From NCBI RefSeq assembly GCF_028993555.1, contig NZ_CP118611.1:1544001-1608000 (forward strand): DNA of 64,000 nt, read 5' to 3'. Made by a program: the position numbers and the translations under genes. The notes under the pieces were generated by a model. That model had not been told where the DNA came from and made no database searches. It saw nothing but the letters and a program-made list of their open reading frames with translations. Positions 1 to 64,000 of this stretch are shown here, piece after piece (position 1 is the stretch's first letter; every line of letters begins with the position of its first letter). Source of the stretch: Ensifer adhaerens. Its GTDB lineage: Bacteria; Pseudomonadota; Alphaproteobacteria; Rhizobiales; Rhizobiaceae.

Positions 1-1
1 T

Positions 2-217
2 GTCGAGATGCTGCTGATGTATTCTCTGGAGCGGATGGATGTCCTGCCCGTCGACGACTTTGGTGTCCGTGAAGGCTACCGCGTTCTGAAATCGTTGCCT
101 GTGCAACCGAAGCCGAAACAACTGCGTGAGATCTCGGAGGCCTGGTCGCCCCATCGCACGGTCGCGGCCTGGTATCTGTGGCGCATCCCGCGCGAGCGCG
201 GAAACGTCTTGAAGTAA
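2..217 (+). CDS. alkA: DNA-3-methyladenine glycosylase II, C-terminal part (cut by window edge)
   Basis: Only the last 71 residues are in the window; the gene begins to the left. The fragment carries the end of the HhH-GPD glycosylase fold: a catalytic-aspartate region (LPVDDFGVREGYR) and the typical AlkA C-terminus around SPHRTVAAWYLWR. The family removes alkylated purines from DNA by cleaving the N-glycosidic bond. The next genes encode AlkB and an O6-alkylguanine methyltransferase, which fits an alkylation-repair cluster. The family call is confident; full length and start cannot be judged. Confidence 0.85.
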   Translation, partial: VEMLLMYSLERMDVLPVDDFGVREGYRVLKSLPVQPKPKQLREISEAWSPHRTVAAWYLWRIPRERGNVLK

Positions 218-239
218 GTACGGCAGCGGGAAGAACACC

Positions 240-890
240 ATGCCCCTTCAAAACCGAGTCACGCCCTTTGGTGACATCGTCGCCATATCTCAGCGAGGCC
301 TGTTTACCGGCAATCGCGGCATCATCCACGATCCGGCGACGAGGACCTTGCTGAGGAGGCGCTGGGCAACGAAGGCCTGGCTTGTCTGTGCCTGCGAATT
401 CAAGGGGTGGCGCCGGGACGTGATGACGCGCCACAGCTGGACCGAGCTGTTTTTCCTCGACGAGGCCGTGGCGTTCGCCGCCGGCCATCGCCCTTGCTTC
501 CTCTGCCGGCGCGAAGCCGCGGAGCGCTTCCGGGCCTGCTGGGCGTCGGCGAAAAAAGAGGCGCCTCCCTCGGCCACGCATATGGATGCCGTGCTGCATG
601 CTGAGCGCCTCGATCGTCGCTGCAAGCGCTTGCATCCGATCACCCACTCGTTGGCCGACCTGCCTGACGGGGCGGTCGTCGTGGCCAAGGACAAGGCTTA
701 CACGCTGCGCGCCGGCCTGGCGCATCGCTGGAACAACGACAGCTATGACAGGTCCGAAATACTCGATGAGGCCGACTGGCTCCTGACACCGCCATCGACG
801 GTCATGGCACTCCTTGCGGGTTACCGGCCCGTCTTCCACCCGTCGCTCAACCCGATACGCAATAGGCCAGAAGATGCCCGATCTGTTTGA
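240..890 (+). CDS. Conserved hypothetical protein with RPCxxC motif in the alkylation-repair cluster
   Basis: I do not recognise a named family for this 216-residue protein. It has no signal peptide or membrane segment. It carries four cysteines in two pairs, C50/C52 and C86/C89, the second inside HRPCFLCRR. That resembles the RPCxxC half of the zinc-binding methyl-acceptor domain at the N terminus of Ada (known there as a C-x3-C ... C-x2-C site). The gene starts 22 bp after alkA and its end overlaps alkB by 17 bp, so it is probably co-expressed with them. A role in sensing or repairing alkylated DNA is inference only. Confidence 0.7.
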   Translation: MPLQNRVTPFGDIVAISQRGLFTGNRGIIHDPATRTLLRRRWATKAWLVCACEFKGWRRDVMTRHSWTELFFLDEAVAFAAGHRPCFLCRREAAERFRACWASAKKEAPPSATHMDAVLHAERLDRRCKRLHPITHSLADLPDGAVVVAKDKAYTLRAGLAHRWNNDSYDRSEILDEADWLLTPPSTVMALLAGYRPVFHPSLNPIRNRPEDARSV

Positions 891-1524
891 CATTCTCGCC
901 CCCGCCCATCCCGCAACCGAAATCATGGCGGAAGGCGCCATGCTCCTTCGCGGCGCAGCACTTCCCTACGAAAACGGTCTGCTTGCAGCGCTCGGCCAGA
1001 TTACCAGCCAGTCGCCGTTTCGACATATGGTCACACCGGGCGGCTTCACCATGTCGGTGGCGATGACAAATTGCGGCACTGCCGGCTGGGTCACGGATCG
1101 CACCGGCTATCGATACGATCGCGATGATCCCGAAACGGGCCGTCCCTGGCCGGCCATGCCGGAATGCTTCCTCGATCTGGCAGTCGAGGCCGCGACACGG
1201 GCGGGCTATCCCGACTTTCGCCCTGACGCCTGCCTGATCAACCGCTACGAGCCCGGCGCCCGCCTTTCGCTGCATCAGGACAGAAACGAACGCGACTTCG
1301 CCAATCCGATCGTCTCGGTCTCTCTTGGCCTACCGGCGACCTTCCAGTTCGGCGGCCTGAAGCGGAACGACCCCGTGAAGAAATATGCACTGCGGCATGG
1401 GGATGCGGCGGTCTGGGGCGGTCCGTCGCGGCTCGTCTATCATGGCGTTCCGGAATTGAAGGATGGCGTCCATGAGACCGTTGGACGGATGCGCATCAAT
1501 CTCACCTTCCGTGCAGCCTTGTAG
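874..1524 (+). CDS. alkB: Alpha-ketoglutarate-dependent DNA dioxygenase AlkB
   Basis: The 216-residue product equals the length of E. coli AlkB. Iron ligands H134-x-D136 (in LSLHQDRNE) and H190 (in VYHGV) are present, and the 2-oxoglutarate-binding arginines R207 and R213 lie in RMRINLTFR. The family oxidatively removes 1-methyladenine and 3-methylcytosine lesions, releasing formaldehyde. The ATG at 874 was chosen because it gives the family length; a longer in-frame ORF extends to 814 inside the preceding gene. Its start overlaps that gene by 17 bp, suggesting translational coupling. Confidence 0.93.
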   Translation: MPDLFDILAPAHPATEIMAEGAMLLRGAALPYENGLLAALGQITSQSPFRHMVTPGGFTMSVAMTNCGTAGWVTDRTGYRYDRDDPETGRPWPAMPECFLDLAVEAATRAGYPDFRPDACLINRYEPGARLSLHQDRNERDFANPIVSVSLGLPATFQFGGLKRNDPVKKYALRHGDAAVWGGPSRLVYHGVPELKDGVHETVGRMRINLTFRAAL

Positions 1525-1899
1525 CTCATCTATCTTCAGTTTCCTGCGCAACGGCTAAGACAAGGAACCCCGGCTGATGGCTTCGCCGGGCGGTTTCAAT
1601 GCCAAGGTCCGAAGCCCGGAAGGCTGTCGAAACGCTCGTTGCGCTTGCCGGGGGCACCGCGAATAAGGCGCTGGTGATGAAGCATATCGGCCAGTTCGTA
1701 CTACGCCGAGATGGAGATGCGCGACAACGGAGACGTCGAAGCCCGCCTCACCTCAGGCGAACCTGATCGGCCGTGCCCGGCATTGAACATTCTCCTGTTC
1801 GGCTCGGACAGAGTTTCGATTTGAAAGCAAGGATCGGAGTTTGGCAGTGCGACCGATTGCGTAACTTCGATCGTGAGGACAAAACAAGGAGCTACGACA
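1525..1899. other. Intergenic gap without a convincing gene
   Basis: This 375-bp stretch separates alkB from the methyltransferase gene. Short overlapping reading frames exist on both strands but none has a recognisable domain or good ribosome-binding site. Immediately before the ATG at 1900 lies AAGGAG, the ribosome-binding site of the next gene. A promoter for the downstream pair is likely here but I could not place it. Confidence 0.5.
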
Positions 1900-2466
1900 A
1901 TGAACCTCGTGATCAAGAGCGACACGCTGCGGCCGGACGCGCAGGTGAGTTCCACTTCGACGGCCGCCGGCGTTCTCTCTTACGCGGTCGCCGACTGCGA
2001 ACTCGGCAAGGTGCTGGTCGCACGTAGCGCGAAGGGCGTGTGCTCGATCCTGCTCGGCGACAACGCCGGCGATCTCGCGGCAGACCTTGCCGATCGCTTT
2101 CCGCGGTTCACGCTCGTTTCAAGCGAAGCCATGCTGGAGAACGACGTCGCGAAGGTCCTGCGCTACATCGCCAAGCCATCCGGTGGCCTTCACCTGACGC
2201 TCGATATGCGCGGCACGCCATTCCAGCGCCGCGTCTGGGAAAGGCTGAAGGCGATCTCGGCCGGCCGGACGGTGAGCTACATGGATCTCGCCAGGTGGAT
2301 CAGCCCGCTGGCGAGCCCGCGCGCCGTCGCCGGCGCCTGCGCCGCCAACCCGATAGCACTGGCCGTTCCGTGCCACCGCGTCGTCCGCACCAACGGCGAC
2401 CTGGCCGGCTACCGCTGGGGCGTCGAGCGCAAACGCGCTCTCATCGCGAAGGAAGCCACGGCATGA
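1900..2466 (+). CDS. Methylated-DNA--protein-cysteine methyltransferase (Ada C-terminal/Ogt type)
   Basis: The 188-residue protein has the acceptor-cysteine motif AVPCHRV with Cys158, preceded by the helix-turn-helix region (VSYMDLARWI) and followed by GDLAGYRWG. This is the suicide methyltransferase that takes the methyl group from O6-methylguanine. It matches only the C-terminal half of E. coli Ada (354 residues); the N-terminal phosphotriester-sensing and AraC domains are absent. The start at ATG 1900 is supported by AAGGAG upstream. The stop overlaps the next gene in an ATGA junction, so the two are coupled. Confidence 0.9.
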   Translation: MNLVIKSDTLRPDAQVSSTSTAAGVLSYAVADCELGKVLVARSAKGVCSILLGDNAGDLAADLADRFPRFTLVSSEAMLENDVAKVLRYIAKPSGGLHLTLDMRGTPFQRRVWERLKAISAGRTVSYMDLARWISPLASPRAVAGACAANPIALAVPCHRVVRTNGDLAGYRWGVERKRALIAKEATA

Positions 2467-3200
2467 ACCAGACTGCGATCAACATGGCACCGGCTTCCGT
2501 GGAAGCGCGGATCGGTGCCTACGACTGGAAAGCACTCACCGGCGAGCTCGACGGCTTCGGCTGCGCGGTCCTTCCCCAACTTCTCACGCCCGAGGAATGC
2601 ACCGGCGTCGCGTCGCTCTATGCCGACGAAAGGCATTTCCGCAGCCACATCATCATGGCGCGGCACGGCTTCGGAAAAGGCGAGTATCGCTATTTCAGGT
2701 ATCCGCTGCCGGACCTCATCGCCGGCATCCGCACGGCGCTCTACCCGCACCTTGCCGGTGTCGCCAACGCCTGGAACGAACGGATGGGCCTGGACCAGAG
2801 GTTCCCCGGCGAGCATGCCGCATTCCTCAAGCAATGCCACGAAGCCGGTCAGACCCGACCGACGCCGCTCCTGCTGCAATATGTGCCCGGTGACTTCAAC
2901 TGCCTTCACCAGGACCTTTACGGCGACATCGCATTTCCGATCCAGGTGGCGATCCTGCTTTCAGAGCCAGGCCGCGACTTTACAGGCGGCGAGTTTGCGC
3001 TGACAGAACAGCGGCCGCGCATGCAGAGCCGCGTCGAGGTCGTGCCGCTCCGACAGGGCGACGCCGTCGCCTTCGCCGTCCACAATCGTCCGGTCCAGGG
3101 AACGAAGGGAAATTACCGCGTGAACCTGCGCCACGGTGTCAGCCGCATCCGATCCGGCATGCGTCACACCGTCGGGATCATTTTCCACGACGCCCGCTGA
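2463..3200 (+). CDS. 2OG-Fe(II) oxygenase family protein
   Basis: The 245-residue protein has an iron-binding H149-x-D151 (CLHQDLYGD), and a distal histidine about residue 224 (NLRHGVS) with arginines 228-234 downstream, as expected for an iron/2-oxoglutarate dioxygenase. Its sequence is unlike AlkB; it resembles the DUF2086-type group often found beside ada/alk genes in rhizobia (recalled context, not searched). It overlaps the methyltransferase gene by 4 bp. A role in alkylation damage is suggested by context only; the substrate is unknown. Confidence 0.8.
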   Translation: MNQTAINMAPASVEARIGAYDWKALTGELDGFGCAVLPQLLTPEECTGVASLYADERHFRSHIIMARHGFGKGEYRYFRYPLPDLIAGIRTALYPHLAGVANAWNERMGLDQRFPGEHAAFLKQCHEAGQTRPTPLLLQYVPGDFNCLHQDLYGDIAFPIQVAILLSEPGRDFTGGEFALTEQRPRMQSRVEVVPLRQGDAVAFAVHNRPVQGTKGNYRVNLRHGVSRIRSGMRHTVGIIFHDAR

Positions 3201-3208
3201 GCAAAAGA

Positions 3209-3239
3209 GGCCGGCGCCGCGGTTTTAGCAGCGCCGGCC
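3209..3239. terminator. Stem-loop after the repair operon
   Basis: A perfect 9-bp inverted repeat (GGCCGGCGC at 3209-3217, GCGCCGGCC at 3231-3239) lies 8 bp after the stop of the oxygenase gene. There is no downstream T run, so intrinsic termination is unproven. It also lies downstream of the converging acetyltransferase gene and could serve both. Confidence 0.5.
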
Positions 3240-3363
3240 GTCAGAGTGAACCGCGCTGAGCGGCCCGCTCGATGTGTCGCGGTCATGCTGAAGCCACGGC
3301 GAAATCGCTGGACGACGCCAGGCATGGACGTCTATCCGAACCCCAGAGCCTTGCCGCTGCCAT

Positions 3364-4209
3364 TCAGGCCGCCTTGTCGCGGCCGATCGCCTGGACCTTG
3401 TCCCATACCCGTTCGGGCCAGGGAATCTCGAGGTCGAAGACGGTCTCAAACGTGTCCGCGAGATGGTCCGCACTTGTGATGCGATGTTCGCGAACGCTGC
3501 CCGGGGTGACCGCGCGCAAGCGATCGTTCTGCAGGGCGACATAGCCGTCCGCGGTATGGCGAAGCACTGCCAGCGCGTTTGTGAATGGCGACCCGGGGTC
3601 CCGCATCAACCACGAATGCGTGGCGGCCATGGCGGCCTCGCAGCTGTAATCGGCACGGAAATCAAAGCTGTGGGCGACCCCCTGAACATGGTTGTTGAAA
3701 CGCAGCCAGCCATCCTCCGCCGGCATGATCGAAAAGTCGAAACCGCGCTGGCTGAACGGTCCGACAGCAATCGGCACGGGTTCGACGATGGCGTCGGCAA
3801 CGCCGACCTCGGCAAGATAGGGGCGGTCGAGATTGACACGCAGGGTCAGATGATTGCCGATGGAGATGTTGCCCAGTCTTTCGCGGTCGACGGCACCGCA
3901 AAGACGGATTACCCGGAAGCCGAGCGCATCAAGTGCTGCGCCGAAGAGACCGTTCATTTCGTAACACCAGCCGCCGCGCCTCCCCTCCACCATCTTGGCG
4001 AATGCGGATGCCGGGGTGATCGAGGACGGCCATCCCATGAAGGCATCCAGCGCCTCCCAGGTGAAGGCCATGAGGTGGGCGCGGTGAAGTTTTGACAGGC
4101 CTTGAAGGTCGAGCGAAACTGGCCGGTCGACCCGGATCCTTGCAAGATAGGCGTCCAACTGTCCAGCTGTCAGGGTCATTCCGATTTCGCGTGAAGGCGC
4201 GTGTGTCAT
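3364..4209 (-). CDS. nat: Arylamine N-acetyltransferase
   Basis: The 281-residue protein matches the NAT family, which transfers acetyl from acetyl-CoA to arylamines and hydrazines through a Cys-His-Asp triad. Cys82 lies in RRGGWCYEMNGLF and His120 in IGNHLTLRV, the expected 38 residues apart. The third member, normally Asp in a DVGFG motif, appears as Glu134 in LAEVGVAD, an uncommon substitution. The start at 4209 follows AAAGGAG; the ORF could be extended upstream but without such a site. The gene lies 71 bp after a cupin gene on the same strand and may be co-transcribed. Confidence 0.9.
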   Translation of the reverse strand: MTHAPSREIGMTLTAGQLDAYLARIRVDRPVSLDLQGLSKLHRAHLMAFTWEALDAFMGWPSSITPASAFAKMVEGRRGGWCYEMNGLFGAALDALGFRVIRLCGAVDRERLGNISIGNHLTLRVNLDRPYLAEVGVADAIVEPVPIAVGPFSQRGFDFSIMPAEDGWLRFNNHVQGVAHSFDFRADYSCEAAMAATHSWLMRDPGSPFTNALAVLRHTADGYVALQNDRLRAVTPGSVREHRITSADHLADTFETVFDLEIPWPERVWDKVQAIGRDKAA

Positions 4210-4280
4210 CCTTCGGTCTCCTTTCGATGGACCGTTGTCGAGTTTTCTCGGCACTGTGTTTGGGTCGGTCTGCCGCCGGA

Positions 4281-4742
4281 TCAGGCGACCTTGCGTCTGC
4301 CCTCGGGCAGCAAGGTCAGGCCGAAATTCATTGCGATGGAGGCGATCTCTTCAGGCGTTTCGGGCTTGCAGAGTTCGATGATCGGAAAGAAGTTCTCGAA
4401 CCCGCCCGGCGTCACGACGACCATGAGGCAGCCTTCCGTCTCTCCGATGTTCCGGAAGCGATGCGGCACGCCGCGCGGCAGCGCGATGCAGCCCCCCTCT
4501 CTCAACTCGACATAGTCGCGACCACACCAGAAGCCGAAGCAACCGGACAGGACGCGGAAGAACTCGTCCTCGCGCTCGTGCACATGCAGCGGCGGGCCTT
4601 CGCCAGGCGGCACGGTGGCCTCGAGCATGCCCAGAGCGCCGCCTGTGTTGTCGGCCATCATGCGTATCACGTGTTTGCCGAGCGCCGTTGTCGGCATTCC
4701 ATGGCCTGGCGGGGATACCGCCGCATAGGTGAATGTCTTCAT
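4281..4742 (-). CDS. Cupin domain-containing protein
   Basis: The 153-residue protein is a single small beta-barrel cupin. Motif 1 is visible as PLHVHEREDEFFRVLSG, with two histidines and a glutamate as metal ligands, and motif 2 as LPRGVPHRFRN. Such proteins are often sugar-, flavonoid- or quinone-related dioxygenases or isomerases, but the substrate cannot be read from sequence. The ATG at 4742 follows AAGGAGAAGGAG. It is divergent from the LysR gene at 4842, which is the obvious candidate regulator. Confidence 0.85.
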   Translation of the reverse strand: MKTFTYAAVSPPGHGMPTTALGKHVIRMMADNTGGALGMLEATVPPGEGPPLHVHEREDEFFRVLSGCFGFWCGRDYVELREGGCIALPRGVPHRFRNIGETEGCLMVVVTPGGFENFFPIIELCKPETPEEIASIAMNFGLTLLPEGRRKVA

Positions 4743-4841
4743 GTCGGGTCTCCTTCTCCTTGAGGACACCCATCGATTACTTTGTGCTTCGTCTCATGAT
4801 AAGAGCGATAACTTGACATCATTGAACGGATAATTGTGCTC

Positions 4842-5735
4842 ATGAAATCGCTGGATCCGCTCGACGGAATTGCCGCCTTTCTGACGGTATCCACCCATCT
4901 CAGCTTCACCAAGGCTGCGGACGAACTGGGCATGTCGCGCGCGACGGTGGGAGCCCAGGTCAGGCAACTCGAGGACCGCCTCGGCATCCGCCTCTTCCAG
5001 AGATCGACGCGCAAGATCGCACTTACGGAGGCGGGCGCCGCCTACCGGGAAGCCCTTTCGGGTATCCTGCCGCAGATAAGAGAGGCAGAACGGACGGCAA
5101 CCTCATTCCAGAAGGAAGCCGTCGGGCGATTGCGGGTGTCGGCACCGCCCGATCTCGGGCATCTGGTGATCGTGCCGGCGGTTTCGGAGTTCCTCAAGCT
5201 CAACCCGGCCGTGTCGGTCGACCTGGACCTGTCGCATCGGGTCGTGAACCTGGTCGAGGATGGCTTCGACCTTGCAATTCGCGGCCGCCTCGACGTCGAC
5301 ATCAATCTCATCACTCGGCAACTGGCGACATCGTCACTCGTGATTTCCGCGTCACCCGCCTATCTCTCCGAACATGGCACACCGACGACGCCGCACGACC
5401 TGGCAAACCACTTCTGCCTCCACTTCGCCGAATTACGATGGGGGCGGATCTGGCCGTTCAGGAAGAACGACGAGGAGTTTCGCATTCCGATCGTGCCCCG
5501 GCTGGAGCTCAATCACAGCCTTGGCCTGCGTGACGCCGCCTTGTCGGGAGTGGGCGTTGTCCTCCTGCCCGACTTTATCGTTGGCGAAGATCTCAGGCAG
5601 GGTCGGTTGGTACGACTTCTCCCTGATTGGCATATCAGCACGATACAGCTGCAGGCGGTCTATCCGGCCAACCGCCACATCGCGGTCAAGGTTCGACGCT
5701 TCGTCTCGTTTCTCGCAGGTAAACTGCGGACGTAG
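4842..5735 (+). CDS. LysR-family transcriptional regulator
   Basis: The 297-residue protein has the N-terminal winged helix-turn-helix (SFTKAADELGMSRATVGAQ, about residues 22-40) followed by the type-2 periplasmic-binding-like effector domain. ATG 4842 is preferred; an in-frame GTG lies two codons upstream at 4836. It is transcribed away from the cupin gene with 99 bp between them, the usual arrangement for a LysR controlling its neighbour and itself. The effector is unknown. Confidence 0.92.
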   Translation: MKSLDPLDGIAAFLTVSTHLSFTKAADELGMSRATVGAQVRQLEDRLGIRLFQRSTRKIALTEAGAAYREALSGILPQIREAERTATSFQKEAVGRLRVSAPPDLGHLVIVPAVSEFLKLNPAVSVDLDLSHRVVNLVEDGFDLAIRGRLDVDINLITRQLATSSLVISASPAYLSEHGTPTTPHDLANHFCLHFAELRWGRIWPFRKNDEEFRIPIVPRLELNHSLGLRDAALSGVGVVLLPDFIVGEDLRQGRLVRLLPDWHISTIQLQAVYPANRHIAVKVRRFVSFLAGKLRT

Positions 5736-6399
5736 ACGAGGCAAGACCTGCACTCCCGTCGACGAATGCGCAACGCCGCACCAGAGCAGCCCTTGGTACT
5801 ACGGTGGTGACCACCGCACCGTCATTCTCGGCCTCGCCCACGCGCTGGAGCGGCCAAAACGGGCCAGTCGGCTGTTCATCGATCAAGTTATACTCACATG
5901 ACCAGAAGCTTTTCCCGATCGCGGGCACCACGCCTGCTCGCTTCCGGCGTGACCGGCGCAGCTGAGTTCGCCGACGCCCGGACGTCCACAGAGCTCGTTA
6001 TCGCTGCTTTGACGTGAGAACTTTCAAAAGGCAGACAATCCCGACAAGAAACTGCCGCCGAATACAAGCAGTGTTGGGGAAGCAGTCCCGAACCACCTTC
6101 GCCAATCTCCAATGGCCGCAGCCCCGATGAGAGACGAGCGGAAAGATGGCTAGAAACGAAGCGCCAGAGCCATCCGGCCCGCCTCTGGTGTGTTGTCGAG
6201 GGTCGTTCCACAAAAGACTTCGGAGTGGAATTGCCCATCTCAATTATTGCAAGCAACGCAATTCAATCGCAATTATTATTGCAATTCATCAGCGCAATCC
6301 GGTCGGCTACACCTGTTCTCACCAAACGAGTTCACCACCGACCGGAAAGACCAGGCACCGACGCCCCGCTTTTCAACCAGCTCAAAGAGGAGAAAACCC
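5736..6399. other. Long intergenic region with upstream control of the hydrolase gene
   Basis: No supported gene is present in this 664 bp. A minus-strand reading frame at 5894-6256 has no recognisable domain, and its composition looks like the unplaced hypothetical ORFs common around rearranged rhizobial DNA. The right part (about 6235-6300) is notably AT-rich and holds repeated GCAATTC/GCAAT words, described separately as an operator. AAAGAGGAG just upstream of 6400 is the ribosome-binding site of the hydrolase. Confidence 0.5.
6255..6287 (+). promoter_or_regulatory. Putative LysR operator upstream of the isochorismatase-like hydrolase
   Basis: Two direct GCAATTC words at 6258 and 6281 are 23 bp apart, with a palindrome GCAAT-TATT-ATTGC (6269-6282) between them. 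The whole 33-bp element matches 28 of 33 positions with the reverse complement of 14395-14427, between the ring-cleaving dioxygenase and its LysR. Both copies point toward the downstream metabolic gene. Binding by the LysR at 14444 is inference. Confidence 0.6.
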
Positions 6400-7089
6400 A
6401 TGTCTAAACTCGAAGTCCTCACCCCGCAGAACAGCCAGTTGATCTTCATCGACCAGCAGCCGCAGATGGCCTTCGGCGTTCAGTCGATCGACCGCCAGGT
6501 GCTGAAGAACAACGTCGTCGGCCTTGCCAAGGCCGCAAAGGTCTTTGACATCCCGACAACGATCACCACCGTCGAGACCGGATCCTTCTCCGGCCACACC
6601 TATCCCGAACTGCTCGCCGTCTTCCCGGAAAACGATATCCTCGAACGCACCTCGATGAACTCCTGGGATGACCAGAACGTCCGCGACGCGCTGGCCAGGA
6701 ATGCCGCCAACGGCCGCAAGAAGATCGTCGTCTCCGGTCTCTGGACCGAAGTCTGCAACACCACCTTTGCGCTCTCGGCCCTCCATGATGTCCCGGACTA
6801 CGAGATCTACATGGTCGCCGACGCCTCCGGCGGCACCTCGGTCGATGCGCACAAATACGCCATGGACCGCATGGTCCAGGCCGGCGTCATCCCGGTCACC
6901 TGGCAGCAGGTCCTGCTCGAATGGCAGCGCGACTGGGCCCGCAAGGATACCTACAATGCCGTCACTTCGCTAGTGAAGGAGCATTCCGGCGCCTATGGCA
7001 TGGGCATCGATTACGCCTACACCATGGTCCACAAGGCCGACGAACGCGTCCGTCACGGCAAGACGATCGGCCCCAACCCGGTCAAGTGA
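6400..7089 (+). CDS. Isochorismatase-family cysteine hydrolase (YcaC-like)
   Basis: The 229-residue protein has the cysteine-hydrolase fold: Asp18 in LIFIDQQPQM, and the nucleophile Cys119 in VSGLWTEVCNTT. It resembles YcaC-type hydrolases, whose natural substrates are mostly unknown; related enzymes cleave amides or isochorismate. The start follows AAAGAGGAGAAAACCC. It stands alone, ended by a large hairpin, and shares a putative operator with the distant ring-cleaving dioxygenase, which suggests a common inducer such as a quinone or aromatic compound. Confidence 0.85.
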   Translation: MSKLEVLTPQNSQLIFIDQQPQMAFGVQSIDRQVLKNNVVGLAKAAKVFDIPTTITTVETGSFSGHTYPELLAVFPENDILERTSMNSWDDQNVRDALARNAANGRKKIVVSGLWTEVCNTTFALSALHDVPDYEIYMVADASGGTSVDAHKYAMDRMVQAGVIPVTWQQVLLEWQRDWARKDTYNAVTSLVKEHSGAYGMGIDYAYTMVHKADERVRHGKTIGPNPVK

Positions 7090-7100
7090 ATTTCACCATG

Positions 7101-7131
7101 CCCCTGGTTTGTCGCCCAGGCGAACCAGGGG
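7101..7131 (+). terminator. Stem-loop terminator candidate
   Basis: CCCCTGGTT (7101-7109) pairs with AACCAGGGG (7123-7131), and the loop can form a further short TCGC/GCGA stem. It begins 12 bp after the hydrolase stop codon. No T run follows, so it may act as a transcript-stabilising hairpin rather than an intrinsic terminator. Confidence 0.55.
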
Positions 7132-7288
7132 ACCTGCATCGTCCTGTCAGGACTCGTCTTCATGGGCGCACGGCGGGAGCGGTGCGCTCGCTTCAGGTCA
7201 TGCCGGGTGGCACCAGCGTCGACGGTTTCGTTGGCGCTGCAAATAAGAATGTTGCCAGGGCGCAAGCAATGGGGGGTAGCGGCATCCG

Positions 7289-7963
7289 ATGCTGAACATA
7301 CTTCGTGGGAAACGCAATTCATTGGCGCTGGCGTTCATTTCCGGGTTCGCTGACGCACTCTTCTTCATTCATTTGGGCGGCCTCTTCGTCGGGCTGGTGA
7401 CCGGCAACGTCGTGCTGCTCGGGCTAGGTCTTGTCGGTCACGAAAAAGGTGGTTTGCGCGATCTGCAGATCATGACTTTCCCGCTGTTCATGGTGGGCGC
7501 GGGCCTCGCCGCCATCCTCGTCGCCTGGATCAAGCCTCTTGAGCGCGCGACGTTCTGGACGCTTGTCATCGCCGCAGCCGCGTTTGCAGCGGCCGCCCTT
7601 CTGGCAATCTTCGATGCCGGGCCAGTGTCTGCCTGCGCCCTTCTCGCCGTCGTCGCAATGGGAATGCTGACCGCGATCGAGCGCCTCGACCCCCGGCTCG
7701 GCCCACCGTTCTCGCTGATGACGGGCAACATCGCCGGCCTCGCAGTCGCAACTGCCCGTCGCATCATCGGCTACGCGGAAAAGCCGGAAGAATGGGGCCA
7801 GTCGCTGACGTCGATCATCCTGGTGTTCGGCTTTGTGATGGGATGTGCCGCCGGCGCATTTGCGCAAGTCACGGTCGGCGTTGCGGGAATGCTCTTCCCG
7901 GCTCTCTTGCTGCTCCTGGTCGGCCTCTTCTATTCACCGCAAAACTCGAAGAAGCCCGGCTAA
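7289..7963 (+). CDS. DUF1275 (YoaK-type) integral membrane protein
   Basis: The 224-residue protein is strongly hydrophobic with about six membrane segments. It has the family's conserved opening (SGFADALFFIHLGGLFVGLVTGNVV) and the mid-protein SLMTGNIAGLAV repeat of the TGN signature. The family's function is unknown. It is followed after 56 bp by an LtrA-like membrane protein gene, with a perfect hairpin starting inside its own stop region. Confidence 0.88.
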   Translation: MLNILRGKRNSLALAFISGFADALFFIHLGGLFVGLVTGNVVLLGLGLVGHEKGGLRDLQIMTFPLFMVGAGLAAILVAWIKPLERATFWTLVIAAAAFAAAALLAIFDAGPVSACALLAVVAMGMLTAIERLDPRLGPPFSLMTGNIAGLAVATARRIIGYAEKPEEWGQSLTSIILVFGFVMGCAAGAFAQVTVGVAGMLFPALLLLLVGLFYSPQNSKKPG

Positions 7964-7985
7964 ACGACGGCCACCGTCGTTTAGC
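7959..7985 (+). terminator. Perfect 12-bp hairpin between DUF1275 and ltrA genes
   Basis: GCTAAACGACGG (7959-7970) and CCGTCGTTTAGC (7974-7985) form a perfect 12-bp stem with a 3-base loop. The stop codon of the DUF1275 gene (7961-7963) is within the left arm. No T run follows. It lies about 20 bp before the ribosome-binding site of the next gene, so it could be a terminator, an RNA-processing site or an attenuator. Confidence 0.6.
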
Positions 7986-8019
7986 AGTCTCCAACCGCGA
8001 TCTCGAAGGGAGGTCGGCC

Positions 8020-9186
8020 TTGCCTGCAATATCCGCTTTCAGCCTGCCACCCCGCGATCGCCACGAGGTCAACCGCAGCTCGACCTCCCTCGAACTGATG
8101 TTCGATCTTGCCACCGTCGTGGCGGTTGCCGCCGCCGCCCATGGATTGGCGTGGGACATCGAGGCCGGCGAATTCGTAAACGGCATCGTCCAGTTTGCGT
8201 GCAGCTTTTTCATGGCCTGGCTGGCCTGGGCCAACTACACATGGTTCGCATCGGGCTATGACAACAAATCGGCCGCCTTCCGGGTGCTGACGATGGTCAT
8301 CATGTTCGGATCGCTTACCCTTGCCGGAGGGATCCGAAGCGGCCTCGGCGATGAGCCGCATTGGCTCGTCCTTATCGGTTTCAGCATCATGCGGCTGGGC
8401 ATGATCGCCCTGTGGCTTGGTGCGGCAAACGGGGATCGGCATGCCCGCCCGACGGCCCTGCGCTACGCCGCCGGGATCGGCGGCATGCAAATCTACTGGA
8501 ACACCCTGATCATTGCACTTCCCCCTGATGCGCCGCTTTACTTTCCGCTCTTTGCGCTCGGCGCCGCCGGCGAGTTGGCCGTACCGCTGCTGGCCGAGCG
8601 CGGCACCGCCAGCAACTGGCATCATGGTCACATCATCGATCGCTACAACTCGTTCAACATCATCGTCCTTGGCGAATGTTTTGCCGCCATCGCCTTGATT
8701 ATCTCGGATCCGGCGACACCGGAACTGAGGCATTTCTGGTGGGCGACCCTGTGTTCGATCATCGCGTTTTCGATGTGGGGACTCTATTTCGATCGCAACG
8801 AGCAATTGTGGGGCCGCGAGCTCAGCACCGTCCTGACCTGGGCCTACGGGCATTGCGTGCTGTTTGCGGCCGGCGCGGCGACGGCGGCGGGTTTCATCGT
8901 GTATCTCGCCGCCGCTGGCGACGAGGCCGTTTCGCAACAGCTTGCTGCTCTGGCCTTTTGCGTACCGATCGCGATGTATCTGACCGCCCTCTGGCTGGTT
9001 CGCGACCGGGCGTCCAAACACGGCTCGCTGCACTGGCTTCTCTTGGTGGTCGCAGCGCTCGCACTCGCAAGCAGCGCGTTCGCCTCCCACGCTCTGGAAT
9101 TGATGGCAATGTTGCTGGCGATCACCGTAGCGATACGGCGGCGACTATATCCGGCTGGCCTGCGTGAGGGTGGCGAACACGACTGA
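8020..9186 (+). CDS. ltrA: Low-temperature-requirement A (LtrA) family membrane protein, TTG start
   Basis: The 388-residue protein shows the LtrA opening NRSSTSLELMFDLATVVAV followed by about ten to twelve hydrophobic segments and the internal HIIDRYNSFNIIVLGECFAA motif typical of the family. Its biochemical role is not established. No ATG gives a sensible N terminus. TTG at 8020 is preceded by AAGGGAGGT at ideal distance and keeps the conserved RHEVNRSSTSLE segment, so I use it. Co-transcription with the DUF1275 gene is possible but a strong hairpin intervenes. Confidence 0.82.
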   Translation: MPAISAFSLPPRDRHEVNRSSTSLELMFDLATVVAVAAAAHGLAWDIEAGEFVNGIVQFACSFFMAWLAWANYTWFASGYDNKSAAFRVLTMVIMFGSLTLAGGIRSGLGDEPHWLVLIGFSIMRLGMIALWLGAANGDRHARPTALRYAAGIGGMQIYWNTLIIALPPDAPLYFPLFALGAAGELAVPLLAERGTASNWHHGHIIDRYNSFNIIVLGECFAAIALIISDPATPELRHFWWATLCSIIAFSMWGLYFDRNEQLWGRELSTVLTWAYGHCVLFAAGAATAAGFIVYLAAAGDEAVSQQLAALAFCVPIAMYLTALWLVRDRASKHGSLHWLLLVVAALALASSAFASHALELMAMLLAITVAIRRRLYPAGLREGGEHD

Positions 9187-9235
9187 AATCGGTCGCAAGC
9201 AAAGGGGTGGAGAAAAGTTGGGGAATCAAAGGGCC

Positions 9236-10469
9236 ATGTCGTCGTCAGCTACCATATCTGCGCGCAATCGGGGATTTCGCTCATCAATCACGCCGCTCCT
9301 TCTTGCATCAGGTCTGCTGACGACATGTGTCGCCGTCCCGATCGTATCTCGGTTCCAGCAGAACAGGCTTCAGCGGCGCAAATCGAGCACGTCAACCTTG
9401 CGCGTTTCTGGGGAGACGAGGTCACGCCCACTCTCCGTTCGCTCATCGCGCAGCAATACACGCAGACACGGCGTCGCCCACCGAGCGCAGTCAACCATGT
9501 CGACTTTCTTGCCATTTCGGGCGGTGGTGCGGACGGCGCGTTTGCCGCCGGATATGTGACGGGCTGGAGCGAAAGGGGCATCGACCGCAATTCGAGATCG
9601 TGACCGGCGTCAGCACCGTCGCTCTGGCGGCTCCCTTTGCCTTCCTTGGTCCAAGCCATGACAGGGAACTGCGCGAAGTTCTCACGCCGTATGGTGACCG
9701 TGATATCTATCGAAATCTCGGCCTGTTCGGAGTGATGGGGCATGGTCTCTACGTTAATTCACCGCTGCGGCAGTTGATCGGTCGCTATCTCACCGAAGAC
9801 ATGGTCGCCGAAATTGCCGCGCAGCACAGGATCGGCCGACGGCTGCTGATCCAGACCACCAACATTGATGCTCAGCGTCCTGTTGTGTGGGACCTGTCTG
9901 CAATCCCTGCCAGCGCGCGCGCCGATCGTCGAAAACGCATGATCGACATTCTGCTCGCGTCTGCGGCCATACCTGCGGTGTTCCCGCCCGTTTGGATCGA
10001 TGTGCGGCTGGACGGTCAAGCCAGGTAGGAATTGCATGTCGACGGCAGGACAGTGGCGCAGATCTTCTTTGCCCCTCCCAACATCGAACTCTCGGGATAT
10101 GAGAGGCGCTATTTCGGTCACACCCGCTCGCGAACACTCTATCTGATCCGCAACGGGCGCTTGACGCCCGAATACGCCGCGACCGAAGAAACCACACTGG
10201 GGATCGCCCGTCGCTGTATCGAGACGCTGATCAAGTATCAGGCGATATCCGATCTGGTGGGCCTACAACTCCAGACGACAGCTGCCCATGGTCAGCTTTA
10301 CTACGCATCGACCCGGGATCGGTTCACGCTGAGCCCGAAGTCCGAATTTGACCGAAGCCATATGCAACAGCTCTTCGCTGCCGGTTACGAGGAAGGTCGT
10401 CTTGGTCAGTGGCGCAAGCAGCCACCGCTTACGCCCGTGCAAGCGGCCGAGCGACGCAATCGTGGCTGA
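9236..10469 (+). pseudogene. Decayed patatin-like phospholipase
   Basis: Pieces of one patatin-family lipoprotein are spread over different frames. A lipobox-like leader (LLLASGLLTTC) runs from ATG 9236. The FLAISGGGADGAFAAGY oxyanion region is in another frame (around 9505-9560). The nucleophile region follows a second frameshift near 9585, and an in-frame TAG at 10026 interrupts the next section, after which the tail continues to 10469. The serine motif reads GVSTV instead of G-x-S-x-G and the aspartate motif HVDGR instead of DGG, so active-site residues are lost as well. This argues for real decay rather than sequencing error. Confidence 0.82.
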
Positions 10470-10992
10470 CATTCACGAAGGCACTGCAGCCTGAGCCACA
10501 GGCTGCAGTGCACCCGGAGGCGACGGCCAAGGCCTCGGCCGCGCTCCTCATTGCCTTCTTCAGAGGTGTACTCCATGTCGGTGCGCGACGCCGCCACCCA
10601 AACGCGCTGCTGTAAAACGCTCGGGCGTGATGCGCTTAACTGTTTGATTTCATGAATGCCGTTGTCGCAGAGCTACGGCGCTCTTACAAGCTTCAGTGGC
10701 AAGGCGGCGATCGCCGAGTTTGCCGATCTCGAAGACCCGCACCAGGACTATCCATTCTGAAAAGGAGCAGTTGCCATCAGCCGACACCAGCCTGAATGTA
10801 GGGAAAGGGGCCGATCACCCCTGCTCCACTTCTTTGTGTCCGGGCGGTTGATCGGTTGGAATGCCTGAGCACCGGCCAGACGATCCCGGTTTGGCAAGCA
10901 GAGGCCTTGCCCTGGAGCTCGGCGGCCTGGCACCAAAACGAAAACGGACAGCGACAATTCGCTGCCCGTTCCATATGTTCGCCTTGCGTGTC
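10470..10992. other. Non-coding region between pseudogene and amidohydrolase
   Basis: The 523 bp contain a 13-bp hairpin at the left end and no convincing gene. A 34-codon frame at 10656-10760 on the plus strand ends in EFADLEDPHQDYPF and may be the tail of a lost gene; it has no ribosome-binding site. The rest lies downstream of the convergent amidohydrolase gene. Confidence 0.45.
10481..10511. terminator. Perfect 13-bp hairpin
   Basis: GCACTGCAGCCTG (10481-10493) and CAGGCTGCAGTGC (10499-10511) are exact inverted repeats with a 5-base loop, starting 12 bp after the end of the patatin remnant. No T run is present. It is the likely former terminator of that gene. Confidence 0.55.
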
Positions 10993-12870
10993 TCACACGG
11001 CCCAGCATGAGCAGCCGAGTGCGCCGAAGAAGCCCTTGAGATCGGCGATCGGCAGCTTTGACGTCCAGGCGCCGGCATGGTCGTGGCCATGCACGCCGCA
11101 ATTGCTGGCGCAGCCGCAGGTCGTGATCGCCGTGCGCCGGAGCGAGTTCTTGCCGGCACCATCGGGCTCGCCCCAGGCGGCATAGCCGCCGAAGGTGCGG
11201 ACCGGCGACCAGTCGGGCATCGCCGGCGGCACCGGGTTGTCGTCGTGGGCGGCGAAGTCGCCGGCCGCATAGACGACCTTGCCGCCGACAACAGTCAGTT
11301 CCGAGGTCAGGAACGAGATCTCGTCCTCCGGGCAGGCGAAATAGTCCTTGTTCGGCACGATCAGGTCGGCAAACTGCCCCTTCTCGATCCGGCCCTTCTT
11401 GCCTTCTTCGTTGGAAAACCACTGCACCTTCTCGGTCCACATCCGAAGCGCCGTCTCGCGATCGAGGCAATTGGCGCGCGGATAGAGCTGCAGGCCGCCG
11501 ACGGTCTTGCCGGTCACCATCCACGACAGCGAGACCCAGGGGTTGTAGGAGGCGACCCGGGTGGCATCGGTGCCGGCCGACACGTTGACGCCCTTCTCCA
11601 GCATGCGGCTGATCGGTGGCGTCGCTTCCGCCACCCCGTGGCCGTAGCGTTCGACGAAATATTCGCCCTGGTAGGCCATGCGGTGCTGGGTGGCGATGCC
11701 GCCGCCCAGCGCGGCAATCCGGTCGATCGAGCGGTCGGAGATCGTCTCGGCATGGTCGAAGAACCAGTTCAGGCCTTCGAGCGGGATGTCCTTGTTGACC
11801 TTCTCGAAGACGTCGAGCGCGCGGCTGATGGTCTCGTCATAGGTGGCATGCAGCCGCCAGGGCCAGCGGTTCTCGGCCAGGACCCGGACGACCTCCTCGA
11901 GCTCGCCCTCCATCTCCGGCGCCATCTCGGGCCGCGGCTGGCGGAAGTCCTCGAAGTCGGCGGCCGAAAACACCAGCATCTCGCCGGCACCGTTGTGGCG
12001 GAAGTAGTCGTTGCCCTGCTTGTATTTGACCGAGGCGGTCCAGTGGAGGAAGTCCTCCTTCTCCTCCTTCGGTTTCTGGGTGAAGAGGTTGTAGGCCAGG
12101 CGAACGGTCAGCTGATTGTCATCCGAGAGCTTCTGGATGACGGCATAATCGTCCGGATAGTTCTGGAAGCCACCACCGGCGTCGATGACGCTGGTGATGC
12201 CGAGCCGGTTGAGTTCGCGCATGAAGTGGCGGGTGGAATTGACCTGGTAGTCGAAGGGCAGTTTCGGTCCCTTGGCGAGCGTCGAATAGAGGATGCCGGC
12301 ATTGGGTTTGGCCAAGAGCAGACCGGTCGGGTTGCCGTTGGCATCGCGGGTGATCTCGCCGCCCGGCGGGTTCGGCGTGTCCCTGGTGTAGCCGACCGCT
12401 CTCAGGGCGGCGCCGTTCAGAAGCGCCCGGTCATAGAGATGCAGCAGGAACACCGGCGTATCGGGGGCGATCGCATTGATCTCGTCGATCGTCGGCAGCC
12501 GCTTTTCGACAAACTGGTGTTCGGTAAAGCCGCCGACGACGCGCACCCATTGCGGCGCCGGCGTGATCGCCACCTGCCGCTTCAGCATCGCCATCGCATC
12601 GGCAAGCGACCGCACGCCGTCCCAGCGCAGTTCCATGTTGAAGTTGAGGCCGCCGCGCACGACGTGGGTGTGGTTGTCGTTGAGACCCGGCAGAACGCGC
12701 TTGCCCTTCAGGTCGATCACCTTGGTATCCGACCCGGCCAGCGCCATGATCGTCCGCTCGTCGCCGACGGCCAGGAACTTCCCGTCCTTGATGGCCACGG
12801 CGCTGGCCGTCGGATGGCTGCGGTCGAGCGTCGTGAAAAGGCCGTTGTGGAGGATGAGATCGGGCGTCAT
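10993..12870 (-). CDS. YtcJ-like amidohydrolase
   Basis: The 625-residue protein is a metal-dependent amidohydrolase of the YtcJ/exoenzyme-regulatory group. It has an N-terminal beta-sandwich, the HxH metal motif in NDNHTHVVRG, a histidine in WFFDHAETI and the catalytic aspartate in VSAGTDATR. A C-terminal tail of about 35 residues is rich in Cys and His (CGC...NCGVHGHDH...GCSCW). The substrate is unknown. ATG 12870 was chosen for its GGAG site and family-like MTPDLILHNG opening. The upstream same-strand neighbour is an XapX protein. Confidence 0.85.
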   Translation of the reverse strand: MTPDLILHNGLFTTLDRSHPTASAVAIKDGKFLAVGDERTIMALAGSDTKVIDLKGKRVLPGLNDNHTHVVRGGLNFNMELRWDGVRSLADAMAMLKRQVAITPAPQWVRVVGGFTEHQFVEKRLPTIDEINAIAPDTPVFLLHLYDRALLNGAALRAVGYTRDTPNPPGGEITRDANGNPTGLLLAKPNAGILYSTLAKGPKLPFDYQVNSTRHFMRELNRLGITSVIDAGGGFQNYPDDYAVIQKLSDDNQLTVRLAYNLFTQKPKEEKEDFLHWTASVKYKQGNDYFRHNGAGEMLVFSAADFEDFRQPRPEMAPEMEGELEEVVRVLAENRWPWRLHATYDETISRALDVFEKVNKDIPLEGLNWFFDHAETISDRSIDRIAALGGGIATQHRMAYQGEYFVERYGHGVAEATPPISRMLEKGVNVSAGTDATRVASYNPWVSLSWMVTGKTVGGLQLYPRANCLDRETALRMWTEKVQWFSNEEGKKGRIEKGQFADLIVPNKDYFACPEDEISFLTSELTVVGGKVVYAAGDFAAHDDNPVPPAMPDWSPVRTFGGYAAWGEPDGAGKNSLRRTAITTCGCASNCGVHGHDHAGAWTSKLPIADLKGFFGALGCSCWAV

Positions 12871-12917
12871 TGGTCGGCTCCAGGCTTCAAGTTTCAAGAT
12901 TGCAATGGAAGTTCGGG

Positions 12918-12938
12918 GTGGCGATCGGTCATCGCCAC
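12918..12938. other. Hairpin between XapX and amidohydrolase genes
   Basis: GTGGCGAT (12918-12925) and ATCGCCAC (12931-12938) form a perfect 8-bp stem with a 5-base loop in the short gap between two same-strand genes. It may modulate or partly terminate the transcript. Confidence 0.4.
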
Positions 12939-12966
12939 GTCCCGCAAGTTCGCTCTCTTCGCGGGC

Positions 12967-13254
12967 TCAATTATCAGACTTGATCCGAATCTGGTGCGCA
13001 GTTGCGACATCGCTCCGGTTTTCTCCTTTCGGCATGTGGCCGAACATGTGGGGCTTGATCTGATTGATCCAGGAGATCACCGCGGGCTCCTTGCCCCACA
13101 GAGTTTTGGCAAAGGGAACAATCTGTTCGCCGACGAGAATTCCAAGCAGGCCGACCAGGGCGATGACCGGCGGCGCCGGCGAGCGGACGTTGAGGAGGCT
13201 GTAGACGATGCCGACCAGAAGTCCGGCGCCGAGTGACATGAGGTAGAGCTTCAT
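12967..13254 (-). CDS. XapX (DUF1427) domain membrane protein
   Basis: The 95-residue protein has two predicted membrane helices (YLMSLGAGLLVGIVYSLLNV and PVIALVGLLGILVGEQ) and the RSPAPPVIALVGLLG signature of XapX proteins. Its function is unknown. ATG 13254 is used; the reading frame is open further upstream but only this start gives the family length. It sits between a ring-cleaving dioxygenase and a YtcJ-like amidohydrolase on the same strand, with hairpins in both gaps. Confidence 0.85.
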   Translation of the reverse strand: MKLYLMSLGAGLLVGIVYSLLNVRSPAPPVIALVGLLGILVGEQIVPFAKTLWGKEPAVISWINQIKPHMFGHMPKGENRSDVATAHQIRIKSDN

Positions 13255-13280
13255 GACGGTGGTCCTTGATTGTTGCGGCT

Positions 13281-13314
13281 GCCACTCTGAGCGGGTTGAC
13301 CCAACCAGAGTGGC
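13281..13314. terminator. Stem-loop between dioxygenase and XapX genes
   Basis: GCCACTCTG (13281-13289) pairs exactly with CAGAGTGGC (13306-13314). It lies 80 bp after the dioxygenase stop and just before xapX on the minus strand. There is no T run, so partial termination or RNA stability are equally possible. Confidence 0.45.
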
Positions 13315-13393
13315 TTTGCTTGTCGCATCGTTGGCCGGGTTCGGGTCGATACGTTTTCCAGGGTGGACATGCTGCTTGCGAACGGCGCCGATC

Positions 13394-14326
13394 CTATGCG
13401 GCAAGAGGAACCAGATTTGCCTCGATCTTGTTGCGGAAAGGCTCGTATCGGTTCGGCAGCTTCAGCGCCTGGCCGAGGTGGGCAGTGTCCTCGTCGCGGT
13501 CGAAGCCGGGTTCGTTGGTTGCGATCTCGAACAGGATCCCGCCCGGTGTTCGGAAGTAGATCGCCCAGAAATAGTCGCGATCGATGACGGGAGTTACCTG
13601 GTAGCCTGTGTCCATCAGTGCCTTGCGCACTTCGAGTTGCTTTTCGCGGTTCTCCACCGCAAAGGCGATGTGATGAACCGAACCCGCCCCCTGGCGCGCA
13701 AATGGTGTCTTCGGGAGCGCGGCGAGCTCGATCGTGTCTGCACCGTTGCCACCGGGAATGATGAACCGCGTGACGTCCCCTTCAATCTCGGAACGCTCAT
13801 AACCCATGAAACGGAGGAGTTCTTCGGTCGCCGCCGTGTCGTGAAGGTTGAAGCGCGCGCCGCTGAAGCCGCGGATGGCGTTGGCCTCGGAAATGCCCTC
13901 GGCGAGCCAGGGGGCACGGACATCGTCGGCCGTTTCGACCAAGGCGAGGCCGTCGCCATCGGGGCCTGTGAAACGCAGGCGGTTGGCACCAAAGGCCGTG
14001 TCGGCCTGAAGACCACCCACACCTTGCGCAGCGAGGCGATCCTTCCAGAAGGCCAGCGCCCCCTTTGGAATGGAGAACTGGGTCTCGCCGACTTCGCCGA
14101 CGCCCGGCCGTCCGATCATCATGTGCGGGAACGGAAAGTACGTCATGACGGTACCAGCCGTACCTTTCTCGTCGCCGTAATAAAGGTGGTACACACTCGG
14201 ATCGTCGAAATTGACCGTCTTCTTCACGCGGCGAAGACCGAGCGTGTCAGTGAAAAATCTGTTGTTCTCTTGCGCATCCGACGCCATGGAGGTGACGTGA
14301 TGCAGTCCCTTGATATCCTTGATCAT
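13394..14326 (-). CDS. Ring-cleaving dioxygenase (VOC/glyoxalase family, MhqO-like)
   Basis: The 310-residue protein has two vicinal-oxygen-chelate repeats. Candidate iron ligands are His10 (GLHHVTS), His219 (SVHHIAF) and Glu267 (ILFEIAT). The family includes MhqO-type extradiol dioxygenases acting on hydroquinones and catechols. The start at 14326 gives the conserved IKGLHHVTSMASDAQENNRFF opening. It is divergent from a LysR gene, with a 33-bp conserved element between them that recurs upstream of the isochorismatase-like gene. Confidence 0.88.
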   Translation of the reverse strand: MIKDIKGLHHVTSMASDAQENNRFFTDTLGLRRVKKTVNFDDPSVYHLYYGDEKGTAGTVMTYFPFPHMMIGRPGVGEVGETQFSIPKGALAFWKDRLAAQGVGGLQADTAFGANRLRFTGPDGDGLALVETADDVRAPWLAEGISEANAIRGFSGARFNLHDTAATEELLRFMGYERSEIEGDVTRFIIPGGNGADTIELAALPKTPFARQGAGSVHHIAFAVENREKQLEVRKALMDTGYQVTPVIDRDYFWAIYFRTPGGILFEIATNEPGFDRDEDTAHLGQALKLPNRYEPFRNKIEANLVPLAA

Positions 14327-14394
14327 GGCCCGTGCCTTTCTTCGTGACGGTGTTTGTCGTTGGGAAAAGGTGTACTCGGGTTGATTACGTCGTG

Positions 14395-14427
14395 GAATTG
14401 CAATATTTCTTCCGAATGAATTGCGTT
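14395..14427 (-). promoter_or_regulatory. Putative LysR operator in the dioxygenase/LysR intergenic region
   Basis: On the minus strand this element contains two GCAATTC words 23 bp apart and matches the element at 6255-6287 at 28 of 33 positions. It ends 68 bp before the dioxygenase start and lies 17 bp from the LysR start, a position suited to control both genes. Confidence 0.62.
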
Positions 14428-14443
14428 TTTTGAAATAATAGAG

Positions 14444-15343
14444 ATGAATGATCACAAAGCGCTGAAAATCTTCCTGATGGCTGCCGACAAGCGCAACTTC
14501 GCTCAGGTTGCCCGCGAGCTCGATATGACACCCGCCGCTGTCACGCGGGCCATTGCCGCGCTTGAAGATGATCTCGGCGTCCAGCTGTTTGTTCGCACGA
14601 CCCGCCAGGTATCCCTGACGACGGACGGCGCCGTCTTTGCCGCCCAGATTCAACCGGCGGTCGAGACGCTCGAAAACGCGCGGCGCGATGTCAAGAACGC
14701 CCACAAGGCTGACCAGGGACGTTTGAGGATCAGCGCGCCGACTTGGCTCGGCAAGACGGTGCTGCCGCCGATCCTTTCCGGCTTCCGGGAGCTCTACCCG
14801 AAGATGTGCTTCGAGATCTCGCTGTCGGACGGTTTGATAGACATCGTAGATGACGATTACGACCTCGCGATCCGCATTTCTTCGGCCCCTTCGGACAAGT
14901 TTACGATATGGCGCAAGATCAAGGTGGTGCCGCGGATTCTGGTGGCCGCGCCAGGCAGTCGGTTCGCCGAGATGGAACACCCGAATGAACTGACTCCGGA
15001 CGATTGTCTCGCCTATAGCGGCGAAAGCCGACGTGAGAACTGGCTGCTTTCGGACGGAGGCTCGAGCATCACCATCGTCGCCGGAAGGGCATTCAGCGCC
15101 AACAACGGCGAGGTCCTTGCCAACATGGCCGCAGACGGCGCGGGCGTGGCGATGCTGCCGGGCTTCGATATCGCCGAGCATATTCGCAGCGGCCGGCTCG
15201 TCCACGTCCTGCGAAGCTGGTCGCCACCGGACCTTTGGTTGACACTCTATTATCCGCCTTACCAGGCCCTACCGCCCCGCATTGCGACCTTCTCGAAGTT
15301 CTTCGAGGAACAACTGACCGCTCACATGGTCATGCTCGACTAG
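14444..15343 (+). CDS. LysR-family transcriptional regulator
   Basis: The 299-residue protein has a LysR helix-turn-helix (NFAQVARELDMTPAAVTRA, about residues 18-36) and a full effector-binding domain ending in FSKFFEEQL. It is divergent from the ring-cleaving dioxygenase. The shared 33-bp element suggests that it also controls the hydrolase at 6400. The effector is unknown; by analogy with similar dioxygenase regulators a quinone or aromatic compound is possible. Confidence 0.92.
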   Translation: MNDHKALKIFLMAADKRNFAQVARELDMTPAAVTRAIAALEDDLGVQLFVRTTRQVSLTTDGAVFAAQIQPAVETLENARRDVKNAHKADQGRLRISAPTWLGKTVLPPILSGFRELYPKMCFEISLSDGLIDIVDDDYDLAIRISSAPSDKFTIWRKIKVVPRILVAAPGSRFAEMEHPNELTPDDCLAYSGESRRENWLLSDGGSSITIVAGRAFSANNGEVLANMAADGAGVAMLPGFDIAEHIRSGRLVHVLRSWSPPDLWLTLYYPPYQALPPRIATFSKFFEEQLTAHMVMLD

Positions 15344-15538
15344 AGCATCCTTTGCGCGTTTGTCTGGACGCGCGGCGAACTGGCGTGTCGCGGATGGCCT
15401 AATCTCATCGCGTATGTGAAGACACTGACCTCGGGCGCAGCCGGAGAGGCGGTGCTCGATTCCACAAGATAATCCGAGGGACAGTCCCCTCGCCGTCCGC
15501 GAGCCTCCGCGCCCGCGGGCACCCATGCCAACATTGCC

Positions 15539-15584
15539 TTAAACCAAACCGCCGACGCTCGCTCTCGGGCGAAATTAAACCAAA
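15539..15584 (+). repeat. Two direct TTAAACCAAA repeats before the five-gene operon
   Basis: TTAAACCAAA occurs at 15539-15548 and again at 15575-15584, 36 bp apart, in the 240-bp gap upstream of the operon. The second copy ends at the first base of the assigned ATG (15584). They could be regulator half-sites; no other promoter element is clear. Confidence 0.35.
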
Positions 15585-16612
15585 TGTTTGCTCTCTCCCG
15601 CGAAGATGCGACCCAAGCTTGCACAAAGCTCCCTTCTAGAATCGAAGCTGCCGGGCCAGAGCCATTGTACAATCTGATATCGGTCGTGCTGAAGAAGCGC
15701 CTCGACCTCTCATTCAAGACATCACCAGATTTCCGCGCGAGGATCGTCGAAGCCCCCGGGCTGTGGATGAGCGAGCGGGACGTTGCCAGACTGCGACACG
15801 ATCTGCGCAAGGTCGCGCAGCGATCGGTTCCCGATGGAGAGCTGGACTATGGTGTCTTCTCCGAGCGTGAGGACGCCCTCGCCCGGACGATAGTGACGGT
15901 CGTCTATCGGGTTTCGGACGGCGAACCGGTCGCCTTCAATGCGTTGCCGGTCATCCAGGTCTCTCTCTCGGGCAAACCCGTGGACGTTCTTCACCTGGGG
16001 CTGGTGATGATCGACCCTGCAGTTCGCAGCCAGGGGCTTTCCTGGGTACTCTACGGCCTCACCTGCTTTCTTCTCTTCCTGCGCAACCAGCTTCGTCCGC
16101 TCTGGATTTCGAATGTCACCCAAGTGCCGGCCGTTGCCGGCATGGTGGCCGAGACCTTCAGTGGCGTCTTTCCGGCGCCCACGCGTGGCGCTCGCCGATC
16201 GTTGCACCAGCAACTGATCGCCACGGCGATCATGGGCTCTCATCGTCATGTCTTCGGCGTCGGTCCTGATGCCGGTTTCGACGCCGACCGCTTCGTGATC
16301 ACCAACGCCTATACGGGCGGCTCCGACAACCTGAAAAAGACCTTCGAGGCGGCGCCCAAGCACCGCAAGGCGGAGTACAACGACTTCTGCGCCACCGAAC
16401 TCGACTACGATCGCGGCGACGACCTCATCCAGATCGGCCAACTCGACCTCAACGCGGCGCAACGCTACCTCATGGAAAGCGTGCCGCGCAACGCACTCGG
16501 CCGCCTTGCGGTCGCAAGTTTCATCATCCTCGTCCAAAGGCTGGCTCTACCGGTTTTGCATTGGACGGACAGCCGTCGGCAGTGGGGCATATTGAGGCCT
16601 TCAAATCAATGA
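15584..16612 (+). CDS. Uncharacterised protein with acyltransferase (GNAT-like) motif, first gene of a five-gene operon
   Basis: I do not recognise this 342-residue protein with certainty. Residues 134-170 (VDVLHLGLVMIDPAVRSQGLSWVLYGL) look like the central strand and acyl-CoA or acyl-ACP pyrophosphate-binding turn of a GNAT fold, with RSQGLSW in place of the usual R/Q-x-x-G-x-G/A. N-acyl amino acid synthases (FeeM-like) share this type of fold, but that is only a guess. No signal peptide is seen. The assigned ATG lacks a clear ribosome-binding site, so the true start may be downstream. The stop overlaps the ThiF-like gene (ATGA). Confidence 0.65.
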   Translation: MFALSREDATQACTKLPSRIEAAGPEPLYNLISVVLKKRLDLSFKTSPDFRARIVEAPGLWMSERDVARLRHDLRKVAQRSVPDGELDYGVFSEREDALARTIVTVVYRVSDGEPVAFNALPVIQVSLSGKPVDVLHLGLVMIDPAVRSQGLSWVLYGLTCFLLFLRNQLRPLWISNVTQVPAVAGMVAETFSGVFPAPTRGARRSLHQQLIATAIMGSHRHVFGVGPDAGFDADRFVITNAYTGGSDNLKKTFEAAPKHRKAEYNDFCATELDYDRGDDLIQIGQLDLNAAQRYLMESVPRNALGRLAVASFIILVQRLALPVLHWTDSRRQWGILRPSNQ

Positions 16613-17496
16613 GCAGCGTCTTCTCCTACGAGGCCTTCACCACACGCAACGTCGGCTTTGTCACAGAGGCGGAGCAACGCCGCTTGAGCGAGGCGAGCGT
16701 CTTCGTCTGCGGAACCGGCGGCATGGGCGGCGCCTGCATCCAGGCGCTGGCGCGGGCCGGCATCGGCCGTCTGATACTCGCCGATATCGACCGTTTCGAA
16801 CTGTCGAACCTCAACCGCCAGGTCTTCTGTTTTGCCGACACGATCGGCACACCCAAGGCAGAAGCGACCCGCGATCTCTGCCTGAAGATCAATCCGGAGC
16901 TGGATATCACCGTCTTCGGGCCGGAATGGACAGATCATGTCGAGGCGCTCATTGCGAAAGCGGACGTCGTCATCAACGGAACGGATGATCTCGCCGCCAG
17001 TCTCCTGCTCTATCGTGTTTCGCGAAACCTCGGACGCACGGTGATCGATGCCTATGCGTCTCCCCTCCCCTCGGTCTACGTCACGCGCCCGCAGGATCCG
17101 ATGCCGGAAGAGCGGCTCGGCTATCAGACGGCCGGAACCGCCTGGAACGCGCTGACGGCGGATCAGCGGTCGGAAGCTTTCCTGCGCGAGGCGGAATACG
17201 TGATGGTCCATTCGTCTTCGCGCCACCATGTCGATCTTTCGCTCGCCGGCGAAGTGATTGCCGGCACCCGCAGTCGCATGTCCTTCGCACCGATGGTGAT
17301 CAGCACCGGCACATTGATGGCCTACGAGGCGATCCACGTGGTCATCGGCCGTCCACGGTCTGCCGATTACCGTGGCTGGTTCTTCAACCTCCATGCCGGC
17401 CGTGTCGAGCGTCCGCGCAATGCAATCGTCGCGGCCCTGCTGCGACCGCTGGTACGGCGCTACCTGCAGCGGCTTGCGGCTCCGACAGCGCCATGA
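16609..17496 (+). CDS. ThiF/E1-like adenylating enzyme
   Basis: The 295-residue protein has the E1/ThiF nucleotide fold: GTGGMG (35-40), acidic ADIDRFELSNLNRQ with D59/D61 and Arg70, Lys83 and the INGTDD strand end (123-127). Such enzymes adenylate a C-terminal carboxylate of a small protein or peptide, or of a small molecule. The zinc CxxC pairs and the downstream catalytic cysteine of ubiquitin-type E1s are not visible, so it is closer to TOMM-associated or small-molecule ThiF relatives. It overlaps both neighbours by 4 bp, implying tight coupling with an acyltransferase-like and a membrane protein. Confidence 0.85.
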   Translation: MSSVFSYEAFTTRNVGFVTEAEQRRLSEASVFVCGTGGMGGACIQALARAGIGRLILADIDRFELSNLNRQVFCFADTIGTPKAEATRDLCLKINPELDITVFGPEWTDHVEALIAKADVVINGTDDLAASLLLYRVSRNLGRTVIDAYASPLPSVYVTRPQDPMPEERLGYQTAGTAWNALTADQRSEAFLREAEYVMVHSSSRHHVDLSLAGEVIAGTRSRMSFAPMVISTGTLMAYEAIHVVIGRPRSADYRGWFFNLHAGRVERPRNAIVAALLRPLVRRYLQRLAAPTAP

Positions 17497-18692
17497 ACAC
17501 GCCGCTCGTTGCCGATAGTTTTGTTTCGCTGGCCGCACTTGGCGGCCTCCTTGTGCTGATCGGCACTATTCGTAGCTTCGATACGGCAAGCCCGCTGAAC
17601 CGCCGCTTCCTCTTTGGATTGGAGGTGTTGGCCGCATTGATGGCAAGCCGGGTGCTTGCCTGGTGGACCGATCTTTTCATCTTCAAGGCCACAACGATCA
17701 TAACTGCGGGCCTTGTTCCGCTCTCGACTGTTCTCCTCGCCGAGGGCCTGTTGCGCCGCCATGCGCCGAGGACGACGAAATGGATCGGAGCCGGGGGCGC
17801 CGTCGCCTTCTTCGTTCTCGCCTTCCTGCCGGCATCGATCGCCGAGCCCTGGCGCGTCGCGCTGCTTTTTGTCTATCAACTCGTCACCTTCGCTCTTGCC
17901 GGGCACATGACGGTAACGCGCGATCGGACAAGCCTGTCGAAGGCGGAGAACCAGGCGGTCGACCGCATCGCTCTCTCGCTGCTCTTGATCCTGCCACTCC
18001 TCGTCACCGATTTCCGCTCGGTCTACATCGACCAGCCTGTGCGGCTTGGCGGGGTGGCGATCCTGTTCCTGTGCTGGCTGCTGATCAGCCTTGGTCAGCG
18101 CGCCGTCGGGCATCGTGACACGGTCGTCTCCTTCGTCATCCTGCTCTCCGTTACCCTCATCGCAGCCCTTGTCATCGGTTTCGAAAACGGGCTCGAACCT
18201 GCAGCGCTGGTCCGTGCAACGAGCGTCATTCTCAGCGCCGCCTTGCTTGGCGTGATCTGGAAGGACAGCATCAGCCTGCGCACGGAACAAAGGCGGCAGA
18301 GCCTGATCCGGCATCTGGCCGAGGACCGCATCGACGACACACTCGGCTTCCTCAAGGAATTGCAAAACCACCCGTTGGTAGATGGCGCACTTCTGCTTGG
18401 TGAGGACGAACTTTCCGACCTCGACGTGCCGGTCATCAAGGCGCTGTTTGCTGCCCGACCTTTGATGCGCACGGCGGAAACGGGCAGCCTGCCGCAATCG
18501 GACGCCGAACAGCTCGCCTGGCTGCTCGAAAAATACGAAGCAACCCATGTCATGCTGGTGTCGAACCGGCCGTTCCGGCTGATAGCGCTCAATATGCCCT
18601 CCGTCACTGCGACGCCAGGTGCAGAGACCGAGTTGAAGGTCGTCCAGCGCATGGCCATGCTGATCTCCGAAAGGAACTCGCTCCATGATTGA
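17493..18692 (+). CDS. Polytopic membrane protein of unknown function
   Basis: The 399-residue protein has about nine hydrophobic segments within residues 8-255, then a soluble tail of about 140 residues starting around WKDSISLRTEQRRQSL. The tail has no histidine-kinase or GGDEF signature. The layout resembles a membrane sensor or a membrane-anchored scaffold, but no family is recognised. Its ATG overlaps the ThiF-like stop, and its own end overlaps the next gene by 8 bp. Confidence 0.75.
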   Translation: MNTPLVADSFVSLAALGGLLVLIGTIRSFDTASPLNRRFLFGLEVLAALMASRVLAWWTDLFIFKATTIITAGLVPLSTVLLAEGLLRRHAPRTTKWIGAGGAVAFFVLAFLPASIAEPWRVALLFVYQLVTFALAGHMTVTRDRTSLSKAENQAVDRIALSLLLILPLLVTDFRSVYIDQPVRLGGVAILFLCWLLISLGQRAVGHRDTVVSFVILLSVTLIAALVIGFENGLEPAALVRATSVILSAALLGVIWKDSISLRTEQRRQSLIRHLAEDRIDDTLGFLKELQNHPLVDGALLLGEDELSDLDVPVIKALFAARPLMRTAETGSLPQSDAEQLAWLLEKYEATHVMLVSNRPFRLIALNMPSVTATPGAETELKVVQRMAMLISERNSLHD

Positions 18693-19791
18693 GATCCACG
18701 CGGGGGATATCGACGCCTTCTTCACCGCCCCCTTTCAGATCTATGGTGCGCAGACGCCCTATGTCTCGCCGATGTTCAGCGACCTCAGGCGCTTCCTTTC
18801 CGCTGAAAAGAACCCTCTGTTCGATACGGCTGCAGACTTCGCCATCTTCACGGCCCATGAAGGAAGCGCCGTGCGCGGGCGGATAACGGCCCATATGCAC
18901 CGCGCATCGAACGCGAAGTTTGGGCTTGATCGCGGCTATTTCGGCTACTTCGACAGCGCCGACGACGAGCGCATTGCGGCTGCCCTGCTGGAGCGGGCGG
19001 AGGATTGGGCGCGAGCGAAGGGGTTTGGCGAGATCCTTGGAAACTTCAACCTGACTGCCATGCAGCAGGCGGGGGTCATGACTGGCGGTTTCGAGAATGC
19101 GCCCTATACGGATCAGATCTGGGGCCCACCCTATCTGCCTCGGCTTCTGGAAAAGCGGGGCTACGCCCCCTGCTTCCCGATGACCACCTTCGAAATCGAC
19201 GTCCGCACCGTGGCCACCGATGGCATGCTCGCCGGCACACAGATGCGCGCGCTTTTCGACGACGGCTTCCGTTTTTCACCAATCCGGCGAGCAACGCTTG
19301 AGCGCAGGTTGGAGGATTCCCGGCTGATCCTCAATGAGAGCTTTGCAGACAATCCGATGTTCGTGCCGGTCAGCCGTGCGGAATTCGACTTTCAGGCCAG
19401 GGAGATGAAGTGGATCATGGATCCGCGCATCTCGGCGGTTGCGGAAAAGGACGGCGCGCCAGCCGGCGCGGTGATCGCCATACCCGACGTCAACCCGATG
19501 TTGAAGGCGATGGGCTCGCGGCTCGGGTTGAGTGCGCCCTGGCATTTGCTCAAGCATCGCCTCCAGCGCCGGCGTGCCGTAATCATATTTCAGGGCGTGA
19601 AGCCGGAGCATCAGGGGCGTGGTCTCAATCCACTTCTGCTTGCCCACGTGCTTAGCGAAATGCGCCGGGCCGGCTATGAGACTGCCGGCGGCACCTGGAT
19701 CGCAGACGTCAATGCGGCGAGCCTGAGGCAGGCAGAAAAAGCCGGCGCAAGGCCCCTGCATCGTCTGCATCTCTTCGGAAAGACACTATGA
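18685..19791 (+). CDS. GNAT-family N-acyltransferase, YghO-like
   Basis: The 368-residue protein resembles the YghO type of large GNAT proteins. An N-terminal half includes YFGYFDSADDERIAAALLERAEDW and a GNFNLTAMQQAGVMTGGF segment, and a C-terminal GNAT core has the acyl-CoA loop PEHQGRGLNPLLL (about residues 310-325). The acceptor substrate is unknown. It lies within the overlapping five-gene operon, sharing 8 bp with the membrane protein gene and 4 bp with the nitroreductase-like gene. Confidence 0.8.
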   Translation: MIEIHAGDIDAFFTAPFQIYGAQTPYVSPMFSDLRRFLSAEKNPLFDTAADFAIFTAHEGSAVRGRITAHMHRASNAKFGLDRGYFGYFDSADDERIAAALLERAEDWARAKGFGEILGNFNLTAMQQAGVMTGGFENAPYTDQIWGPPYLPRLLEKRGYAPCFPMTTFEIDVRTVATDGMLAGTQMRALFDDGFRFSPIRRATLERRLEDSRLILNESFADNPMFVPVSRAEFDFQAREMKWIMDPRISAVAEKDGAPAGAVIAIPDVNPMLKAMGSRLGLSAPWHLLKHRLQRRRAVIIFQGVKPEHQGRGLNPLLLAHVLSEMRRAGYETAGGTWIADVNAASLRQAEKAGARPLHRLHLFGKTL

Positions 19792-20807
19792 GCCGCATTG
19801 ATGCCGCCACGCTCGCCGATCTGGCGGCAGAAGCCAATCTCGCCCCCTCCGTCCACAATACCCAGCCGGCCCGCTGGGCGCTCGACGGGGACGGACGCAT
19901 TTTGCTCGCGGCCGACCTCTCCCGGCATCTCGGAATCGGCGATCCGACCGGTCGCGACATGGCGCTCTCCTGTGGCACAGCGCTCGAAGGCATGGTGATG
20001 GCGCTCGCCGCGCATGGGCTCGGTGTGGCCATCGAAGATCTCTGGGCCGACAACATTCTCGACTGGCGGCGCGGTTACCGATTGTCCGCGCGGCTGACAC
20101 TTGCGGGCGATGCAAAGCCGCACGAGCTTTCCGGCTGGATCACCAGGCGCTTCACATGGCGTGCTCGCTTTTTGGCCGCCGCACCCGAACAGGTCACACG
20201 GCTTGAGCACTGGGCGGCGGAAGCGGCTGATGTAAAGCTCGCCAGCGGTCACGAGGATCTGGCCTTTGTCGCCCGGCTGAACGACCACGCGAGCTTGTCG
20301 ATCATGCGCGAGCGCGCGTTCCGCGATGAACTCGTGGCGTGGATGCGGCTTTCTCCCTCCCATCCGACCTATGCCTTGGACGGGCTCAATCTTGCCGCCC
20401 TGCAGATGGGCCGGCTGGAAGGCGCACTGGCGGGACATGTGCTCGCTTCGCCGCTTTTCGACATTGCCGACCGGCTCGGCCTCGGTCGAGCTCTCGTCGC
20501 CGAAGCCGCGAAGTCGATGACCGCCACGGCTTGTCTCCTGTTTCATCGGCCGGAGAGCGAAAGCCCGATCGCTTCAGGACGGGCTTTCTATCGTTTCTGG
20601 CTAGGCTTCACGCGCTTTGGCTTCGCCGGCTGGCCGATGGCGGTGCTGGCTGATCGGCCCGATGCCACAGAGGCCTTGCAGCAGCGCTTCCCATTGCCGC
20701 CTGGCCACCGGCTGATCAATGTACTGCGCGTTGGGCCGGCTCCGTCGACAGTTCCGAAATATCGCATCCCGGTACAGGACCTCGTGCTGGACGGAAAGCC
20801 GGCCTGA
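19788..20807 (+). CDS. Acg-like nitroreductase-family protein
   Basis: The 339-residue protein opens with the APSVHNTQPARW motif (about residues 19-30), characteristic of the Acg/nitroreductase superfamily, and contains a later duplicated half-domain. Acg proteins bind flavin but lack a proven catalytic reaction; related FMN dehydrogenases oxidise azolines in peptide natural products. The ATG overlaps the stop of the GNAT gene. It is the last gene of the operon and ends 20 bp from the convergent acyl-ACP synthetase gene. Confidence 0.8.
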   Translation: MSRIDAATLADLAAEANLAPSVHNTQPARWALDGDGRILLAADLSRHLGIGDPTGRDMALSCGTALEGMVMALAAHGLGVAIEDLWADNILDWRRGYRLSARLTLAGDAKPHELSGWITRRFTWRARFLAAAPEQVTRLEHWAAEAADVKLASGHEDLAFVARLNDHASLSIMRERAFRDELVAWMRLSPSHPTYALDGLNLAALQMGRLEGALAGHVLASPLFDIADRLGLGRALVAEAAKSMTATACLLFHRPESESPIASGRAFYRFWLGFTRFGFAGWPMAVLADRPDATEALQQRFPLPPGHRLINVLRVGPAPSTVPKYRIPVQDLVLDGKPA

Positions 20808-20827
20808 GGCCGACTCCCGTCTCCATC

Positions 20828-23800
20828 TCAGGCAGCGTTCTCGGTCCTTGCAGCCTCGGCGAGAAGCCTCTGCGCACTGACGAAATCCACCTTGCCGGTC
20901 CCAAGCACCGGCACGGCACCGACCTTCACGTCCGACGGCACCATCATGTCCATCGCCCCCTTTTCCTTGGCGAAGCGCAGGAATGTGGCGCGCGTCGCGC
21001 CGGGAGCGTCGGTGAGCATGACCAGGCGTTCGCCCTTCTTGGCATCAGGCAGGGATACAACGACCGTCAAATGACCCGGCCACAGCTCTCCTGCAAGCGC
21101 CTCCACAGCACCGAGCGAAACCATCTCGCCACCGATCTTGGCGAACCGCTTGGCCCGACCGCGAATGACGATGAAACCGTCTTCGTCCACGGTGACGATA
21201 TCACCGGTGTCATGCCAGCCGTCTGGCGTCGGCTCGATCACACCGGGATTTTCCACGCGGAGATATCCGGCCATGACGTTTGCGCCTCGGATGAAGAGCC
21301 GTCCACCCTCCAGGACGCCCGGCACGGCTTCGAGCCTGTACTCCATGCCCGGCATGATCTTGCCGACGCTGCCGGCCTTGTTGAACATCGGCGTGTTCAG
21401 CGCGATCACCGGTGCGGCCTCGGTGACGCCGTAGCCTTCGAGGATGCGGACGCCGAACTTCTCCATGTAGAGCGCGCGTGTGGCGGCCCTGACCGGCTCG
21501 GCACCGGCGAAGCAGTAGCGGATCGAGCGGAAGTCGTAGGGATGGGCCGTCCGCGCATAACCGTTCAGGAAGGTGTCGGTCCCGAAGATGATTGTCGCGT
21601 TGGAAGCGTAGATCAGTTCCGGAATGATGCGGTAGTGCAGCGGCGACGGATAGAAATAGACCGGCACGCCGGAGATGAGCGGCAAGACCGTGCCCGCCGT
21701 GAGCCCGAAAGAATGGAACACCGGCAGGATGTTGAACACCTTGTCGCCCGAATGGAAATCGATACGGGACGCTGCCTGCGCTGCGTTGGAGAGGATGTTT
21801 CGGTGCGTCAGCACCACGCCTTTCGGCGTTCCTTCGGAGCCGGAGGTGTAGAGAATGACGGCCGGATCGTCAGCCGTGCGTCGGACAAGCGGCCGGCCTT
21901 TTCGCAAGAGACCACGCAGCTTGTCGGCAAGGCCGACCGTCTGGCGCAGGTCATCGAGCCAGACGATCTCCACCGTCTTCGACAACTCCTCCACGACCGT
22001 ACCGAGCTTCGCCTGGGTGACGAAGGCTCGCGACGTCAGCACGTAGCGGACCTCTGCCGCCTTGCACGCCGATATGATGTTGGCCGCGCCCGCCGTGAAG
22101 TTCAGCATCGCCGGTACCTTGCCCGCCGACATCACGCCGAGGATGGTTGCGACCGCACCGTTGGCGTTGGGCAGGAGAACGCCGAGCGCCTTTTCGTCCG
22201 GGAAGAGCGACTTGAACTTCGCGCCAAGCACGGCTGCCCCCGTCAGCAGTTTGCCATAGGTCAGGGAGCCGGTGACCGGGTCCTGCACCGCGAGCCGGTT
22301 GAACCCGCGCTCCTTGGCCGTCTTGATCACCTTTTCAAGCACAGTGGTGTCGGTATCCGTGGTGCGGAACATCAGCATCGACATGACCTGATAAAGAGCT
22401 GCACCCGCGGCCATCCGGCGCTTGCGACCTTTCAGCTCCTGCGGCACGGAGAGACGAACCGGCTCCAGAATGGTGACCTTCACCTTCGGAAACAGCCGGC
22501 GGCGAACGTGCAAGGAACTGAGGCGAGAGAAGTAGCTCTTCTCCAGACCGTCGATACGGACGGGCACGACCATGGAGCCGGTCTTGTCGGCCACCATTGC
22601 GGCACCGTCATAGACCTTCATCAGCGCACCGGTGACCGTGATGCGACCCTCGGGGAAGATCACGAGCGGCTCGCCATTGTTGACCGTCTTGATGAGCGTG
22701 CGCGTTGCCATCGGCTTTGAAGGATCCAGCGGCAGGAAGTTGCACATCTTCAGGAACGGTTTCACCCACCAGGCCTTGGCGATGGTGTAGTCGACAGCGA
22801 AGGTCGGTTCCTCGTCGGTGAGCGCGAGCGCCAGCGCGCCATCGAGAAAGGAAACGTGGTTGAGTGCGATGATCGGCGCACGCCCCGCCTTTTTCAGATT
22901 GTCGAGGCCGTCCACTTCCAGCCGAAGGAAGGCACGGAAGAGGATGGATACGAAATCACGGAAAGCATTGGTCGGCAGCGTGCGCAGCATGACAAAGGCC
23001 GCCACGGCATTGGCGAGCGCAAGGCCGGCGAAAAGTACTGATGTCGACACGCCGGACGCCTGCAAGACGGCGACAAGGCCGCCACCGGCGGTGATGAAGG
23101 CTGCGGACAGCACATTCGACGCACCGATGACGCGCGATCGCTCGTCCTCTTGCGCCCAGGCCTGAAGGGCCGCGAGCGTGGGTACGGCAAGGAAGGCGCC
23201 GGCAATAGCCATGCCAGCCAGATCGATGGCGATGCGCAGGGTGTAGGGACCGGCGAAGAAAGCAGAAAGCGTCTCGGTCGGAGCGACCGCCCCGGCATGC
23301 CCGACGCACCAGGCGAGATCGAGGCCGAACAGCGCCATGATCAGCGTGCCGAGCGGTGCCGGCAGGAGCACGATACGTCCCGCGGACATCCAGGCGGCAA
23401 TCGCCGAGCCGACCCCGATCGCTACGGCGAAGACGGCGAGATAGGCGGTGATCGCAGTCTCGTCGCCGCCGAGATGGTTCTTCACCATGGGCGGCAGCAA
23501 CGACAGCACGATCGCGCCCGCCAGCCAGAACCACGCCGCCATCAACGCGGTGCGCCAGAGCCGCTTGTCGCCGCGCAGTGACGCGAGGAGGTGTCCGGTG
23601 GAACGCAGGACGTTGCGATCGACGACAAGGTCCGGCGCCTTGGCGCCGAGACGTGGAATGTAGCGGCTGGAAAGCCAGCAGGCGAGTGCAAGGCCGAGCA
23701 TCATCGGGCCAAACAGCCAGGGATTGACGCCATCGGCTGCGGCAAGCCCCGCGACGACTGTGCCGCCGAGGATGGCGATGAACGTCGCCCCCTCGATCCA

Positions 23801-24226
23801 GGCGTTGGCACGCGGCAGTTCCTTGCGCTCCAGGTGGTCGGGCAGGATGCCGTATTTGACAGGCCCAAAGAGCGCGGAGATGGCACCGAACAGGAAGAGC
23901 GCAACCAGCAGCACCGCGATGGAGGAGAACGCAATGCCGACGACGGCAACACCCGCGGCAGCGAGTTCCCAGCGCTTCAGCCGCTCGGCGACGACCGCCT
24001 TGTCGAACTTGTCGGCAATTTGGCCACCGAGTGCGGAAAAGAGCAGGAACGGCGCCATGAAGACGGCGCCGGCCAGTGTGACGAGCGACCCCGCCTCTTC
24101 GGCTGCCACGGTGGCAAGGATGAGGAAGACGAGCGTGTTCTTGAGAAAATTATCGTTGAACGCCGACAGGAACTGCGTCCAGAAGAGTGGCGCAAACCGC
24201 CGAGAAGTCATGAGATTGTTTTTCAC
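20828..24226 (-). CDS. Fused lysophospholipid MFS transporter / acyltransferase / acyl-ACP synthetase (Aas-type)
   Basis: This 1132-residue fusion has three parts. Residues about 1-420 form an LplT-like MFS transporter of 12 helices. Residues about 430-620 form a PlsC acyltransferase with the H-x4-D motif NHVSFLDGA (near 455) and FPEGRITVTG (near 523). Residues about 640-1130 form an AMP-forming ligase with ILYTSGSEGTPKG (near 794). In E. coli LplT and Aas together take up lysophosphatidylethanolamine and re-acylate it with acyl-ACP made in place; here they are one chain. The start is GTG with an AGGGGAGA site; an ATG lies five codons in. It is downstream of yiaA and pspA genes. Confidence 0.9.
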   Translation of the reverse strand: MKNNLMTSRRFAPLFWTQFLSAFNDNFLKNTLVFLILATVAAEEAGSLVTLAGAVFMAPFLLFSALGGQIADKFDKAVVAERLKRWELAAAGVAVVGIAFSSIAVLLVALFLFGAISALFGPVKYGILPDHLERKELPRANAWIEGATFIAILGGTVVAGLAAADGVNPWLFGPMMLGLALACWLSSRYIPRLGAKAPDLVVDRNVLRSTGHLLASLRGDKRLWRTALMAAWFWLAGAIVLSLLPPMVKNHLGGDETAITAYLAVFAVAIGVGSAIAAWMSAGRIVLLPAPLGTLIMALFGLDLAWCVGHAGAVAPTETLSAFFAGPYTLRIAIDLAGMAIAGAFLAVPTLAALQAWAQEDERSRVIGASNVLSAAFITAGGGLVAVLQASGVSTSVLFAGLALANAVAAFVMLRTLPTNAFRDFVSILFRAFLRLEVDGLDNLKKAGRAPIIALNHVSFLDGALALALTDEEPTFAVDYTIAKAWWVKPFLKMCNFLPLDPSKPMATRTLIKTVNNGEPLVIFPEGRITVTGALMKVYDGAAMVADKTGSMVVPVRIDGLEKSYFSRLSSLHVRRRLFPKVKVTILEPVRLSVPQELKGRKRRMAAGAALYQVMSMLMFRTTDTDTTVLEKVIKTAKERGFNRLAVQDPVTGSLTYGKLLTGAAVLGAKFKSLFPDEKALGVLLPNANGAVATILGVMSAGKVPAMLNFTAGAANIISACKAAEVRYVLTSRAFVTQAKLGTVVEELSKTVEIVWLDDLRQTVGLADKLRGLLRKGRPLVRRTADDPAVILYTSGSEGTPKGVVLTHRNILSNAAQAASRIDFHSGDKVFNILPVFHSFGLTAGTVLPLISGVPVYFYPSPLHYRIIPELIYASNATIIFGTDTFLNGYARTAHPYDFRSIRYCFAGAEPVRAATRALYMEKFGVRILEGYGVTEAAPVIALNTPMFNKAGSVGKIMPGMEYRLEAVPGVLEGGRLFIRGANVMAGYLRVENPGVIEPTPDGWHDTGDIVTVDEDGFIVIRGRAKRFAKIGGEMVSLGAVEALAGELWPGHLTVVVSLPDAKKGERLVMLTDAPGATRATFLRFAKEKGAMDMMVPSDVKVGAVPVLGTGKVDFVSAQRLLAEAARTENAA

Positions 24227-24318
24227 GGAACGTCTCCCCTTTTTTTGAGCGTTCTAGATGAAAGTCGTTTCACTCTCGTTCACAGGTTGTGCATTGTGAC
24301 GACAGGGCTAACGATGAA

Positions 24319-24597
24319 TTAAGCGTCGTCGGCCTTGATGCCGAGCAGCAGCTTCTCGGTTTTCGCATCATCGATCCTGCGGATCAGCTTTTCAGCTTCC
24401 AGATTGTCGCGCAGCGTCTTGGTGACGTTTACCGCCGTCTGCAGGAGCATCAGAATGCCCATGGCGAGATACCCTTTTCCCCAGAGATCGATCGGCATCA
24501 TGTAAAGGCCGATCACCACCATGAAGGCGGCCACGCCGAAGCTCACATAGGAGAAAGAGGTCCAGGCCGGGGAGTGTTTCATCAGGCTGTCGTTCAT
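24319..24597 (-). CDS. YiaA/YiaB-family inner membrane protein
   Basis: The 92-residue protein has two hydrophobic helices (SYVSFGVAAFMVVIGLYM and GYLAMGILMLLQTAVNV) around WGKGYLAMGI, followed by the KTLRDNLEAEK tail seen in the YiaA/B two-helix domain. Its function is not established. ATG 24597 follows AAAGGAAAACG and is preferred over in-frame upstream starts that overlap pspA. It sits 28 bp after pspA and 92 bp before the Aas-type fusion on the same strand. Confidence 0.85.
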   Translation of the reverse strand: MNDSLMKHSPAWTSFSYVSFGVAAFMVVIGLYMMPIDLWGKGYLAMGILMLLQTAVNVTKTLRDNLEAEKLIRRIDDAKTEKLLLGIKADDA

Positions 24598-24625
24598 CGT
24601 CGTTTTCCTTTGAAAAATAGAGGTT

Positions 24626-25312
24626 TCAAGAAGCAAGGTTCGCCTTGGCACGCAGGCGCCCGAGCACGTCGTCCGCACTCGTCACCAGCGGGCGCCCGCA
24701 ACCGGCCGCGGCCAGTTTCTCTGCAAGCGCGGTCGGATCAGGCCGGTCTTCCAGCTCAACCAGCGCCTCGGCTGTCAACTCAGCCTCGCGCCGGCGCGTT
24801 TCGAGCCGCGCCAGTGTTGCCTCGGCATCGCTGAGCGTAGCGAGGTCATTGCCGGGCACGTCACGGGAAAGCCGCCGCGTCCGGTCACGTGCCTCGGCCA
24901 GGCGTTCGCCGCGGCGCAGCGCGGCCAGGCGCATTTCGCTCTGCCGCACCGCCTGCCTCAACCGGTCTATTCCATCTGTAAACTCCGCCTGAACCTGACG
25001 TGCGTTCTGCAGTTCGGTTTCCAGCCGGGCGATCGAGACGGCAGCCTCGGTCGCCAGATCCTCCCGCCCCTTTTCAAGGGCTGCGATGGCGCGCGTTTCG
25101 AGATCATCGATGCGAGCAGAGAGCCTCTCGGCACTTTCTTTTTCCAGGCGATTTTGCGCGATCGCAACAGCGACCGCCCGACGTGCGCTTTCGACGCCGC
25201 GTGCGGCATCACGGATCTGCTGCGCAAGTATCGGCAGCGCATGCCGATCGCCGAAGGCCTCCTCCGCCTCATGGGCACGCCCCCGTATCAGCGTTACGAT
25301 TTGTTTGAACAT
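24626..25312 (-). CDS. pspA: PspA/IM30-family envelope stress protein
   Basis: The 228-residue protein opens with MFKQIVTLIRGRAHEAEE and is almost entirely charged, heptad-like coiled coil (about residues 25-190), the layout of PspA/IM30. These proteins bind stressed inner membranes and repair or stabilise them. ATG 25312 is preceded by GGAGGTGAGGAA; the upstream in-frame ATG is less well placed. No pspF is nearby; instead the gene is divergent from a TetR across three TGAAC-N3-GTTCA palindromes, so it is probably the first gene of a TetR-controlled pspA-yiaA-aas operon. Confidence 0.85.
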   Translation of the reverse strand: MFKQIVTLIRGRAHEAEEAFGDRHALPILAQQIRDAARGVESARRAVAVAIAQNRLEKESAERLSARIDDLETRAIAALEKGREDLATEAAVSIARLETELQNARQVQAEFTDGIDRLRQAVRQSEMRLAALRRGERLAEARDRTRRLSRDVPGNDLATLSDAEATLARLETRRREAELTAEALVELEDRPDPTALAEKLAAAGCGRPLVTSADDVLGRLRAKANLAS

Positions 25313-25329
25313 TTCCTCACCTCCATGTA

Positions 25330-25397
25330 TGAACAATGTTCAATAATCTTTTCTCACAAAGATGAACAGCGTTCAAGATAAAAATGAACGACGTTCA
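25330..25397. promoter_or_regulatory. Three palindromic TetR operators TGAAC-N3-GTTCA
   Basis: Exact 13-bp palindromes occur at 25330-25342, 25363-25375 and 25385-25397, with cores AAT, AGC and GAC. Centre-to-centre distances are 33 and 22 bp, multiples of 11, so all face one side of the helix. The first is 17 bp upstream of the pspA start and the third is 15 bp from the tetR GTG. TGAAC half-sites also occur in DesT/FabR-type operators for lipid genes (recalled). A degenerate relative, TGAAAGTCGTTTCA, is at 24259-24272 before the Aas gene. Confidence 0.85.
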
Positions 25398-25412
25398 TAA
25401 ATGAGGTTAACG

Positions 25413-26015
25413 GTGATCGGAAAGCGTCAGACGAAGAAGGAAGACCTGAAGGCAAGGCTGATTGTCGCCTGCACGGAACTCATGCGCGAACAGGGGCTGA
25501 AGAACCTGCGCGCGCGCGATATCGCCGAACGCGCCGGCGCCGCGCTCGGCGGTCTCTACACGGTCTTCGATGATCTCGACGAGTTGGTTCTCCACGTCAA
25601 TTCGGGGACGTTGAAACAGTTGGAGACCGCGCTCAACGCCGCGATCTCGCCGTCAGCCGCCATTGGGGAGACTTTCCTCAGCCTGTCCCTCGCATACATG
25701 CGTTTCGCGCTTGCCGAGCGCAACCTGTGGTCCGCGCTTTTCGAACACAGAATGCCCGAGGGTGTCTCCGTTCCGGAGTGGCACCTTGCCGAACACACCT
25801 TCCTGATCGGGCTCATTGCAGTCCCACTCGCGCGGCATATGCCCAATGCTTCTCACCAGGACGTGGCAATTCGTGCGCGCACATTCTTCGCGGCCGTCCA
25901 TGGCGTGATCTCTCTCAGCCTTGAAGGACGGTTTGTCGGAATAACGCCCGAAGTGCTTGAGCGCGAGATCACAGCGCTCGCCGGAATTCTCGCCGGGAGT
26001 TTTACCGTGGAATGA
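25413..26015 (+). CDS. TetR-family transcriptional regulator of the pspA-yiaA-aas operon
   Basis: The 200-residue protein has an N-terminal TetR helix-turn-helix (LRARDIAERAGAALGGLYTVFDDLDEL) and a mixed C-terminal ligand domain with WHG-like features (RNLWSALFEHRMP). GTG at 25413 is chosen because GAGG stands 6 bp before it. The ATG at 25401 has no ribosome-binding site and nearly abuts the third operator. The divergent layout and triple operator imply repression of both itself and pspA; an acyl or membrane-lipid ligand is a guess from the Aas neighbour. Confidence 0.88.
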   Translation: MIGKRQTKKEDLKARLIVACTELMREQGLKNLRARDIAERAGAALGGLYTVFDDLDELVLHVNSGTLKQLETALNAAISPSAAIGETFLSLSLAYMRFALAERNLWSALFEHRMPEGVSVPEWHLAEHTFLIGLIAVPLARHMPNASHQDVAIRARTFFAAVHGVISLSLEGRFVGITPEVLEREITALAGILAGSFTVE

Positions 26016-26624
26016 TCATCCACCGTTGCGAGCATCCGTTCGACGCGCGCCCCTGCGGGGGAGTTCCCCTGGGAACGGTCGATCCAGACAGGTCGCCTAG
26101 AATGCTACAAAATCTCGTTGGCTCATGGAGGATTTCGATGCCCACTTCATGCTGCAAAGGTTCCCTTCGCATATGCGATAAAAGCGGCCCCCAGCCCCTT
26201 CGTCCGCCTCGGCTTTTCCGTGCCGCCAATGACAATCGGGACGGTGTCGATCGCTCATTTGCTGTCGATCCCGGGAACGTCACCGCATCCCTCCCCCGCG
26301 CGCGAGTGCCGGCGATCGAAATCGGGTCGGCGCTATCCATGCTGGGTTTGGTGGTCCTCGCCACGCATATCGAAGTAGAGGCGATTGCCGGGACGTTGTT
26401 TCAGGCTCTCGACGCGCTGCTCCTCGAGGCGTCATCAATCCTCTGGTGACCCTTCCCCGGATGCGGGGTTCTCCCGCGGTGGCGCCGCGGACCGCCCGGC
26501 GAGGCGGGACAGCAGCCTGCGAAAGACGTCTTCTATCAAGAGCGCCAAATCGTGCGGCTCATCGGGGTCCGCACGATCCGACTGCACCGCCATGTAGCCA
26601 ATGCCCCGTGGCATCTTCACATCC
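26016..26624. other. Mostly non-coding region, one possible small ORF
   Basis: This 609-bp stretch lies downstream of tetR and of the convergent GMC gene. A plus-strand reading frame (26012-26449) is open but has no recognisable domain or ribosome-binding site. A 59-codon minus-strand frame at 26435-26614 is listed separately. Otherwise I see nothing. Confidence 0.45.
26435..26614 (-). CDS. Possible small protein downstream of the GMC oxidase gene
   Basis: A 59-codon frame starts 10 bp after the stop of the GMC gene and reads MPRGIGYMAVQSDRADPDE, then an amphipathic stretch (LALLIEDVFRRLLSRL), then a proline-rich end. A GTGAGGATGTGAAG sequence precedes the ATG. No homologue is recognised. 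It may be a real last gene of the operon or chance. Confidence 0.3.
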   Translation of the reverse strand: MPRGIGYMAVQSDRADPDEPHDLALLIEDVFRRLLSRLAGRSAAPPRENPASGEGSPED

Positions 26625-28310
26625 TCACTGCCGAAGGACGCGCACCGGCGTGCCGCTGCGCTGGGTGATGCCGACGCCGGAGGCAACGCCGACTTCCGCG
26701 TTGGAGGCAGCAAGCAGTGGCTTGCCGCGCACCATGTCGGATGCGCGTTCGGCAAGCATGATCGTCGGCGCGTTGAGGTTGGCGTTCGGCTCCGATGGAA
26801 AGACCGAACTGTCGATAACCCGCAATCCTTCGATGCCGCGCACCTTCAGTTCACTGTCGACGACCGCCATTGCATCCTCGCCCATGCGGCAGGAGCCGCA
26901 GGGATGGTAGGTACTTTCCATGGTCTCGCGCACCCAGGCATCGATCTCGTCATTGCTGAGAACGTCTTTGCCCGGAGCCATTTCCTCGCCGCGGAAACGG
27001 TCAAAGGCCGGCTGGCCGATGATCTCGCGCGTGAGCCGCAGACAACGTCGAAAGCCCTCGCGGTCCTCCTCGCGGTCGAGATAGTTGAACAGGATATCAG
27101 GCTGCTCATGGGCTTCCGGAGAGCGTAGCCGGACATAGCCCCGGCTCTTCGGCTTGTTCGGGCCCGTCAGCACCATGAAGCCATGGCCATCGAGCGGCTT
27201 CTTGCCATCGTAACGCATGGCGGCCGGGAGGAAATGGAACTGGATGTCCGGCCACTGCAGTGATGCGTCGGAGCGGATGAAGCCGCCACTTTCGAAATGG
27301 TTGGAGACAGAAAGCCCCTTCTTGAACAGGAGCCATTCCGCGCCGATCAGGGCCTTGCTCACAAGCCCCATCTTGCCGTTGAGCGTAATCGGCTCCTTGC
27401 AGGCATATTGGATATAGACCTCGGAATGATCCTGCAGGTTCTCGCCGACGCCCGGCAGATCGTGCAGAACGGTGACGCCTGCCCGCTGCAACACCGCCGC
27501 CGGACCAATGCCGGAGCGCTGCAGCAAGTGCGGCGATCCGATCGGGCCCGAGGAGATAAGCACTTCGCGGTTGGCGCGGGCAACATGACGCTCGCCACCA
27601 AGCTCGTATTCGACGCCGACGGCGCGCTTGCCCTCGACAAGTACACGCCGCGTCATCGCATGGGTAATCACCGTGAGGTTCGGCCTGTCCATCGCCGGCT
27701 TCAGGTAGGCATTGGCCGTCGACCAGCGTACACCGTCCTTAACGGTCATGTGCATCGGCCCGAAGCCCTCCTGCATGTAGCCGTTCGGGTCTTCGGTGGT
27801 GATGTAGCCCGCTTCGCGGCCGGCATCGACAAAAGCACCATAGAGCGGGTTCTTCATCTTGTTGCCGGCGTTGGTGGCAAGCGGCCCGGAGGCGCCGCGA
27901 TAACTGTCGCCTCCGTCCTGCCAGCTTTCGGCACGCTGGAAATAGGGCAGGCAATTGGCGTAGCGCCAGCCGCGCGCGCCGAGTTCCTCCCACTCGTCGA
28001 AGTCGCGGGCATGGCCGCGCATGTAGACGAGCCCGTTGATCGAAGACGAGCCGCCAATGACCTTGCCGCGCGGGCAATGCACCCGCCGGCCGCCGAGTCC
28101 AGGCTCCGGCAAGGTCATGTATTTCCAGTTGTACTTCGTGCCGTTCATCGGGATCGAGAGCGCGGTCGGCATCTGGATGAAGATCGACTTGTCGCTGCCG
28201 CCGAATTCGAGCACGAGCACCCTGGAAGATGGATCCTCCGACAAGCGGTTGGCAAGCACGCAGCCGGCAGATCCTGCGCCGATGATGACGTAGTCGTAGG
28301 TATCGCTCAT
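26625..28310 (-). CDS. GMC-family oxidoreductase (choline dehydrogenase-like)
   Basis: The 561-residue FAD enzyme has an N-terminal dinucleotide fold ([17 protein letters not shown]), the GMC signature [20 protein letters not shown], and C-terminal active-site His in [12 protein letters not shown] with a downstream [11 protein letters not shown]. The family oxidises alcohols to aldehydes; choline is the best-known substrate but the name is generic. It is the last main gene of a minus-strand operon with an NCS1 permease, deacetylase, two SDRs and a ureohydrolase, so its substrate is probably an alcohol of a nitrogenous compound. Confidence 0.85.
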
Positions 28311-28327
28311 GGTCGTCTTCTCCGGTG

Positions 28328-29791
28328 TCACGGGTATTGGCCCCAGCCGCGGCCACGGGCAAAGAGCCGGGTCAGGACGTAGTGGACAGCGCCCGCGGCA
28401 AGGCACGAAGGCACGGAGGCGGTCAGGTATTTGAAGGCAGGCAAGCTTGCGAGCGTCTGCGGATTGAAGACGGCGACATAGACGATGAAGCCGACGGCAA
28501 GGGCAAAGAGCCCGATGGGGTTGAAGCCGCCCCAGAAGCGGTAGGGCCCGTTCTCCTGTGGGGCATGCAGGCTGCGCATGTCGAGCTTCTGGCGACGCAG
28601 GAAGAAGTAGTCGGCAATGCCAATGCCGGCGAGCGCGGAGTTCAGCGCCGAGGTCCAGACCAGGAAGATAAAGAAGCCGTCGTACATCTGCGGGTAGAAG
28701 ATCACGAGCCCGAACGGGATGAGGCAGAAGAGGAACAGGATCGTGCCCCAGGAGATCGCGCGCACCGACGCCGTGCCGACCTGCCGGAGGCCGACGATCG
28801 AGGTGTAGAGGATGTTCGCCATCGAGGTCATGTTGGCAAAGGCGACGAAGAGCAGCGCGACGATACCGATGATCGGGCCCGCGATCTTGGTCATCCAGAT
28901 CGTCGGATCGCTCTCGCCGAGTGCGACCGCCGCAAGCAGGCCGACGATTTCGCCGAGGGCGGCCGCTCCGAAGATGCCGAGCACATTCGGCCAGAAGGCG
29001 GTCCGCTCGTTCTTCGTCAGCCGCGCCAGATTGCCGATATAGGGCCACCAGGAGAAGCCAGCGGCGAGGTTGACCTCGACGGCGACGATGAAGTTCAGCG
29101 TCTTGTCTTCGAACGGCGGAGCGAGCGCGGGAAGTGCCAGCAGTTCGCCAATCGAATGATGGCTGAGGATGAGATAGAGCATGGCGACCATCAGCAGCAC
29201 CAGCGCCGGCGACACGACCATGTTGAAGAACTTGATCGAAGTCGGCCCCTTGGCGACGATGAACCAGGTGAGCAGGATCGCGCCGATCGCCGCGATGATC
29301 ATCTTGATGCCGGTCGGATTGGCCGCCTCGCCGGCGCTCAGCGCCATCAGTCCGTCGATCGAGCGGCCGAACATCATGGCGAGAACAGCAAGCCAGCCCA
29401 TGGTCAGTACGACCACGGCCAGCACATAGACGACGCGGCTGCCGTTGTAGCCGAACTGGCTGCGCAGCGCGACGAACTGCTCGACACCATAGCGGCCGGT
29501 CATGGTGGTGGTGGCCAGCGCCGTCAGCACGACGCCGACGATGTTGCCAATGATGATGGCGGCAATCCCCTCCTTCGGGCCGACAAAGAGACCGACGGAG
29601 CCGCCGATGAGAAAGGCCCAGGTGGCGATCGCCAGCGCCGAGTTGGCATAGGTGAACTCCCAGAAGCCCCAGAGCCGTTCGGACGGCAGCAGCGGCGCAT
29701 CGCCGCGCTCGGCGGCAGCGCGATTGCGGGCGGCCACCTCCTGCTCGGTCTTCAACGTGGAGAGATGTTCGTGCGCGACGTGATCGGTCAT
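28328..29791 (-). CDS. NCS1-family permease (purine/cytosine/allantoin type)
   Basis: The 487-residue protein has about twelve membrane helices. The N-terminal [29 protein letters not shown] and the [16 protein letters not shown] region match nucleobase:cation symporter-1 transporters, which import purines, pyrimidines, hydantoins or allantoin with a cation. Specificity cannot be read. It overlaps nothing but is 1 bp from a 56-residue membrane protein gene upstream and 17 bp from the GMC gene downstream, so all are probably one transcript. Confidence 0.88.
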
Positions 29792-29792
29792 C

Positions 29793-29963
29793 TCACGCCC
29801 CCCAGAGCCAGAAGCCGACGACGAGCACGAGCGTCAGCACGGTCATGCCGGTGTAGTCGAGCTTGGTCATCGTGCCTTCGAAACGATCTCCCGCCTCGAT
29901 GTCCTCATAGATGCGGGCGCGCCGCGTCAGTTCCTGTTGCCAGGCGATATCGTTGTTTTCCAT
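29793..29963 (-). CDS. Small single-pass membrane protein next to the NCS1 permease
   Basis: The 56-residue product begins MENNDIAWQQELTRRARIYE, is charged for about 38 residues and ends in one hydrophobic helix (TGMTVLTLVLVVGFWLWGA). AAAGGGGAACGACG precedes the ATG at 29963. It ends 1 bp before the permease gene. The arrangement resembles small companion subunits of secondary transporters, but no family is recognised and this is inference. Confidence 0.7.
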   Translation of the reverse strand: MENNDIAWQQELTRRARIYEDIEAGDRFEGTMTKLDYTGMTVLTLVLVVGFWLWGA

Positions 29964-30065
29964 CGTCGTTCCCCTTTTCGCGTCGCGCCTTCTGGCGTCT
30001 TTCCGCGAAGACATTTGCGGCTCCATCAGCCGCCGATTTGCCGAAGCGGCAAAGCCGCCTGCGGC

Positions 30066-30956
30066 CTACCGAACCCGCACGGGCTCGGAATAGAAGGGCA
30101 GCCGGTCGATCCTCGGGGACCACCTGCCATTGTCGACCACGCGCCGCACATGGGCGGCGATCTCCTCCATCGGCGCGAACCAGACGTCGCCGCGCGTAAG
30201 GACCTGTTCGAGAAAACGGTGCACGACCTCCCAGCGGGCGAGCCTGCCGGTGGCGAACGGATGCACGACCGGGACCCAAAGGGCGCCGTGGCGATAGGCC
30301 GCCTCGAACTCCTGCGCGAAGGCGGCGAAGCCCTGTTCCGGCGCACGGATCGGCATCATGTAATCGAGGTCCATCGACTGGACATATTGCGGCCAGTCGT
30401 CGAGGCCCCAGTGCGACGGCAGTTCGACGAGGCGGCCGGCATCGCATTGCAAGAGGTAGGGAATATCGTCGCCCATCAGCGAGGCGTCGTAGTCAAAGCC
30501 ACGAGACACCAGGAGATCGGCGGAGCGATGGGAGAAATTGTAGAGCGGCGCGCGCCAGCCGCGCGGGCGCTTGCCGCTTGCCCGCATAATCACCTCAATG
30601 CCGCGGTCAAGCCAGTAGGCCTCGTCGTCATCGCCGAGCTCTCGCGGATGCTCGTGCAGAAAGCCGTGATGCGCCAGTTCATGGCCGCCTTCGAGGATCG
30701 CTTCGATCGCCTGCGGATACTGCTCGATGCACCAGGCGGGCACGAAGAAGGTCTGCCGGATGCCCAGTTTCCGATAGCTTTCGACGATGCGCGGGATCGC
30801 CACCTTCGGGCCGTATTGCAACATCGAGATCGCCGAGACACGGCTGTGGCCATCCTTTGGGTGAGCGATATGGATGAGGCTGTCGGCATCCATGTCGAAG
30901 GTGATGGAGGCAGCGCATTTGGCACCATTCGGCCAGGGGATGGGGTTGCGGATCAT
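30066..30956 (-). CDS. Polysaccharide deacetylase-family (NodB-type) hydrolase
   Basis: The 296-residue protein has the NodB metal site: TFDMDADSL with two aspartates, and the H-x3-H motif in GHELAHHGFLHEH. Members of this subfamily include PuuE-type allantoinases and peptidoglycan or chitin deacetylases. The ureohydrolase and NCS1 genes nearby favour an amide- or ureide-cleaving role over a polysaccharide one (inference). No signal peptide is seen, so it acts in the cytoplasm. Its ATG overlaps the SDR stop (ATGA). Confidence 0.85.
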   Translation of the reverse strand: MIRNPIPWPNGAKCAASITFDMDADSLIHIAHPKDGHSRVSAISMLQYGPKVAIPRIVESYRKLGIRQTFFVPAWCIEQYPQAIEAILEGGHELAHHGFLHEHPRELGDDDEAYWLDRGIEVIMRASGKRPRGWRAPLYNFSHRSADLLVSRGFDYDASLMGDDIPYLLQCDAGRLVELPSHWGLDDWPQYVQSMDLDYMMPIRAPEQGFAAFAQEFEAAYRHGALWVPVVHPFATGRLARWEVVHRFLEQVLTRGDVWFAPMEEIAAHVRRVVDNGRWSPRIDRLPFYSEPVRVR

Positions 30957-31690
30957 GGCATGATGCTCCCGCCGTTGCTGCCGATCCCCTGCCCGGTGAA
31001 GTAGCGGCCGCCGGAACCGGCAAGGAACAGCGCCAGTTCCCCGATCTCCTCGGGCTTGCCGAAGCGGGCAAGCGGGATCGCCAATTCCTTGGCGCGCCAC
31101 TCAGCGCTCATATGGGCCGCGCCGAGCATCTCCGTATCGATCGGGCCCGGGCAGATGGCGTTGACCAGCACGCGCGGCGCGAATTCCTTGGCCCAGGAGC
31201 GGACGAGACCAAGCACGCCGTGCTTCGAAGCGACATAGGGCGAAAAGGTCTCGCGGCCGTAATAGGCCATGTCGGAGGCGATCATGATGAGCCGTGCCGG
31301 CGCCTCGGCCGTTCCCTCCATCAAGCCCAGCGCCATCTTGCCGACGAGGAAGCTGCCGCGCAGATTGATGGCAATCACCCGGTCGAAATCGGCGGCGGGG
31401 GTTTCCAGCAGCGGCGCTTCATGAATGACGCCAGCGCAATGGACGACGATATCCAGTCCGCCGAAGGCCTGGCGTACCGCATCGCCCATTGCGGCGACCG
31501 AAGCTTCGTCGGAGACATCGCAGGCAAGCGTCAGGATCTCTGAAGCCCCTGCCCGCGTTACGGCATCGGCTGTCTCGTCCGGTCGGCGAATATCGGCAAG
31601 CGCGACGCGGGCCCCCGTTGCGGCAAAGGCCAGGGCGCAGGCAGCGCCGATACCACGATAGGCGCCAGTGATGAGAACACGCGCGCTCAT
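30953..31690 (-). CDS. SDR-family oxidoreductase
   Basis: The 245-residue protein has the NAD(P) motif TGAYRGIG (residues 8-15), a CAGV segment and the catalytic YVASK in SPYVASKHGVLG. The family interconverts alcohols and ketones or aldehydes. It overlaps the deacetylase gene downstream and another SDR gene upstream by 4 bp each, so the three are translationally coupled within the catabolic operon. Confidence 0.88.
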   Translation of the reverse strand: MSARVLITGAYRGIGAACALAFAATGARVALADIRRPDETADAVTRAGASEILTLACDVSDEASVAAMGDAVRQAFGGLDIVVHCAGVIHEAPLLETPAADFDRVIAINLRGSFLVGKMALGLMEGTAEAPARLIMIASDMAYYGRETFSPYVASKHGVLGLVRSWAKEFAPRVLVNAICPGPIDTEMLGAAHMSAEWRAKELAIPLARFGKPEEIGELALFLAGSGGRYFTGQGIGSNGGSIMP

Positions 31691-32469
31691 GCCATCACCT
31701 CGCCGCGGTCGAGCATCAGCGCCTGGCCGGTCATGTCCTTGGCGCCGTCGGAGGCGAGGAAAAGGTAGGGAGCGGCCAGATCCTCAGGTTCCAGCAATCC
31801 TGGCAGAACCTGTGCCCCGACGATCTCGGCCAGCAGATCCTCCTCACTGCGGCCGGTGCGCAACGACATGTTCTTGAGCGACAGCATCGCCGCTTCGGTG
31901 CGCACCCAGCCGGGGCAGACGGCATTGACGCGGATGCCCCTGCCCCCAAGTTCTTTCGCCATCACCCGGGTGAAACCGAGATTGGCGTGCTTGGAGGCGA
32001 TGTAGGCGGAGAACTCCGGCACCGCGACACGGCTCCAGATCGACGCCGTGACGACGATGCGGCCGCCCTTGCGCATGTGTGGCAGCGCATGGCGGGTCAC
32101 GTAGAACGTGCCGTTGGTGTTGATGTCGGTGATGCGGCGGAACGTGTCCTCGACGCCGTCGTCTTCGTCGGTCACCGGCGTTATGCGCTCAAGCCCGGCA
32201 TTGTTGACAAGCACGTCGATGCGGCCGAGCGGCGCAAGCGTCGCCTTCACCGAGGCGCTGTCGGTGATATCGCATTCGAGGCCTGCGATCTTGCGGCCGA
32301 AACGCGCCGACATCTCGTGGGCGGCCTCGTGGATACCACGACCGGAGGACAGGATCGTCACCTCGGCCCCGGCGGCGGCAAAGCCTTCCGCCACCGCCCG
32401 GCCGATGCCGCGGCTCGCACCGGTCACCAGTACATGTTCGCCGGAGAAGTCGTAAGCGATGCGCCCCAT
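31687..32469 (-). CDS. SDR-family oxidoreductase
   Basis: The 260-residue protein has TGASRGIG (about residues 17-24), NNAG and the catalytic YIASK in SAYIASKHANLG. It is clearly distinct from the neighbouring SDR. It lies 3 bp after the agmatinase-family gene and overlaps the next SDR by 4 bp. Two consecutive SDRs suggest sequential oxidation or epimerisation of one substrate. Confidence 0.88.
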   Translation of the reverse strand: MGRIAYDFSGEHVLVTGASRGIGRAVAEGFAAAGAEVTILSSGRGIHEAAHEMSARFGRKIAGLECDITDSASVKATLAPLGRIDVLVNNAGLERITPVTDEDDGVEDTFRRITDINTNGTFYVTRHALPHMRKGGRIVVTASIWSRVAVPEFSAYIASKHANLGFTRVMAKELGGRGIRVNAVCPGWVRTEAAMLSLKNMSLRTGRSEEDLLAEIVGAQVLPGLLEPEDLAAPYLFLASDGAKDMTGQALMLDRGEVMA

Positions 32470-32472
32470 GGC

Positions 32473-33444
32473 TCAGCCTCTTTTCGCATGCATGACGCGC
32501 CCGATGAGGTTCATCAGCACCTGGGCGGCGAGGATCGAGGTCGAGCCGGAATGATCGTAGTCCGGCGCGACTTCGACCAGATCGATGCCGACGATCGTGC
32601 CGCGTTTGGCAAGGATCGAGAGGATCTCCAGCACCTCGTAATAGATGAAGCCGCCATGCGATGGCGTGCCGGTGCCCGGCGCGATCGAGGGGTCGAAGCC
32701 GTCGATGTCGATGGTGACATAGTAGCGGGCGCCGGCCGGAACCCGGGCAGCGACAGCCTCTGTGCCGAGCGCCCGGATCTGGCGCACCGACAGGATATCC
32801 GAGCCCATCTTGCGGGCATCCTCGTAGCCTTCCTTGGCGGTCGAGGAGACGTTGCGGATGCCGAACTGCGACAGACCGGAGACATAGGGCTTTTCAGCGG
32901 CGCGGCGCATGGGGTTGCCATGGCCGTAGCGCACCCCATGGCGCTCGTCGACGAAATCGAGATGCGCGTCGATCTGAACGATATGGATCGGGCCATTCTC
33001 GGCGCAGTTTTCAGCAAAGGCGTTGACGCAGGGAATGTTGACCGAGTGGTCGCCGCCGAGCACCACTGGCAAGGCACCAGCGGCGAGGATCTTGCGCACG
33101 CCGAATTCGATGTTGGCGTGGCTCTTCATCGTGTCGGTGTGGACGATGTCTGCATCACCGATATCGACGATCGAGACCTTGTCGCTCGGCAGGTAGGTGA
33201 CGTCGTCCTCGTGGTCATAGGCGCCGCCGTGCCCGAAGGAAAACAGCGTGGACGCCTCGCGGATGGCGCGCGGACCGAAGCGGGTGCCAGCGCGCCATTG
33301 CGTGCCGCAGTCGAACGGCGCACCAAGGACCGCCACATCCGCATCGATTGCATCCCAATCCGGCTGATAGGGATATTTGCCGAAGGTGCAGATGCCGACG
33401 AACGGCAGGTTCAGCCGTCCGGTTTCATAGGAATTACCCGCCAT
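32473..33444 (-). CDS. Agmatinase/ureohydrolase-family enzyme
   Basis: The 323-residue protein has the three manganese-site motifs of arginase-family enzymes: GGDHSVN, DAHLDF and DIDGFDP. The family hydrolyses guanidino groups, releasing urea (agmatine, guanidinobutyrate, guanidinopropionate) or related bonds such as formimidoyl groups. The exact substrate is uncertain. It is the first gene of the operon and is divergent from a LysR regulator 93 bp away. Confidence 0.88.
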   Translation of the reverse strand: MAGNSYETGRLNLPFVGICTFGKYPYQPDWDAIDADVAVLGAPFDCGTQWRAGTRFGPRAIREASTLFSFGHGGAYDHEDDVTYLPSDKVSIVDIGDADIVHTDTMKSHANIEFGVRKILAAGALPVVLGGDHSVNIPCVNAFAENCAENGPIHIVQIDAHLDFVDERHGVRYGHGNPMRRAAEKPYVSGLSQFGIRNVSSTAKEGYEDARKMGSDILSVRQIRALGTEAVAARVPAGARYYVTIDIDGFDPSIAPGTGTPSHGGFIYYEVLEILSILAKRGTIVGIDLVEVAPDYDHSGSTSILAAQVLMNLIGRVMHAKRG

Positions 33445-33537
33445 GTTTCTCCTCCTCAGGATGAAGGGAGTGTGACGGAAGGCCGATACGCTTAAAAATA
33501 TCTATGATTTGATGTTTAGTTGTGACTTAATCAATGA

Positions 33538-34467
33538 ATGATCAACAAGGTTCGCCACCGCATTCTCAATCTGTCGCTCGGCGACGCGGAGCTCAGACTG
33601 CTGCGTGTGTTCGCCTCCGTCGTACAGCATGGCGGCTTCTCGGCCGCCCAGACGGCGCTCGGGATGACACAGGCGACGATCTCTACCCACATGCGCCATC
33701 TTGAGGAGCGGCTGGGACTACGCCTCTGCAGCCGCGGACGCAGCGGCTTCCTGCTGACCGACGAAGGGCGTCTCGTCTACGAGGCGACGCTTGATCTCTT
33801 CAGTTCGCTGGAGAATTTCCAGAGCCGTGTCGGCGAGGCGCAAGGGGAACTCACCGGCAGCCTGACCTTCGGTACCGTGGATGCGATGATTACCAATCGA
33901 GATCTCGATCTCCAGGGCGCGCTTGCCGCCTTCCACCGCCAGGCGCCACGCGTCCATCTCGAAATCGACGTCGCCGCCCCACAGGTCCTGCATCAAGGGC
34001 TCCTGAACGGCGGCTACCAGATCGTACTGATGCCGACGGTCGGCAGCGTCACGCCGCATTTCCGGACTCGACCGGTATTTTCCGAGGTGCAGAAACTCTA
34101 TTGCGCCGAAGGTCACCCGCTGTTCGAGACGCCCGACGAGGCCATCACCGACGAACTCCTGGAGGCGCAGTCCTTCGCCGGCCGGACCTACATGCTCACC
34201 GAGACGATTTGCGGCGTCAATTTCCATTGGGCGGCCGCAACGCCACATATGGAGGGCACGCTGCTGCTTCTGCTTTCGGGCGCCTATATCGGCTTCCTTC
34301 CGGACCACTATGCCGACGAATGGGTGCGCAACGGCCGGCTGCGGCTGCTCGCGCCCGACCGCATGAGCTTCGAGGACATGTTTCACATCGCCCATCCCCG
34401 CAACAAGCCGTCCCGCGCCGCCGAAACGCTTGCCCAGGCGATCATCGCAAGCGCGCGCCCCGCATGA
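33538..34467 (+). CDS. LysR-family transcriptional regulator
   Basis: The 309-residue protein has a LysR helix-turn-helix (GGFSAAQTALGMTQATISTHM, about residues 32-52) and an effector domain with an unusually histidine-rich middle. The ATG at 33538 lacks a strong ribosome-binding site; the true start may be a little downstream. It is divergent from the seven-gene catabolic operon and is its likely regulator. Confidence 0.9.
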   Translation: MINKVRHRILNLSLGDAELRLLRVFASVVQHGGFSAAQTALGMTQATISTHMRHLEERLGLRLCSRGRSGFLLTDEGRLVYEATLDLFSSLENFQSRVGEAQGELTGSLTFGTVDAMITNRDLDLQGALAAFHRQAPRVHLEIDVAAPQVLHQGLLNGGYQIVLMPTVGSVTPHFRTRPVFSEVQKLYCAEGHPLFETPDEAITDELLEAQSFAGRTYMLTETICGVNFHWAAATPHMEGTLLLLLSGAYIGFLPDHYADEWVRNGRLRLLAPDRMSFEDMFHIAHPRNKPSRAAETLAQAIIASARPA

Positions 34468-34580
34468 GTTTTTGCGGTCTCTTAAACATCGCCAGAGGAC
34501 CGGCTTGGCTCCGCGCTCCGGCATGAACGATCCTTCGCGCACCTGGCTCCGCCGTCGATGTCACCGGCGCCAGTGACCGA

Positions 34581-35471
34581 TCATCCCCGTTGCAACCCGC
34601 TTGCAAGCCTGACCGCTCCAAATACCGGCGCATCGCGCACGAGAAACACGATGAGGCCGTATCGCTGCCGGATGAGGCGGCTTACTTGATTGAAGAACTC
34701 CGTCTGGCTCTCGAATATGCCGCCTCCCGCAAAGACAGGCCCGACCGCCCCCCGCCGCTGGAGCCCGCCGACATGATCGGCGAGACTGGAGGCCGCGTCT
34801 TCAAGGACACGTCGGGCGGCTTTGGAGCCCTGCACCGCGACCTTAAAGATCGCCGGCGCGTGGCGCGCCAGAGATGCCGCAGATGGCGCATCGGCCAATC
34901 GCTCGTTTGCATGCAGAAGCCTGGAAATTTCCAGGCTTTCCATCAGCGCCTCGGAGAGCTGCTGATCCGGCATCCCGATGTCTTCAGCGGCGAGCGCCTC
35001 GCGAAGGGCACGCCGCACCAGTCCGGCCCCACCGCCATCGTCTCCGAGCAGCCATCCCCACCCGCCAGCCGACATCAATCGACCGGCACGATCTCTCGCC
35101 ACAGCGATGGACCCCGTGCCGGCAATGAGCGATATGCCTCGGCCAGCGCCTGCTGCCGCCAGCAACTCCGCGTCGTTGACGACGCGGATGTTCCATCCGG
35201 TGCATCGGCGAAGCGCGTTCTCGCACCGGCTGAGGGCCTGCTCGTCGTTGCACCCATTCGCGCCCATGACAACCCGTTGCGGGGCGCGACCGCCAAAGGT
35301 CGCTTCCACGAGTTGCCGCAGCCTGAAACAATCCGCGTCGGAATAGTTGGCTTGCCGCCAGGTGAGCGTCGGAACGTGGTGATCCACCCTCGGCACACCG
35401 TCTTCCGCAACGATCCAGCGCGTCTTGGTTCCGCCGACATCGATACCAAGCGAGAATTCGGGCCCGCGCAT
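34581..35471 (-). CDS. BadF/BadG-type ATPase (N-acetylglucosamine kinase-like)
   Basis: The 296-residue protein has the ASKHA phosphate loop GIDVGGTKTRW, the AGTGSIAVA segment and the GGWGWLLGDDGGG motif typical of GlcNAc-kinase-like BadF proteins. It would phosphorylate an amino sugar or a related sugar with ATP. Its start codon overlaps the stop of the NagA-like gene upstream, so the pair is coupled. It lies convergent with the LysR at 33538. Confidence 0.82.
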   Translation of the reverse strand: MRGPEFSLGIDVGGTKTRWIVAEDGVPRVDHHVPTLTWRQANYSDADCFRLRQLVEATFGGRAPQRVVMGANGCNDEQALSRCENALRRCTGWNIRVVNDAELLAAAGAGRGISLIAGTGSIAVARDRAGRLMSAGGWGWLLGDDGGGAGLVRRALREALAAEDIGMPDQQLSEALMESLEISRLLHANERLADAPSAASLARHAPAIFKVAVQGSKAARRVLEDAASSLADHVGGLQRRGAVGPVFAGGGIFESQTEFFNQVSRLIRQRYGLIVFLVRDAPVFGAVRLASGLQRG

Positions 35472-36688
35472 CAGACCGGCTGCCCGGGTTCGGACCCCTC
35501 TCCGAAGACGACGCGGCCGCCGATGACAACCGATGTCACGTGGAGATCGCGATCGAGCACGACGAAGTCGGCGCGCTTGCCGGCTTCGATGCTGCCGATA
35601 TCCTTGGCAACACCAACGAGTTCCGCCGGCGTCAACGACGCCATTCGAATGACCGAAGGCAGATCGCGTCCAACCGCGTTGGCCATCGTGCGCACCATTC
35701 TGTCCATGCCATGCATCGAGCTCGCAAGGCTGCCATCCTCGCCTCTCACCGAGTTGCCATCACTGAACACCCAGGTCCCGTCGGCCTGCGAACCGAACCT
35801 GTACTTGCCCGCAGGTGCATCCATGGCCCGGTTCGCATCGGTGACCAGGCAGGTTCTGTGGGCGCCAATCATCTCGTAGGCAAAGCGCAGCAGATCGTCA
35901 GAGAGATGGATGCCGTCCGCGATCACTTCCGTGCTCATCTCCTCGTTTTGCAGAACGTACTGCTCCATGCCTGCCTGCATCGGCGTACCGAAGCGATGAC
36001 GCAGCGAAGACACGGAGCTCATCGCGCACCAGAAGTGATCGACATGCCGCATGCCCCGCGCAAATGCTGCGTCCAGTTCGCCCCACGCCGCATTGGAGTG
36101 ACCGCATGTGATGAAGCAGCCCTGCTCGCGCGCATAGTCGAAGAACTCGAGCGCGCCCGGCAACTCGGATGCGCAGGTTGCAATCCTGACGATGTCCTTG
36201 GCCAGGAAGTATTCATACTCCTCCCGCACCGGATCGCGCCTGCCCTCAGGCGAATGGACCCCAACCTTGTCCTCGGCGAAATAGGGGCCATAGAAGTGCA
36301 CGCCTGCGATCCGCGCACCGTCCGACGGCCGCCAGCTCGACTGCACGTTTTCGCACGATTTGATCATCGCATCCAGTTGCTCGAAGGACCCGGTGGTGGT
36401 CGTCGGAAATATCGACGTGGTGCCATGCCGGGCATGAGCGAGGTTGACGGCCTTCACTGCTTCCACCGTTCCATCCATATAGTCGGCGCCGGCCGCGCCA
36501 TGGACGTGAACGTCAACAAATCCGGGGCATATGAAGTGATCGGACATGTCGAGCACGCGCGTGGTTGCGCCGGCTTTCGACGCCTCCCCGCCAACCGCTG
36601 CAATGCGATCACCGTGACATTCGATCACGACATCCTCCAGAACCCTGTTCGGCAGGACGACATTTCCCTTGATGGTCAAAGTGCTCAT
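35471..36688 (-). CDS. N-acetylglucosamine-6-phosphate deacetylase-like amidohydrolase
   Basis: The 405-residue protein follows the NagA layout: HVH metal motif in FVDVHVHGAAGADYMDG, GHSNAAWGE, HFW and the catalytic LVTDANRAMDAPAGKY. Two canonical features differ: the metal-binding glutamate of HLEGP is replaced (HFYGP), and HLFNAM appears as HFWCAM. It is therefore a divergent NagA with altered metal site or specificity. The kinase downstream and the divergent DeoR fit amino-sugar phosphate metabolism. ATG 36688 was chosen over an upstream frame without a site. Confidence 0.82.
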   Translation of the reverse strand: MSTLTIKGNVVLPNRVLEDVVIECHGDRIAAVGGEASKAGATTRVLDMSDHFICPGFVDVHVHGAAGADYMDGTVEAVKAVNLAHARHGTTSIFPTTTTGSFEQLDAMIKSCENVQSSWRPSDGARIAGVHFYGPYFAEDKVGVHSPEGRRDPVREEYEYFLAKDIVRIATCASELPGALEFFDYAREQGCFITCGHSNAAWGELDAAFARGMRHVDHFWCAMSSVSSLRHRFGTPMQAGMEQYVLQNEEMSTEVIADGIHLSDDLLRFAYEMIGAHRTCLVTDANRAMDAPAGKYRFGSQADGTWVFSDGNSVRGEDGSLASSMHGMDRMVRTMANAVGRDLPSVIRMASLTPAELVGVAKDIGSIEAGKRADFVVLDRDLHVTSVVIGGRVVFGEGSEPGQPV

Positions 36689-36725
36689 CACATTATCCTT
36701 GTTGAGATCTTGTGATTCCTGTATA

Positions 36726-36749
36726 TGCACGAATACGCTAAATCGTGCA
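36726..36749. promoter_or_regulatory. Inverted repeat TGCACGA-N10-TCGTGCA, probable DeoR operator
   Basis: Perfect 7-bp arms at 36726-36732 and 36743-36749 lie midway between nagA-like and deoR genes. The right arm covers an in-frame GTG at 36745, which argues against that codon as the deoR start. Confidence 0.65.
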
Positions 36750-36768
36750 ACACGGAAGGATAACGAAT

Positions 36769-37524
36769 TTGGAATCGACCCCGGACGAGCGTCGTCAGTT
36801 CATTCTCGCCGAACTCCAGTCGAAGGGCCGGCTGTCCACTGCCGACCTGGCGGAGCGCTTTTCTCTGTCCGAGGACACGGCGCGACGCGACTTTCGAGAA
36901 CTCGCCGCCGCTGGCCTGATCAAGAGAGTGCATGGGGCAGCGCTTCCAATCACGCCTGGCGAGCAGCCGTTCCAGGGGCGATACAAGATCGCCAGGGATG
37001 TGAAGACCAAGCTCGCGCGGATTGCCGCGGAGATCGTTCTCCCCGATCAGATCATCATGATCGACGGTGGAACGACGAACCTGGAACTTGCAAAGCACTT
37101 GCCGATCGACCTGCGTGCAACCGTCATCACCAACAGCCCATCAATCGCAACCGCGACCGCCGAACATCGCAATCTCGAGGTCATTCTCCTGGGCGGTGTC
37201 TTCGACAAGCGGAGCCAGATGACGATGGGTGCGCGCGTTCTCGAGCAAATTCATGCCTTAAGCGCCGACATCTGCTTCATCGGCGTTCACGGCCTCCATC
37301 AGGACTACGGCCTGACGACCGCCGGCTACGATGAGGCGTCAATCAAGACTGCGATGCTACAGGTATCGGCCGAGGTGGCGGCGATCGCGACGCCCGACAA
37401 GATCGGGACGGTCGGCGCCTACAAGTTTGCCCCGCTCTCGGCCGTCGACATTCTCATCACCGACCGCAGCGTTCGCGACAATCCAACGCTCGAGAAAATT
37501 GGCGCCAAGGTGATGACGGATTGA
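36769..37524 (+). CDS. DeoR-family transcriptional regulator
   Basis: The 251-residue protein has the DeoR helix-turn-helix (LSTADLAERFSLSEDTARRDFREL) and the sugar-phosphate sensor domain with DGGTTNLELAKHL and a late DKIGTVGAYKFAPL. TTG 36769 is preferred because GGAAGGA stands about 9 bp before it, while the upstream GTG (36745) falls in the inverted repeat. It is divergent from the NagA-like/kinase pair and presumably represses it until an amino-sugar phosphate appears. Confidence 0.85.
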   Translation: MESTPDERRQFILAELQSKGRLSTADLAERFSLSEDTARRDFRELAAAGLIKRVHGAALPITPGEQPFQGRYKIARDVKTKLARIAAEIVLPDQIIMIDGGTTNLELAKHLPIDLRATVITNSPSIATATAEHRNLEVILLGGVFDKRSQMTMGARVLEQIHALSADICFIGVHGLHQDYGLTTAGYDEASIKTAMLQVSAEVAAIATPDKIGTVGAYKFAPLSAVDILITDRSVRDNPTLEKIGAKVMTD

Positions 37525-37695
37525 GCCTTCGTACGCCGGCGCGCCTGCCTCGGTCACTTGCGAGCCTGGAATAAAAAGGAGCAGACCTTCAGGCTCTCCG
37601 AAGTCCCTTTTCGAACTGCTAATCCTCGTCATCCAAATCCGTGAACGACTGAAGCTACAGAGCGGACGGTGCGCACGGAGGCATCGTGGAAGTGC

Positions 37696-38094
37696 CTAAG
37701 CCACGATCGGCGTTTCATGCAGATGCATCCATCGAAGCACGCCGCCCGCTGCAGTTTCCAAAACGGCGGTCGAGCGTCTTGCTGTCACGATCCCGCCCGC
37801 ATCCGCGTGCGTCTCGCGATAGGTGACGCAGGCTGCGCCAGGCCACCGATGACTGATCTGCATTTCGTCGACCGTGATCCGCAGCTCCGGGCGTTTCCCA
37901 TGTAAACGCGCGAACAATTCGCCCACCCCCTCTTTGCCGACAGCGGCTCCTCGCGTGGAGATCATGCAAAAATCAGGCGAAAAGTGTTCGAGCAGTTGTA
38001 CCAGATCCAAGGGGCGGGCCGACCCGGTGAACCAGCGTTCAATCTCAACGTGGAGATCGACAATTTCAGCGAAGAATTTTTCAGTATCGGTCAT
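37696..38094 (-). CDS. SnoaL-like/DUF4440-type small protein
   Basis: The 132-residue protein has the alpha+beta cone pattern of the SnoaL/NTF2-like fold: a helical N terminus, LLEHFSPDFCMIS, and a C-terminal sheet with RWMHLHETPIV. Such proteins are isomerases, hydrolases or binding modules with very varied substrates. It follows the MFS gene by 35 bp on the same strand and may be co-transcribed. No catalytic residue can be assigned. Confidence 0.75.
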   Translation of the reverse strand: MTDTEKFFAEIVDLHVEIERWFTGSARPLDLVQLLEHFSPDFCMISTRGAAVGKEGVGELFARLHGKRPELRITVDEMQISHRWPGAACVTYRETHADAGGIVTARRSTAVLETAAGGVLRWMHLHETPIVA

Positions 38095-38129
38095 GTTCGG
38101 CTCCTTGTCGGACGGTGTGACGGAATGCG

Positions 38130-39491
38130 CTATGTACGGTGATCGACTCGCGGCAGCCGCAGAACGAAGGGCAGCGGAAACACGATCAGAGTGGCTGCGA
38201 TGACAAAGCAGTAGCGATAGGGCAGGTCGTCGGCCGCGCCGACGCCGGTCGCAAGGAAAAGCCCCAACAGGCCTCCCAAGACACTCGCACCGATCGAGAA
38301 ACTGAGCTGGCGGTTGATGTTCCACAGCGCACTTGCCTGTGCCATTCGTTCCGTCCGAACCGACGTGAAGGCTGCCGTCTGGGCCGTGGATGTGCAAAGG
38401 CTCGCCCCGAAGCCCATTGCAGCAAAGGAGGCGACCTGGATGGCGAGCATTCCCGCAAATGGCGTCGCCAGCAGCAACACGCCGGCACAGGTGACCGTCA
38501 TGCCGACGAGGAAGAGCGGGCGCGGACCTCTGGACGCAAACAGCCGCCGCGTGGACATGATGGCGACGAAGGATGCACCCGCCCATGGCAGCATAAGCAT
38601 TCCGGTCTGCGTGGCCGTCAGGCCAAGGCGGTCCTGCAAGTAAAGGGAGGCAATCAGGTTTACGCCCGTGAAGATACCCGGCACACACAGGTAGATGATG
38701 CTGCCGGTCCTCAGCATCGGATCGGAGAGCAAGCGCAGATCAAGCAGCGGATCGCGCGAACGCAGCGCATGACGGACATAGGCAGCCCCCGCGGCGATCG
38801 CCGAGGCAAGGGCAATTGCGGCATTAGCGCCGCTCCCCGTCTGACTGATGAGCGTCAGGCCAAGGGGAAGGCAAAACAGGGTAATGGCGCTCAGCACGAA
38901 CCCGGGAATGTCGAGCGCCGGCTTCGCGTCCGCCAACCGATCGACAGGAGCCCAGGCAAGGGCCAGAACCGCGATCGCGGCGGCCAGTGGCGCAACGCCG
39001 ATAAACACCCAGCGCCAGGACACATGATCGGCCGCGATCCCGCCGATGGCGGGTGAAAGCGCCGGCACCAACAGTGCAACCGTCATGACCACGGCCGTCA
39101 GATGAGCGCGGTCCTTGGGCGGATAGGCGCGATAGGCCATGCTCTGGCCGACCGGTACGAGCAGTCCTCCACCGAGACCCTGGACGAGCCGCCAGGCGAG
39201 AAGCGCCTCAATCCCGGTGGCCGCGCCTCCGCCGATGCCGCCAACCGCCACAATGAGCAGGGACATGATGAACACGCGGCGTTCGCCGATCCGGCGCGCG
39301 AGCCAACTCCCAACTGGAATGGCGACGGTCAGCCCGAGCATGTAGATCGTGCCGACCCAGGCAAGCTGCGCGATCGACGCACTTAGCTCCCTCTGCAACG
39401 CCGGCAGGGCGGCATTGAGGATGAACATATTGGCCAGATCGACGGCGAATCCGAGAAGATAGAGGGTGGCAATTCGGGAGCGGGCGAACAA
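38130..39491 (-). CDS. MFS drug-type exporter (DHA2-like)
   Basis: The 453-residue protein has about 12-14 helices with the MFS loop SWLARRIGERRVFI and the antiporter-type RLVQGLGGGLLVPVGQSM motif. It probably exports a toxic compound by proton exchange. No ATG fits the N terminus; TTG at 39491 with GAAGG upstream gives a plausible start before the first helix. It is divergent from the LysR at 39607, its likely regulator. Confidence 0.85.
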   Translation of the reverse strand: MFARSRIATLYLLGFAVDLANMFILNAALPALQRELSASIAQLAWVGTIYMLGLTVAIPVGSWLARRIGERRVFIMSLLIVAVGGIGGGAATGIEALLAWRLVQGLGGGLLVPVGQSMAYRAYPPKDRAHLTAVVMTVALLVPALSPAIGGIAADHVSWRWVFIGVAPLAAAIAVLALAWAPVDRLADAKPALDIPGFVLSAITLFCLPLGLTLISQTGSGANAAIALASAIAAGAAYVRHALRSRDPLLDLRLLSDPMLRTGSIIYLCVPGIFTGVNLIASLYLQDRLGLTATQTGMLMLPWAGASFVAIMSTRRLFASRGPRPLFLVGMTVTCAGVLLLATPFAGMLAIQVASFAAMGFGASLCTSTAQTAAFTSVRTERMAQASALWNINRQLSFSIGASVLGGLLGLFLATGVGAADDLPYRYCFVIAATLIVFPLPFVLRLPRVDHRT

Positions 39492-39553
39492 CGGGGAAAC
39501 CTTCGACGGGAATGACGCCCGCAGGGATATCCCCTTTCATCCCGCCGAATAAG

Positions 39554-39566
39554 GCAATACAATTGC
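39554..39566. promoter_or_regulatory. Palindrome GCAAT-ACA-ATTGC in the MFS/LysR intergenic region
   Basis: A perfect 13-bp palindrome lies between the divergent exporter and LysR genes, 41 bp upstream of the LysR start. It is a candidate LysR site. Confidence 0.4.
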
Positions 39567-39606
39567 ACACCACTTGTCGTATTTTTTTACCTATGGGAGT
39601 GTGTGC

Positions 39607-40518
39607 ATGGCGGTGAGCCTGGATCGCCTGACTGTTTTCCGAGCCGTCGTGGAAACGGGATCGTTCACGGCGGCCGCCAGGCAACTCAATCAAGCCAGAG
39701 CCGCCGTCAGTTTCAGCCTCAAGCAGCTCGAAATCGAATTGGGCGTCACGCTCCTTCACCGCACCACGCGCAGCCTTGCTCTGACTGATGCCGGCGAACG
39801 GTTCTATGCGCGCTGCGTGCACATTCTTACGGAAGCCGATGAGGCGATTGCGGAAGCGCGCGCGGAACAAACGGCGCTGAGCGGCAGCTTGCGACTGACA
39901 TCGACTGTTGAGTATGGCGTCGCGGTAATCGCTCCGGTCCTTCAGAAATTCACCGCACTGCATCCAGACCTCGACATCCAGTTCGAAGCCTACCCGACGA
40001 ATGTCGACCTCGTACGCGATCGCTTTGACGTCGCCATCCGGCTGGGGCGAAACGAGCAATTCCAGACTTCACCCTATGCCGGCGTGCATCTGGGGACCTA
40101 TCAGATCAGGCTGGTCGCGTCGCCGAACATCCTCGCCCGCGTCGGGCAAACGGCAATCGGTACGCCCGAGATGCTGAGCGCACTGCCCTACATCAGCAAT
40201 GCGACCGTCGACCGGGTGAAAAGCTGGAAAATGTTCGATGAAAACGGCCGCGAGCGCATGTTTGACGTGCCTCGTCAGTCCCGGCTGGTTGCCAACAACG
40301 CATCGATCGTCAAGGCATTGGCCATTGCCGGCGCAGGCGTAGCGCTTCTGCCTGACTGGTTCGTAGCGCCGGAGCTTGCCGAGGGCACGTTGGCCGACGC
40401 ACTTCCGTCCCATCGCTTTCCCGACCACCAGATCTACGCGATGCACCTGCCCATGCAGATGGTCCCGCAGAAGATCCGCGCCTGGCTGCGTTTCCTTAAG
40501 GATCATGTCCGTCGCTAA
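39607..40518 (+). CDS. LysR-family transcriptional regulator
   Basis: The 303-residue protein has the LysR helix-turn-helix (SFTAAARQLNQARAAVSFSLKQLE) and a complete effector domain. ATG 39607 follows GGGAG at a good distance and gives the usual MAVSLDRLTVF opening. It is divergent from the MFS exporter and is expected to control it. Confidence 0.92.
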   Translation: MAVSLDRLTVFRAVVETGSFTAAARQLNQARAAVSFSLKQLEIELGVTLLHRTTRSLALTDAGERFYARCVHILTEADEAIAEARAEQTALSGSLRLTSTVEYGVAVIAPVLQKFTALHPDLDIQFEAYPTNVDLVRDRFDVAIRLGRNEQFQTSPYAGVHLGTYQIRLVASPNILARVGQTAIGTPEMLSALPYISNATVDRVKSWKMFDENGRERMFDVPRQSRLVANNASIVKALAIAGAGVALLPDWFVAPELAEGTLADALPSHRFPDHQIYAMHLPMQMVPQKIRAWLRFLKDHVRR

Positions 40519-40602
40519 TTCCCGGCAACCAGCTCCGGTGTCCGCGCGCCAAAGGATGATCGCGCACGCCACGCCGAAGAAGCATCGTCGAGCGGGGTCG
40601 CA

Positions 40603-42111
40603 CTACACGGCATCGCCTTGGTATCGGTTGAGAGAAATGTCCATCCCCGTCGCCATGCGATGGACTTCTGCCAGGGCGGGTTCGAAGATCGCGTTGCGGC
40701 GCTCGAGTTCGGCATGTTCGGCAAGATATGCCGGCACGAGTTCGGAAATCTCGTCGAACACGGCCGGTTCGTCCACCGTGGTCAGACGCCCTTCCTGCAT
40801 CACGATCCGTCCGGCAACCATCACTGTTTCCACCGACGATCCGTTTTCCGAATAGACAAGATGTTTGGCGACGTCGTTCAGCGGCACGAAAGGATAGTTT
40901 CGCATATCCAGCACAAGAAGATCAGCCGCCTTGCCGACTTCCAGGGAGCCGGTCGCCTGCTCCAGCATCGCCGTCTTCGCGCCGCCGATGGTCGCCATGG
41001 TGAGTATTTCGTCCGCCCTCAGCCATTTCTCATAGTCAGGGCCGGCGGCGCTATGAACGAGGCCGGCGACGCGCATGACGTCGAAGATGCGAGATGTGTC
41101 GTTCGACGACACGCCATCCGTGCCAAGGCCGATCGTCACACCGGCATCGAGCAGGCGGCGGATCGGCGCGATCCCGGCCCCAAGTTTCAGGTTCGAGACG
41201 GCATTGTGGGCGACGGAGACGCCCGCCTCCCCCATCAGCTCGATATCCTCGTCGCTGACCCAGACGGAATGCGCGATGGTGGTGTTGCGTTTCAGAAGGC
41301 CGAGATCGTGCATGTAGGCGATCAAGGACCTGCCGTGGCCGACGAGGCCTGTCACCGCCTGAGTCTTGGTCTCGAGGACATGCGTATGGAACGGCACATG
41401 TCTTTCAACCGCCAACTCCATGCAGGCTGCCATAAGATCGGGCGTGCAGCGCTGCGGTGCGGAAGGGGCGATCATGAACTGCAGGCGACCGGACATGCCG
41501 TGCAAGCTGGAGAAGGCAGCTCGGCAATAGTCCGCATATGCTCCTGCCGACATCGGAGGGCCGAAATTGAGCAGATCCTGGAGCGCTGCGGGCACAACTT
41601 CACGGGCGAAAGGCAACGCATCGAGGGTATGCACGTTCATCGCGGCGCTCGAAACATTGGCGCGGATACCGGCATCGTCATAGGCGCGAAACACGGTGGC
41701 AAGCCTGTCGAGATTGTGCCGGGGCGGGTCGAAGAAATCGTCACAAAGCGTCGTGACGCCGTTGCGCAGAGACTCCATCGCCAGCAACAGGCTGCGCAGA
41801 TACAGCAGGCGCTCGCCGATCGGGTCGTTCATCAAAAGTGGATAGGCATAGAGCAGCCACAGCTCGAGCGGCATGCGCTCATAGCGCCCCCGCAGGAACG
41901 TCTCACTGGAATGCGTGTGGGCATTAACCAGCCCCGGCATGATCAGCTTGCCGCGTGCTTCGATAATTCGCGCGTCAGGCCCTGCGACAAGGCCCGGGCC
42001 GATTGACCTGATCTCGGTGCCTTCGATCAGGATGTCGGCGGCAAATGGGGTTGCGCCATGAGCGCGATCCATCGCAACCAGTGTCCCATTGCGGATGAGT
42101 ATGTTGCTCAT
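40603..42111 (-). CDS. Amidohydrolase of the cytosine/guanine deaminase-like (ATZ/TRZ) group
   Basis: The 502-residue protein has NAHTHSSE (HxH), FHTHVLETK, IAHSVWVSDED and the catalytic GTDGVSSND, the pattern of mononuclear-metal ATZ/TRZ/MtaD-type deaminases and chlorohydrolases. Substrate families include nucleobases, S-adenosylhomocysteine and triazines. It lies 57 bp downstream of a BmpA-type nucleoside importer operon controlled by a RutR-like regulator, so deamination of an imported purine or pyrimidine-like compound is the best inference. Confidence 0.86.
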   Translation of the reverse strand: MSNILIRNGTLVAMDRAHGATPFAADILIEGTEIRSIGPGLVAGPDARIIEARGKLIMPGLVNAHTHSSETFLRGRYERMPLELWLLYAYPLLMNDPIGERLLYLRSLLLAMESLRNGVTTLCDDFFDPPRHNLDRLATVFRAYDDAGIRANVSSAAMNVHTLDALPFAREVVPAALQDLLNFGPPMSAGAYADYCRAAFSSLHGMSGRLQFMIAPSAPQRCTPDLMAACMELAVERHVPFHTHVLETKTQAVTGLVGHGRSLIAYMHDLGLLKRNTTIAHSVWVSDEDIELMGEAGVSVAHNAVSNLKLGAGIAPIRRLLDAGVTIGLGTDGVSSNDTSRIFDVMRVAGLVHSAAGPDYEKWLRADEILTMATIGGAKTAMLEQATGSLEVGKAADLLVLDMRNYPFVPLNDVAKHLVYSENGSSVETVMVAGRIVMQEGRLTTVDEPAVFDEISELVPAYLAEHAELERRNAIFEPALAEVHRMATGMDISLNRYQGDAV

Positions 42112-42168
42112 GACAACGTCCCGGAAATGATTGAACGATCCGATGATGGCGCTCGTCGCACATCACGA

Positions 42169-43062
42169 CTACTGATCCCTGAGTTCGGCGAACGAGCTTG
42201 CGGCTTTCGCGCCGCCGCGGAGCTTTCCGGAGAGCCAGACGCCGAAGACCGTCGCGAGGTAGGGCAATGCCTGCAGGAGGTCGTGCGGGATCCTGTCTCC
42301 GAACGTCAGCTGCGCCCGGATGCCGATGGCGCCGACAATGGCGAAGAACAAGGCGGCGAAGGTAGCCCCGACCGGATGGGCGGCGCCGAAGATGACCGCA
42401 GCAAATGCCATGAATCCACGACCGACCGTCATGCCTTGGGCAAAGAACTGCAAGCTGCCGGCGGCAAGTTCCGCGCCGCCGATCGCGCAAAGGACACCAC
42501 CGATCGAAAGCGCCGCGAGCCGCATGCGCGAGGGATTGGCGCCGACGCCGCGGGCAGCGAACGGATGCTCTCCGCAAGCGGCCAGCCGGAGGCCGAAGCG
42601 CGTTCGCCGCAACAGCACCCACATGGCGAAGACGACGAAGGGCATGGCAGCAACCGAGACCGACAGCACGCCATAGGATCCAAAGGCCGGTCCCAATTTG
42701 GGAATGCCGAAAGGCGCCGTCACGGTTGCCTGGCTGCCGAAGATCGCCTGGACGGCGAGCGCCGTGCCGCCAACGCCGAGGCCGGTGAGCCCGAGGCCGG
42801 CGATAATGGGATTGGCCTTCAACCGGTCGATGACGAACCAGAGAAGTACGGAGGCCAGTACGCAGGCGAGAATGGCGATGAGGATGGCCACACCGACGGA
42901 CTTTGTGAGCATGATGCCGAGAATTGTCGCGCAGGCGCCGATGATCATCAGGCCCTCGAGGCCGAGGTTCCAGACCCCTGCCCGCTGCGCGATGACGCCG
43001 GCGAGCGTGACGTAGATCAGCGGCGTTCCGGAACGCAGAATGGAGATGATGATCTCATTCAT
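42169..43062 (-). CDS. ABC transporter permease (BmpA/nucleoside type, second subunit)
   Basis: The 297-residue protein has about eight to ten membrane segments and the family's RAGVWNLGLEGLMIIGA opening and LAACGEHPFAARGVGANPSRM cytoplasmic loop, as in YufQ/NupQ permeases. It pairs with the permease at 43059, whose stop overlaps its ATG. Together with the ATPase and binding protein it forms a nucleoside or nucleobase importer. Confidence 0.88.
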   Translation of the reverse strand: MNEIIISILRSGTPLIYVTLAGVIAQRAGVWNLGLEGLMIIGACATILGIMLTKSVGVAILIAILACVLASVLLWFVIDRLKANPIIAGLGLTGLGVGGTALAVQAIFGSQATVTAPFGIPKLGPAFGSYGVLSVSVAAMPFVVFAMWVLLRRTRFGLRLAACGEHPFAARGVGANPSRMRLAALSIGGVLCAIGGAELAAGSLQFFAQGMTVGRGFMAFAAVIFGAAHPVGATFAALFFAIVGAIGIRAQLTFGDRIPHDLLQALPYLATVFGVWLSGKLRGGAKAASSFAELRDQ

Positions 43063-44096
43063 GTCTTGCGCCCTCCGAGACGCAGCACCCTGTCGATGAA
43101 TGTCGACCTTGCGGTTATGAACAGCGCGATCGCCGCATTGATGATGTCGATCGCCGCCGATGGCAGCCCGGCCATGATCGGCAGATAGAGCGCCGCCGAG
43201 GCGAGACCGCCAAAGAACACGGCGGCAACCGCCGTTCCGAGAACGGAGAGATTGGCGACGAGCACGATCAGGATCGCGGTGAACCCATGCGCCGGCAGGA
43301 AGCCCGAAGCGATACGGCCGTTCGGCCCCATGAATTCGATTGTGCCGGCAAGGCCCGCAAGCGCCCCGGAAATGAGGAAGCTCGACAGGCCAAGCTTCCA
43401 GAGGCGCGCACCCTGCCACTCCACCATCGTACCATTGCGGCCGGCCAGGCTTGCAAGGACCCCGAAGGCGGTTCGGTTCACCAGCAGCCACATGAGGATG
43501 CCGACGACGACCGCGATCGCGATGATCGTCGGGGAGAGACCGAGGGAATCCGAGATGCGGTAGGCCGGATCGAGCGGACGGCTCGAAGCCTGCTGACCGG
43601 AGCCCGAAGGATCCTTCAGCGGCCCTGAGGTGACATAGACTAGTAGCAGGCCGGCCATGAAGTTGCCCATCAGCGTGGTGATGACCTCATCGGTGCCGGA
43701 GCGCAGCCGAAGCAATCCCGGCCACAGCGCCCAGAGAGCACCGCCGAGTATGCCGGCAAGAAGCAATGTCGGGATAACCAGGAAGGCTGGTCCGCCTTTT
43801 ACCACTTCGGCAGCGAAGGCGGCACAGATCGCGCCGACGTAGAACTGGCCCTGGGCGCCGATGTTGAAGAAGCCCGCCCGGAACGAAATGCCGACGCCGA
43901 CGGCCGTTATGAACAGCGGCAGTGCCCATCTGAGACTTTGCCCGATCGCGCCGCTTCGCAGGAATGCCCCATCGAGCACCGCCCAGAGCGTCACCGGGGC
44001 ATTGTAGCCGGCAAGCTGGAACACGAGCGCGCAGAGGATCAGCGCGAAGATCACAAAGATCAGGCTGCGAACAACGGTGATGAGACTGTCTTTCAT
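43059..44096 (-). CDS. ABC transporter permease (BmpA/nucleoside type, first subunit)
   Basis: The 345-residue protein resembles YufP/NupP permeases: ALPLFITAVGVGISFRAGFFNIGAQGQFYVGA near residues 58-90 and TDEVITTLMGNFMAGLLLVYV in the centre. It overlaps the ATPase gene upstream and the second permease gene downstream by 4 bp each. Confidence 0.88.
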   Translation of the reverse strand: MKDSLITVVRSLIFVIFALILCALVFQLAGYNAPVTLWAVLDGAFLRSGAIGQSLRWALPLFITAVGVGISFRAGFFNIGAQGQFYVGAICAAFAAEVVKGGPAFLVIPTLLLAGILGGALWALWPGLLRLRSGTDEVITTLMGNFMAGLLLVYVTSGPLKDPSGSGQQASSRPLDPAYRISDSLGLSPTIIAIAVVVGILMWLLVNRTAFGVLASLAGRNGTMVEWQGARLWKLGLSSFLISGALAGLAGTIEFMGPNGRIASGFLPAHGFTAILIVLVANLSVLGTAVAAVFFGGLASAALYLPIMAGLPSAAIDIINAAIALFITARSTFIDRVLRLGGRKT

Positions 44097-45673
44097 GCGC
44101 TTGCCCCTGCGGCGGCACCGGTCATGGCCGCCCCCACCAACCCTATGTCGAAGGGCGCGCGGAACTCGCCATTCAGGCGTCCCGACAGCATCACCACGAC
44201 GCGATCCGATATGTCGAAGAGTTCGTCGAGATCCGACGAGATCAGCAGTATGGCCGCGCCACGGTCGCGCGCCTGCCGGAGCGCCTGCCAGACGAAGGCA
44301 GTGGCCCCGATGTCGAGGCCCCGCGTCGGCTGGGCCGCGATGATCAGCTTCGCATCGGGATCGATCTCCCGGGCAAGGATCACCTTCTGCGCATTGCCGC
44401 CTGAAAGCGACCCGGCCCTCTGCCCGGAACTGTTATAGTGCACGCTCCACGCCTTCAGCGACCGGTCGCAAGCGTCGCGGATCGAAGCCGGTCGGATGAG
44501 CTTGAGCAAACTCCCTTGCAGCAGTTCGCGCGCGCTCCAGTTCTGCCAGAGCGAACTGGTGAGGCTAAGCCCCTCCACGTTACGCTCGAACGGAATGATC
44601 CTGAGACCGACCTTGCGGCGTGCGGCAAGTGGCTGCCGGGTAACGTCGTGTCCGGTAAGATTGATCGAACCACCTTCAAGGTCTGCGAGGGCGGAGATCG
44701 CCCTTACCAGTGTTTTCTGTCCATTGCCTTCCACCCCGGCGATCCCCACGATCTCGCCCGGGTGGATCTCCAGATCGACGCCATCGAGGGCAATGCCCCC
44801 GCTATCGGACCGCGTGGAGACGGTCTTCATCGAAAGGATAGCCGGGCCGGTCGAATGGGCCGGCTGATCGGTATCCCCACGGACCGGTGATTTCGTTCCG
44901 ACCAAGGCATCGCGATCGTGCCGATCGAGCGTCTCGGCGATGGCCTCGCCGACGATGAGGTTCGCCAGACGCTCGCCTGAAACCTCAGCCACCGGAAGCG
45001 GTCCTTCGACCTTCCGGCCGCCCCGCAGAACCGTGACCGTGTCGGCGATGCCCAGAACCTCGCGGATCTTGTGCAGGATGAGGATCACCGTCACCCCACG
45101 TTCCTTGAGACGGCGAACGCGTGCGAACAGCATGTCGATGCCCGCCGGTGACAGGACCGCGGTCGGCTCGTCGAGAATGAGGACGCGCGCATCGGTAACC
45201 AGCGCCCGGGCGATCTCAATGCCTTGCTGCGTCTCGATCGGCAGGTCCCGGATCCGCCGGTTCAAGTCGACCCGGACGTCGAGCCCCGCAAGATGCGCCC
45301 GCCATTTTTCAGCAAGCCCCCTGCGGCTATAGATGCCGCCTTTACCCGTGGCGCCGAACTCCATGGTCTCGGCGACCGTAAAGGACGGTGGCAACGCAAA
45401 ACTCTGGTGGACGAGTTCCACGCCCGCGGCCCGGCTTTCACTGACCTGCCCCGTCCGGATGTCGTGTCCCATCACATTGACCGCGCCAGAGGTCGGCTGC
45501 ACGAGGCCGGCCGCAACGCGTGCGAAGGTGGTTTTGCCCGCACCGTTCTGACCGACGACCGCGTGGATCTGCCCGGGAGCGAAAGACGCTGAAACCTCCG
45601 ACAACGCCGTTACGTCTCCAAACTTGACGGTGACGCTCCGGCATTCGAGGGCCGATTTCGGGGAGTTGGACAT
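44093..45673 (-). CDS. ABC transporter ATP-binding protein, tandem domains (nucleoside/sugar type)
   Basis: The 526-residue protein has two ATPase halves. The first has Walker A GQNGAGKTT, a degenerate signature LPIETQQGIEIARAL and Walker B VLILDEPT. The second has a degenerate Walker A (GVEGNGQKT), signature LSGGNAQKV and LIIAAQPTRGLD. This asymmetry is typical of BmpA-associated NupO/YufO ATPases. ATG 45673 gives the family N terminus. It is separated from the binding-protein gene by a hairpin that may lower expression relative to it. Confidence 0.9.
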   Translation of the reverse strand: MSNSPKSALECRSVTVKFGDVTALSEVSASFAPGQIHAVVGQNGAGKTTFARVAAGLVQPTSGAVNVMGHDIRTGQVSESRAAGVELVHQSFALPPSFTVAETMEFGATGKGGIYSRRGLAEKWRAHLAGLDVRVDLNRRIRDLPIETQQGIEIARALVTDARVLILDEPTAVLSPAGIDMLFARVRRLKERGVTVILILHKIREVLGIADTVTVLRGGRKVEGPLPVAEVSGERLANLIVGEAIAETLDRHDRDALVGTKSPVRGDTDQPAHSTGPAILSMKTVSTRSDSGGIALDGVDLEIHPGEIVGIAGVEGNGQKTLVRAISALADLEGGSINLTGHDVTRQPLAARRKVGLRIIPFERNVEGLSLTSSLWQNWSARELLQGSLLKLIRPASIRDACDRSLKAWSVHYNSSGQRAGSLSGGNAQKVILAREIDPDAKLIIAAQPTRGLDIGATAFVWQALRQARDRGAAILLISSDLDELFDISDRVVVMLSGRLNGEFRAPFDIGLVGAAMTGAAAGASA

Positions 45674-45744
45674 GCTATGGTTCCCATCGAGTGCGGGAGG
45701 CTCGCGGCCGTCAACAGGGCTGGAAACGATCCGCGAGACCCCGG

Positions 45745-45770
45745 TGGGCCTTCCCCAGGGGGAAGGCCCA
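45745..45770. terminator. Hairpin between binding-protein and ATPase genes
   Basis: TGGGCCTTCCC (45745-45755) and GGGAAGGCCCA (45760-45770) form a perfect 11-bp stem with a 4-base loop in the 150-bp gap of the transporter operon. Such hairpins often protect or partly terminate the binding-protein transcript so that it exceeds the membrane subunits. Confidence 0.6.
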
Positions 45771-45823
45771 TGCGGACTGCTCCTCAAAACCTCGGGCTGG
45801 CCCGGCGAGCCAGCGCCGACGGC

Positions 45824-46885
45824 TCAGAGTGTCGTGTTGAAAGGAACCTTGATGGATCCATCCAGGATGCCGACACGAACCTTGTCGACCTCGACAAGCG
45901 CTTCCTTCGCCTTGGCATTCAGATCCGCCGGCCCCTGTTCGGAAAAGACCGGCGAGAGGATGAAATCGATGACGCCTGTGCCAAGGCCCGTATGCTCGTG
46001 CACGCCGCCCTTCCAGTCAGGCCCGACCACCTTGGAAGCTTCGTTGTAGAGCGAAACGCCGAAGTCCAGGCTGACGATCGAGATGAGTGACTTCGGTCCG
46101 AGTTCATACTGTCCCGGCGCAAGGCAGCTCACCATGCGGCCTTCCTTTTCGTTGGCCGCGGCAATGATGCCGCCGTCGGTGGCTGCGGCATCGGTCTGGA
46201 TGTAGTCGATGCCGTCATTGTACATCTGGGTAGCGATTTCCTGCCCCTTTGCAGGGTCCTGGAACGAGCCTGCGAAGGCGGCCACGACGGAGGCATCCGG
46301 CCGAACGGAATGCACGCCGGCCTTGAACGCGTTGAAGTCTGCGTTGAGCGGCGGAATCGAGACGCCGCCGATGAAGCCGGTCTTGCCGGTCGACGTCATC
46401 CTGGCCGCAAAGACGCCCGAGAGATAGCAACCAAGATAGTAGTCATAGGAAACGGTCGTAACGTTCGGGATTGCCGGCTCGAAGGGGTCGCCGAAGAGCT
46501 GGATCCACTTGGTATTGGGGTAGGATGGGGCCAGCGCCTTGAAGGGCTCGGCCACTTCGTTGAAGGTCGAGACGATGATGGCCGCGCCCGCATCGCCCAG
46601 CGTGCGGTAGACGGTCTCGTAGGTCGCCGGATCCTGCGCGTAGATGGCGCGGTATTCGAAACCCTTTTCTTCCGAAAGCTGCTTGAGCTTGGCGATCATC
46701 TGGTCCACGGGACCATTGTCGCCTGCAGCCTGTGTGTGCACCAGCGCGACCAGCCCTCCGGACGCGCGGGCGAATTCGGGTACGACACTCGCCGCAAAAC
46801 CCAGCGCCGCGGCGCCGGCGCTCACCTGCAGGAATGTCCGACGCTGCATCATATGCTGTGCACTGTTCCCAGTCTTGTCTGTCAT
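45824..46885 (-). CDS. BmpA-family substrate-binding protein of ABC importer
   Basis: The 353-residue protein has a twin-arginine-like leader (QRRTFLQVSAGAAALGFAASV) and then the Med/BMP fold, with GCYLSGVFAARMTSTGKTGFIGG in the centre. BMP proteins bind purine nucleosides or bases in the periplasm. AAGGGAAC precedes the ATG at 46885. The following ATPase and two permeases complete the importer. Confidence 0.88.
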   Translation of the reverse strand: MTDKTGNSAQHMMQRRTFLQVSAGAAALGFAASVVPEFARASGGLVALVHTQAAGDNGPVDQMIAKLKQLSEEKGFEYRAIYAQDPATYETVYRTLGDAGAAIIVSTFNEVAEPFKALAPSYPNTKWIQLFGDPFEPAIPNVTTVSYDYYLGCYLSGVFAARMTSTGKTGFIGGVSIPPLNADFNAFKAGVHSVRPDASVVAAFAGSFQDPAKGQEIATQMYNDGIDYIQTDAAATDGGIIAAANEKEGRMVSCLAPGQYELGPKSLISIVSLDFGVSLYNEASKVVGPDWKGGVHEHTGLGTGVIDFILSPVFSEQGPADLNAKAKEALVEVDKVRVGILDGSIKVPFNTTL

Positions 46886-46958
46886 GATTGTTCCCTTTTA
46901 TCTTGTCGTTTCTCATGCGCATGTCAGGGCGCAGGCGGTTCTGTGCGCCACTCCCGCC

Positions 46959-47279
46959 TCAAAGCGGCGGCGAATAGGAGGCCGGATTCATGATCATCAC
47001 CTCCTGCTTCTGGATCGCGTCCAGTGCCCAGACTTCGGAGATGAATTTCTGCCAGTCCGGGTCCGCATACATGGCCGTGCGCCGCGCTTCGCGATCAGCG
47101 AGGCTGTCGTAGGCCCACATCAGAACGGTGGTGTGAAGCGTCCCCAGCTCCGACGCATAGAGACCGACGAACGTGTTGAGATGGCGCTTCTGCACGGGCA
47201 GGCCGTCGGCCTCGTACTTCTTCATCCATTTGTCGACCGTGCCGGGCTTGAAGGTGTAGGTGCGGTGTTCAAGGATCAT
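46959..47279 (-). CDS. NIPSNAP-family protein
   Basis: The 106-residue protein has the NIPSNAP opening MILEHRTYTFKPGTVDKWM and the ferredoxin-like LMWAYDSLADREARRTAM segment. The fold is a small dimeric alpha/beta barrel; function is usually unknown, sometimes linked to monooxygenase-like or aldehyde chemistry. It lies 11 bp after the GMC oxidase gene and 73 bp before the binding-protein gene in the same operon. Confidence 0.82.
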   Translation of the reverse strand: MILEHRTYTFKPGTVDKWMKKYEADGLPVQKRHLNTFVGLYASELGTLHTTVLMWAYDSLADREARRTAMYADPDWQKFISEVWALDAIQKQEVMIMNPASYSPPL

Positions 47280-47290
47280 CGCTTTGCTCC

Positions 47291-48916
47291 CTATGCGTTC
47301 AGGATGAATTCGGCGCATTTCTCGCCGATCATGATGGCTGGCGCGTTGGTGTTGCCACTTGAGATGATTGGCATGACCGAGGCGTCCGCGACGCGCAGCC
47401 CTTCAATGCCGCGCACCTTGAGCCGCGCATCCACCACGGCCATGGGGTCATTGCCCATCTTGGCGGTTCCAACCGGGTGGAAGGTCGTCATGGCGGTCGC
47501 CCGCAGCCAGCTCGTCAAAGCGGCATCGTCGAGCGCTTCCGGTCCCGGTGCCAGTTCCTTGCCGCGATAGCGGTCGAAAGCCTTCTGACCGACGATGTCC
47601 CGGGTCAACCGAATGGCATCGATCATCGTGCGGACGTCGAAATCGTCACGGAGGTAGTTGGCCTGGATCTTCGGCTTCTCCGTCGCGTTCGCCGAGCGCA
47701 GCGTGATCTCGCCGCGGCTCACCGGATTGACGGGGCCGACGCGGATCGTAAATCCGTGGTTCGCCTCCACAGCCTGCTTCTTCCTAAAAGGGTTGGGGAA
47801 GTGCAGGTTGGCCGTCTTTTCCAGCGCCGGCATGAAGTGCAGCTGTATGTCGGGCGCAACCAGGCCATCGTTCGAGCGGATGAAGGCACCGGCCTCATAG
47901 GGGAACGTCGTAGTGACGCCCTCGCCGAACAGCATGCCCTGGGCAACGGCCGGGATCAGCTTGTCCGCCCGCAGGTCGCTGAACAGCGTGATCGGTTCCC
48001 GGCACTCCCAGCTCATGACGCAGTCGACATGGTCCTGGAGGTTCTTGCCGACGCCCGGCAGATCCAGCACCGGCGCGATGCCGAGCGCCCGGAGTTCGTC
48101 TGCCGGCCCGATGCCGGACAGAAGCAGCGCCTTGGGAGAATTGACCACCCCTGAGGAGAGGATCACCTCTCGCCCCGCACGTGCGCGCCCCAACACGCCG
48201 TCCTTCAGATATTCGACGCCACACGCCCGATCGCCTTCGATGATCAGACGCATGAGCTCCGCCCCCGTCAACACCGTAAGGTTCTTGCGGCCGAGTGCCG
48301 GACGCAGGAACGCCCATGACGTGGACCAGCGCTTTCCTTTGCGGATGGTGAAGTCGTAGCGGCCAAAGCCTTCTTGCGTTTCCCCGTTAAAGTCATCGTT
48401 GGCCGGATAGCCGGCCTGGACGCCCGCCTCGCAGAACACGTCCATCAGCGGATTGTGACCACGGGCCCGGCAAACGGTGAGTTCCCCGTCGCCACTGTGG
48501 AACGCATCCTTGCGCTGAACATGCGTTTCGGAGCGTCGGAATGCCGGCAGCACTTCATCATAGGACCAACCGGGCAGCCCAAGCTGCGACCAGCGATCAT
48601 AGTCATGGCGATTACCGCGCACATAGATCATGCCGTTGATGGTAGAGGTGCCGCCCAGCACCTTGCCGCGCGGCCAATAGAGCGAACGGCCATTCAGATA
48701 AGGCTCGGGCTCGGTGTGATAGTGCCAATTGTAAATGCCCGAATGGAACAGCTTGCCCATTAGCATCGGCAGCCGGAAGAGCGGATTGCGATCCTTGCCG
48801 CCGGCCTCGATCAAAAGCACGCGGTTTGCCGGGTTTTTCGACAGACGGTTCGCAAGGACACAACCGGCCGAGCCCGCCCCAACAACGATGAAATCATATT
48901 CCGGGTTACGCGCCAT
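47291..48916 (-). CDS. GMC-family oxidoreductase
   Basis: The 541-residue flavoprotein has [18 protein letters not shown] at the N terminus, the PRGKVLGGTSTINGMIYVRG signature, a catalytic His in MTTFHPVGTAKMG and the SGNTNAPAIMIGEK end. It oxidises an alcohol, substrate unknown. It is about as distant from the GMC at 26625 as family members usually are, so it is not a recent duplicate. It starts 3 bp after the glycosylase-like gene and is co-transcribed with NIPSNAP and transporter genes. Confidence 0.86.
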   Translation of the reverse strand: MARNPEYDFIVVGAGSAGCVLANRLSKNPANRVLLIEAGGKDRNPLFRLPMLMGKLFHSGIYNWHYHTEPEPYLNGRSLYWPRGKVLGGTSTINGMIYVRGNRHDYDRWSQLGLPGWSYDEVLPAFRRSETHVQRKDAFHSGDGELTVCRARGHNPLMDVFCEAGVQAGYPANDDFNGETQEGFGRYDFTIRKGKRWSTSWAFLRPALGRKNLTVLTGAELMRLIIEGDRACGVEYLKDGVLGRARAGREVILSSGVVNSPKALLLSGIGPADELRALGIAPVLDLPGVGKNLQDHVDCVMSWECREPITLFSDLRADKLIPAVAQGMLFGEGVTTTFPYEAGAFIRSNDGLVAPDIQLHFMPALEKTANLHFPNPFRKKQAVEANHGFTIRVGPVNPVSRGEITLRSANATEKPKIQANYLRDDFDVRTMIDAIRLTRDIVGQKAFDRYRGKELAPGPEALDDAALTSWLRATAMTTFHPVGTAKMGNDPMAVVDARLKVRGIEGLRVADASVMPIISSGNTNAPAIMIGEKCAEFILNA

Positions 48917-48919
48917 GGT

Positions 48920-49771
48920 TCACCACGCGACGGGCCGGCCGCCCATCGCCTCCAGATAAGAATTGCAGAGAAGGAACGGATTTTCCCGGCCGAGCACCTT
49001 GTCGGCAAAGGCGGGATGCTCGCGCTGGACATAGGCGACATGGCCCCTGCATCCCTCGACAATCCCGACTTCGGAGAAAATGTCGGCTGCAGCTGCACCA
49101 AAACCCAAGAGGACGACAGGCTTGTCTCGCGCGACAAGCATTTCGACCACGCGCAAAATCAACGGCCGCCAGAAGGACAGATGCCCGCGCGACTGGTGCG
49201 GATCGATATCGACGCGGAAACGAGAAAGCGTCAGCGAAGCATTGAGCAGCAGTACACCCTCCCCAACCCAACGGTCGGCGATCAGGTTCGGCGCCTCGAA
49301 GGAACTGGTGGGATCGCACAGCAGCTGCCGCACATCCGGCCACCGGCCGAAATCACGCGCAAGATCTTCGTCGCCAAGGCGTGCGGCCGCAATCAGCTGC
49401 ATGTAGGCGCGAATGCTCTTCGAGAACATCTTGTCCAGCTCACCCCATGCAGCCAGATTTCCGGCCTCGAAGGCTCGCCCCGTCGCAAAACCCGGCTCGG
49501 GATAAGGATCCTGGCCAAGGACCAGACAGCGAACGCCCTCGGGCGCAACTCCGTCGAACGCCGCCAGGGCGTGCGCGCCTCTTGGCTGACCCGGAAAGGT
49601 CCTGCCGCGGCGCGCCGGGAAGATCGGCTCCCACGGCTCCAGCTCGAGGCCCGCATCGATACGGCTGAAATCGTCGCCGATGGCGCCAAGCGCATCGCGC
49701 CATGCATGCGGGAGGTCACCCTCCCAGCCTGCAAACGTCTCCGCCATCGCGTCTCTCAAGCGCATCGGCAT
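48920..49771 (-). CDS. Uracil-DNA glycosylase (Ung family) paralogue
   Basis: The 283-residue protein has the water-activating motif LGQDPYPEP (Ung: GQDPYH) and LLLNASLT, and a C-terminal REHPAF histidine segment in place of HPSPLS. These are the motifs of family-1-type glycosylases that remove uracil from DNA. It is longer than typical Ung (about 225-230 residues). ATG 49771 follows GGGGAG; a second start is at 49792. Unusually for a repair gene, it is the first gene of a nucleobase-uptake operon facing a RutR-like regulator. Confidence 0.8.
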   Translation of the reverse strand: MPMRLRDAMAETFAGWEGDLPHAWRDALGAIGDDFSRIDAGLELEPWEPIFPARRGRTFPGQPRGAHALAAFDGVAPEGVRCLVLGQDPYPEPGFATGRAFEAGNLAAWGELDKMFSKSIRAYMQLIAAARLGDEDLARDFGRWPDVRQLLCDPTSSFEAPNLIADRWVGEGVLLLNASLTLSRFRVDIDPHQSRGHLSFWRPLILRVVEMLVARDKPVVLLGFGAAAADIFSEVGIVEGCRGHVAYVQREHPAFADKVLGRENPFLLCNSYLEAMGGRPVAW

Positions 49772-49815
49772 TACGGCTCCCCTTCCGTTCATTGACGACG
49801 AGACTAGACAAAAGC

Positions 49816-49884
49816 TGACCAAAGTGTCAACTTTCAAAACACAAAAAATGACGACTCGGTCAAGTTTTTCTGACTCAATCGTCA
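49816..49884. promoter_or_regulatory. Three TGAC-N6-GTCA operators for the RutR-like regulator
   Basis: Exact TGAC-N6-GTCA sites occur at 49816-49829, 49849-49862 and 49871-49884, centres 33 and 22 bp apart. The known RutR consensus, TTGACCANNTGGTCAA, has the same TGAC-N6-GTCA core (recalled). They lie between the divergent Ung-like operon and the rutR-like gene, so both are probably controlled from here. Confidence 0.82.
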
Positions 49885-49999
49885 ACTTTCTGGCGAAGCT
49901 CGATACGCTTGCATTTCGCTGGAAAACGCGGCAATTGCGAAAGCAGTCCCGCCACCACGCACGATTGCCTGGTAAGAAGCGAGATGGAGGCGAAACCAT

Positions 50000-50632
50000 A
50001 TGGCAAGGGCAGCACGAGATCCCGAAGAGCGCATCCGCGAACGCAATATGCGGCTCATCATCAAGGCCGGGATCGAAATCTTCGCCCGCAAGGGCTTCGA
50101 CGGCACGCGCATCGCCGAGATTGCCGAGGCTTCGGGCCTGCCCAAGGCAAATGTCTACTACTATTTCTCGTCCAAGGAGGAGATCTACACCGCCATCATC
50201 GCGCATCTGCTCGCCAGCTGGGACGATGCACTGAAATACATTTCGCCGGAGCGGGAGCCCGCGGAAGCGTTCGAGCTCTACATCAAGGCGAAGCTGGAAT
50301 ACACGCGCAAGAACATGGCAGAGTCCCGGCTCTTCGCCAGCGAGATCATTCAGGGTGCCCGCTTCCTGTCCAGGAAGGATCGAGAGCACATCCGCCAGGT
50401 CACGGACGCCCATGTCGCCGTGGTCGAGGGCTGGATCGCCGCCGGCAAGATGCTGCCGGTCGATCCGCGCCATCTTTTTATCATGCTCTGGGCATCGACG
50501 CAGTTTTATTCGGACTTCGAACCGGTCGCCGTCGATGCGCTCAGAAAGCCTCGTTTGAAAGCCGACGACTACGAGAAGGCGGCGGCCACGATCACCGAGA
50601 CGATCCTGAGAGGCATCCTCCGGCAGCCCTGA
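50000..50632 (+). CDS. RutR-like TetR-family regulator
   Basis: The 210-residue protein closely follows E. coli RutR: a TetR helix-turn-helix (GFDGTRIAEIAEASGLPKANVYYYF), the ligand-domain KLEYTR...SRLFASEIIQGA stretch and the late DPRHLFIMLWASTQFYSDF. RutR senses uracil and controls pyrimidine and purine genes. GGAGG precedes the ATG. Three matching operators in the divergent promoter region support control of the Ung-like/GMC/NIPSNAP/BmpA-importer operon and itself. Confidence 0.88.
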   Translation: MARAARDPEERIRERNMRLIIKAGIEIFARKGFDGTRIAEIAEASGLPKANVYYYFSSKEEIYTAIIAHLLASWDDALKYISPEREPAEAFELYIKAKLEYTRKNMAESRLFASEIIQGARFLSRKDREHIRQVTDAHVAVVEGWIAAGKMLPVDPRHLFIMLWASTQFYSDFEPVAVDALRKPRLKADDYEKAAATITETILRGILRQP

Positions 50633-50772
50633 ACTGGACCGGCGCAGAGGGCATCGTGAGCACGCCCGCAAGTTCGCGCCGCCGAATGGTCGGGCTCGCT
50701 TCAGGGCTGGCACGTTCCAGGAAACTTGCCCCCTGAGACAACATCCATCACCTTCGAAGCAGCGGCCAGACG

Positions 50773-50787
50773 TTGCCTTTTTGGCAA
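50773..50787. promoter_or_regulatory. Palindrome TTGCC-TTTTT-GGCAA upstream of ferredoxin
   Basis: A perfect 5-bp-arm palindrome with the LysR T-N11-A geometry lies 84 bp upstream of the ferredoxin ATG. The same TTGCC-N5-GGCAA word occurs at 59871-59885 and 59907-59921. Confidence 0.55.
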
Positions 50788-50871
50788 TCGACCTTGCGAA
50801 TATCTGTGCTTCTTCGGCAAGGGAAACTCTGAATAATTGGCCGTGCAAGCAACTCTTCAGAGACCAGCAAG

Positions 50872-51210
50872 ATGGCCTATGTCATTACCGAACCCTGCAT
50901 CGACGTGAAGGATGGCGACTGCACCGCGGCCTGCCCCGTGGACTGCATCTACGAAGGTGGCCGTACCTTCTACATCCACCCGGACGAATGCATAAATTGC
51001 GGGCTCTGTCTTTCGATCTGTCCCGTCGATGCCATTGTCTGGGATCAGGAGATACCGGACAGCCAGCGCCATTTTATCGCTGTGAACAAGGAGTTCTTCG
51101 GACCCGACGTCACCGGAATGGGCTCACCGGGCGGCTGGAGCAAGGAGTGTTCCACGGCACAGGACCACCCATTCGTTGCAGCCTTCGAGAAAGCGGCGGC
51201 GATAGTGTAG
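50872..51210 (+). CDS. fdxA: Seven-iron ferredoxin (FdxA-type)
   Basis: The 112-residue protein binds a [3Fe-4S] cluster through cysteines of CIDVKDGDCTAACPVDC and a [4Fe-4S] cluster through CINCGLCLSICP. The C-terminal extension (residues about 68-112) is typical of FdxA. It transfers electrons to an unknown partner, possibly an oxygenase or reductase of the adjacent catabolic genes. The ribosome-binding site is weak. It converges on the amidohydrolase at 51360. Confidence 0.9.
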   Translation: MAYVITEPCIDVKDGDCTAACPVDCIYEGGRTFYIHPDECINCGLCLSICPVDAIVWDQEIPDSQRHFIAVNKEFFGPDVTGMGSPGGWSKECSTAQDHPFVAAFEKAAAIV

Positions 51211-51359
51211 CAAGTCCTGATCGACAGAAGCCTGGCGGCCGTCCCACAGCGCCCAAGCGGGCCACCCGCGCGGCCGAGAGCACCGAGCCTCCAAGCTGGC
51301 GGAAGGCCGCCTTCAGCGCGGCCTTGCACACCACAGAGATACCGGCGCGTCGCCGCGGT

Positions 51360-52757
51360 TCACCAGTCGGAATAATAGGCCCGCGTTGCCGCGGCCAGCT
51401 TGGTCACCCGCCTGCGCTCAGCAGTCAGCCGAGGAAGGTCCGCACGCGCCTGCCGCAAAAGTTCGGCCCGGGCCCCTTCGAAATCGACCTGGGTCAGCCT
51501 CCCACCGCGCATGATCTCCTGTCCGCCGACATAGAGCCCCTTCGCGTGCGCCGCCGTCATCCGGGTGAGCAGAACCTCGGCCTCGTCCAGATCGTCCATC
51601 AGGCTGTCGGCAATCAGTGCACCGTAATCCACAAGCACGAGATCTTCGTTCGCTGGCGCATTCACAACCTTAGAGCCGACATGGATTGCGGCATCGAAGA
51701 CGCGTCCGGCCGTGAAGGTCCGCGACAAGCCGCGGCCACCATGCAGCAGATGGGCAAGGCGCAGTTCGCGCCAAAGATCCTGGTCGTCGTCAAACCCCGT
51801 TCCGTCGAGGCCGAAAGCGAAAGCGGGTCCGCTTGCCGGAATGGCAGCCACAGGCGCCACACCGGAACGCAGACGCAAATTCGCCGACGGGTTCGAAACG
51901 AGTTGCACACCCCGCGCAGCCAGCAGTTCCAACTCGTCCGGCCGCAGTTGAACGCCATGGGCAACGGCAAGGCGCGGCGAAAGGAAGCCGATATCGTCGA
52001 GATATCGAACAACCCCTTGCGGGAAGCGCCGGTCCAGCCACGACCTCTGCCTTGGGCTCTCGAGCAGATGCATGTGGATGCGCCGGCCCGTTGCGTGAGA
52101 GGCCTCGGCGATGGCTTCGAGCAGTGCATCGGAGCACCATTGCGGCCCGATCGGACCATACTGGACATCGATCAGCGGGCTGGCATTGGCTGCAGCGACC
52201 GCATCGGCCGCCGAAATCTGGACCGAAGGCGACGCGTATTGCGGGATCGAGGCACTGAGCTCATCCCAATCTGCCGAGGCGAGATACGGCCGCAATCGCT
52301 CAGGCCCGCCGTCATAGGCCCACGGATCGTAGTTAAGAAGCGGACAGGAAAGCGCGAGCCTTATGCCCACGTCGCGCGCTGCACGCATGACGGCGCCCGC
52401 CTCGTCGACGAGACGGTCGACGTTCAGCGAATTGTGGCAGTGCATGGTCGCGCCGACGCCCGTTTGCGCCAGCCGGGAGAATGCGACAAGCGCTTCCAGA
52501 TAGGGGTCGGTTCGCGGGCGAAGCCGAAGTCCAGGTATCCACACTTCCAGGGCATCGTCGACGTTGCCGAAATCGAGCGTGCGGATGCCATAGCCGTGGT
52601 CATGGGCGTTGACGGGCGGCTGCATCAACAGTGCATTGGCCGGGATCGTTGCCGAGGAGACACCGTCAGGCAGATGCAGCAAGAGGTTTGGCTCGCGCCT
52701 TGCGGCCTCGTGGCCAGGACGCAAGAGAAGTCGCCCGGGAATGGATGCTGCGCTCAA
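51360..52757 (-). CDS. Amidohydrolase (ATZ/TRZ-like), TTG start overlapping the LysR stop
   Basis: The 465-residue protein has NAHDHGYG (HxH), HMHLLESPRQ, VAHGVQLRPDE and GLDGTGFDDDQ, the metal-dependent amidohydrolase pattern. The N-terminal beta-sandwich strands precede the HxH, so the start must lie near TTG 52757, which overlaps the stop of the LysR gene (TTGA). The LysR regulator and the enzyme are thus translationally coupled on one transcript. The substrate is unknown; nitrogen heterocycles are common for the group. Confidence 0.8.
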   Translation of the reverse strand: MSAASIPGRLLLRPGHEAARREPNLLLHLPDGVSSATIPANALLMQPPVNAHDHGYGIRTLDFGNVDDALEVWIPGLRLRPRTDPYLEALVAFSRLAQTGVGATMHCHNSLNVDRLVDEAGAVMRAARDVGIRLALSCPLLNYDPWAYDGGPERLRPYLASADWDELSASIPQYASPSVQISAADAVAAANASPLIDVQYGPIGPQWCSDALLEAIAEASHATGRRIHMHLLESPRQRSWLDRRFPQGVVRYLDDIGFLSPRLAVAHGVQLRPDELELLAARGVQLVSNPSANLRLRSGVAPVAAIPASGPAFAFGLDGTGFDDDQDLWRELRLAHLLHGGRGLSRTFTAGRVFDAAIHVGSKVVNAPANEDLVLVDYGALIADSLMDDLDEAEVLLTRMTAAHAKGLYVGGQEIMRGGRLTQVDFEGARAELLRQARADLPRLTAERRRVTKLAAATRAYYSDW

Positions 52758-53677
52758 GGATTGATTGCCTCCATGATCTGGTCGCTGAACCTCAGCAGCT
52801 CCGCACCAACGAATTCGATGACGGCTTCGGCCGCGTGCGTGCGCTGCCGCCGTCGCTGCACCAGGATTCCGATATGCAGGTTCTGAAGGCGCGATCCGGA
52901 AAGCGGTATGGGAACGACATCGCCGGCCTTGATCTCCGCGAGGAAACCGATCGGCGTAAAGAAAGCCACGCCCTGACCGGAGAGGATGAACGGCTTGAGC
53001 ATCATCTGGCTGTTCGACAGCACAAAGGGCCGGCCGGTTCGCTCGAAGACCGAGAGTTCGATTTCGATGAGCGAGCGGATCGGTTGCGTATCGAGTTGCA
53101 GAAGCAGGTCGTATTGGGCGCATTCGGCGAGCGAGACCTGCCGCTGCTTCGCCAGCGGATGTCCCCGTCCGACGAAAGCCATCAGCGGCATCGGCACGCG
53201 AAAGAGCATCTCGGTATCGTCAGGCCGGGCCAGATCGAATGTCATCCCCATATCGACATCGCCTTCGGCGACCAGGCTGCTGATGTTGCCGTGGCCGGCG
53301 GTGTGGATGTGAAAGCTCACCCCGGGATGGATGCTGTGGAACGCGTTGACCATATCCGGCAGGAACTGGATGGCCAGGCTGTCGAGACAGGACATCTGCA
53401 CACGGCCGGTCTTTTTTCCCTGCAGGGCGCCGAGGTCGCTGCGCAGAAGCTCAAAATTCTCGAGCGTGACCCGCGCGTGGCGCAACACGTTCTCCCCGGC
53501 GACAGTCAGCCTCAGACCGTTCGACAACCGCTCGAAGAGCGCGATCCCGAGCTCGTCCTCCAGTTTCTTGATCTGCCGGCTGACCGCCGAGGATGCGACA
53601 TGAAGCTCCTCGGAGGCCTTGCGAATGGACCCGGACCGTGCGACCGAGACGAAATATTTCAGGATGCTGGCGTGCAT
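52754..53677 (-). CDS. LysR-family transcriptional regulator
   Basis: The 307-residue protein has a standard LysR helix-turn-helix (SGSIRKASEELHVASSAVSRQIKKLE) and an effector domain. Unlike the other LysR genes here it is not divergent but co-directional with, and overlapping, its amidohydrolase neighbour. It is the nearest LysR to the three TTGCC-N5-GGCAA palindromes and is therefore a candidate for binding them. Confidence 0.9.
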   Translation of the reverse strand: MHASILKYFVSVARSGSIRKASEELHVASSAVSRQIKKLEDELGIALFERLSNGLRLTVAGENVLRHARVTLENFELLRSDLGALQGKKTGRVQMSCLDSLAIQFLPDMVNAFHSIHPGVSFHIHTAGHGNISSLVAEGDVDMGMTFDLARPDDTEMLFRVPMPLMAFVGRGHPLAKQRQVSLAECAQYDLLLQLDTQPIRSLIEIELSVFERTGRPFVLSNSQMMLKPFILSGQGVAFFTPIGFLAEIKAGDVVPIPLSGSRLQNLHIGILVQRRRQRTHAAEAVIEFVGAELLRFSDQIMEAINP

Positions 53678-53721
53678 TCGATTGGAACCTCCCCTCCCCT
53701 GGGCTCCGACCTATAACACGC

Positions 53722-54495
53722 TCATCGTCCCCTCCAAACGGGCGCGCGTTTCTCCTGGAAAGCGCTGACGCCTTCCATGGCGTCTTCGCTTTTCAGCGCC
53801 TTCACGAGTGCAGGCGTGCGCAGCCCTTGTGCTTCCGCCGGAGACAGATGCCCGGTGCGATTGACGGTCTGCTTGATCGCACGGAGGGAAAGTGGCGCAC
53901 AGGCGACGATCTCACGCACCCAGCGCGCAACGGCGGCGTCAAGCTCCCCCGGCTCGACCATCTCGTTGACGATGCCGAAGGCATGCATCTCGGTTGCGGA
54001 AAACCGCCGCCCGGTCAACAGCACACCCATGGCAAGATTGTGCGGAATCCGGCGCTGGAGAAGCACCATGCCGCCATCGAGCGGCAGGCGCCCGACGCGG
54101 GCCTCCGGCAGACCGAACGCCGCCTCCTTCGAGGCGATGACGATATCGCAGCCGAGAACCATCTCGAACCCACCACCGAGCGCATAGCCATTGACCCTGG
54201 CAATGACGGGAACATCCAGCGAGCGGCGAAAAGCCAACCCGCCAAAACCGTTCGGCCGGCTTTCGGTCCAGTAGTCGAGGCCGGTCTTTTCGGCCCCTTT
54301 CAGATCCGCCCCGGCGCAAAATGCCCGTTCGCCTGCGCCCGTCAGCACAACGCAGCTTATGTCGTCGCGCGCTTCAATCTCCTGCCAGATCGCCTCCAGT
54401 TCGCGTTCGGTCGCTGCGTCCACTGCATTCATCCGCTCCGGACGGTTCAACGTGACGGTCGCAACCCGGTCTTCTACAACGAAGGTGACGCTCAT
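53722..54495 (-). CDS. Enoyl-CoA hydratase/isomerase family protein
   Basis: The 257-residue crotonase has the oxyanion segment ERAFCAGADLKG, ALGGGFEMVLGCD and a catalytic-type glutamate in FGLPEARVG. It would hydrate or isomerise an enoyl-CoA. Its ATG overlaps the stop of the CoA-transferase gene (ATGA), consistent with acting on that product. The natural substrate is unknown. Confidence 0.88.
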   Translation of the reverse strand: MSVTFVVEDRVATVTLNRPERMNAVDAATERELEAIWQEIEARDDISCVVLTGAGERAFCAGADLKGAEKTGLDYWTESRPNGFGGLAFRRSLDVPVIARVNGYALGGGFEMVLGCDIVIASKEAAFGLPEARVGRLPLDGGMVLLQRRIPHNLAMGVLLTGRRFSATEMHAFGIVNEMVEPGELDAAVARWVREIVACAPLSLRAIKQTVNRTGHLSPAEAQGLRTPALVKALKSEDAMEGVSAFQEKRAPVWRGR

Positions 54496-55649
54496 GCCGC
54501 ATCTCCCCGGCGAACGGAAAGCCCCGAGAGGATCTCGTCGTTGTGCTCACCGAGCTTCGGCGGGGCAATGCGCACTGTTACTGTCGCCGCCGACATGTCG
54601 ATCGGTGAGCCGACCAGCCGGATCGGACCGGCTTTCGTTTCGCCGGCGTGAAGGATCATGCCGTTGATCGTCGTCTGCTCGTCGTCAAGGGCTTCGGGAA
54701 GCGAGCGCACCGGTGCGCAAAGAATGTCCACCTGTTCCAGTTGGCCAAGCCAATGGGCGCTGCTGTTCTTCGCGAACGCTTCGCGGAAGACCTTCTGCAG
54801 TTCCGGTCGGCGCTGCATCTGCGCATCGAAATCGGCGAATTGCGGCTGGAGCGACAGGTCCTCGATCTCCAGAGCGGTGCAAATGTCGCGCAGCGGGTTC
54901 TGCTTGAAAGCCCCGACCATGACGATGGCGCCGTCGGTGGTTTCGAACACGCCCGTCAGCGGGAAAGCGCCCCAGTTCAGGTCTTTCTCCCGCATCATAT
55001 GTGTCGTGCCCTCCTGCATCTGCATGGCGAGCATGGAGCTGTAGAGGCTGACCGCGACCTGCTGGCCGTGGCCGGTCTTCTCCCGATGCAGCAAGGCAAG
55101 CAGAATGCCCTGCACCAGGTGCATGCCGGCCGAATAGTCGGCAAGCGGCGTCGCGTAGATCGACAGCGGATGGCTCGCATCGGACTTGCGCCGCATGACG
55201 CCGGAAAGCGCCTGCGCGAGAATGTCCTGCCCGCCCTTGTGGCGATAGGGCCCGTCGAGGCCGAAGCCCGTACCGACGGCGTATATCAGCCGCGGATTTG
55301 TCCGTTTGAGCTCCTCGTAACCGAAGCCCATGCGCTCCATAACGTCAGGGCGGAAATTGTTGACGACTACGTCGGCCGTGTCGATCAGGGCGCGGACGGC
55401 GGCCCGCGCTTCGTCCTGCTTGAGGTCGAGAGCAAGGCTCTTCTTGTTACGGTTGAGCGACGAGAAAACCGGATTGTTGAGACCATCCGGATCCGACCCA
55501 AGCGACCAGCGCGAGAGGTCGCCGATCTTGGCCTTTTCAACCTTGATGACCTCTGCGCCGTAGTCGGCAAGCATCTGCGTGCAGCACGGGCCAAGCATGA
55601 CCTGGGTGAAATCGACGACGCGGATACCGTCGAGAGGAAGGGATGTCAT
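54492..55649 (-). CDS. CaiB/BaiF-family CoA-transferase
   Basis: The 385-residue protein opens with LDGIRVVDFTQVMLGPCCTQMLADYGAEVIKVE and has NNFRPDVMERMG and a catalytic aspartate in ATPLADYSAGMHLV, all typical of type III CoA-transferases. It moves CoA from one carboxylate to another, activating a substrate acid. It overlaps the FAD-oxidoreductase gene upstream and the enoyl-CoA hydratase downstream, giving a compact three-gene catabolic module. Confidence 0.9.
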   Translation of the reverse strand: MTSLPLDGIRVVDFTQVMLGPCCTQMLADYGAEVIKVEKAKIGDLSRWSLGSDPDGLNNPVFSSLNRNKKSLALDLKQDEARAAVRALIDTADVVVNNFRPDVMERMGFGYEELKRTNPRLIYAVGTGFGLDGPYRHKGGQDILAQALSGVMRRKSDASHPLSIYATPLADYSAGMHLVQGILLALLHREKTGHGQQVAVSLYSSMLAMQMQEGTTHMMREKDLNWGAFPLTGVFETTDGAIVMVGAFKQNPLRDICTALEIEDLSLQPQFADFDAQMQRRPELQKVFREAFAKNSSAHWLGQLEQVDILCAPVRSLPEALDDEQTTINGMILHAGETKAGPIRLVGSPIDMSAATVTVRIAPPKLGEHNDEILSGLSVRRGDAA

Positions 55650-57001
55650 TCTGCGGCCTCCAGATAGGTAGCGTTTTCGGATGGTACGTCGCCGGGATCG
55701 GCCCCTTGCGCCCGCAACTGCTTCTGGATTGCCCGGACATCGGCATCGCGCACCTTGACGCCGGCATTGAGCGCGATGGTGGCGGCAACGCCGGCCGCCT
55801 CGCCCATCGCCATGCATGGCGGGATCTCGCGGCTCGACTTCTGCGCCTGGATCGTCGCCGAATAGTGCCTGCCTGCGACGATTAGCTGATCGACTTCTTT
55901 CGGCAGCATGGCCCGGTAGGGCGTGTAGTAGTCGCGGCCGCGGCACACCGAATCGGCGAAGTGCTGGCGGTTCATGACGTCGTCCTTGGTGACGACATAC
56001 TCGCCCTGGAGCAGTCGCGACTGGCGCACGCCCGTCTGCGGTGCGAAGTCGATCACATGGGCATTTTCGAACCCCGGCAAGTTGGCCCGCGCGAAGTCGA
56101 GCAGGCGGGCGATGCGACCACGACCCTCGAGTTCCGCATAGGTCAGGTCTTCCACACTCAGACCGGAGAGCTTCGGCATGTGCGGGCAGTTCAGCCAGAT
56201 GACGCCCGGCAGCGGCGTCTTCAACCACCAGAACGACCAGCATCCACCGATCAGACGCTTGGCCTCATGGTCGATTGCCTTGAACTTCTCCGGTTCCTCG
56301 AATTCGAAGCGTTCGGCTGCTTCGGTGTCGATCCCGCCCCAGCGCGATACCGTCGTCAGGATGAAATTGCCGTCCGTATGCTGGGCGCCGGCGTCGGCAG
56401 CAACGTCGAGATCGCCCGATGCGTCGATCACGACGTCACCCATGATTGCTTCGCGTCCGGATTTCGTCTGGCAGACCACACCCTTGATCGTACCGTTCTC
56501 GACGATTGCCGAGGAGAACCAGCTGTGCGTCCTCAGCTTCACCCCGGATTCGCGAAGGATGTCATAGGAGACCCGCTTGAACGCGTCGGGATCGAAGGCG
56601 GCGGCGTAGCAGATCGGATGCGGCGCGGACGGCGTGTGGAAGTCGAACAGGCCCCAGCGCGCCCACCTTTGCCAGGCTTCGGGCGTATCGCGAATGTCGA
56701 GTTGCCGGTCGCCGTCCGTCGGCGTAACGCAGAGACCGAGCGTCTTCATGCGTTCGATCATTTCCATGCAGATGCCGCGCACGGTGATTTCGACGCCATT
56801 GACCATGTCGTCGAGCACCAGAACCATGCCGCCTGCGGCAAGCCCGCCGACATAGGGGTAGCGTTCGAGGAGCGTAACGCTCGCCCCCGTGCGCGCCGCC
56901 GACACCGCGGCGGAGATACCAGCCGGCCCACCGCCGACGACGACCACGTCGGAGCGGTCGACGATCCTGGCATGGCGCAAGGGTTCTCTGATTGTTTCCA
57001 T
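55646..57001 (-). CDS. FAD-dependent oxidoreductase (FAD_oxidored family)
   Basis: The 451-residue protein has the dinucleotide fold DVVVVGGGPAGISAAVSAARTG (about residues 18-39), the YPYVGGLAAGGMV segment and a DASGDLDVAADAG motif, as in FAD_oxidored-family enzymes such as those related to fumarate reductase flavoproteins and tricarballylate-type dehydrogenases. The substrate is unknown. The start at 57001 follows GGAGGAACG. It is the first gene of the CoA module and lies 112 bp downstream of an NMT1-type importer on the same strand. Confidence 0.85.
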   Translation of the reverse strand: METIREPLRHARIVDRSDVVVVGGGPAGISAAVSAARTGASVTLLERYPYVGGLAAGGMVLVLDDMVNGVEITVRGICMEMIERMKTLGLCVTPTDGDRQLDIRDTPEAWQRWARWGLFDFHTPSAPHPICYAAAFDPDAFKRVSYDILRESGVKLRTHSWFSSAIVENGTIKGVVCQTKSGREAIMGDVVIDASGDLDVAADAGAQHTDGNFILTTVSRWGGIDTEAAERFEFEEPEKFKAIDHEAKRLIGGCWSFWWLKTPLPGVIWLNCPHMPKLSGLSVEDLTYAELEGRGRIARLLDFARANLPGFENAHVIDFAPQTGVRQSRLLQGEYVVTKDDVMNRQHFADSVCRGRDYYTPYRAMLPKEVDQLIVAGRHYSATIQAQKSSREIPPCMAMGEAAGVAATIALNAGVKVRDADVRAIQKQLRAQGADPGDVPSENATYLEAAE

Positions 57002-57072
57002 AATCGTTCCTCCATAGGGGAAGTGTCCGGCGACATGTGAGGAGCTCACAGCCAGCGACTTCGTCGGTTGAC

Positions 57073-57094
57073 CGGACCCGGATATCCAGGTCCG
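57073..57094. other. 22-bp near-palindrome between importer and FAD gene
   Basis: CGGACC (57073-57078) and GGTCCG (57089-57094) flank the palindrome GGATATCC. It may be a hairpin at the end of the importer transcript or a protein site upstream of the FAD-oxidoreductase gene. Confidence 0.4.
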
Positions 57095-57113
57095 CAGCAA
57101 GGGGTTTAGGGGG

Positions 57114-57956
57114 TCAGTGGTCCGTCGTCGGTTTCCAGCGGACGATCTTCGATTCCGCGAACGAAACCGCGAAGAAGAGAACCACGGCAAGCGAGGCCGC
57201 AATCACCACCGTCGCATAGAGCAGAGGCGAACGGAAATTGTAGGTCGCCTCGATGATCAGGGCGCCGAGGCCGTAGCTTGAGCCGATCCACTCGGCGACG
57301 ATAGCGCCCATGACGCTGCTGGTTGCCGCAATCTTCAGCGCGGCGAAAAGGAAAGGCAGCGAGCCTGGCAGGCGAACCTTCCAGAAGATCTCGGAATTGC
57401 TGGCAGACAGGATGCGCATCAGGTCGAGCATTGCGGGGCTCGCCGACTTCAGTCCCTGTACCATGTTGACCAGGGTCGGGAAGAAGCAGATCAGGCCTGC
57501 GATGATGATCTTCGGCGCAATGCCGTTGCCGACGAGCAGTACCAGGATCGGCGCCAGAGCAATGATCGGGATCGACTTGATGATCACGGCGATCGGATAG
57601 AAGGCGCGCTCGGCAAGCGGGCTGTGGACGAACCACACAGCCAGAAGGACGGCAATGACATTGCCGAACACGAAACCGAGAACCGCCTCCATCAGCGTCG
57701 GCCAGAAATTCGCCCACAGGATACCGGCGTTTTCGCCGAAGGCCTTGATGACGTCGACTGGCCCCGGCGCCATGAACGTTGGCACCGAAAAGCCCCAGAC
57801 GACGAGTTGCCACAGCAGGATGCAGCCGAGGATCGCGAGCGTCGCCGGCAGATGTCGCAGGACAGCGCTGACGATAGCATCGATCGCCCTGAACCTGTTG
57901 CCGTCGGTCAAGGCGCGGCCTTCCGCGTGTGAAGGAAGGGCATTTGCCATCAGCAT
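57114..57956 (-). CDS. ABC transporter permease (SsuC/ThiX-like)
   Basis: The 280-residue protein has about six helices and the EAA-type loop in ILSASNSEIFWKVRLPGSLPFLFAALKIA, matching permeases of the nitrate/sulfonate/taurine/NMT1 group. It overlaps the ATPase gene by 7 bp. With the ATPase and the binding protein at 58758 it forms one importer. Confidence 0.9.
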   Translation of the reverse strand: MLMANALPSHAEGRALTDGNRFRAIDAIVSAVLRHLPATLAILGCILLWQLVVWGFSVPTFMAPGPVDVIKAFGENAGILWANFWPTLMEAVLGFVFGNVIAVLLAVWFVHSPLAERAFYPIAVIIKSIPIIALAPILVLLVGNGIAPKIIIAGLICFFPTLVNMVQGLKSASPAMLDLMRILSASNSEIFWKVRLPGSLPFLFAALKIAATSSVMGAIVAEWIGSSYGLGALIIEATYNFRSPLLYATVVIAASLAVVLFFAVSFAESKIVRWKPTTDH

Positions 57957-58753
57957 TCTCCCAAAAGTTTGCGCAGGTGGGCGGTAACCTGGATGAACTC
58001 GACCGTGTCGCGCATCGCCAGCGACCGCGGATAGGGCAAGTCGACCTTCATGAACTCCTTGACGCGTCCGGGATGGGCCGCCAGCATCAGCACATGTTGA
58101 CCGAGGAAGACCGCCTCCGGGATCGAATGGGTGACGAAGAGGATCGTCGTCCCGGTTTCCTGCCAGAGGCGCAGCAGCTCTTCGTTCAGCTTGTCGCGCG
58201 TGATCTCGTCGAGCGCGCCGAAGGGCTCATCCATCAACAGGATGCGGGGTCGGGTCACCAGCGCGCGGGCGATCGCCACGCGCTGGCGCTGGCCGCCCGA
58301 CAGTTCGTGCGGCATCGCCTTCTCGCGCCCCTTCAGCCCGACGAGGGCCAGAAGCTCTTCCGGATCGGCATAGGTTGCGCCAGCTTCGCGCTTTCCCACC
58401 AGCAGGGGGAGACGCACGTTGTCGATCACGTTGCGCCAAGGCAGCAGCGTCGCTTCCTGGAAGACGAAGGCGAAATCGCGGCCTTCGCGTGCCTTGCGCG
58501 GTGTCTGGCCATGCACGGACACCGAGCCGTCGGTGATGTGCACGAGATCCGCGACCGTTCGCAACAGGGTGGACTTGCCGCAGCCGGATGGGCCGAGCAT
58601 GGTCACGAGCGAGCCGGCCGGTATCTCTACCGAAACGTCGGAGAGTGCGGTGAAGCCGGAGTCATCTGCGCCGAAGCGGATATGAAGGTTCTTCACCGAT
58701 ACGGCGGAGTTGCCGACCGACGCCTGGCCGGGTCTGATAACCGTTTCCAGCAT
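57950..58753 (-). CDS. ABC transporter ATP-binding protein (SsuB/TauB-like)
   Basis: The 267-residue protein has Walker A GPSGCGKST, signature LSGGQRQRV, Walker B ILLMDEPFGALD and the switch His in FVTHSIPEA. It energises import with the adjacent permease and binding protein, whose genes are 4 bp upstream and 7 bp overlapping. Confidence 0.92.
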   Translation of the reverse strand: MLETVIRPGQASVGNSAVSVKNLHIRFGADDSGFTALSDVSVEIPAGSLVTMLGPSGCGKSTLLRTVADLVHITDGSVSVHGQTPRKAREGRDFAFVFQEATLLPWRNVIDNVRLPLLVGKREAGATYADPEELLALVGLKGREKAMPHELSGGQRQRVAIARALVTRPRILLMDEPFGALDEITRDKLNEELLRLWQETGTTILFVTHSIPEAVFLGQHVLMLAAHPGRVKEFMKVDLPYPRSLAMRDTVEFIQVTAHLRKLLGEC

Positions 58754-58757
58754 CGCC

Positions 58758-59792
58758 TTACCCTACGCTCTTGCGAACATCGGCTGTCGCATCCAGGATC
58801 GCCATCGTGTAGACGTCGTCGGCCTTCGGAACAGTGCCGGTAAACTGGCCCAGGTCCGCATAGGTCTTGATCTGCTCTTCCCAGTTTGCCCGGTCCATGC
58901 CGCCCCACCCCTCGGTGGCGGTGGTCTCGTTGAACACGAACTTCATCAGCGGCCCGATGGCCTCCAGCTCGCTCGCCTTGTCGAGGTTCGGGTAGGCTTC
59001 GAGCAGGATGTCGACGGCCTCCTCCTGGTTGTCGCGGGCATAGCCCCATCCCCGTGCAGAACCCGCCACGAAGGCTGAGAGATGGTCCGCGTGATTTTGC
59101 AGCTGGTCGTCGGTGGTATAGTAGACGTTGGCATAGAGGCGGATACCGCCGTCCCATAGCGTCAGGTCGACCCGGTCGTCACCCAGAACCTTCAGGGCGT
59201 TGACGTTCGTCAGCCAGCCACAGACCGCATCGGCCTGGCCGGTCACGAGCTGGTTCATGTCCGAACCCATGTTGACGATCTTGACCTGGTCTTCCGAAAT
59301 CCCGTTCTTGGCAAGAAGCGCGCGCAGCAAGATGACTGAAGTCGGAATCGCCGCGATCGTCTTGCCGATCATGTCCTGGGGCTTGGCAATTGGATTTGCC
59401 TTGCGGGAGAAGTAGGCGAAGGGATGTTTCTGGTAGCCGGCCGCGAATGCCTTGATCGGCGCGCCGGCCGAGCGGGCGAGCATCACCGAGGGGCTGGAGG
59501 AAATCTGACCGATCGTCGACTGGCCGACGGCAACGCCAGCCACACCGTCGACATTCGGTCCGCCAGGCACGATTTCGAGCTCGATATTCTTCTCGGCGTA
59601 ATAGCCCTTCTTGCGAGCGACCAGTTCTCCGAGAAGCCCGTTGGAGGGCAGCCAACCGAGCTGCATGCGAATCGTGGTGCTATCGGCAGCCAGGCCGGGT
59701 GAAACATTGATAAGGCTATGGGTCGCAGCAATCGCGCCCATTGCAGCAGCATTCGAAAGGAAACCTCGGCGGTTCATCATAAAACGAGACAT
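58758..59792 (-). CDS. NMT1/THI5-like ABC substrate-binding protein
   Basis: The 344-residue protein has a twin-arginine-type leader (NRRGFLSNAAAMGAIAA) and the NMT1/SsuA core: QLGWLPSNGLLGELVARKKGYYAEKNIELEIVPGG. The family binds sulfonates, pyrimidine precursors, riboflavin-like or aromatic compounds. AAGGGGAACGAT precedes the ATG. Two TTGCC-N5-GGCAA palindromes lie upstream, between this gene and the divergent aldehyde dehydrogenase. Confidence 0.88.
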   Translation of the reverse strand: MSRFMMNRRGFLSNAAAMGAIAATHSLINVSPGLAADSTTIRMQLGWLPSNGLLGELVARKKGYYAEKNIELEIVPGGPNVDGVAGVAVGQSTIGQISSSPSVMLARSAGAPIKAFAAGYQKHPFAYFSRKANPIAKPQDMIGKTIAAIPTSVILLRALLAKNGISEDQVKIVNMGSDMNQLVTGQADAVCGWLTNVNALKVLGDDRVDLTLWDGGIRLYANVYYTTDDQLQNHADHLSAFVAGSARGWGYARDNQEEAVDILLEAYPNLDKASELEAIGPLMKFVFNETTATEGWGGMDRANWEEQIKTYADLGQFTGTVPKADDVYTMAILDATADVRKSVG

Positions 59793-59870
59793 ATCGTTCC
59801 CCTTGCTTGTTATGGGATCGATGATGATGGAATTTGGCATCTCATAAAGCACAATTTTTAGCGGTTGGCA

Positions 59871-59921
59871 TTGCCGATACGGCAACGCTCGGGAGGGCGC
59901 CCGGGTTTGCCGTTTTGGCAA
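59871..59921. promoter_or_regulatory. Two palindromes TTGCC-N5-GGCAA between importer and aldehyde dehydrogenase
   Basis: Perfect arms flank cores GATAC (59871-59885) and GTTTT (59907-59921), with 36 bp between centres. They sit in the divergent promoter region of the importer (start 59792) and ALDH (start 60013), and match the palindrome upstream of the ferredoxin. Geometry fits a LysR T-N11-A site. Confidence 0.65.
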
Positions 59922-60012
59922 TGGCAGCGTCGAAAGATTGTTCTTTGTGCAGGCTCGATCGCATCCGATAAGCAAAGACATAGTCAAAGCCTGAGCGGCG
60001 CGGAGGATAGAT

Positions 60013-61446
60013 ATGGTGCAGAAGAACCTGATCGATGGGGAATGGATCGCCGGTAGCGGGGCGTTCCGCAATATCAACCCATCCGACACCGATGACGTGG
60101 TTGGCGAATATGCCCGTGCGTCTGCCGACGATGCGCGGGCGGCGATCGCCGCTGCCAAGGCGGCGTTTCCGGCCTGGTCGCGCTCCGGCATCCTCGAGCG
60201 CCACGCGATCCTCAGAAAGACCGCCGACGAGATCCTCGCCCGCAAGGACGAGCTCGGGAAGTTGCTGTCGCGCGAGGAAGGCAAGACGCTTATCGAGGGG
60301 ATTGGCGAGACGGTGCGCGCCAGCCAGATCTTCGACTTCTTTGCCGGCGAGTGCCTGCGGCTGGCGGGTGAAGTGCTGCCGTCGGCGCGTCCAAACATTG
60401 GCGTCGAGATCACCCGCGAGCCGGTCGGCGTCGTCGGCATCATCACGCCCTGGAACTTCCCGATCGCCATCCCCGCTTGGAAGATCGCCCCGGCCCTTTG
60501 CTACGGCAACACCGTCGTCTTCAAGCCGGCCGAGCTGGTACCGGGCAGTTCGTGGGCGATCGTCGACATTCTTCACCGCGCCGGCCTGCCGAAAGGTGTG
60601 TTGAACCTCGTCATGGGCAAGGGCTCGGTCGTCGGCCAGGCGATGCTCGACAGCCCGGATGTGCACGCGATTACCTTCACCGGCTCGACCGGCACCGGCA
60701 AACGCGTCGCGCTGGCATCGGTCGAGCACAATCGCAAATATCAGCTGGAGATGGGTGGCAAGAACCCCTTCGTCGTGCTCGACGACGCCGATCTTTCCGT
60801 TGCGGTCGAGGCGGCGGTCAACTCCGCCTTCTTCTCCACCGGCCAGCGCTGCACCGCATCCTCGCGCATCATCGTCACCGAGGGCATTCATGACCGCTTC
60901 GTTGCCGCGATGGGTGAGCGGATCAAGGGGCTCGTCGTCGACGATGCCTTGAAGGCCGGCACGCAGATCGGCCCGGTGGTCGATGAGAGCCAGCTCAACC
61001 AGGACACCGATTACATCGCCATCGGCCGCCAGGAAGGCGCGAAGCTCGCCTTTGGCGGTGAGCTGCTGAAGCGCGACACGCCCGGCTTCTACCTGCAGCC
61101 GGCGCTGTTTACCGAAGCGACCAATCAGATGCGCATTTCCCGCGAGGAGATTTTCGGGCCGGTCGCCGCCGTCATCCGCGTCAGGGACTATGATGAGGCA
61201 CTCAGCGTTGCCAACGACACGCCCTTCGGCCTGTCGTCCGGCATCGCCACGACCAGCCTCAAGCATGCAACCCATTTCAAGCGCAATGCCGAAGCCGGCA
61301 TGGTGATGGTCAACCTGCCGACGGCGGGCGTCGATTTCCACGTGCCCTTCGGCGGTCGCAAGGGTTCGTCCCACGGTTCGCGCGAACAGGGACGCTACGC
61401 CGCCGAGTTCTACACCACCGTCAAGACGGCCTACACGTCGGCGTAG
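60013..61446 (+). CDS. Aldehyde dehydrogenase (2-oxoglutarate semialdehyde type)
   Basis: The 477-residue protein has TPWNFPIAIPAWK, the glutamate motif LEMGGKNP and catalytic Cys in STGQRCTASS, with the AGVDFHVPFGGRKGSSHGSREQG end characteristic of alpha-ketoglutaric semialdehyde dehydrogenases. These oxidise an aldehyde to an acid with NAD(P), typically finishing sugar-acid or hydroxyproline degradation. It is divergent from the importer and probably co-regulated through the two palindromes. Confidence 0.9.
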   Translation: MVQKNLIDGEWIAGSGAFRNINPSDTDDVVGEYARASADDARAAIAAAKAAFPAWSRSGILERHAILRKTADEILARKDELGKLLSREEGKTLIEGIGETVRASQIFDFFAGECLRLAGEVLPSARPNIGVEITREPVGVVGIITPWNFPIAIPAWKIAPALCYGNTVVFKPAELVPGSSWAIVDILHRAGLPKGVLNLVMGKGSVVGQAMLDSPDVHAITFTGSTGTGKRVALASVEHNRKYQLEMGGKNPFVVLDDADLSVAVEAAVNSAFFSTGQRCTASSRIIVTEGIHDRFVAAMGERIKGLVVDDALKAGTQIGPVVDESQLNQDTDYIAIGRQEGAKLAFGGELLKRDTPGFYLQPALFTEATNQMRISREEIFGPVAAVIRVRDYDEALSVANDTPFGLSSGIATTSLKHATHFKRNAEAGMVMVNLPTAGVDFHVPFGGRKGSSHGSREQGRYAAEFYTTVKTAYTSA

Positions 61447-61458
61447 ATGCGAGCACAG

Positions 61459-61501
61459 GCCCCGCCGTTCGACTGGAGATTAACGTGTTGAACGGCGGGG
61501 C
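61459..61501 (+). terminator. 12-bp stem-loop after the aldehyde dehydrogenase
   Basis: GCCCCGCCGTTC (61459-61470) pairs perfectly with GAACGGCGGGGC (61490-61501) around a 19-base loop, starting 12 bp after the stop. No long T run follows, but position and strength fit a terminator. Confidence 0.6.
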
Positions 61502-61573
61502 AATTCCGATGATCCGAACAGACGCAGCAGCCGCAAACACGCGGGTCACCAGATCCGGGGAGCGGATCCGCTC

Positions 61574-61696
61574 TCACAGCACGGAATAGAGGGACCGCGA
61601 CGACACCACATACTGGATCGCCACAAGCAGCAGCGCGACCGCAACGATCACGCCGATACGCAAAATCCTATCGAGGAAAGTTTCCTGGCCCTGCAT
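61574..61696 (-). CDS. Small single-pass membrane protein
   Basis: This 40-residue product (MQGQETFLDRILRIGVIVAV start) has one clear transmembrane helix (about residues 12-31) and a short serine-rich tail. GAGG stands about 8 bp before the ATG at 61696. No family is recognised. It is isolated between the aldehyde dehydrogenase terminator and the DHDPS-family operon, whose end is 174 bp away. Confidence 0.5.
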   Translation of the reverse strand: MQGQETFLDRILRIGVIVAVALLLVAIQYVVSSRSLYSVL

Positions 61697-61869
61697 CGTC
61701 AAACCTCGTTCTGCAACAGGTGTATTCGACAATCGCCACAGCCAAGGTATCATCCTCGCGTACCTCGGCACAGATCGCGATAAAGAGGCGCAGATACGAG
61801 GGATGACTTCGTGTAGGCCCGTCCGCGGCTCTTGATCAGCTACGAACGGGCTCAGTAAGATCGAACAGA

Positions 61870-62796
61870 CTAGAGAGCAGCGCGCTTGTCATGCCTTGCG
61901 ACACGAGCAAGCAGATAGTCGACTTCTGCGCGCGCTATCGGGGTCAGCATCTGGGCCGGCTTGCGTTGGGCGTCGGAGGCGATGACGCCACGGCGTTTCA
62001 GGACGTGCTTGCGAACGGCAAGGCCGACGCCAAGCTGCTGTTCGTAACGGATCAGGGGCAAGTGCGCATCGAAGAGGTCGTGCGCTTCATCCCTCTTTCC
62101 GGCCGCAAACAATCCCATGAGTTCGGTGAGCATGTCCGGGAAGCCGTAGCCAGTCATGGCACCATCAGCGCCCCGTTCCGGCTCGAAGTCGAGGAACATG
62201 CCGCCATTGCCGCAGAGCACCGAAAAATCGCGAAGCTCTCCCGCCTTCTGCATGGCGCGCAACTTCGATATCTTTTCAAGGCCGGGCCAGTCCTCGTGCT
62301 TCAGCATCAGGCAGGACGGGTGGTTGGCCATGATCTTCGCAATGACGCCGGGCGTCATGACGACCGTAAGCGTCAGCGGGTAGTCCTGCAGCACCCACGG
62401 CACATCTTCGCCGACAGCCTCGACTGCGCCTGCGAAATAGTTGACGATCTGGTCGTCAGTGCGCAGCGCAGGAGGCGGAGCGATCATCACGCCGGCAGCC
62501 CCCATGTCCATCGAGACACGCGCCAAAGAGCGCATGCTGGCGAACCCTGGAGCAGAGACGCCGACGATCACTGGAATTTTGGACCGTGAGACCACACGCT
62601 TGACGATGGCCCGGCTTTCCTCCGGCTCGAGCTTCGGAGCCTCGCCCATGATCCCGAGGATCGTGACGCCGGTGCAGCCGCTCTCCTCATAAAAATCCGT
62701 CAGCTTGTCGATCGAATTGAAGTCGATCGAGCCGTCGTCGAGGAATGGTGTGGTTGCGATGGCGTAGACGCCTTTGGATTGCGTGCTGAATGTCAT
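61870..62796 (-). CDS. Dihydrodipicolinate synthase/N-acetylneuraminate lyase-family aldolase
   Basis: The 308-residue protein is a class I (Schiff-base) aldolase of the DapA/NanA superfamily: TGVTILGIMGEAPKL corresponds to the substrate-binding GTTGE loop, Tyr in QDYPLT and the Schiff-base lysine in LMLKHEDWPG. The GIMGEA variant suggests a substrate other than that of DapA. It overlaps the RraA-like gene by 4 bp, so both probably handle one pathway of pyruvate-releasing breakdown. Confidence 0.87.
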   Translation of the reverse strand: MTFSTQSKGVYAIATTPFLDDGSIDFNSIDKLTDFYEESGCTGVTILGIMGEAPKLEPEESRAIVKRVVSRSKIPVIVGVSAPGFASMRSLARVSMDMGAAGVMIAPPPALRTDDQIVNYFAGAVEAVGEDVPWVLQDYPLTLTVVMTPGVIAKIMANHPSCLMLKHEDWPGLEKISKLRAMQKAGELRDFSVLCGNGGMFLDFEPERGADGAMTGYGFPDMLTELMGLFAAGKRDEAHDLFDAHLPLIRYEQQLGVGLAVRKHVLKRRGVIASDAQRKPAQMLTPIARAEVDYLLARVARHDKRAAL

Positions 62797-63500
62797 TTCT
62801 GGCTGTCCCTCCAGGCCTCATACCGGGCCTTCGTTTCTGCATTCATTGGGTAAAGACCGGGAAGCGGCACGCCCCGATCGACTTCGCTCATGATCCAGGC
62901 CTCCATGCGCTCCTGCTCGGGCGCTTCCGCCAGCACCTCGTCGAGAAACGCTACCGGGATGAGGACTGCACCGTCGTCATCCACCACGACGATGTCGCCC
63001 GGAAGCACGGCAACGCCACCGCAATTGATTGGCTCCTGCGATCCGACGAAGGTCAGCCCCGCGACGGAGGGCGGTGCGGCTATGCCATTGCACCACACCT
63101 TCATGCCGCTCGCCAGCACGCCCTCGGCGTCACGCATCACGCCGTCGGTGACGAGGCCGGCGACGTTGCGTTTCGCCATCCGGGCGCACAGGATGTCGCC
63201 GAAGATGCCTGCATCGCTGATGCCCATGGCGTCGGCGACGGCGACGCAGCCCTCCGGCATCGCCTCGATCGCCGCCCGGGTGGAGATCGGCGATGCCCAA
63301 CTCGCGGGCGTGGCGAGGTCCTCGCGCGCGGGGATGAAGCGCAGGGTAAATGCCTTGCCGACAACCCGCCCCTGGCCAGGCTTCAACGGCCTGGTGCCAC
63401 GCATCCAGACATTGCGAAGCCCTTTCTTGAGGAGAACCGTCGTGAGCGTCGCCGTGGATACACCCTTCAGGGTTTCAATGACGTGAGGCTCAAGTGTCAT
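62793..63500 (-). CDS. RraA-like / HMG-type aldolase family protein
   Basis: The 235-residue protein has the G-x20-R-D signature seen in RraA-fold aldolases (VTDGVMRDAEGV), with GDIVVVDDDGAVLIP near the C terminus. Members that keep the R-D pair are 4-hydroxy-4-methyl-2-oxoglutarate aldolases or oxaloacetate decarboxylases; RraA regulators of RNase E lack catalysis. The neighbouring DHDPS-family aldolase and SDR point to catabolism of a keto-acid. Confidence 0.86.
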   Translation of the reverse strand: MTLEPHVIETLKGVSTATLTTVLLKKGLRNVWMRGTRPLKPGQGRVVGKAFTLRFIPAREDLATPASWASPISTRAAIEAMPEGCVAVADAMGISDAGIFGDILCARMAKRNVAGLVTDGVMRDAEGVLASGMKVWCNGIAAPPSVAGLTFVGSQEPINCGGVAVLPGDIVVVDDDGAVLIPVAFLDEVLAEAPEQERMEAWIMSEVDRGVPLPGLYPMNAETKARYEAWRDSQK

Positions 63501-63515
63501 GAAAGATCTCGCCCA

Positions 63516-64000
63516 TCAGATGCTGTTGATCAGGCCGCCATCGACGCGGATGACGGAGCCGGTGATGTAGGATGCACGGGGACTGGCAAGGAAGGTGACT
63601 GTGTCGCCGTATTCCTTCGGGTCGCCGTAGCGGCCAACGGGAATGGACCCGGTGCTTTCGGCCGTGACATCGGCGACCAGCCGGTTCTCGCGTTTCGCTT
63701 TCTGCTCGTCCAGAAACACGATGCGCCCGGTGGCGATGCGTCCGGGCAGCACGATGTTTGCGGTGATGCCGTCACGCCCGACCTCGCGCGCCAAGGTTTT
63801 GGACCAGCCAACCAGCGCCAGGCGCAGGCTGTTCGATATCCCGAGATTGGCAATCGGCGCGACGACGCCGGAAGACGTGGAGGTGATGATACGCCCCCAC
63901 TTGCGCTCGCGCATGCTCGGAAGCACCGCATCGGTGACCGCGATCACCGAACGAACCATGAGATCGAAGTACTTCGACCAATCATCGGGCGACTGGCCTG
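63516..64000 (-). CDS. SDR-family protein, 5' end cut by window edge
   Basis: The last 161 residues of an SDR are present; the N-terminal Rossmann motif is beyond the window. Ser is visible in STSSG and the C-terminal YITGSVIRVDGGL is normal. At the position of the catalytic YxxxK the sequence reads SNSLR (in LGISNSLRLALVGWSKTLA), so Tyr and Lys are replaced by Ser and Arg. This subtype is known among FabG-annotated proteins, but its activity is uncertain. It ends 15 bp before the RraA-like gene. Confidence 0.82.
   Translation of the reverse strand, partial: GQSPDDWSKYFDLMVRSVIAVTDAVLPSMRERKWGRIITSTSSGVVAPIANLGISNSLRLALVGWSKTLAREVGRDGITANIVLPGRIATGRIVFLDEQKAKRENRLVADVTAESTGSIPVGRYGDPKEYGDTVTFLASPRASYITGSVIRVDGGLINSI

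What the first reader, a model, noticed from the sequence alone, without database searches (positions are those of the whole stretch)
15584..20807. Five-gene overlapping operon: acyltransferase-like, ThiF/E1-like, membrane protein, YghO-like GNAT, Acg-like nitroreductase
Every junction overlaps (ATGA at three, 8 bp at the fourth), which indicates one tightly coupled system. An E1-like adenylating enzyme, two acyltransferase-type proteins, a flavin-type nitroreductase and a nine-helix membrane protein are not a pathway I know. E1 plus nitroreductase recalls azole-peptide biosynthesis, but no YcaO or precursor peptide is visible. The acyltransferase-like genes and the convergent acyl-ACP synthetase suggest an acylated amino acid or lipid-linked product (inference).
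Basis: partly seen in the sequence, partly recalled or inferred. Interest (0 to 1): 0.75.

Follow-up and report, generated by a model that had tools for sequence, protein, structure and literature searches.

The report
Acyl-amino-acid operon with membrane partner
Five overlapping genes in a soil bacterium most likely make a fatty-acid-decorated amino acid and close it into a small ring, like a recently described family of bacterial lipids, but with a different first enzyme, an unknown membrane protein as steady companion, and membrane-stress genes often nearby.

Summary
The five-gene operon is real: three ATGA overlaps and one 8-bp overlap. Among the 80 loci kept of 243 relatives, 37 carry all five genes in the same order, including Rhizobiaceae, Roseobacteraceae, Devosiaceae, Lysobacter and one Acidobacteriota MAG.

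The triad of acyltransferase, ThiF and nitroreductase matches published pathways: acyl-oxazolones (OxzAB, TyzABC, TrzAS) and dehydro-N-acyl tyrosines. By analogy the operon N-acylates an amino acid, cyclises it with ATP (ThiF) and desaturates it with a flavin oxidase. This rests on homology and context; no product was measured.

It is a variant, not a plain member. Gene 1 has a GNAT fold but no match to the FeeM acyltransferase family. The ThiF forms its own deep clade. A nine-helix membrane protein of no named family (gene 3) accompanies gene 1 in 80 of 80 loci, even in the 26 where ThiF, GNAT and nitroreductase are absent. So genes 1 and 3 look like the core and genes 2 and 5 a linked tailoring pair.

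In 30 of 80 loci PspA and YiaAB, an envelope-stress protein and a small membrane protein, lie nearby, in three arrangements. This makes the open question of what such lipids do testable.

The parts
15584..16612 (+). Gene 1: GNAT-fold acyltransferase-like protein, proposed N-acyltransferase; start more likely at 15665 (TTG)
   Evidence: conserved GNAT-type loop 'DPAVRSQGLSWVLYGL'; present in 80 of 80 loci
16609..17496 (+). Gene 2: ThiF/E1-like adenylating enzyme, proposed ATP-dependent cyclase; no CxxC motif
   Evidence: PF00899 2.2e-36; N-terminal half aligns with E. coli MoeB 1jw9; CxxC in 0 of 52 homologues; tree
17493..18692 (+). Gene 3: nine-helix membrane protein with C-terminal alpha/beta domain, family unnamed
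   Evidence: downstream of gene 1 in 80 of 80 loci, directly or after gene 2
18685..19791 (+). Gene 4: GNAT family N-acyltransferase, optional
   Evidence: PF00583 1.9e-9; at 70% coverage or more in 37 of 80 loci, each with genes 2 and 5
19788..20807 (+). Gene 5: Acg-like single-chain FMN oxidoreductase, proposed O2-dependent desaturase
   Evidence: NF047509 7.6e-42, 143.9 bits against a cut-off of 199; Acg structure 2ymv 2.7e-9 over residues 2-83
20828..24226 (-). Convergent acyl-[ACP]-phospholipid O-acyltransferase (MFS + acyltransferase + AMP ligase); neighbour, possible acyl supply
   Evidence: NF005291 over cut-off; adjacent in 19 of 80 loci; same 6 of 16 genus genomes as gene 1
24319..24597 (-). 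YiaA/YiaB inner-membrane protein, associated neighbour
   Evidence: PF05360 1.7e-17; 30 of 80 loci; RefSeq name in PDNC004
24626..25336 (-). PspA/IM30 family protein (start may be 25312), associated neighbour
   Evidence: PF04012 8.2e-28; 30 of 80 loci in three arrangements
25401..26015 (+). TetR-family regulator, divergent from pspA
   Evidence: PF00440 and PF13305
25330..25397 (.). Three perfect TGAACNNNGTTCA palindromes (25330-25342, 25363-25375, 25385-25397), proposed TetR operators of the pspA/tetR promoter
   Evidence: not tied to gene 1

Best explanation
The operon makes an N-acylated amino-acid lipid of the oxazolone / dehydroamino-acid kind. Proposed steps: (1) gene 1 transfers a fatty acyl group from acyl-CoA or acyl-ACP to the amino group of an amino acid (inferred from the GNAT fold, the conserved loop, and being the only acyltransferase of the operon in the 14 four-gene loci without gene 4); (2) gene 2 adenylates the carboxylate with ATP and closes the ring to an oxazolone (homology to ThiF cyclases; not assayed); (3) gene 5, an Acg-like flavin oxidase, introduces the alpha,beta double bond with O2 (homology; not assayed); (4) gene 4, where present, acylates further or broadens substrate use (guess); (5) gene 3 is the obligate membrane partner of gene 1: it holds gene 1 at the membrane, or senses or releases the lipid (inferred from the 80 of 80 association, nine helices, conserved Arg/His on the loops predicted to be cytosolic, and the C-terminal domain). 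Where genes 2, 4 and 5 are missing, genes 1 and 3 would make the plain N-acyl amino acid. Shown here: gene order, modular co-occurrence, homologies, predicted folds. Inferred: every chemical step and the physiological role, for which the recurring PspA-YiaAB neighbours suggest membrane stress.
Against: Gene 1 does not match FeeM (PF21926) or TIGR03694, and profile-profile comparison with four such acyltransferases finds nothing (E 0.16, reversed control 0.26); the PDB second look is led by GCN5-type acetyltransferases. Genes 2 and 5 score below the NCBIfam cut-offs of PRK08223 (114 of 266), PRK07877 and NF047509. The branch joining gene 2 to the five ThiFs is not among the starred ones (94/88), those five were picked because they score best against a gene 2 profile, and the gene 2 clade sits on a long branch. 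Plain BLAST of gene 5 against the L127 oxidase gives only 0.069 (profile comparison 3.5e-6). The cluster descriptions I read mention no counterpart of genes 3 and 4 (the membrane gene flanking tyz is mmpL9; not compared). In 26 of 80 loci the core stands without genes 2 and 5, so ring chemistry is not the core function. No product, substrate or activity was measured.
Confidence: 0.52

Rival explanations
1. The core pair (genes 1 and 3) is a membrane-lipid acylation or sensing unit that acts on a membrane lipid or protein, and genes 2, 4 and 5 are a separate accessory unit with its own product.
For: Genes 1 and 3 stand alone in 26 of 80 loci. In the two distant class genomes G312 and G370 genes 1 and 3 are neighbours and no match to genes 2, 4 or 5 was found in the 15-16 kb fetched (my gene caller can miss genes, as it did in L129). 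Mesorhizobium ES1-1 (L034) keeps genes 1 and 3 with only remnants of 2, 4 and 5 (11, 20 and 47% of the query). Presence or absence of genes 2+5 needs 8 changes on the gene 1 tree, the three mixed loci left out. PspA and YiaAB nearby.
Against: In full loci gene 2 lies between genes 1 and 3 with its two junctions at 10 nt or less in 34 of 35 each, which argues for joint control.
Confidence: 0.2
2. Gene 2 activates a small protein or peptide (sulfur carrier or ribosomal peptide) and the operon modifies a polypeptide.
For: ThiF/MoeB relatives usually activate protein C-termini (established knowledge); gene 2 aligns with MoeB over residues 23-130.
Against: The overlapping junctions leave no room for a carrier gene; the ORFs of 20 aa or more before gene 1 look non-coding (judged by eye); no YcaO among the proteins scanned; CxxC in 0 of 52 homologues.
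Confidence: 0.07
3. The end product is an open-chain N-acyl dehydroamino acid (thalassotalic or kyonggic acid type), the oxazolone being at most a transient intermediate, and serves as an extracellular signal or surfactant. (This differs from the best explanation only in the final form and its role.)
For: In Stieleria, Massilia kyonggiensis and Thalassotalea ThiF and nitroreductase genes go with open-chain 2,3-dehydrotyrosines and no oxazolone was observed (PMC12479983).
Against: TrzS yields detectable oxazolone in vitro and in cells (PMC12856293); nothing here tells the two outcomes apart.
Confidence: 0.15

Closest known systems
TyzABC of Mycobacterium tuberculosis (tyrazolone pathway)
   Same: Three separate genes for acyltransferase, ThiF cyclase and a nitroreductase-superfamily flavin oxidase (PMC10404671)
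   Different: TyzA is on the opposite strand and structurally FeeM/AHL-synthase-like; gene 1 here is not detectably of the FeeM family; a second GNAT and a relative of gene 3 are not mentioned there (the flanking membrane gene is mmpL9)
OxzAB of Pseudoalteromonas rubra and TrzAS of mycobacteria
   Same: Genes 2 and 5 match the two halves of the Rv1355c (TrzS) fusion model
   Different: ThiF and oxidase are separate, with genes 3 and 4 between them, instead of fused; scores below family cut-offs. OxzAB known to me only through the papers that cite it
NasY - ThiF - nitroreductase clusters of Stieleria, Massilia and Thalassotalea
   Same: Same three functions; short gaps or overlaps in Thalassotalea and M. 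kyonggiensis; loci without ThiF and nitroreductase exist (M. umbonata) (PMC12479983)
   Different: No membrane partner mentioned in the parts read; gene 1 was not compared directly with NasY sequences
PEP-CTERM/exosortase-associated acyltransferase TIGR03694 loci
   Same: The ThiFs closest to gene 2 among those scanned include ones beside or within 3-4 kb of a TIGR03694 acyltransferase (4 of 5)
   Different: Gene 1 has no TIGR03694 match; gene 3 is not shown to be related to the PEP-CTERM kinase PrsK (inconclusive)
Phage shock protein (PSP) envelope stress systems
   Same: A PspA/IM30 gene lies near the cluster in 30 of 80 loci
   Different: The PSP survey (PMC11237479; term search of the main text only) has no occurrence of YiaA, ThiF or acyltransferase; in the window the proposed operator is at pspA/tetR, not at gene 1

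Membership tests
Acyl-oxazolone pathway (Oxz/Tyz/Trz) | FeeM/AHL-synthase-type amino acid N-acyltransferase gene in the cluster | tested here: not met
   Gene 1: no PF21926 or TIGR03694 match; hhalign against four FeeM-type proteins E 0.16, reversed control 0.26. GNAT fold only
Acyl-oxazolone pathway (Oxz/Tyz/Trz) | ThiF-superfamily adenylating enzyme next to or fused with a flavin-dependent oxidase | tested here: met
   Genes 2 and 5 in one operon, two genes apart; together in 51 of 80 loci, same order
Acyl-oxazolone pathway (Oxz/Tyz/Trz) | ThiF belongs to the same family as TyzB/TrzS/OxzB | tested here: inconclusive
   Matches PRK07877 (TrzS model) 1.6e-13 and PRK14851 4.3e-25, both below cut-off; joins PRK08223-like ThiFs at 94/88. 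TyzB, TrzS and OxzB sequences were not fetched
Acyl-oxazolone pathway (Oxz/Tyz/Trz) | Acg-like single-chain FMN oxidase (FDO) | tested here: inconclusive
   NF047509 7.6e-42 over nearly the whole model, but 143.9 bits against a cut-off of 199; 2ymv 2.7e-9 over residues 2-83; FDO-A or FDO-B subgroup not determined
Acyl-oxazolone pathway (Oxz/Tyz/Trz) | N-acyl oxazolone product | not testable with these tools
   Needs mass spectrometry
ThiF/MoeB sulfur-carrier E1 | Dedicated ThiS/MoaD-like carrier gene and CxxC zinc site | tested here: not met
   No room at the junctions and no such ORF before gene 1 by eye; CxxC in 0 of 52 gene 2 homologues; that CxxC marks the zinc site is recalled
Azole-modified ribosomal peptides | YcaO and precursor peptide in the cluster | tested here: not met
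   No YcaO among the seven proteins scanned; no precursor-like ORF at 15344-15670 (by eye); wider flanks not scanned for YcaO
PSP envelope stress system | Operon under the same regulator site as pspA | tested here: not met
   TGAACNNNGTTCA (1 mismatch or fewer) in the 350 bp before gene 1's aligned start in 0 of 30 loci with pspA, and none before gene 1 in the window

The most novel reading that the evidence does not exclude
Genes 1 and 3 are a new two-protein membrane system found across Alphaproteobacteria: an unrecognised GNAT-fold N-acyltransferase bound to its own nine-helix membrane partner, which makes an N-acyl amino acid lipid in the inner membrane and reads or regulates it through its C-terminal domain. 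Genes 2, 5 and 4 are plug-in tailoring enzymes that convert the lipid to an oxazolone, and the system belongs to a TetR-PspA-YiaAB membrane-stress response, giving bacterial oxazolones a physiological role.
Probability: 0.22. Interest if true: 0.78.

Novelty: new variant of a known kind. Interest (0 to 1): 0.56.

Why it matters
The authors of the tryptazolone paper call the physiological role of oxazolones a major unresolved question (PMC12856293, Discussion). Here a related gene set in soil bacteria comes with a constant membrane partner and, in 30 of 80 loci, with PspA and YiaAB nearby. Knock-outs with lipid analysis and membrane-stress tests in Ensifer would tie product, partner and stress together. 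It also points to a second family of candidate amino acid N-acyltransferases outside FeeM: for example, no candidate gene for the synthase of N-acyl alanine methyl esters in Roseovarius had been found (PMC11580390, passages). That link is a lead only; Roseovarius was not searched.

Tried and rejected
Azole-peptide reading: set aside, no YcaO among the scanned proteins and no precursor-like ORF before gene 1.

Housekeeping ThiF/MoeB: unlikely; another ThiF-family gene scores far higher in the same genome and gene 2 lacks CxxC.

Gene 1 as FeeM family: not found by Pfam, NCBIfam, PDB sequence search or hhalign. FeeM 2g0b did not appear in the fold lists shown; that says little.

Acyl-ACP synthetase as a dedicated partner: it co-occurs with gene 1 in the same 6 of 16 genus genomes, but so does PspA, so this shows a co-inherited block, not a specific link; a match to the upstream LysR gene is in 15 of 16.

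TetR operator controlling the operon: no site before gene 1 in 30 of 30 loci tested. Before pspA, 6 of the 9 Bradyrhizobium loci have no site within one mismatch and the other 3 a one-mismatch site. Allowing one mismatch, three sites in the 64-kb window are not beyond chance by number alone (17 of 100 shuffles had as many); that all three are perfect, lie within 68 bp and recur in relatives is the argument.

Decay of gene 1 in genus relatives: one search listed an internal TGA in L003, L004 and L006. In L003 it is at query residue 21, before the likely true start; in the other two tblastn alignments, from residues 22 and 24 on, hold no stop. So no sign of decay.

First neighbourhood count by HMM on stop-to-stop frames was contaminated by overhangs and was replaced. 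One search (Rv1355c model, 299 genomes) returned matches in 224, none over the cut-off, so it does not count oxazolone clusters. Only 18 of 52 gene 2 homologues plus the window went into the ThiF tree; the 16 'other' ThiFs in it were not individually named, and the five 'close' ones were chosen by their score to a gene 2 profile. Of those five the context of one (L129) could not be read with my simple gene caller, and in two (L130, L131) the FeeM-type acyltransferase is 3-4 kb away, not adjacent.
Full report
OBSERVATION. The five ORFs and the overlaps are as stated: ATGA at the gene 1/2, 2/3 and 4/5 junctions and 8 bp at 3/4. Gene 1 probably starts at 15665 (TTG): relatives begin there, the RefSeq gene in Ensifer sp. 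PDNC004 is 945 bp, and in one genus relative a TGA lies in frame before that point. The PDNC004 record shows the same order: hypothetical, ThiF, hypothetical, GNAT, hypothetical, acyl-[ACP]-phospholipid O-acyltransferase, YiaA/YiaB, PspA/IM30, WHG-domain protein.

CONSERVATION. A scan of genome contigs with a gene 1 profile confirmed 243 relatives and kept the best 80. With tblastn at 70% query coverage or more, 80 of 80 have genes 1 and 3. Patterns: all five 37; genes 1 and 3 alone 26; 1-2-3-5 14; 1-2-3 2 (one, L054, ends at a contig edge); 1-3-5 1. The order is the same in all 80. Genes 2 and 5 are both present in 51, both absent in 26, split in 3. Gene 4 occurs only with both (37 of 51). 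On a gene 1 tree (quick method, several long branches) presence of genes 2+5 needs 8 changes, the three mixed loci left out, and gene 4 among the 2+5 loci needs 3. L034 (Mesorhizobium ES1-1) keeps remnants of genes 2, 4 and 5 beside genes 1 and 3. In an independent draw of 385 genomes of the class, gene 1 and gene 3 were found in the same 3, the window's own genome included. Among 61 relatives gene 1 is in 6, all of the window's genus (6 of 16). Because only the 80 best relatives were read, the 80 of 80 figure may not hold for the remote ones; the two most remote read, G312 and G370, do have both.

KNOWN PATHWAY. TyzA acylates L-Tyr/L-Phe, TyzB (ThiF) cyclises with ATP and TyzC (nitroreductase superfamily) desaturates with O2 (PMC10404671: abstract, introduction, part of the results and passages seen). 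TrzA and the ThiF-oxidase fusion TrzS do the same for tryptophan (PMC12856293: abstract, introduction, part of the results, passages and discussion seen). Clusters of acyltransferase, ThiF and nitroreductase go with open-chain dehydrotyrosines in three genera (PMC12479983: abstract, introduction and part of the results seen). The original OxzAB paper is not held and is known to me only through these. Genes 2 and 5 match the two halves of the Rv1355c (TrzS) model and of PRK14851, the pattern expected of two proteins that are fused elsewhere, though all scores are below the curated cut-offs.

GENE 2 TREE. Nineteen gene 2 rows (18 of 52 homologues plus the window) form one clade (99/99) that joins five other ThiFs at 94/88 (not starred), apart from 16 further ThiFs. 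The five were picked because they score 106-115 bits against a gene 2 profile, the other 16 scoring 56-79. Of these five, L127 lies in a run FeeM-type acyltransferase - ThiF - nitroreductase (2194-3012, 1311-2171, 201-1295, one strand); L128 is beside a FeeM-type acyltransferase; L130 and L131 have one 3-4 kb away; L129 could not be read. Three of the five were scanned and pass the PRK08223 cut-off; gene 2 does not (114 against 266). So gene 2 looks like a deep relative of the acyltransferase-linked ThiFs, not a member of that model.

WHERE IT DIFFERS. Gene 1 does not match FeeM or TIGR03694, while the four comparison acyltransferases match both; hhalign of gene 1 with them gives 0.16, reversed control 0.26, whereas the same method gives 2.5e-25 for gene 2 and 3.5e-6 for gene 5 against their L127 counterparts (plain BLAST for gene 5 only 0.069). 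I found no counterpart of gene 3 or gene 4 in the parts of the papers that I read; the tyz locus is flanked by the transporter gene mmpL9, which I did not compare.

NEIGHBOURS. PspA and YiaAB lie within the flanks in 30 of 80 loci: convergent downstream in 19 (8 Rhizobiaceae, 5 Phyllobacteriaceae, 3 Roseobacteraceae, 1 Stappiaceae, 2 without a family name), inverted downstream in 2 (L019, L026), and co-directional upstream of gene 1 in all 9 Bradyrhizobium loci. In L066 the order is pspA 8666-9370, yiaAB 9413-9688, gene 1 from 9839 or later, gene 3 10927-12126, all on one strand. Proximity kept through three arrangements speaks for a link, but inheritance within families lowers the number of independent cases, and no chance rate was computed. 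The pspA/tetR promoter of the window holds three perfect TGAACNNNGTTCA sites, 3 of the 6 places in the 7.77 Mb genome (2 for the backward control). By number alone, one mismatch allowed, three sites per window are not rare (17 of 100 shuffles). Exact sites occur in 22 of the 80 loci (three in 19; five, two and four in L019, L020 and L026) and three in each of six genus loci, one of them the window's own. None lies before gene 1 in 30 of 30 loci, so shared regulation is not shown. Seventeen loci, each with genes 2 and 5, have a cytochrome c convergent downstream, among them Lysobacter and the Acidobacteriota MAG; three of the 17 were scanned and match RoxA-like cytochrome c.

JUDGEMENT. What it works like: an oxazolone or dehydro-N-acyl amino acid pathway, probability about one half for the chemistry as proposed. 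Whether it is a member: not as defined, since the FeeM-type acyltransferase is missing. I file it as a new variant. The most interesting part is the constant gene 1 - gene 3 pair, for which I saw no description in the listings of the six paper searches made, which cover open-licence papers only.

Noticed in passing
window 25330-25397: Three perfect palindromes TGAACNNNGTTCA between a TetR-family gene and pspA-yiaAB; exact sites in 22 of 80 loci (three copies in 19) and in 6 genus loci, one of them the window's own; a likely autoregulated switch.
   Followed up: partly
L018 15190-16884 (-) and 16 other loci: Cytochrome c gene of 543-578 aa (RoxA-like, PF21419, in the 3 of 17 scanned) convergent downstream of gene 5 in 17 of 80 loci, each with genes 2 and 5.
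   Followed up: partly
L034 (Mesorhizobium sp. ES1-1) 10951-12937: Remnants of genes 2, 4 and 5 next to genes 1 and 3, as if the tailoring genes were lost recently.
   Followed up: partly
L003, L004, L006: TGA noted by the tool inside gene 1 matches of three genus genomes; in L003 it lies before the likely true start, in the others no stop remains in the aligned part. Supports the later start.
   Followed up: yes
L086: One Bradyrhizobium locus has all five genes while the other eight have only genes 1 and 3.
   Followed up: no
L132 (G312) 7147-9323 and L133 (G370) 5831-8007: Distant gene 1 - gene 3 pairs without a match to genes 2, 4 or 5 in the stretch fetched.
   Followed up: no
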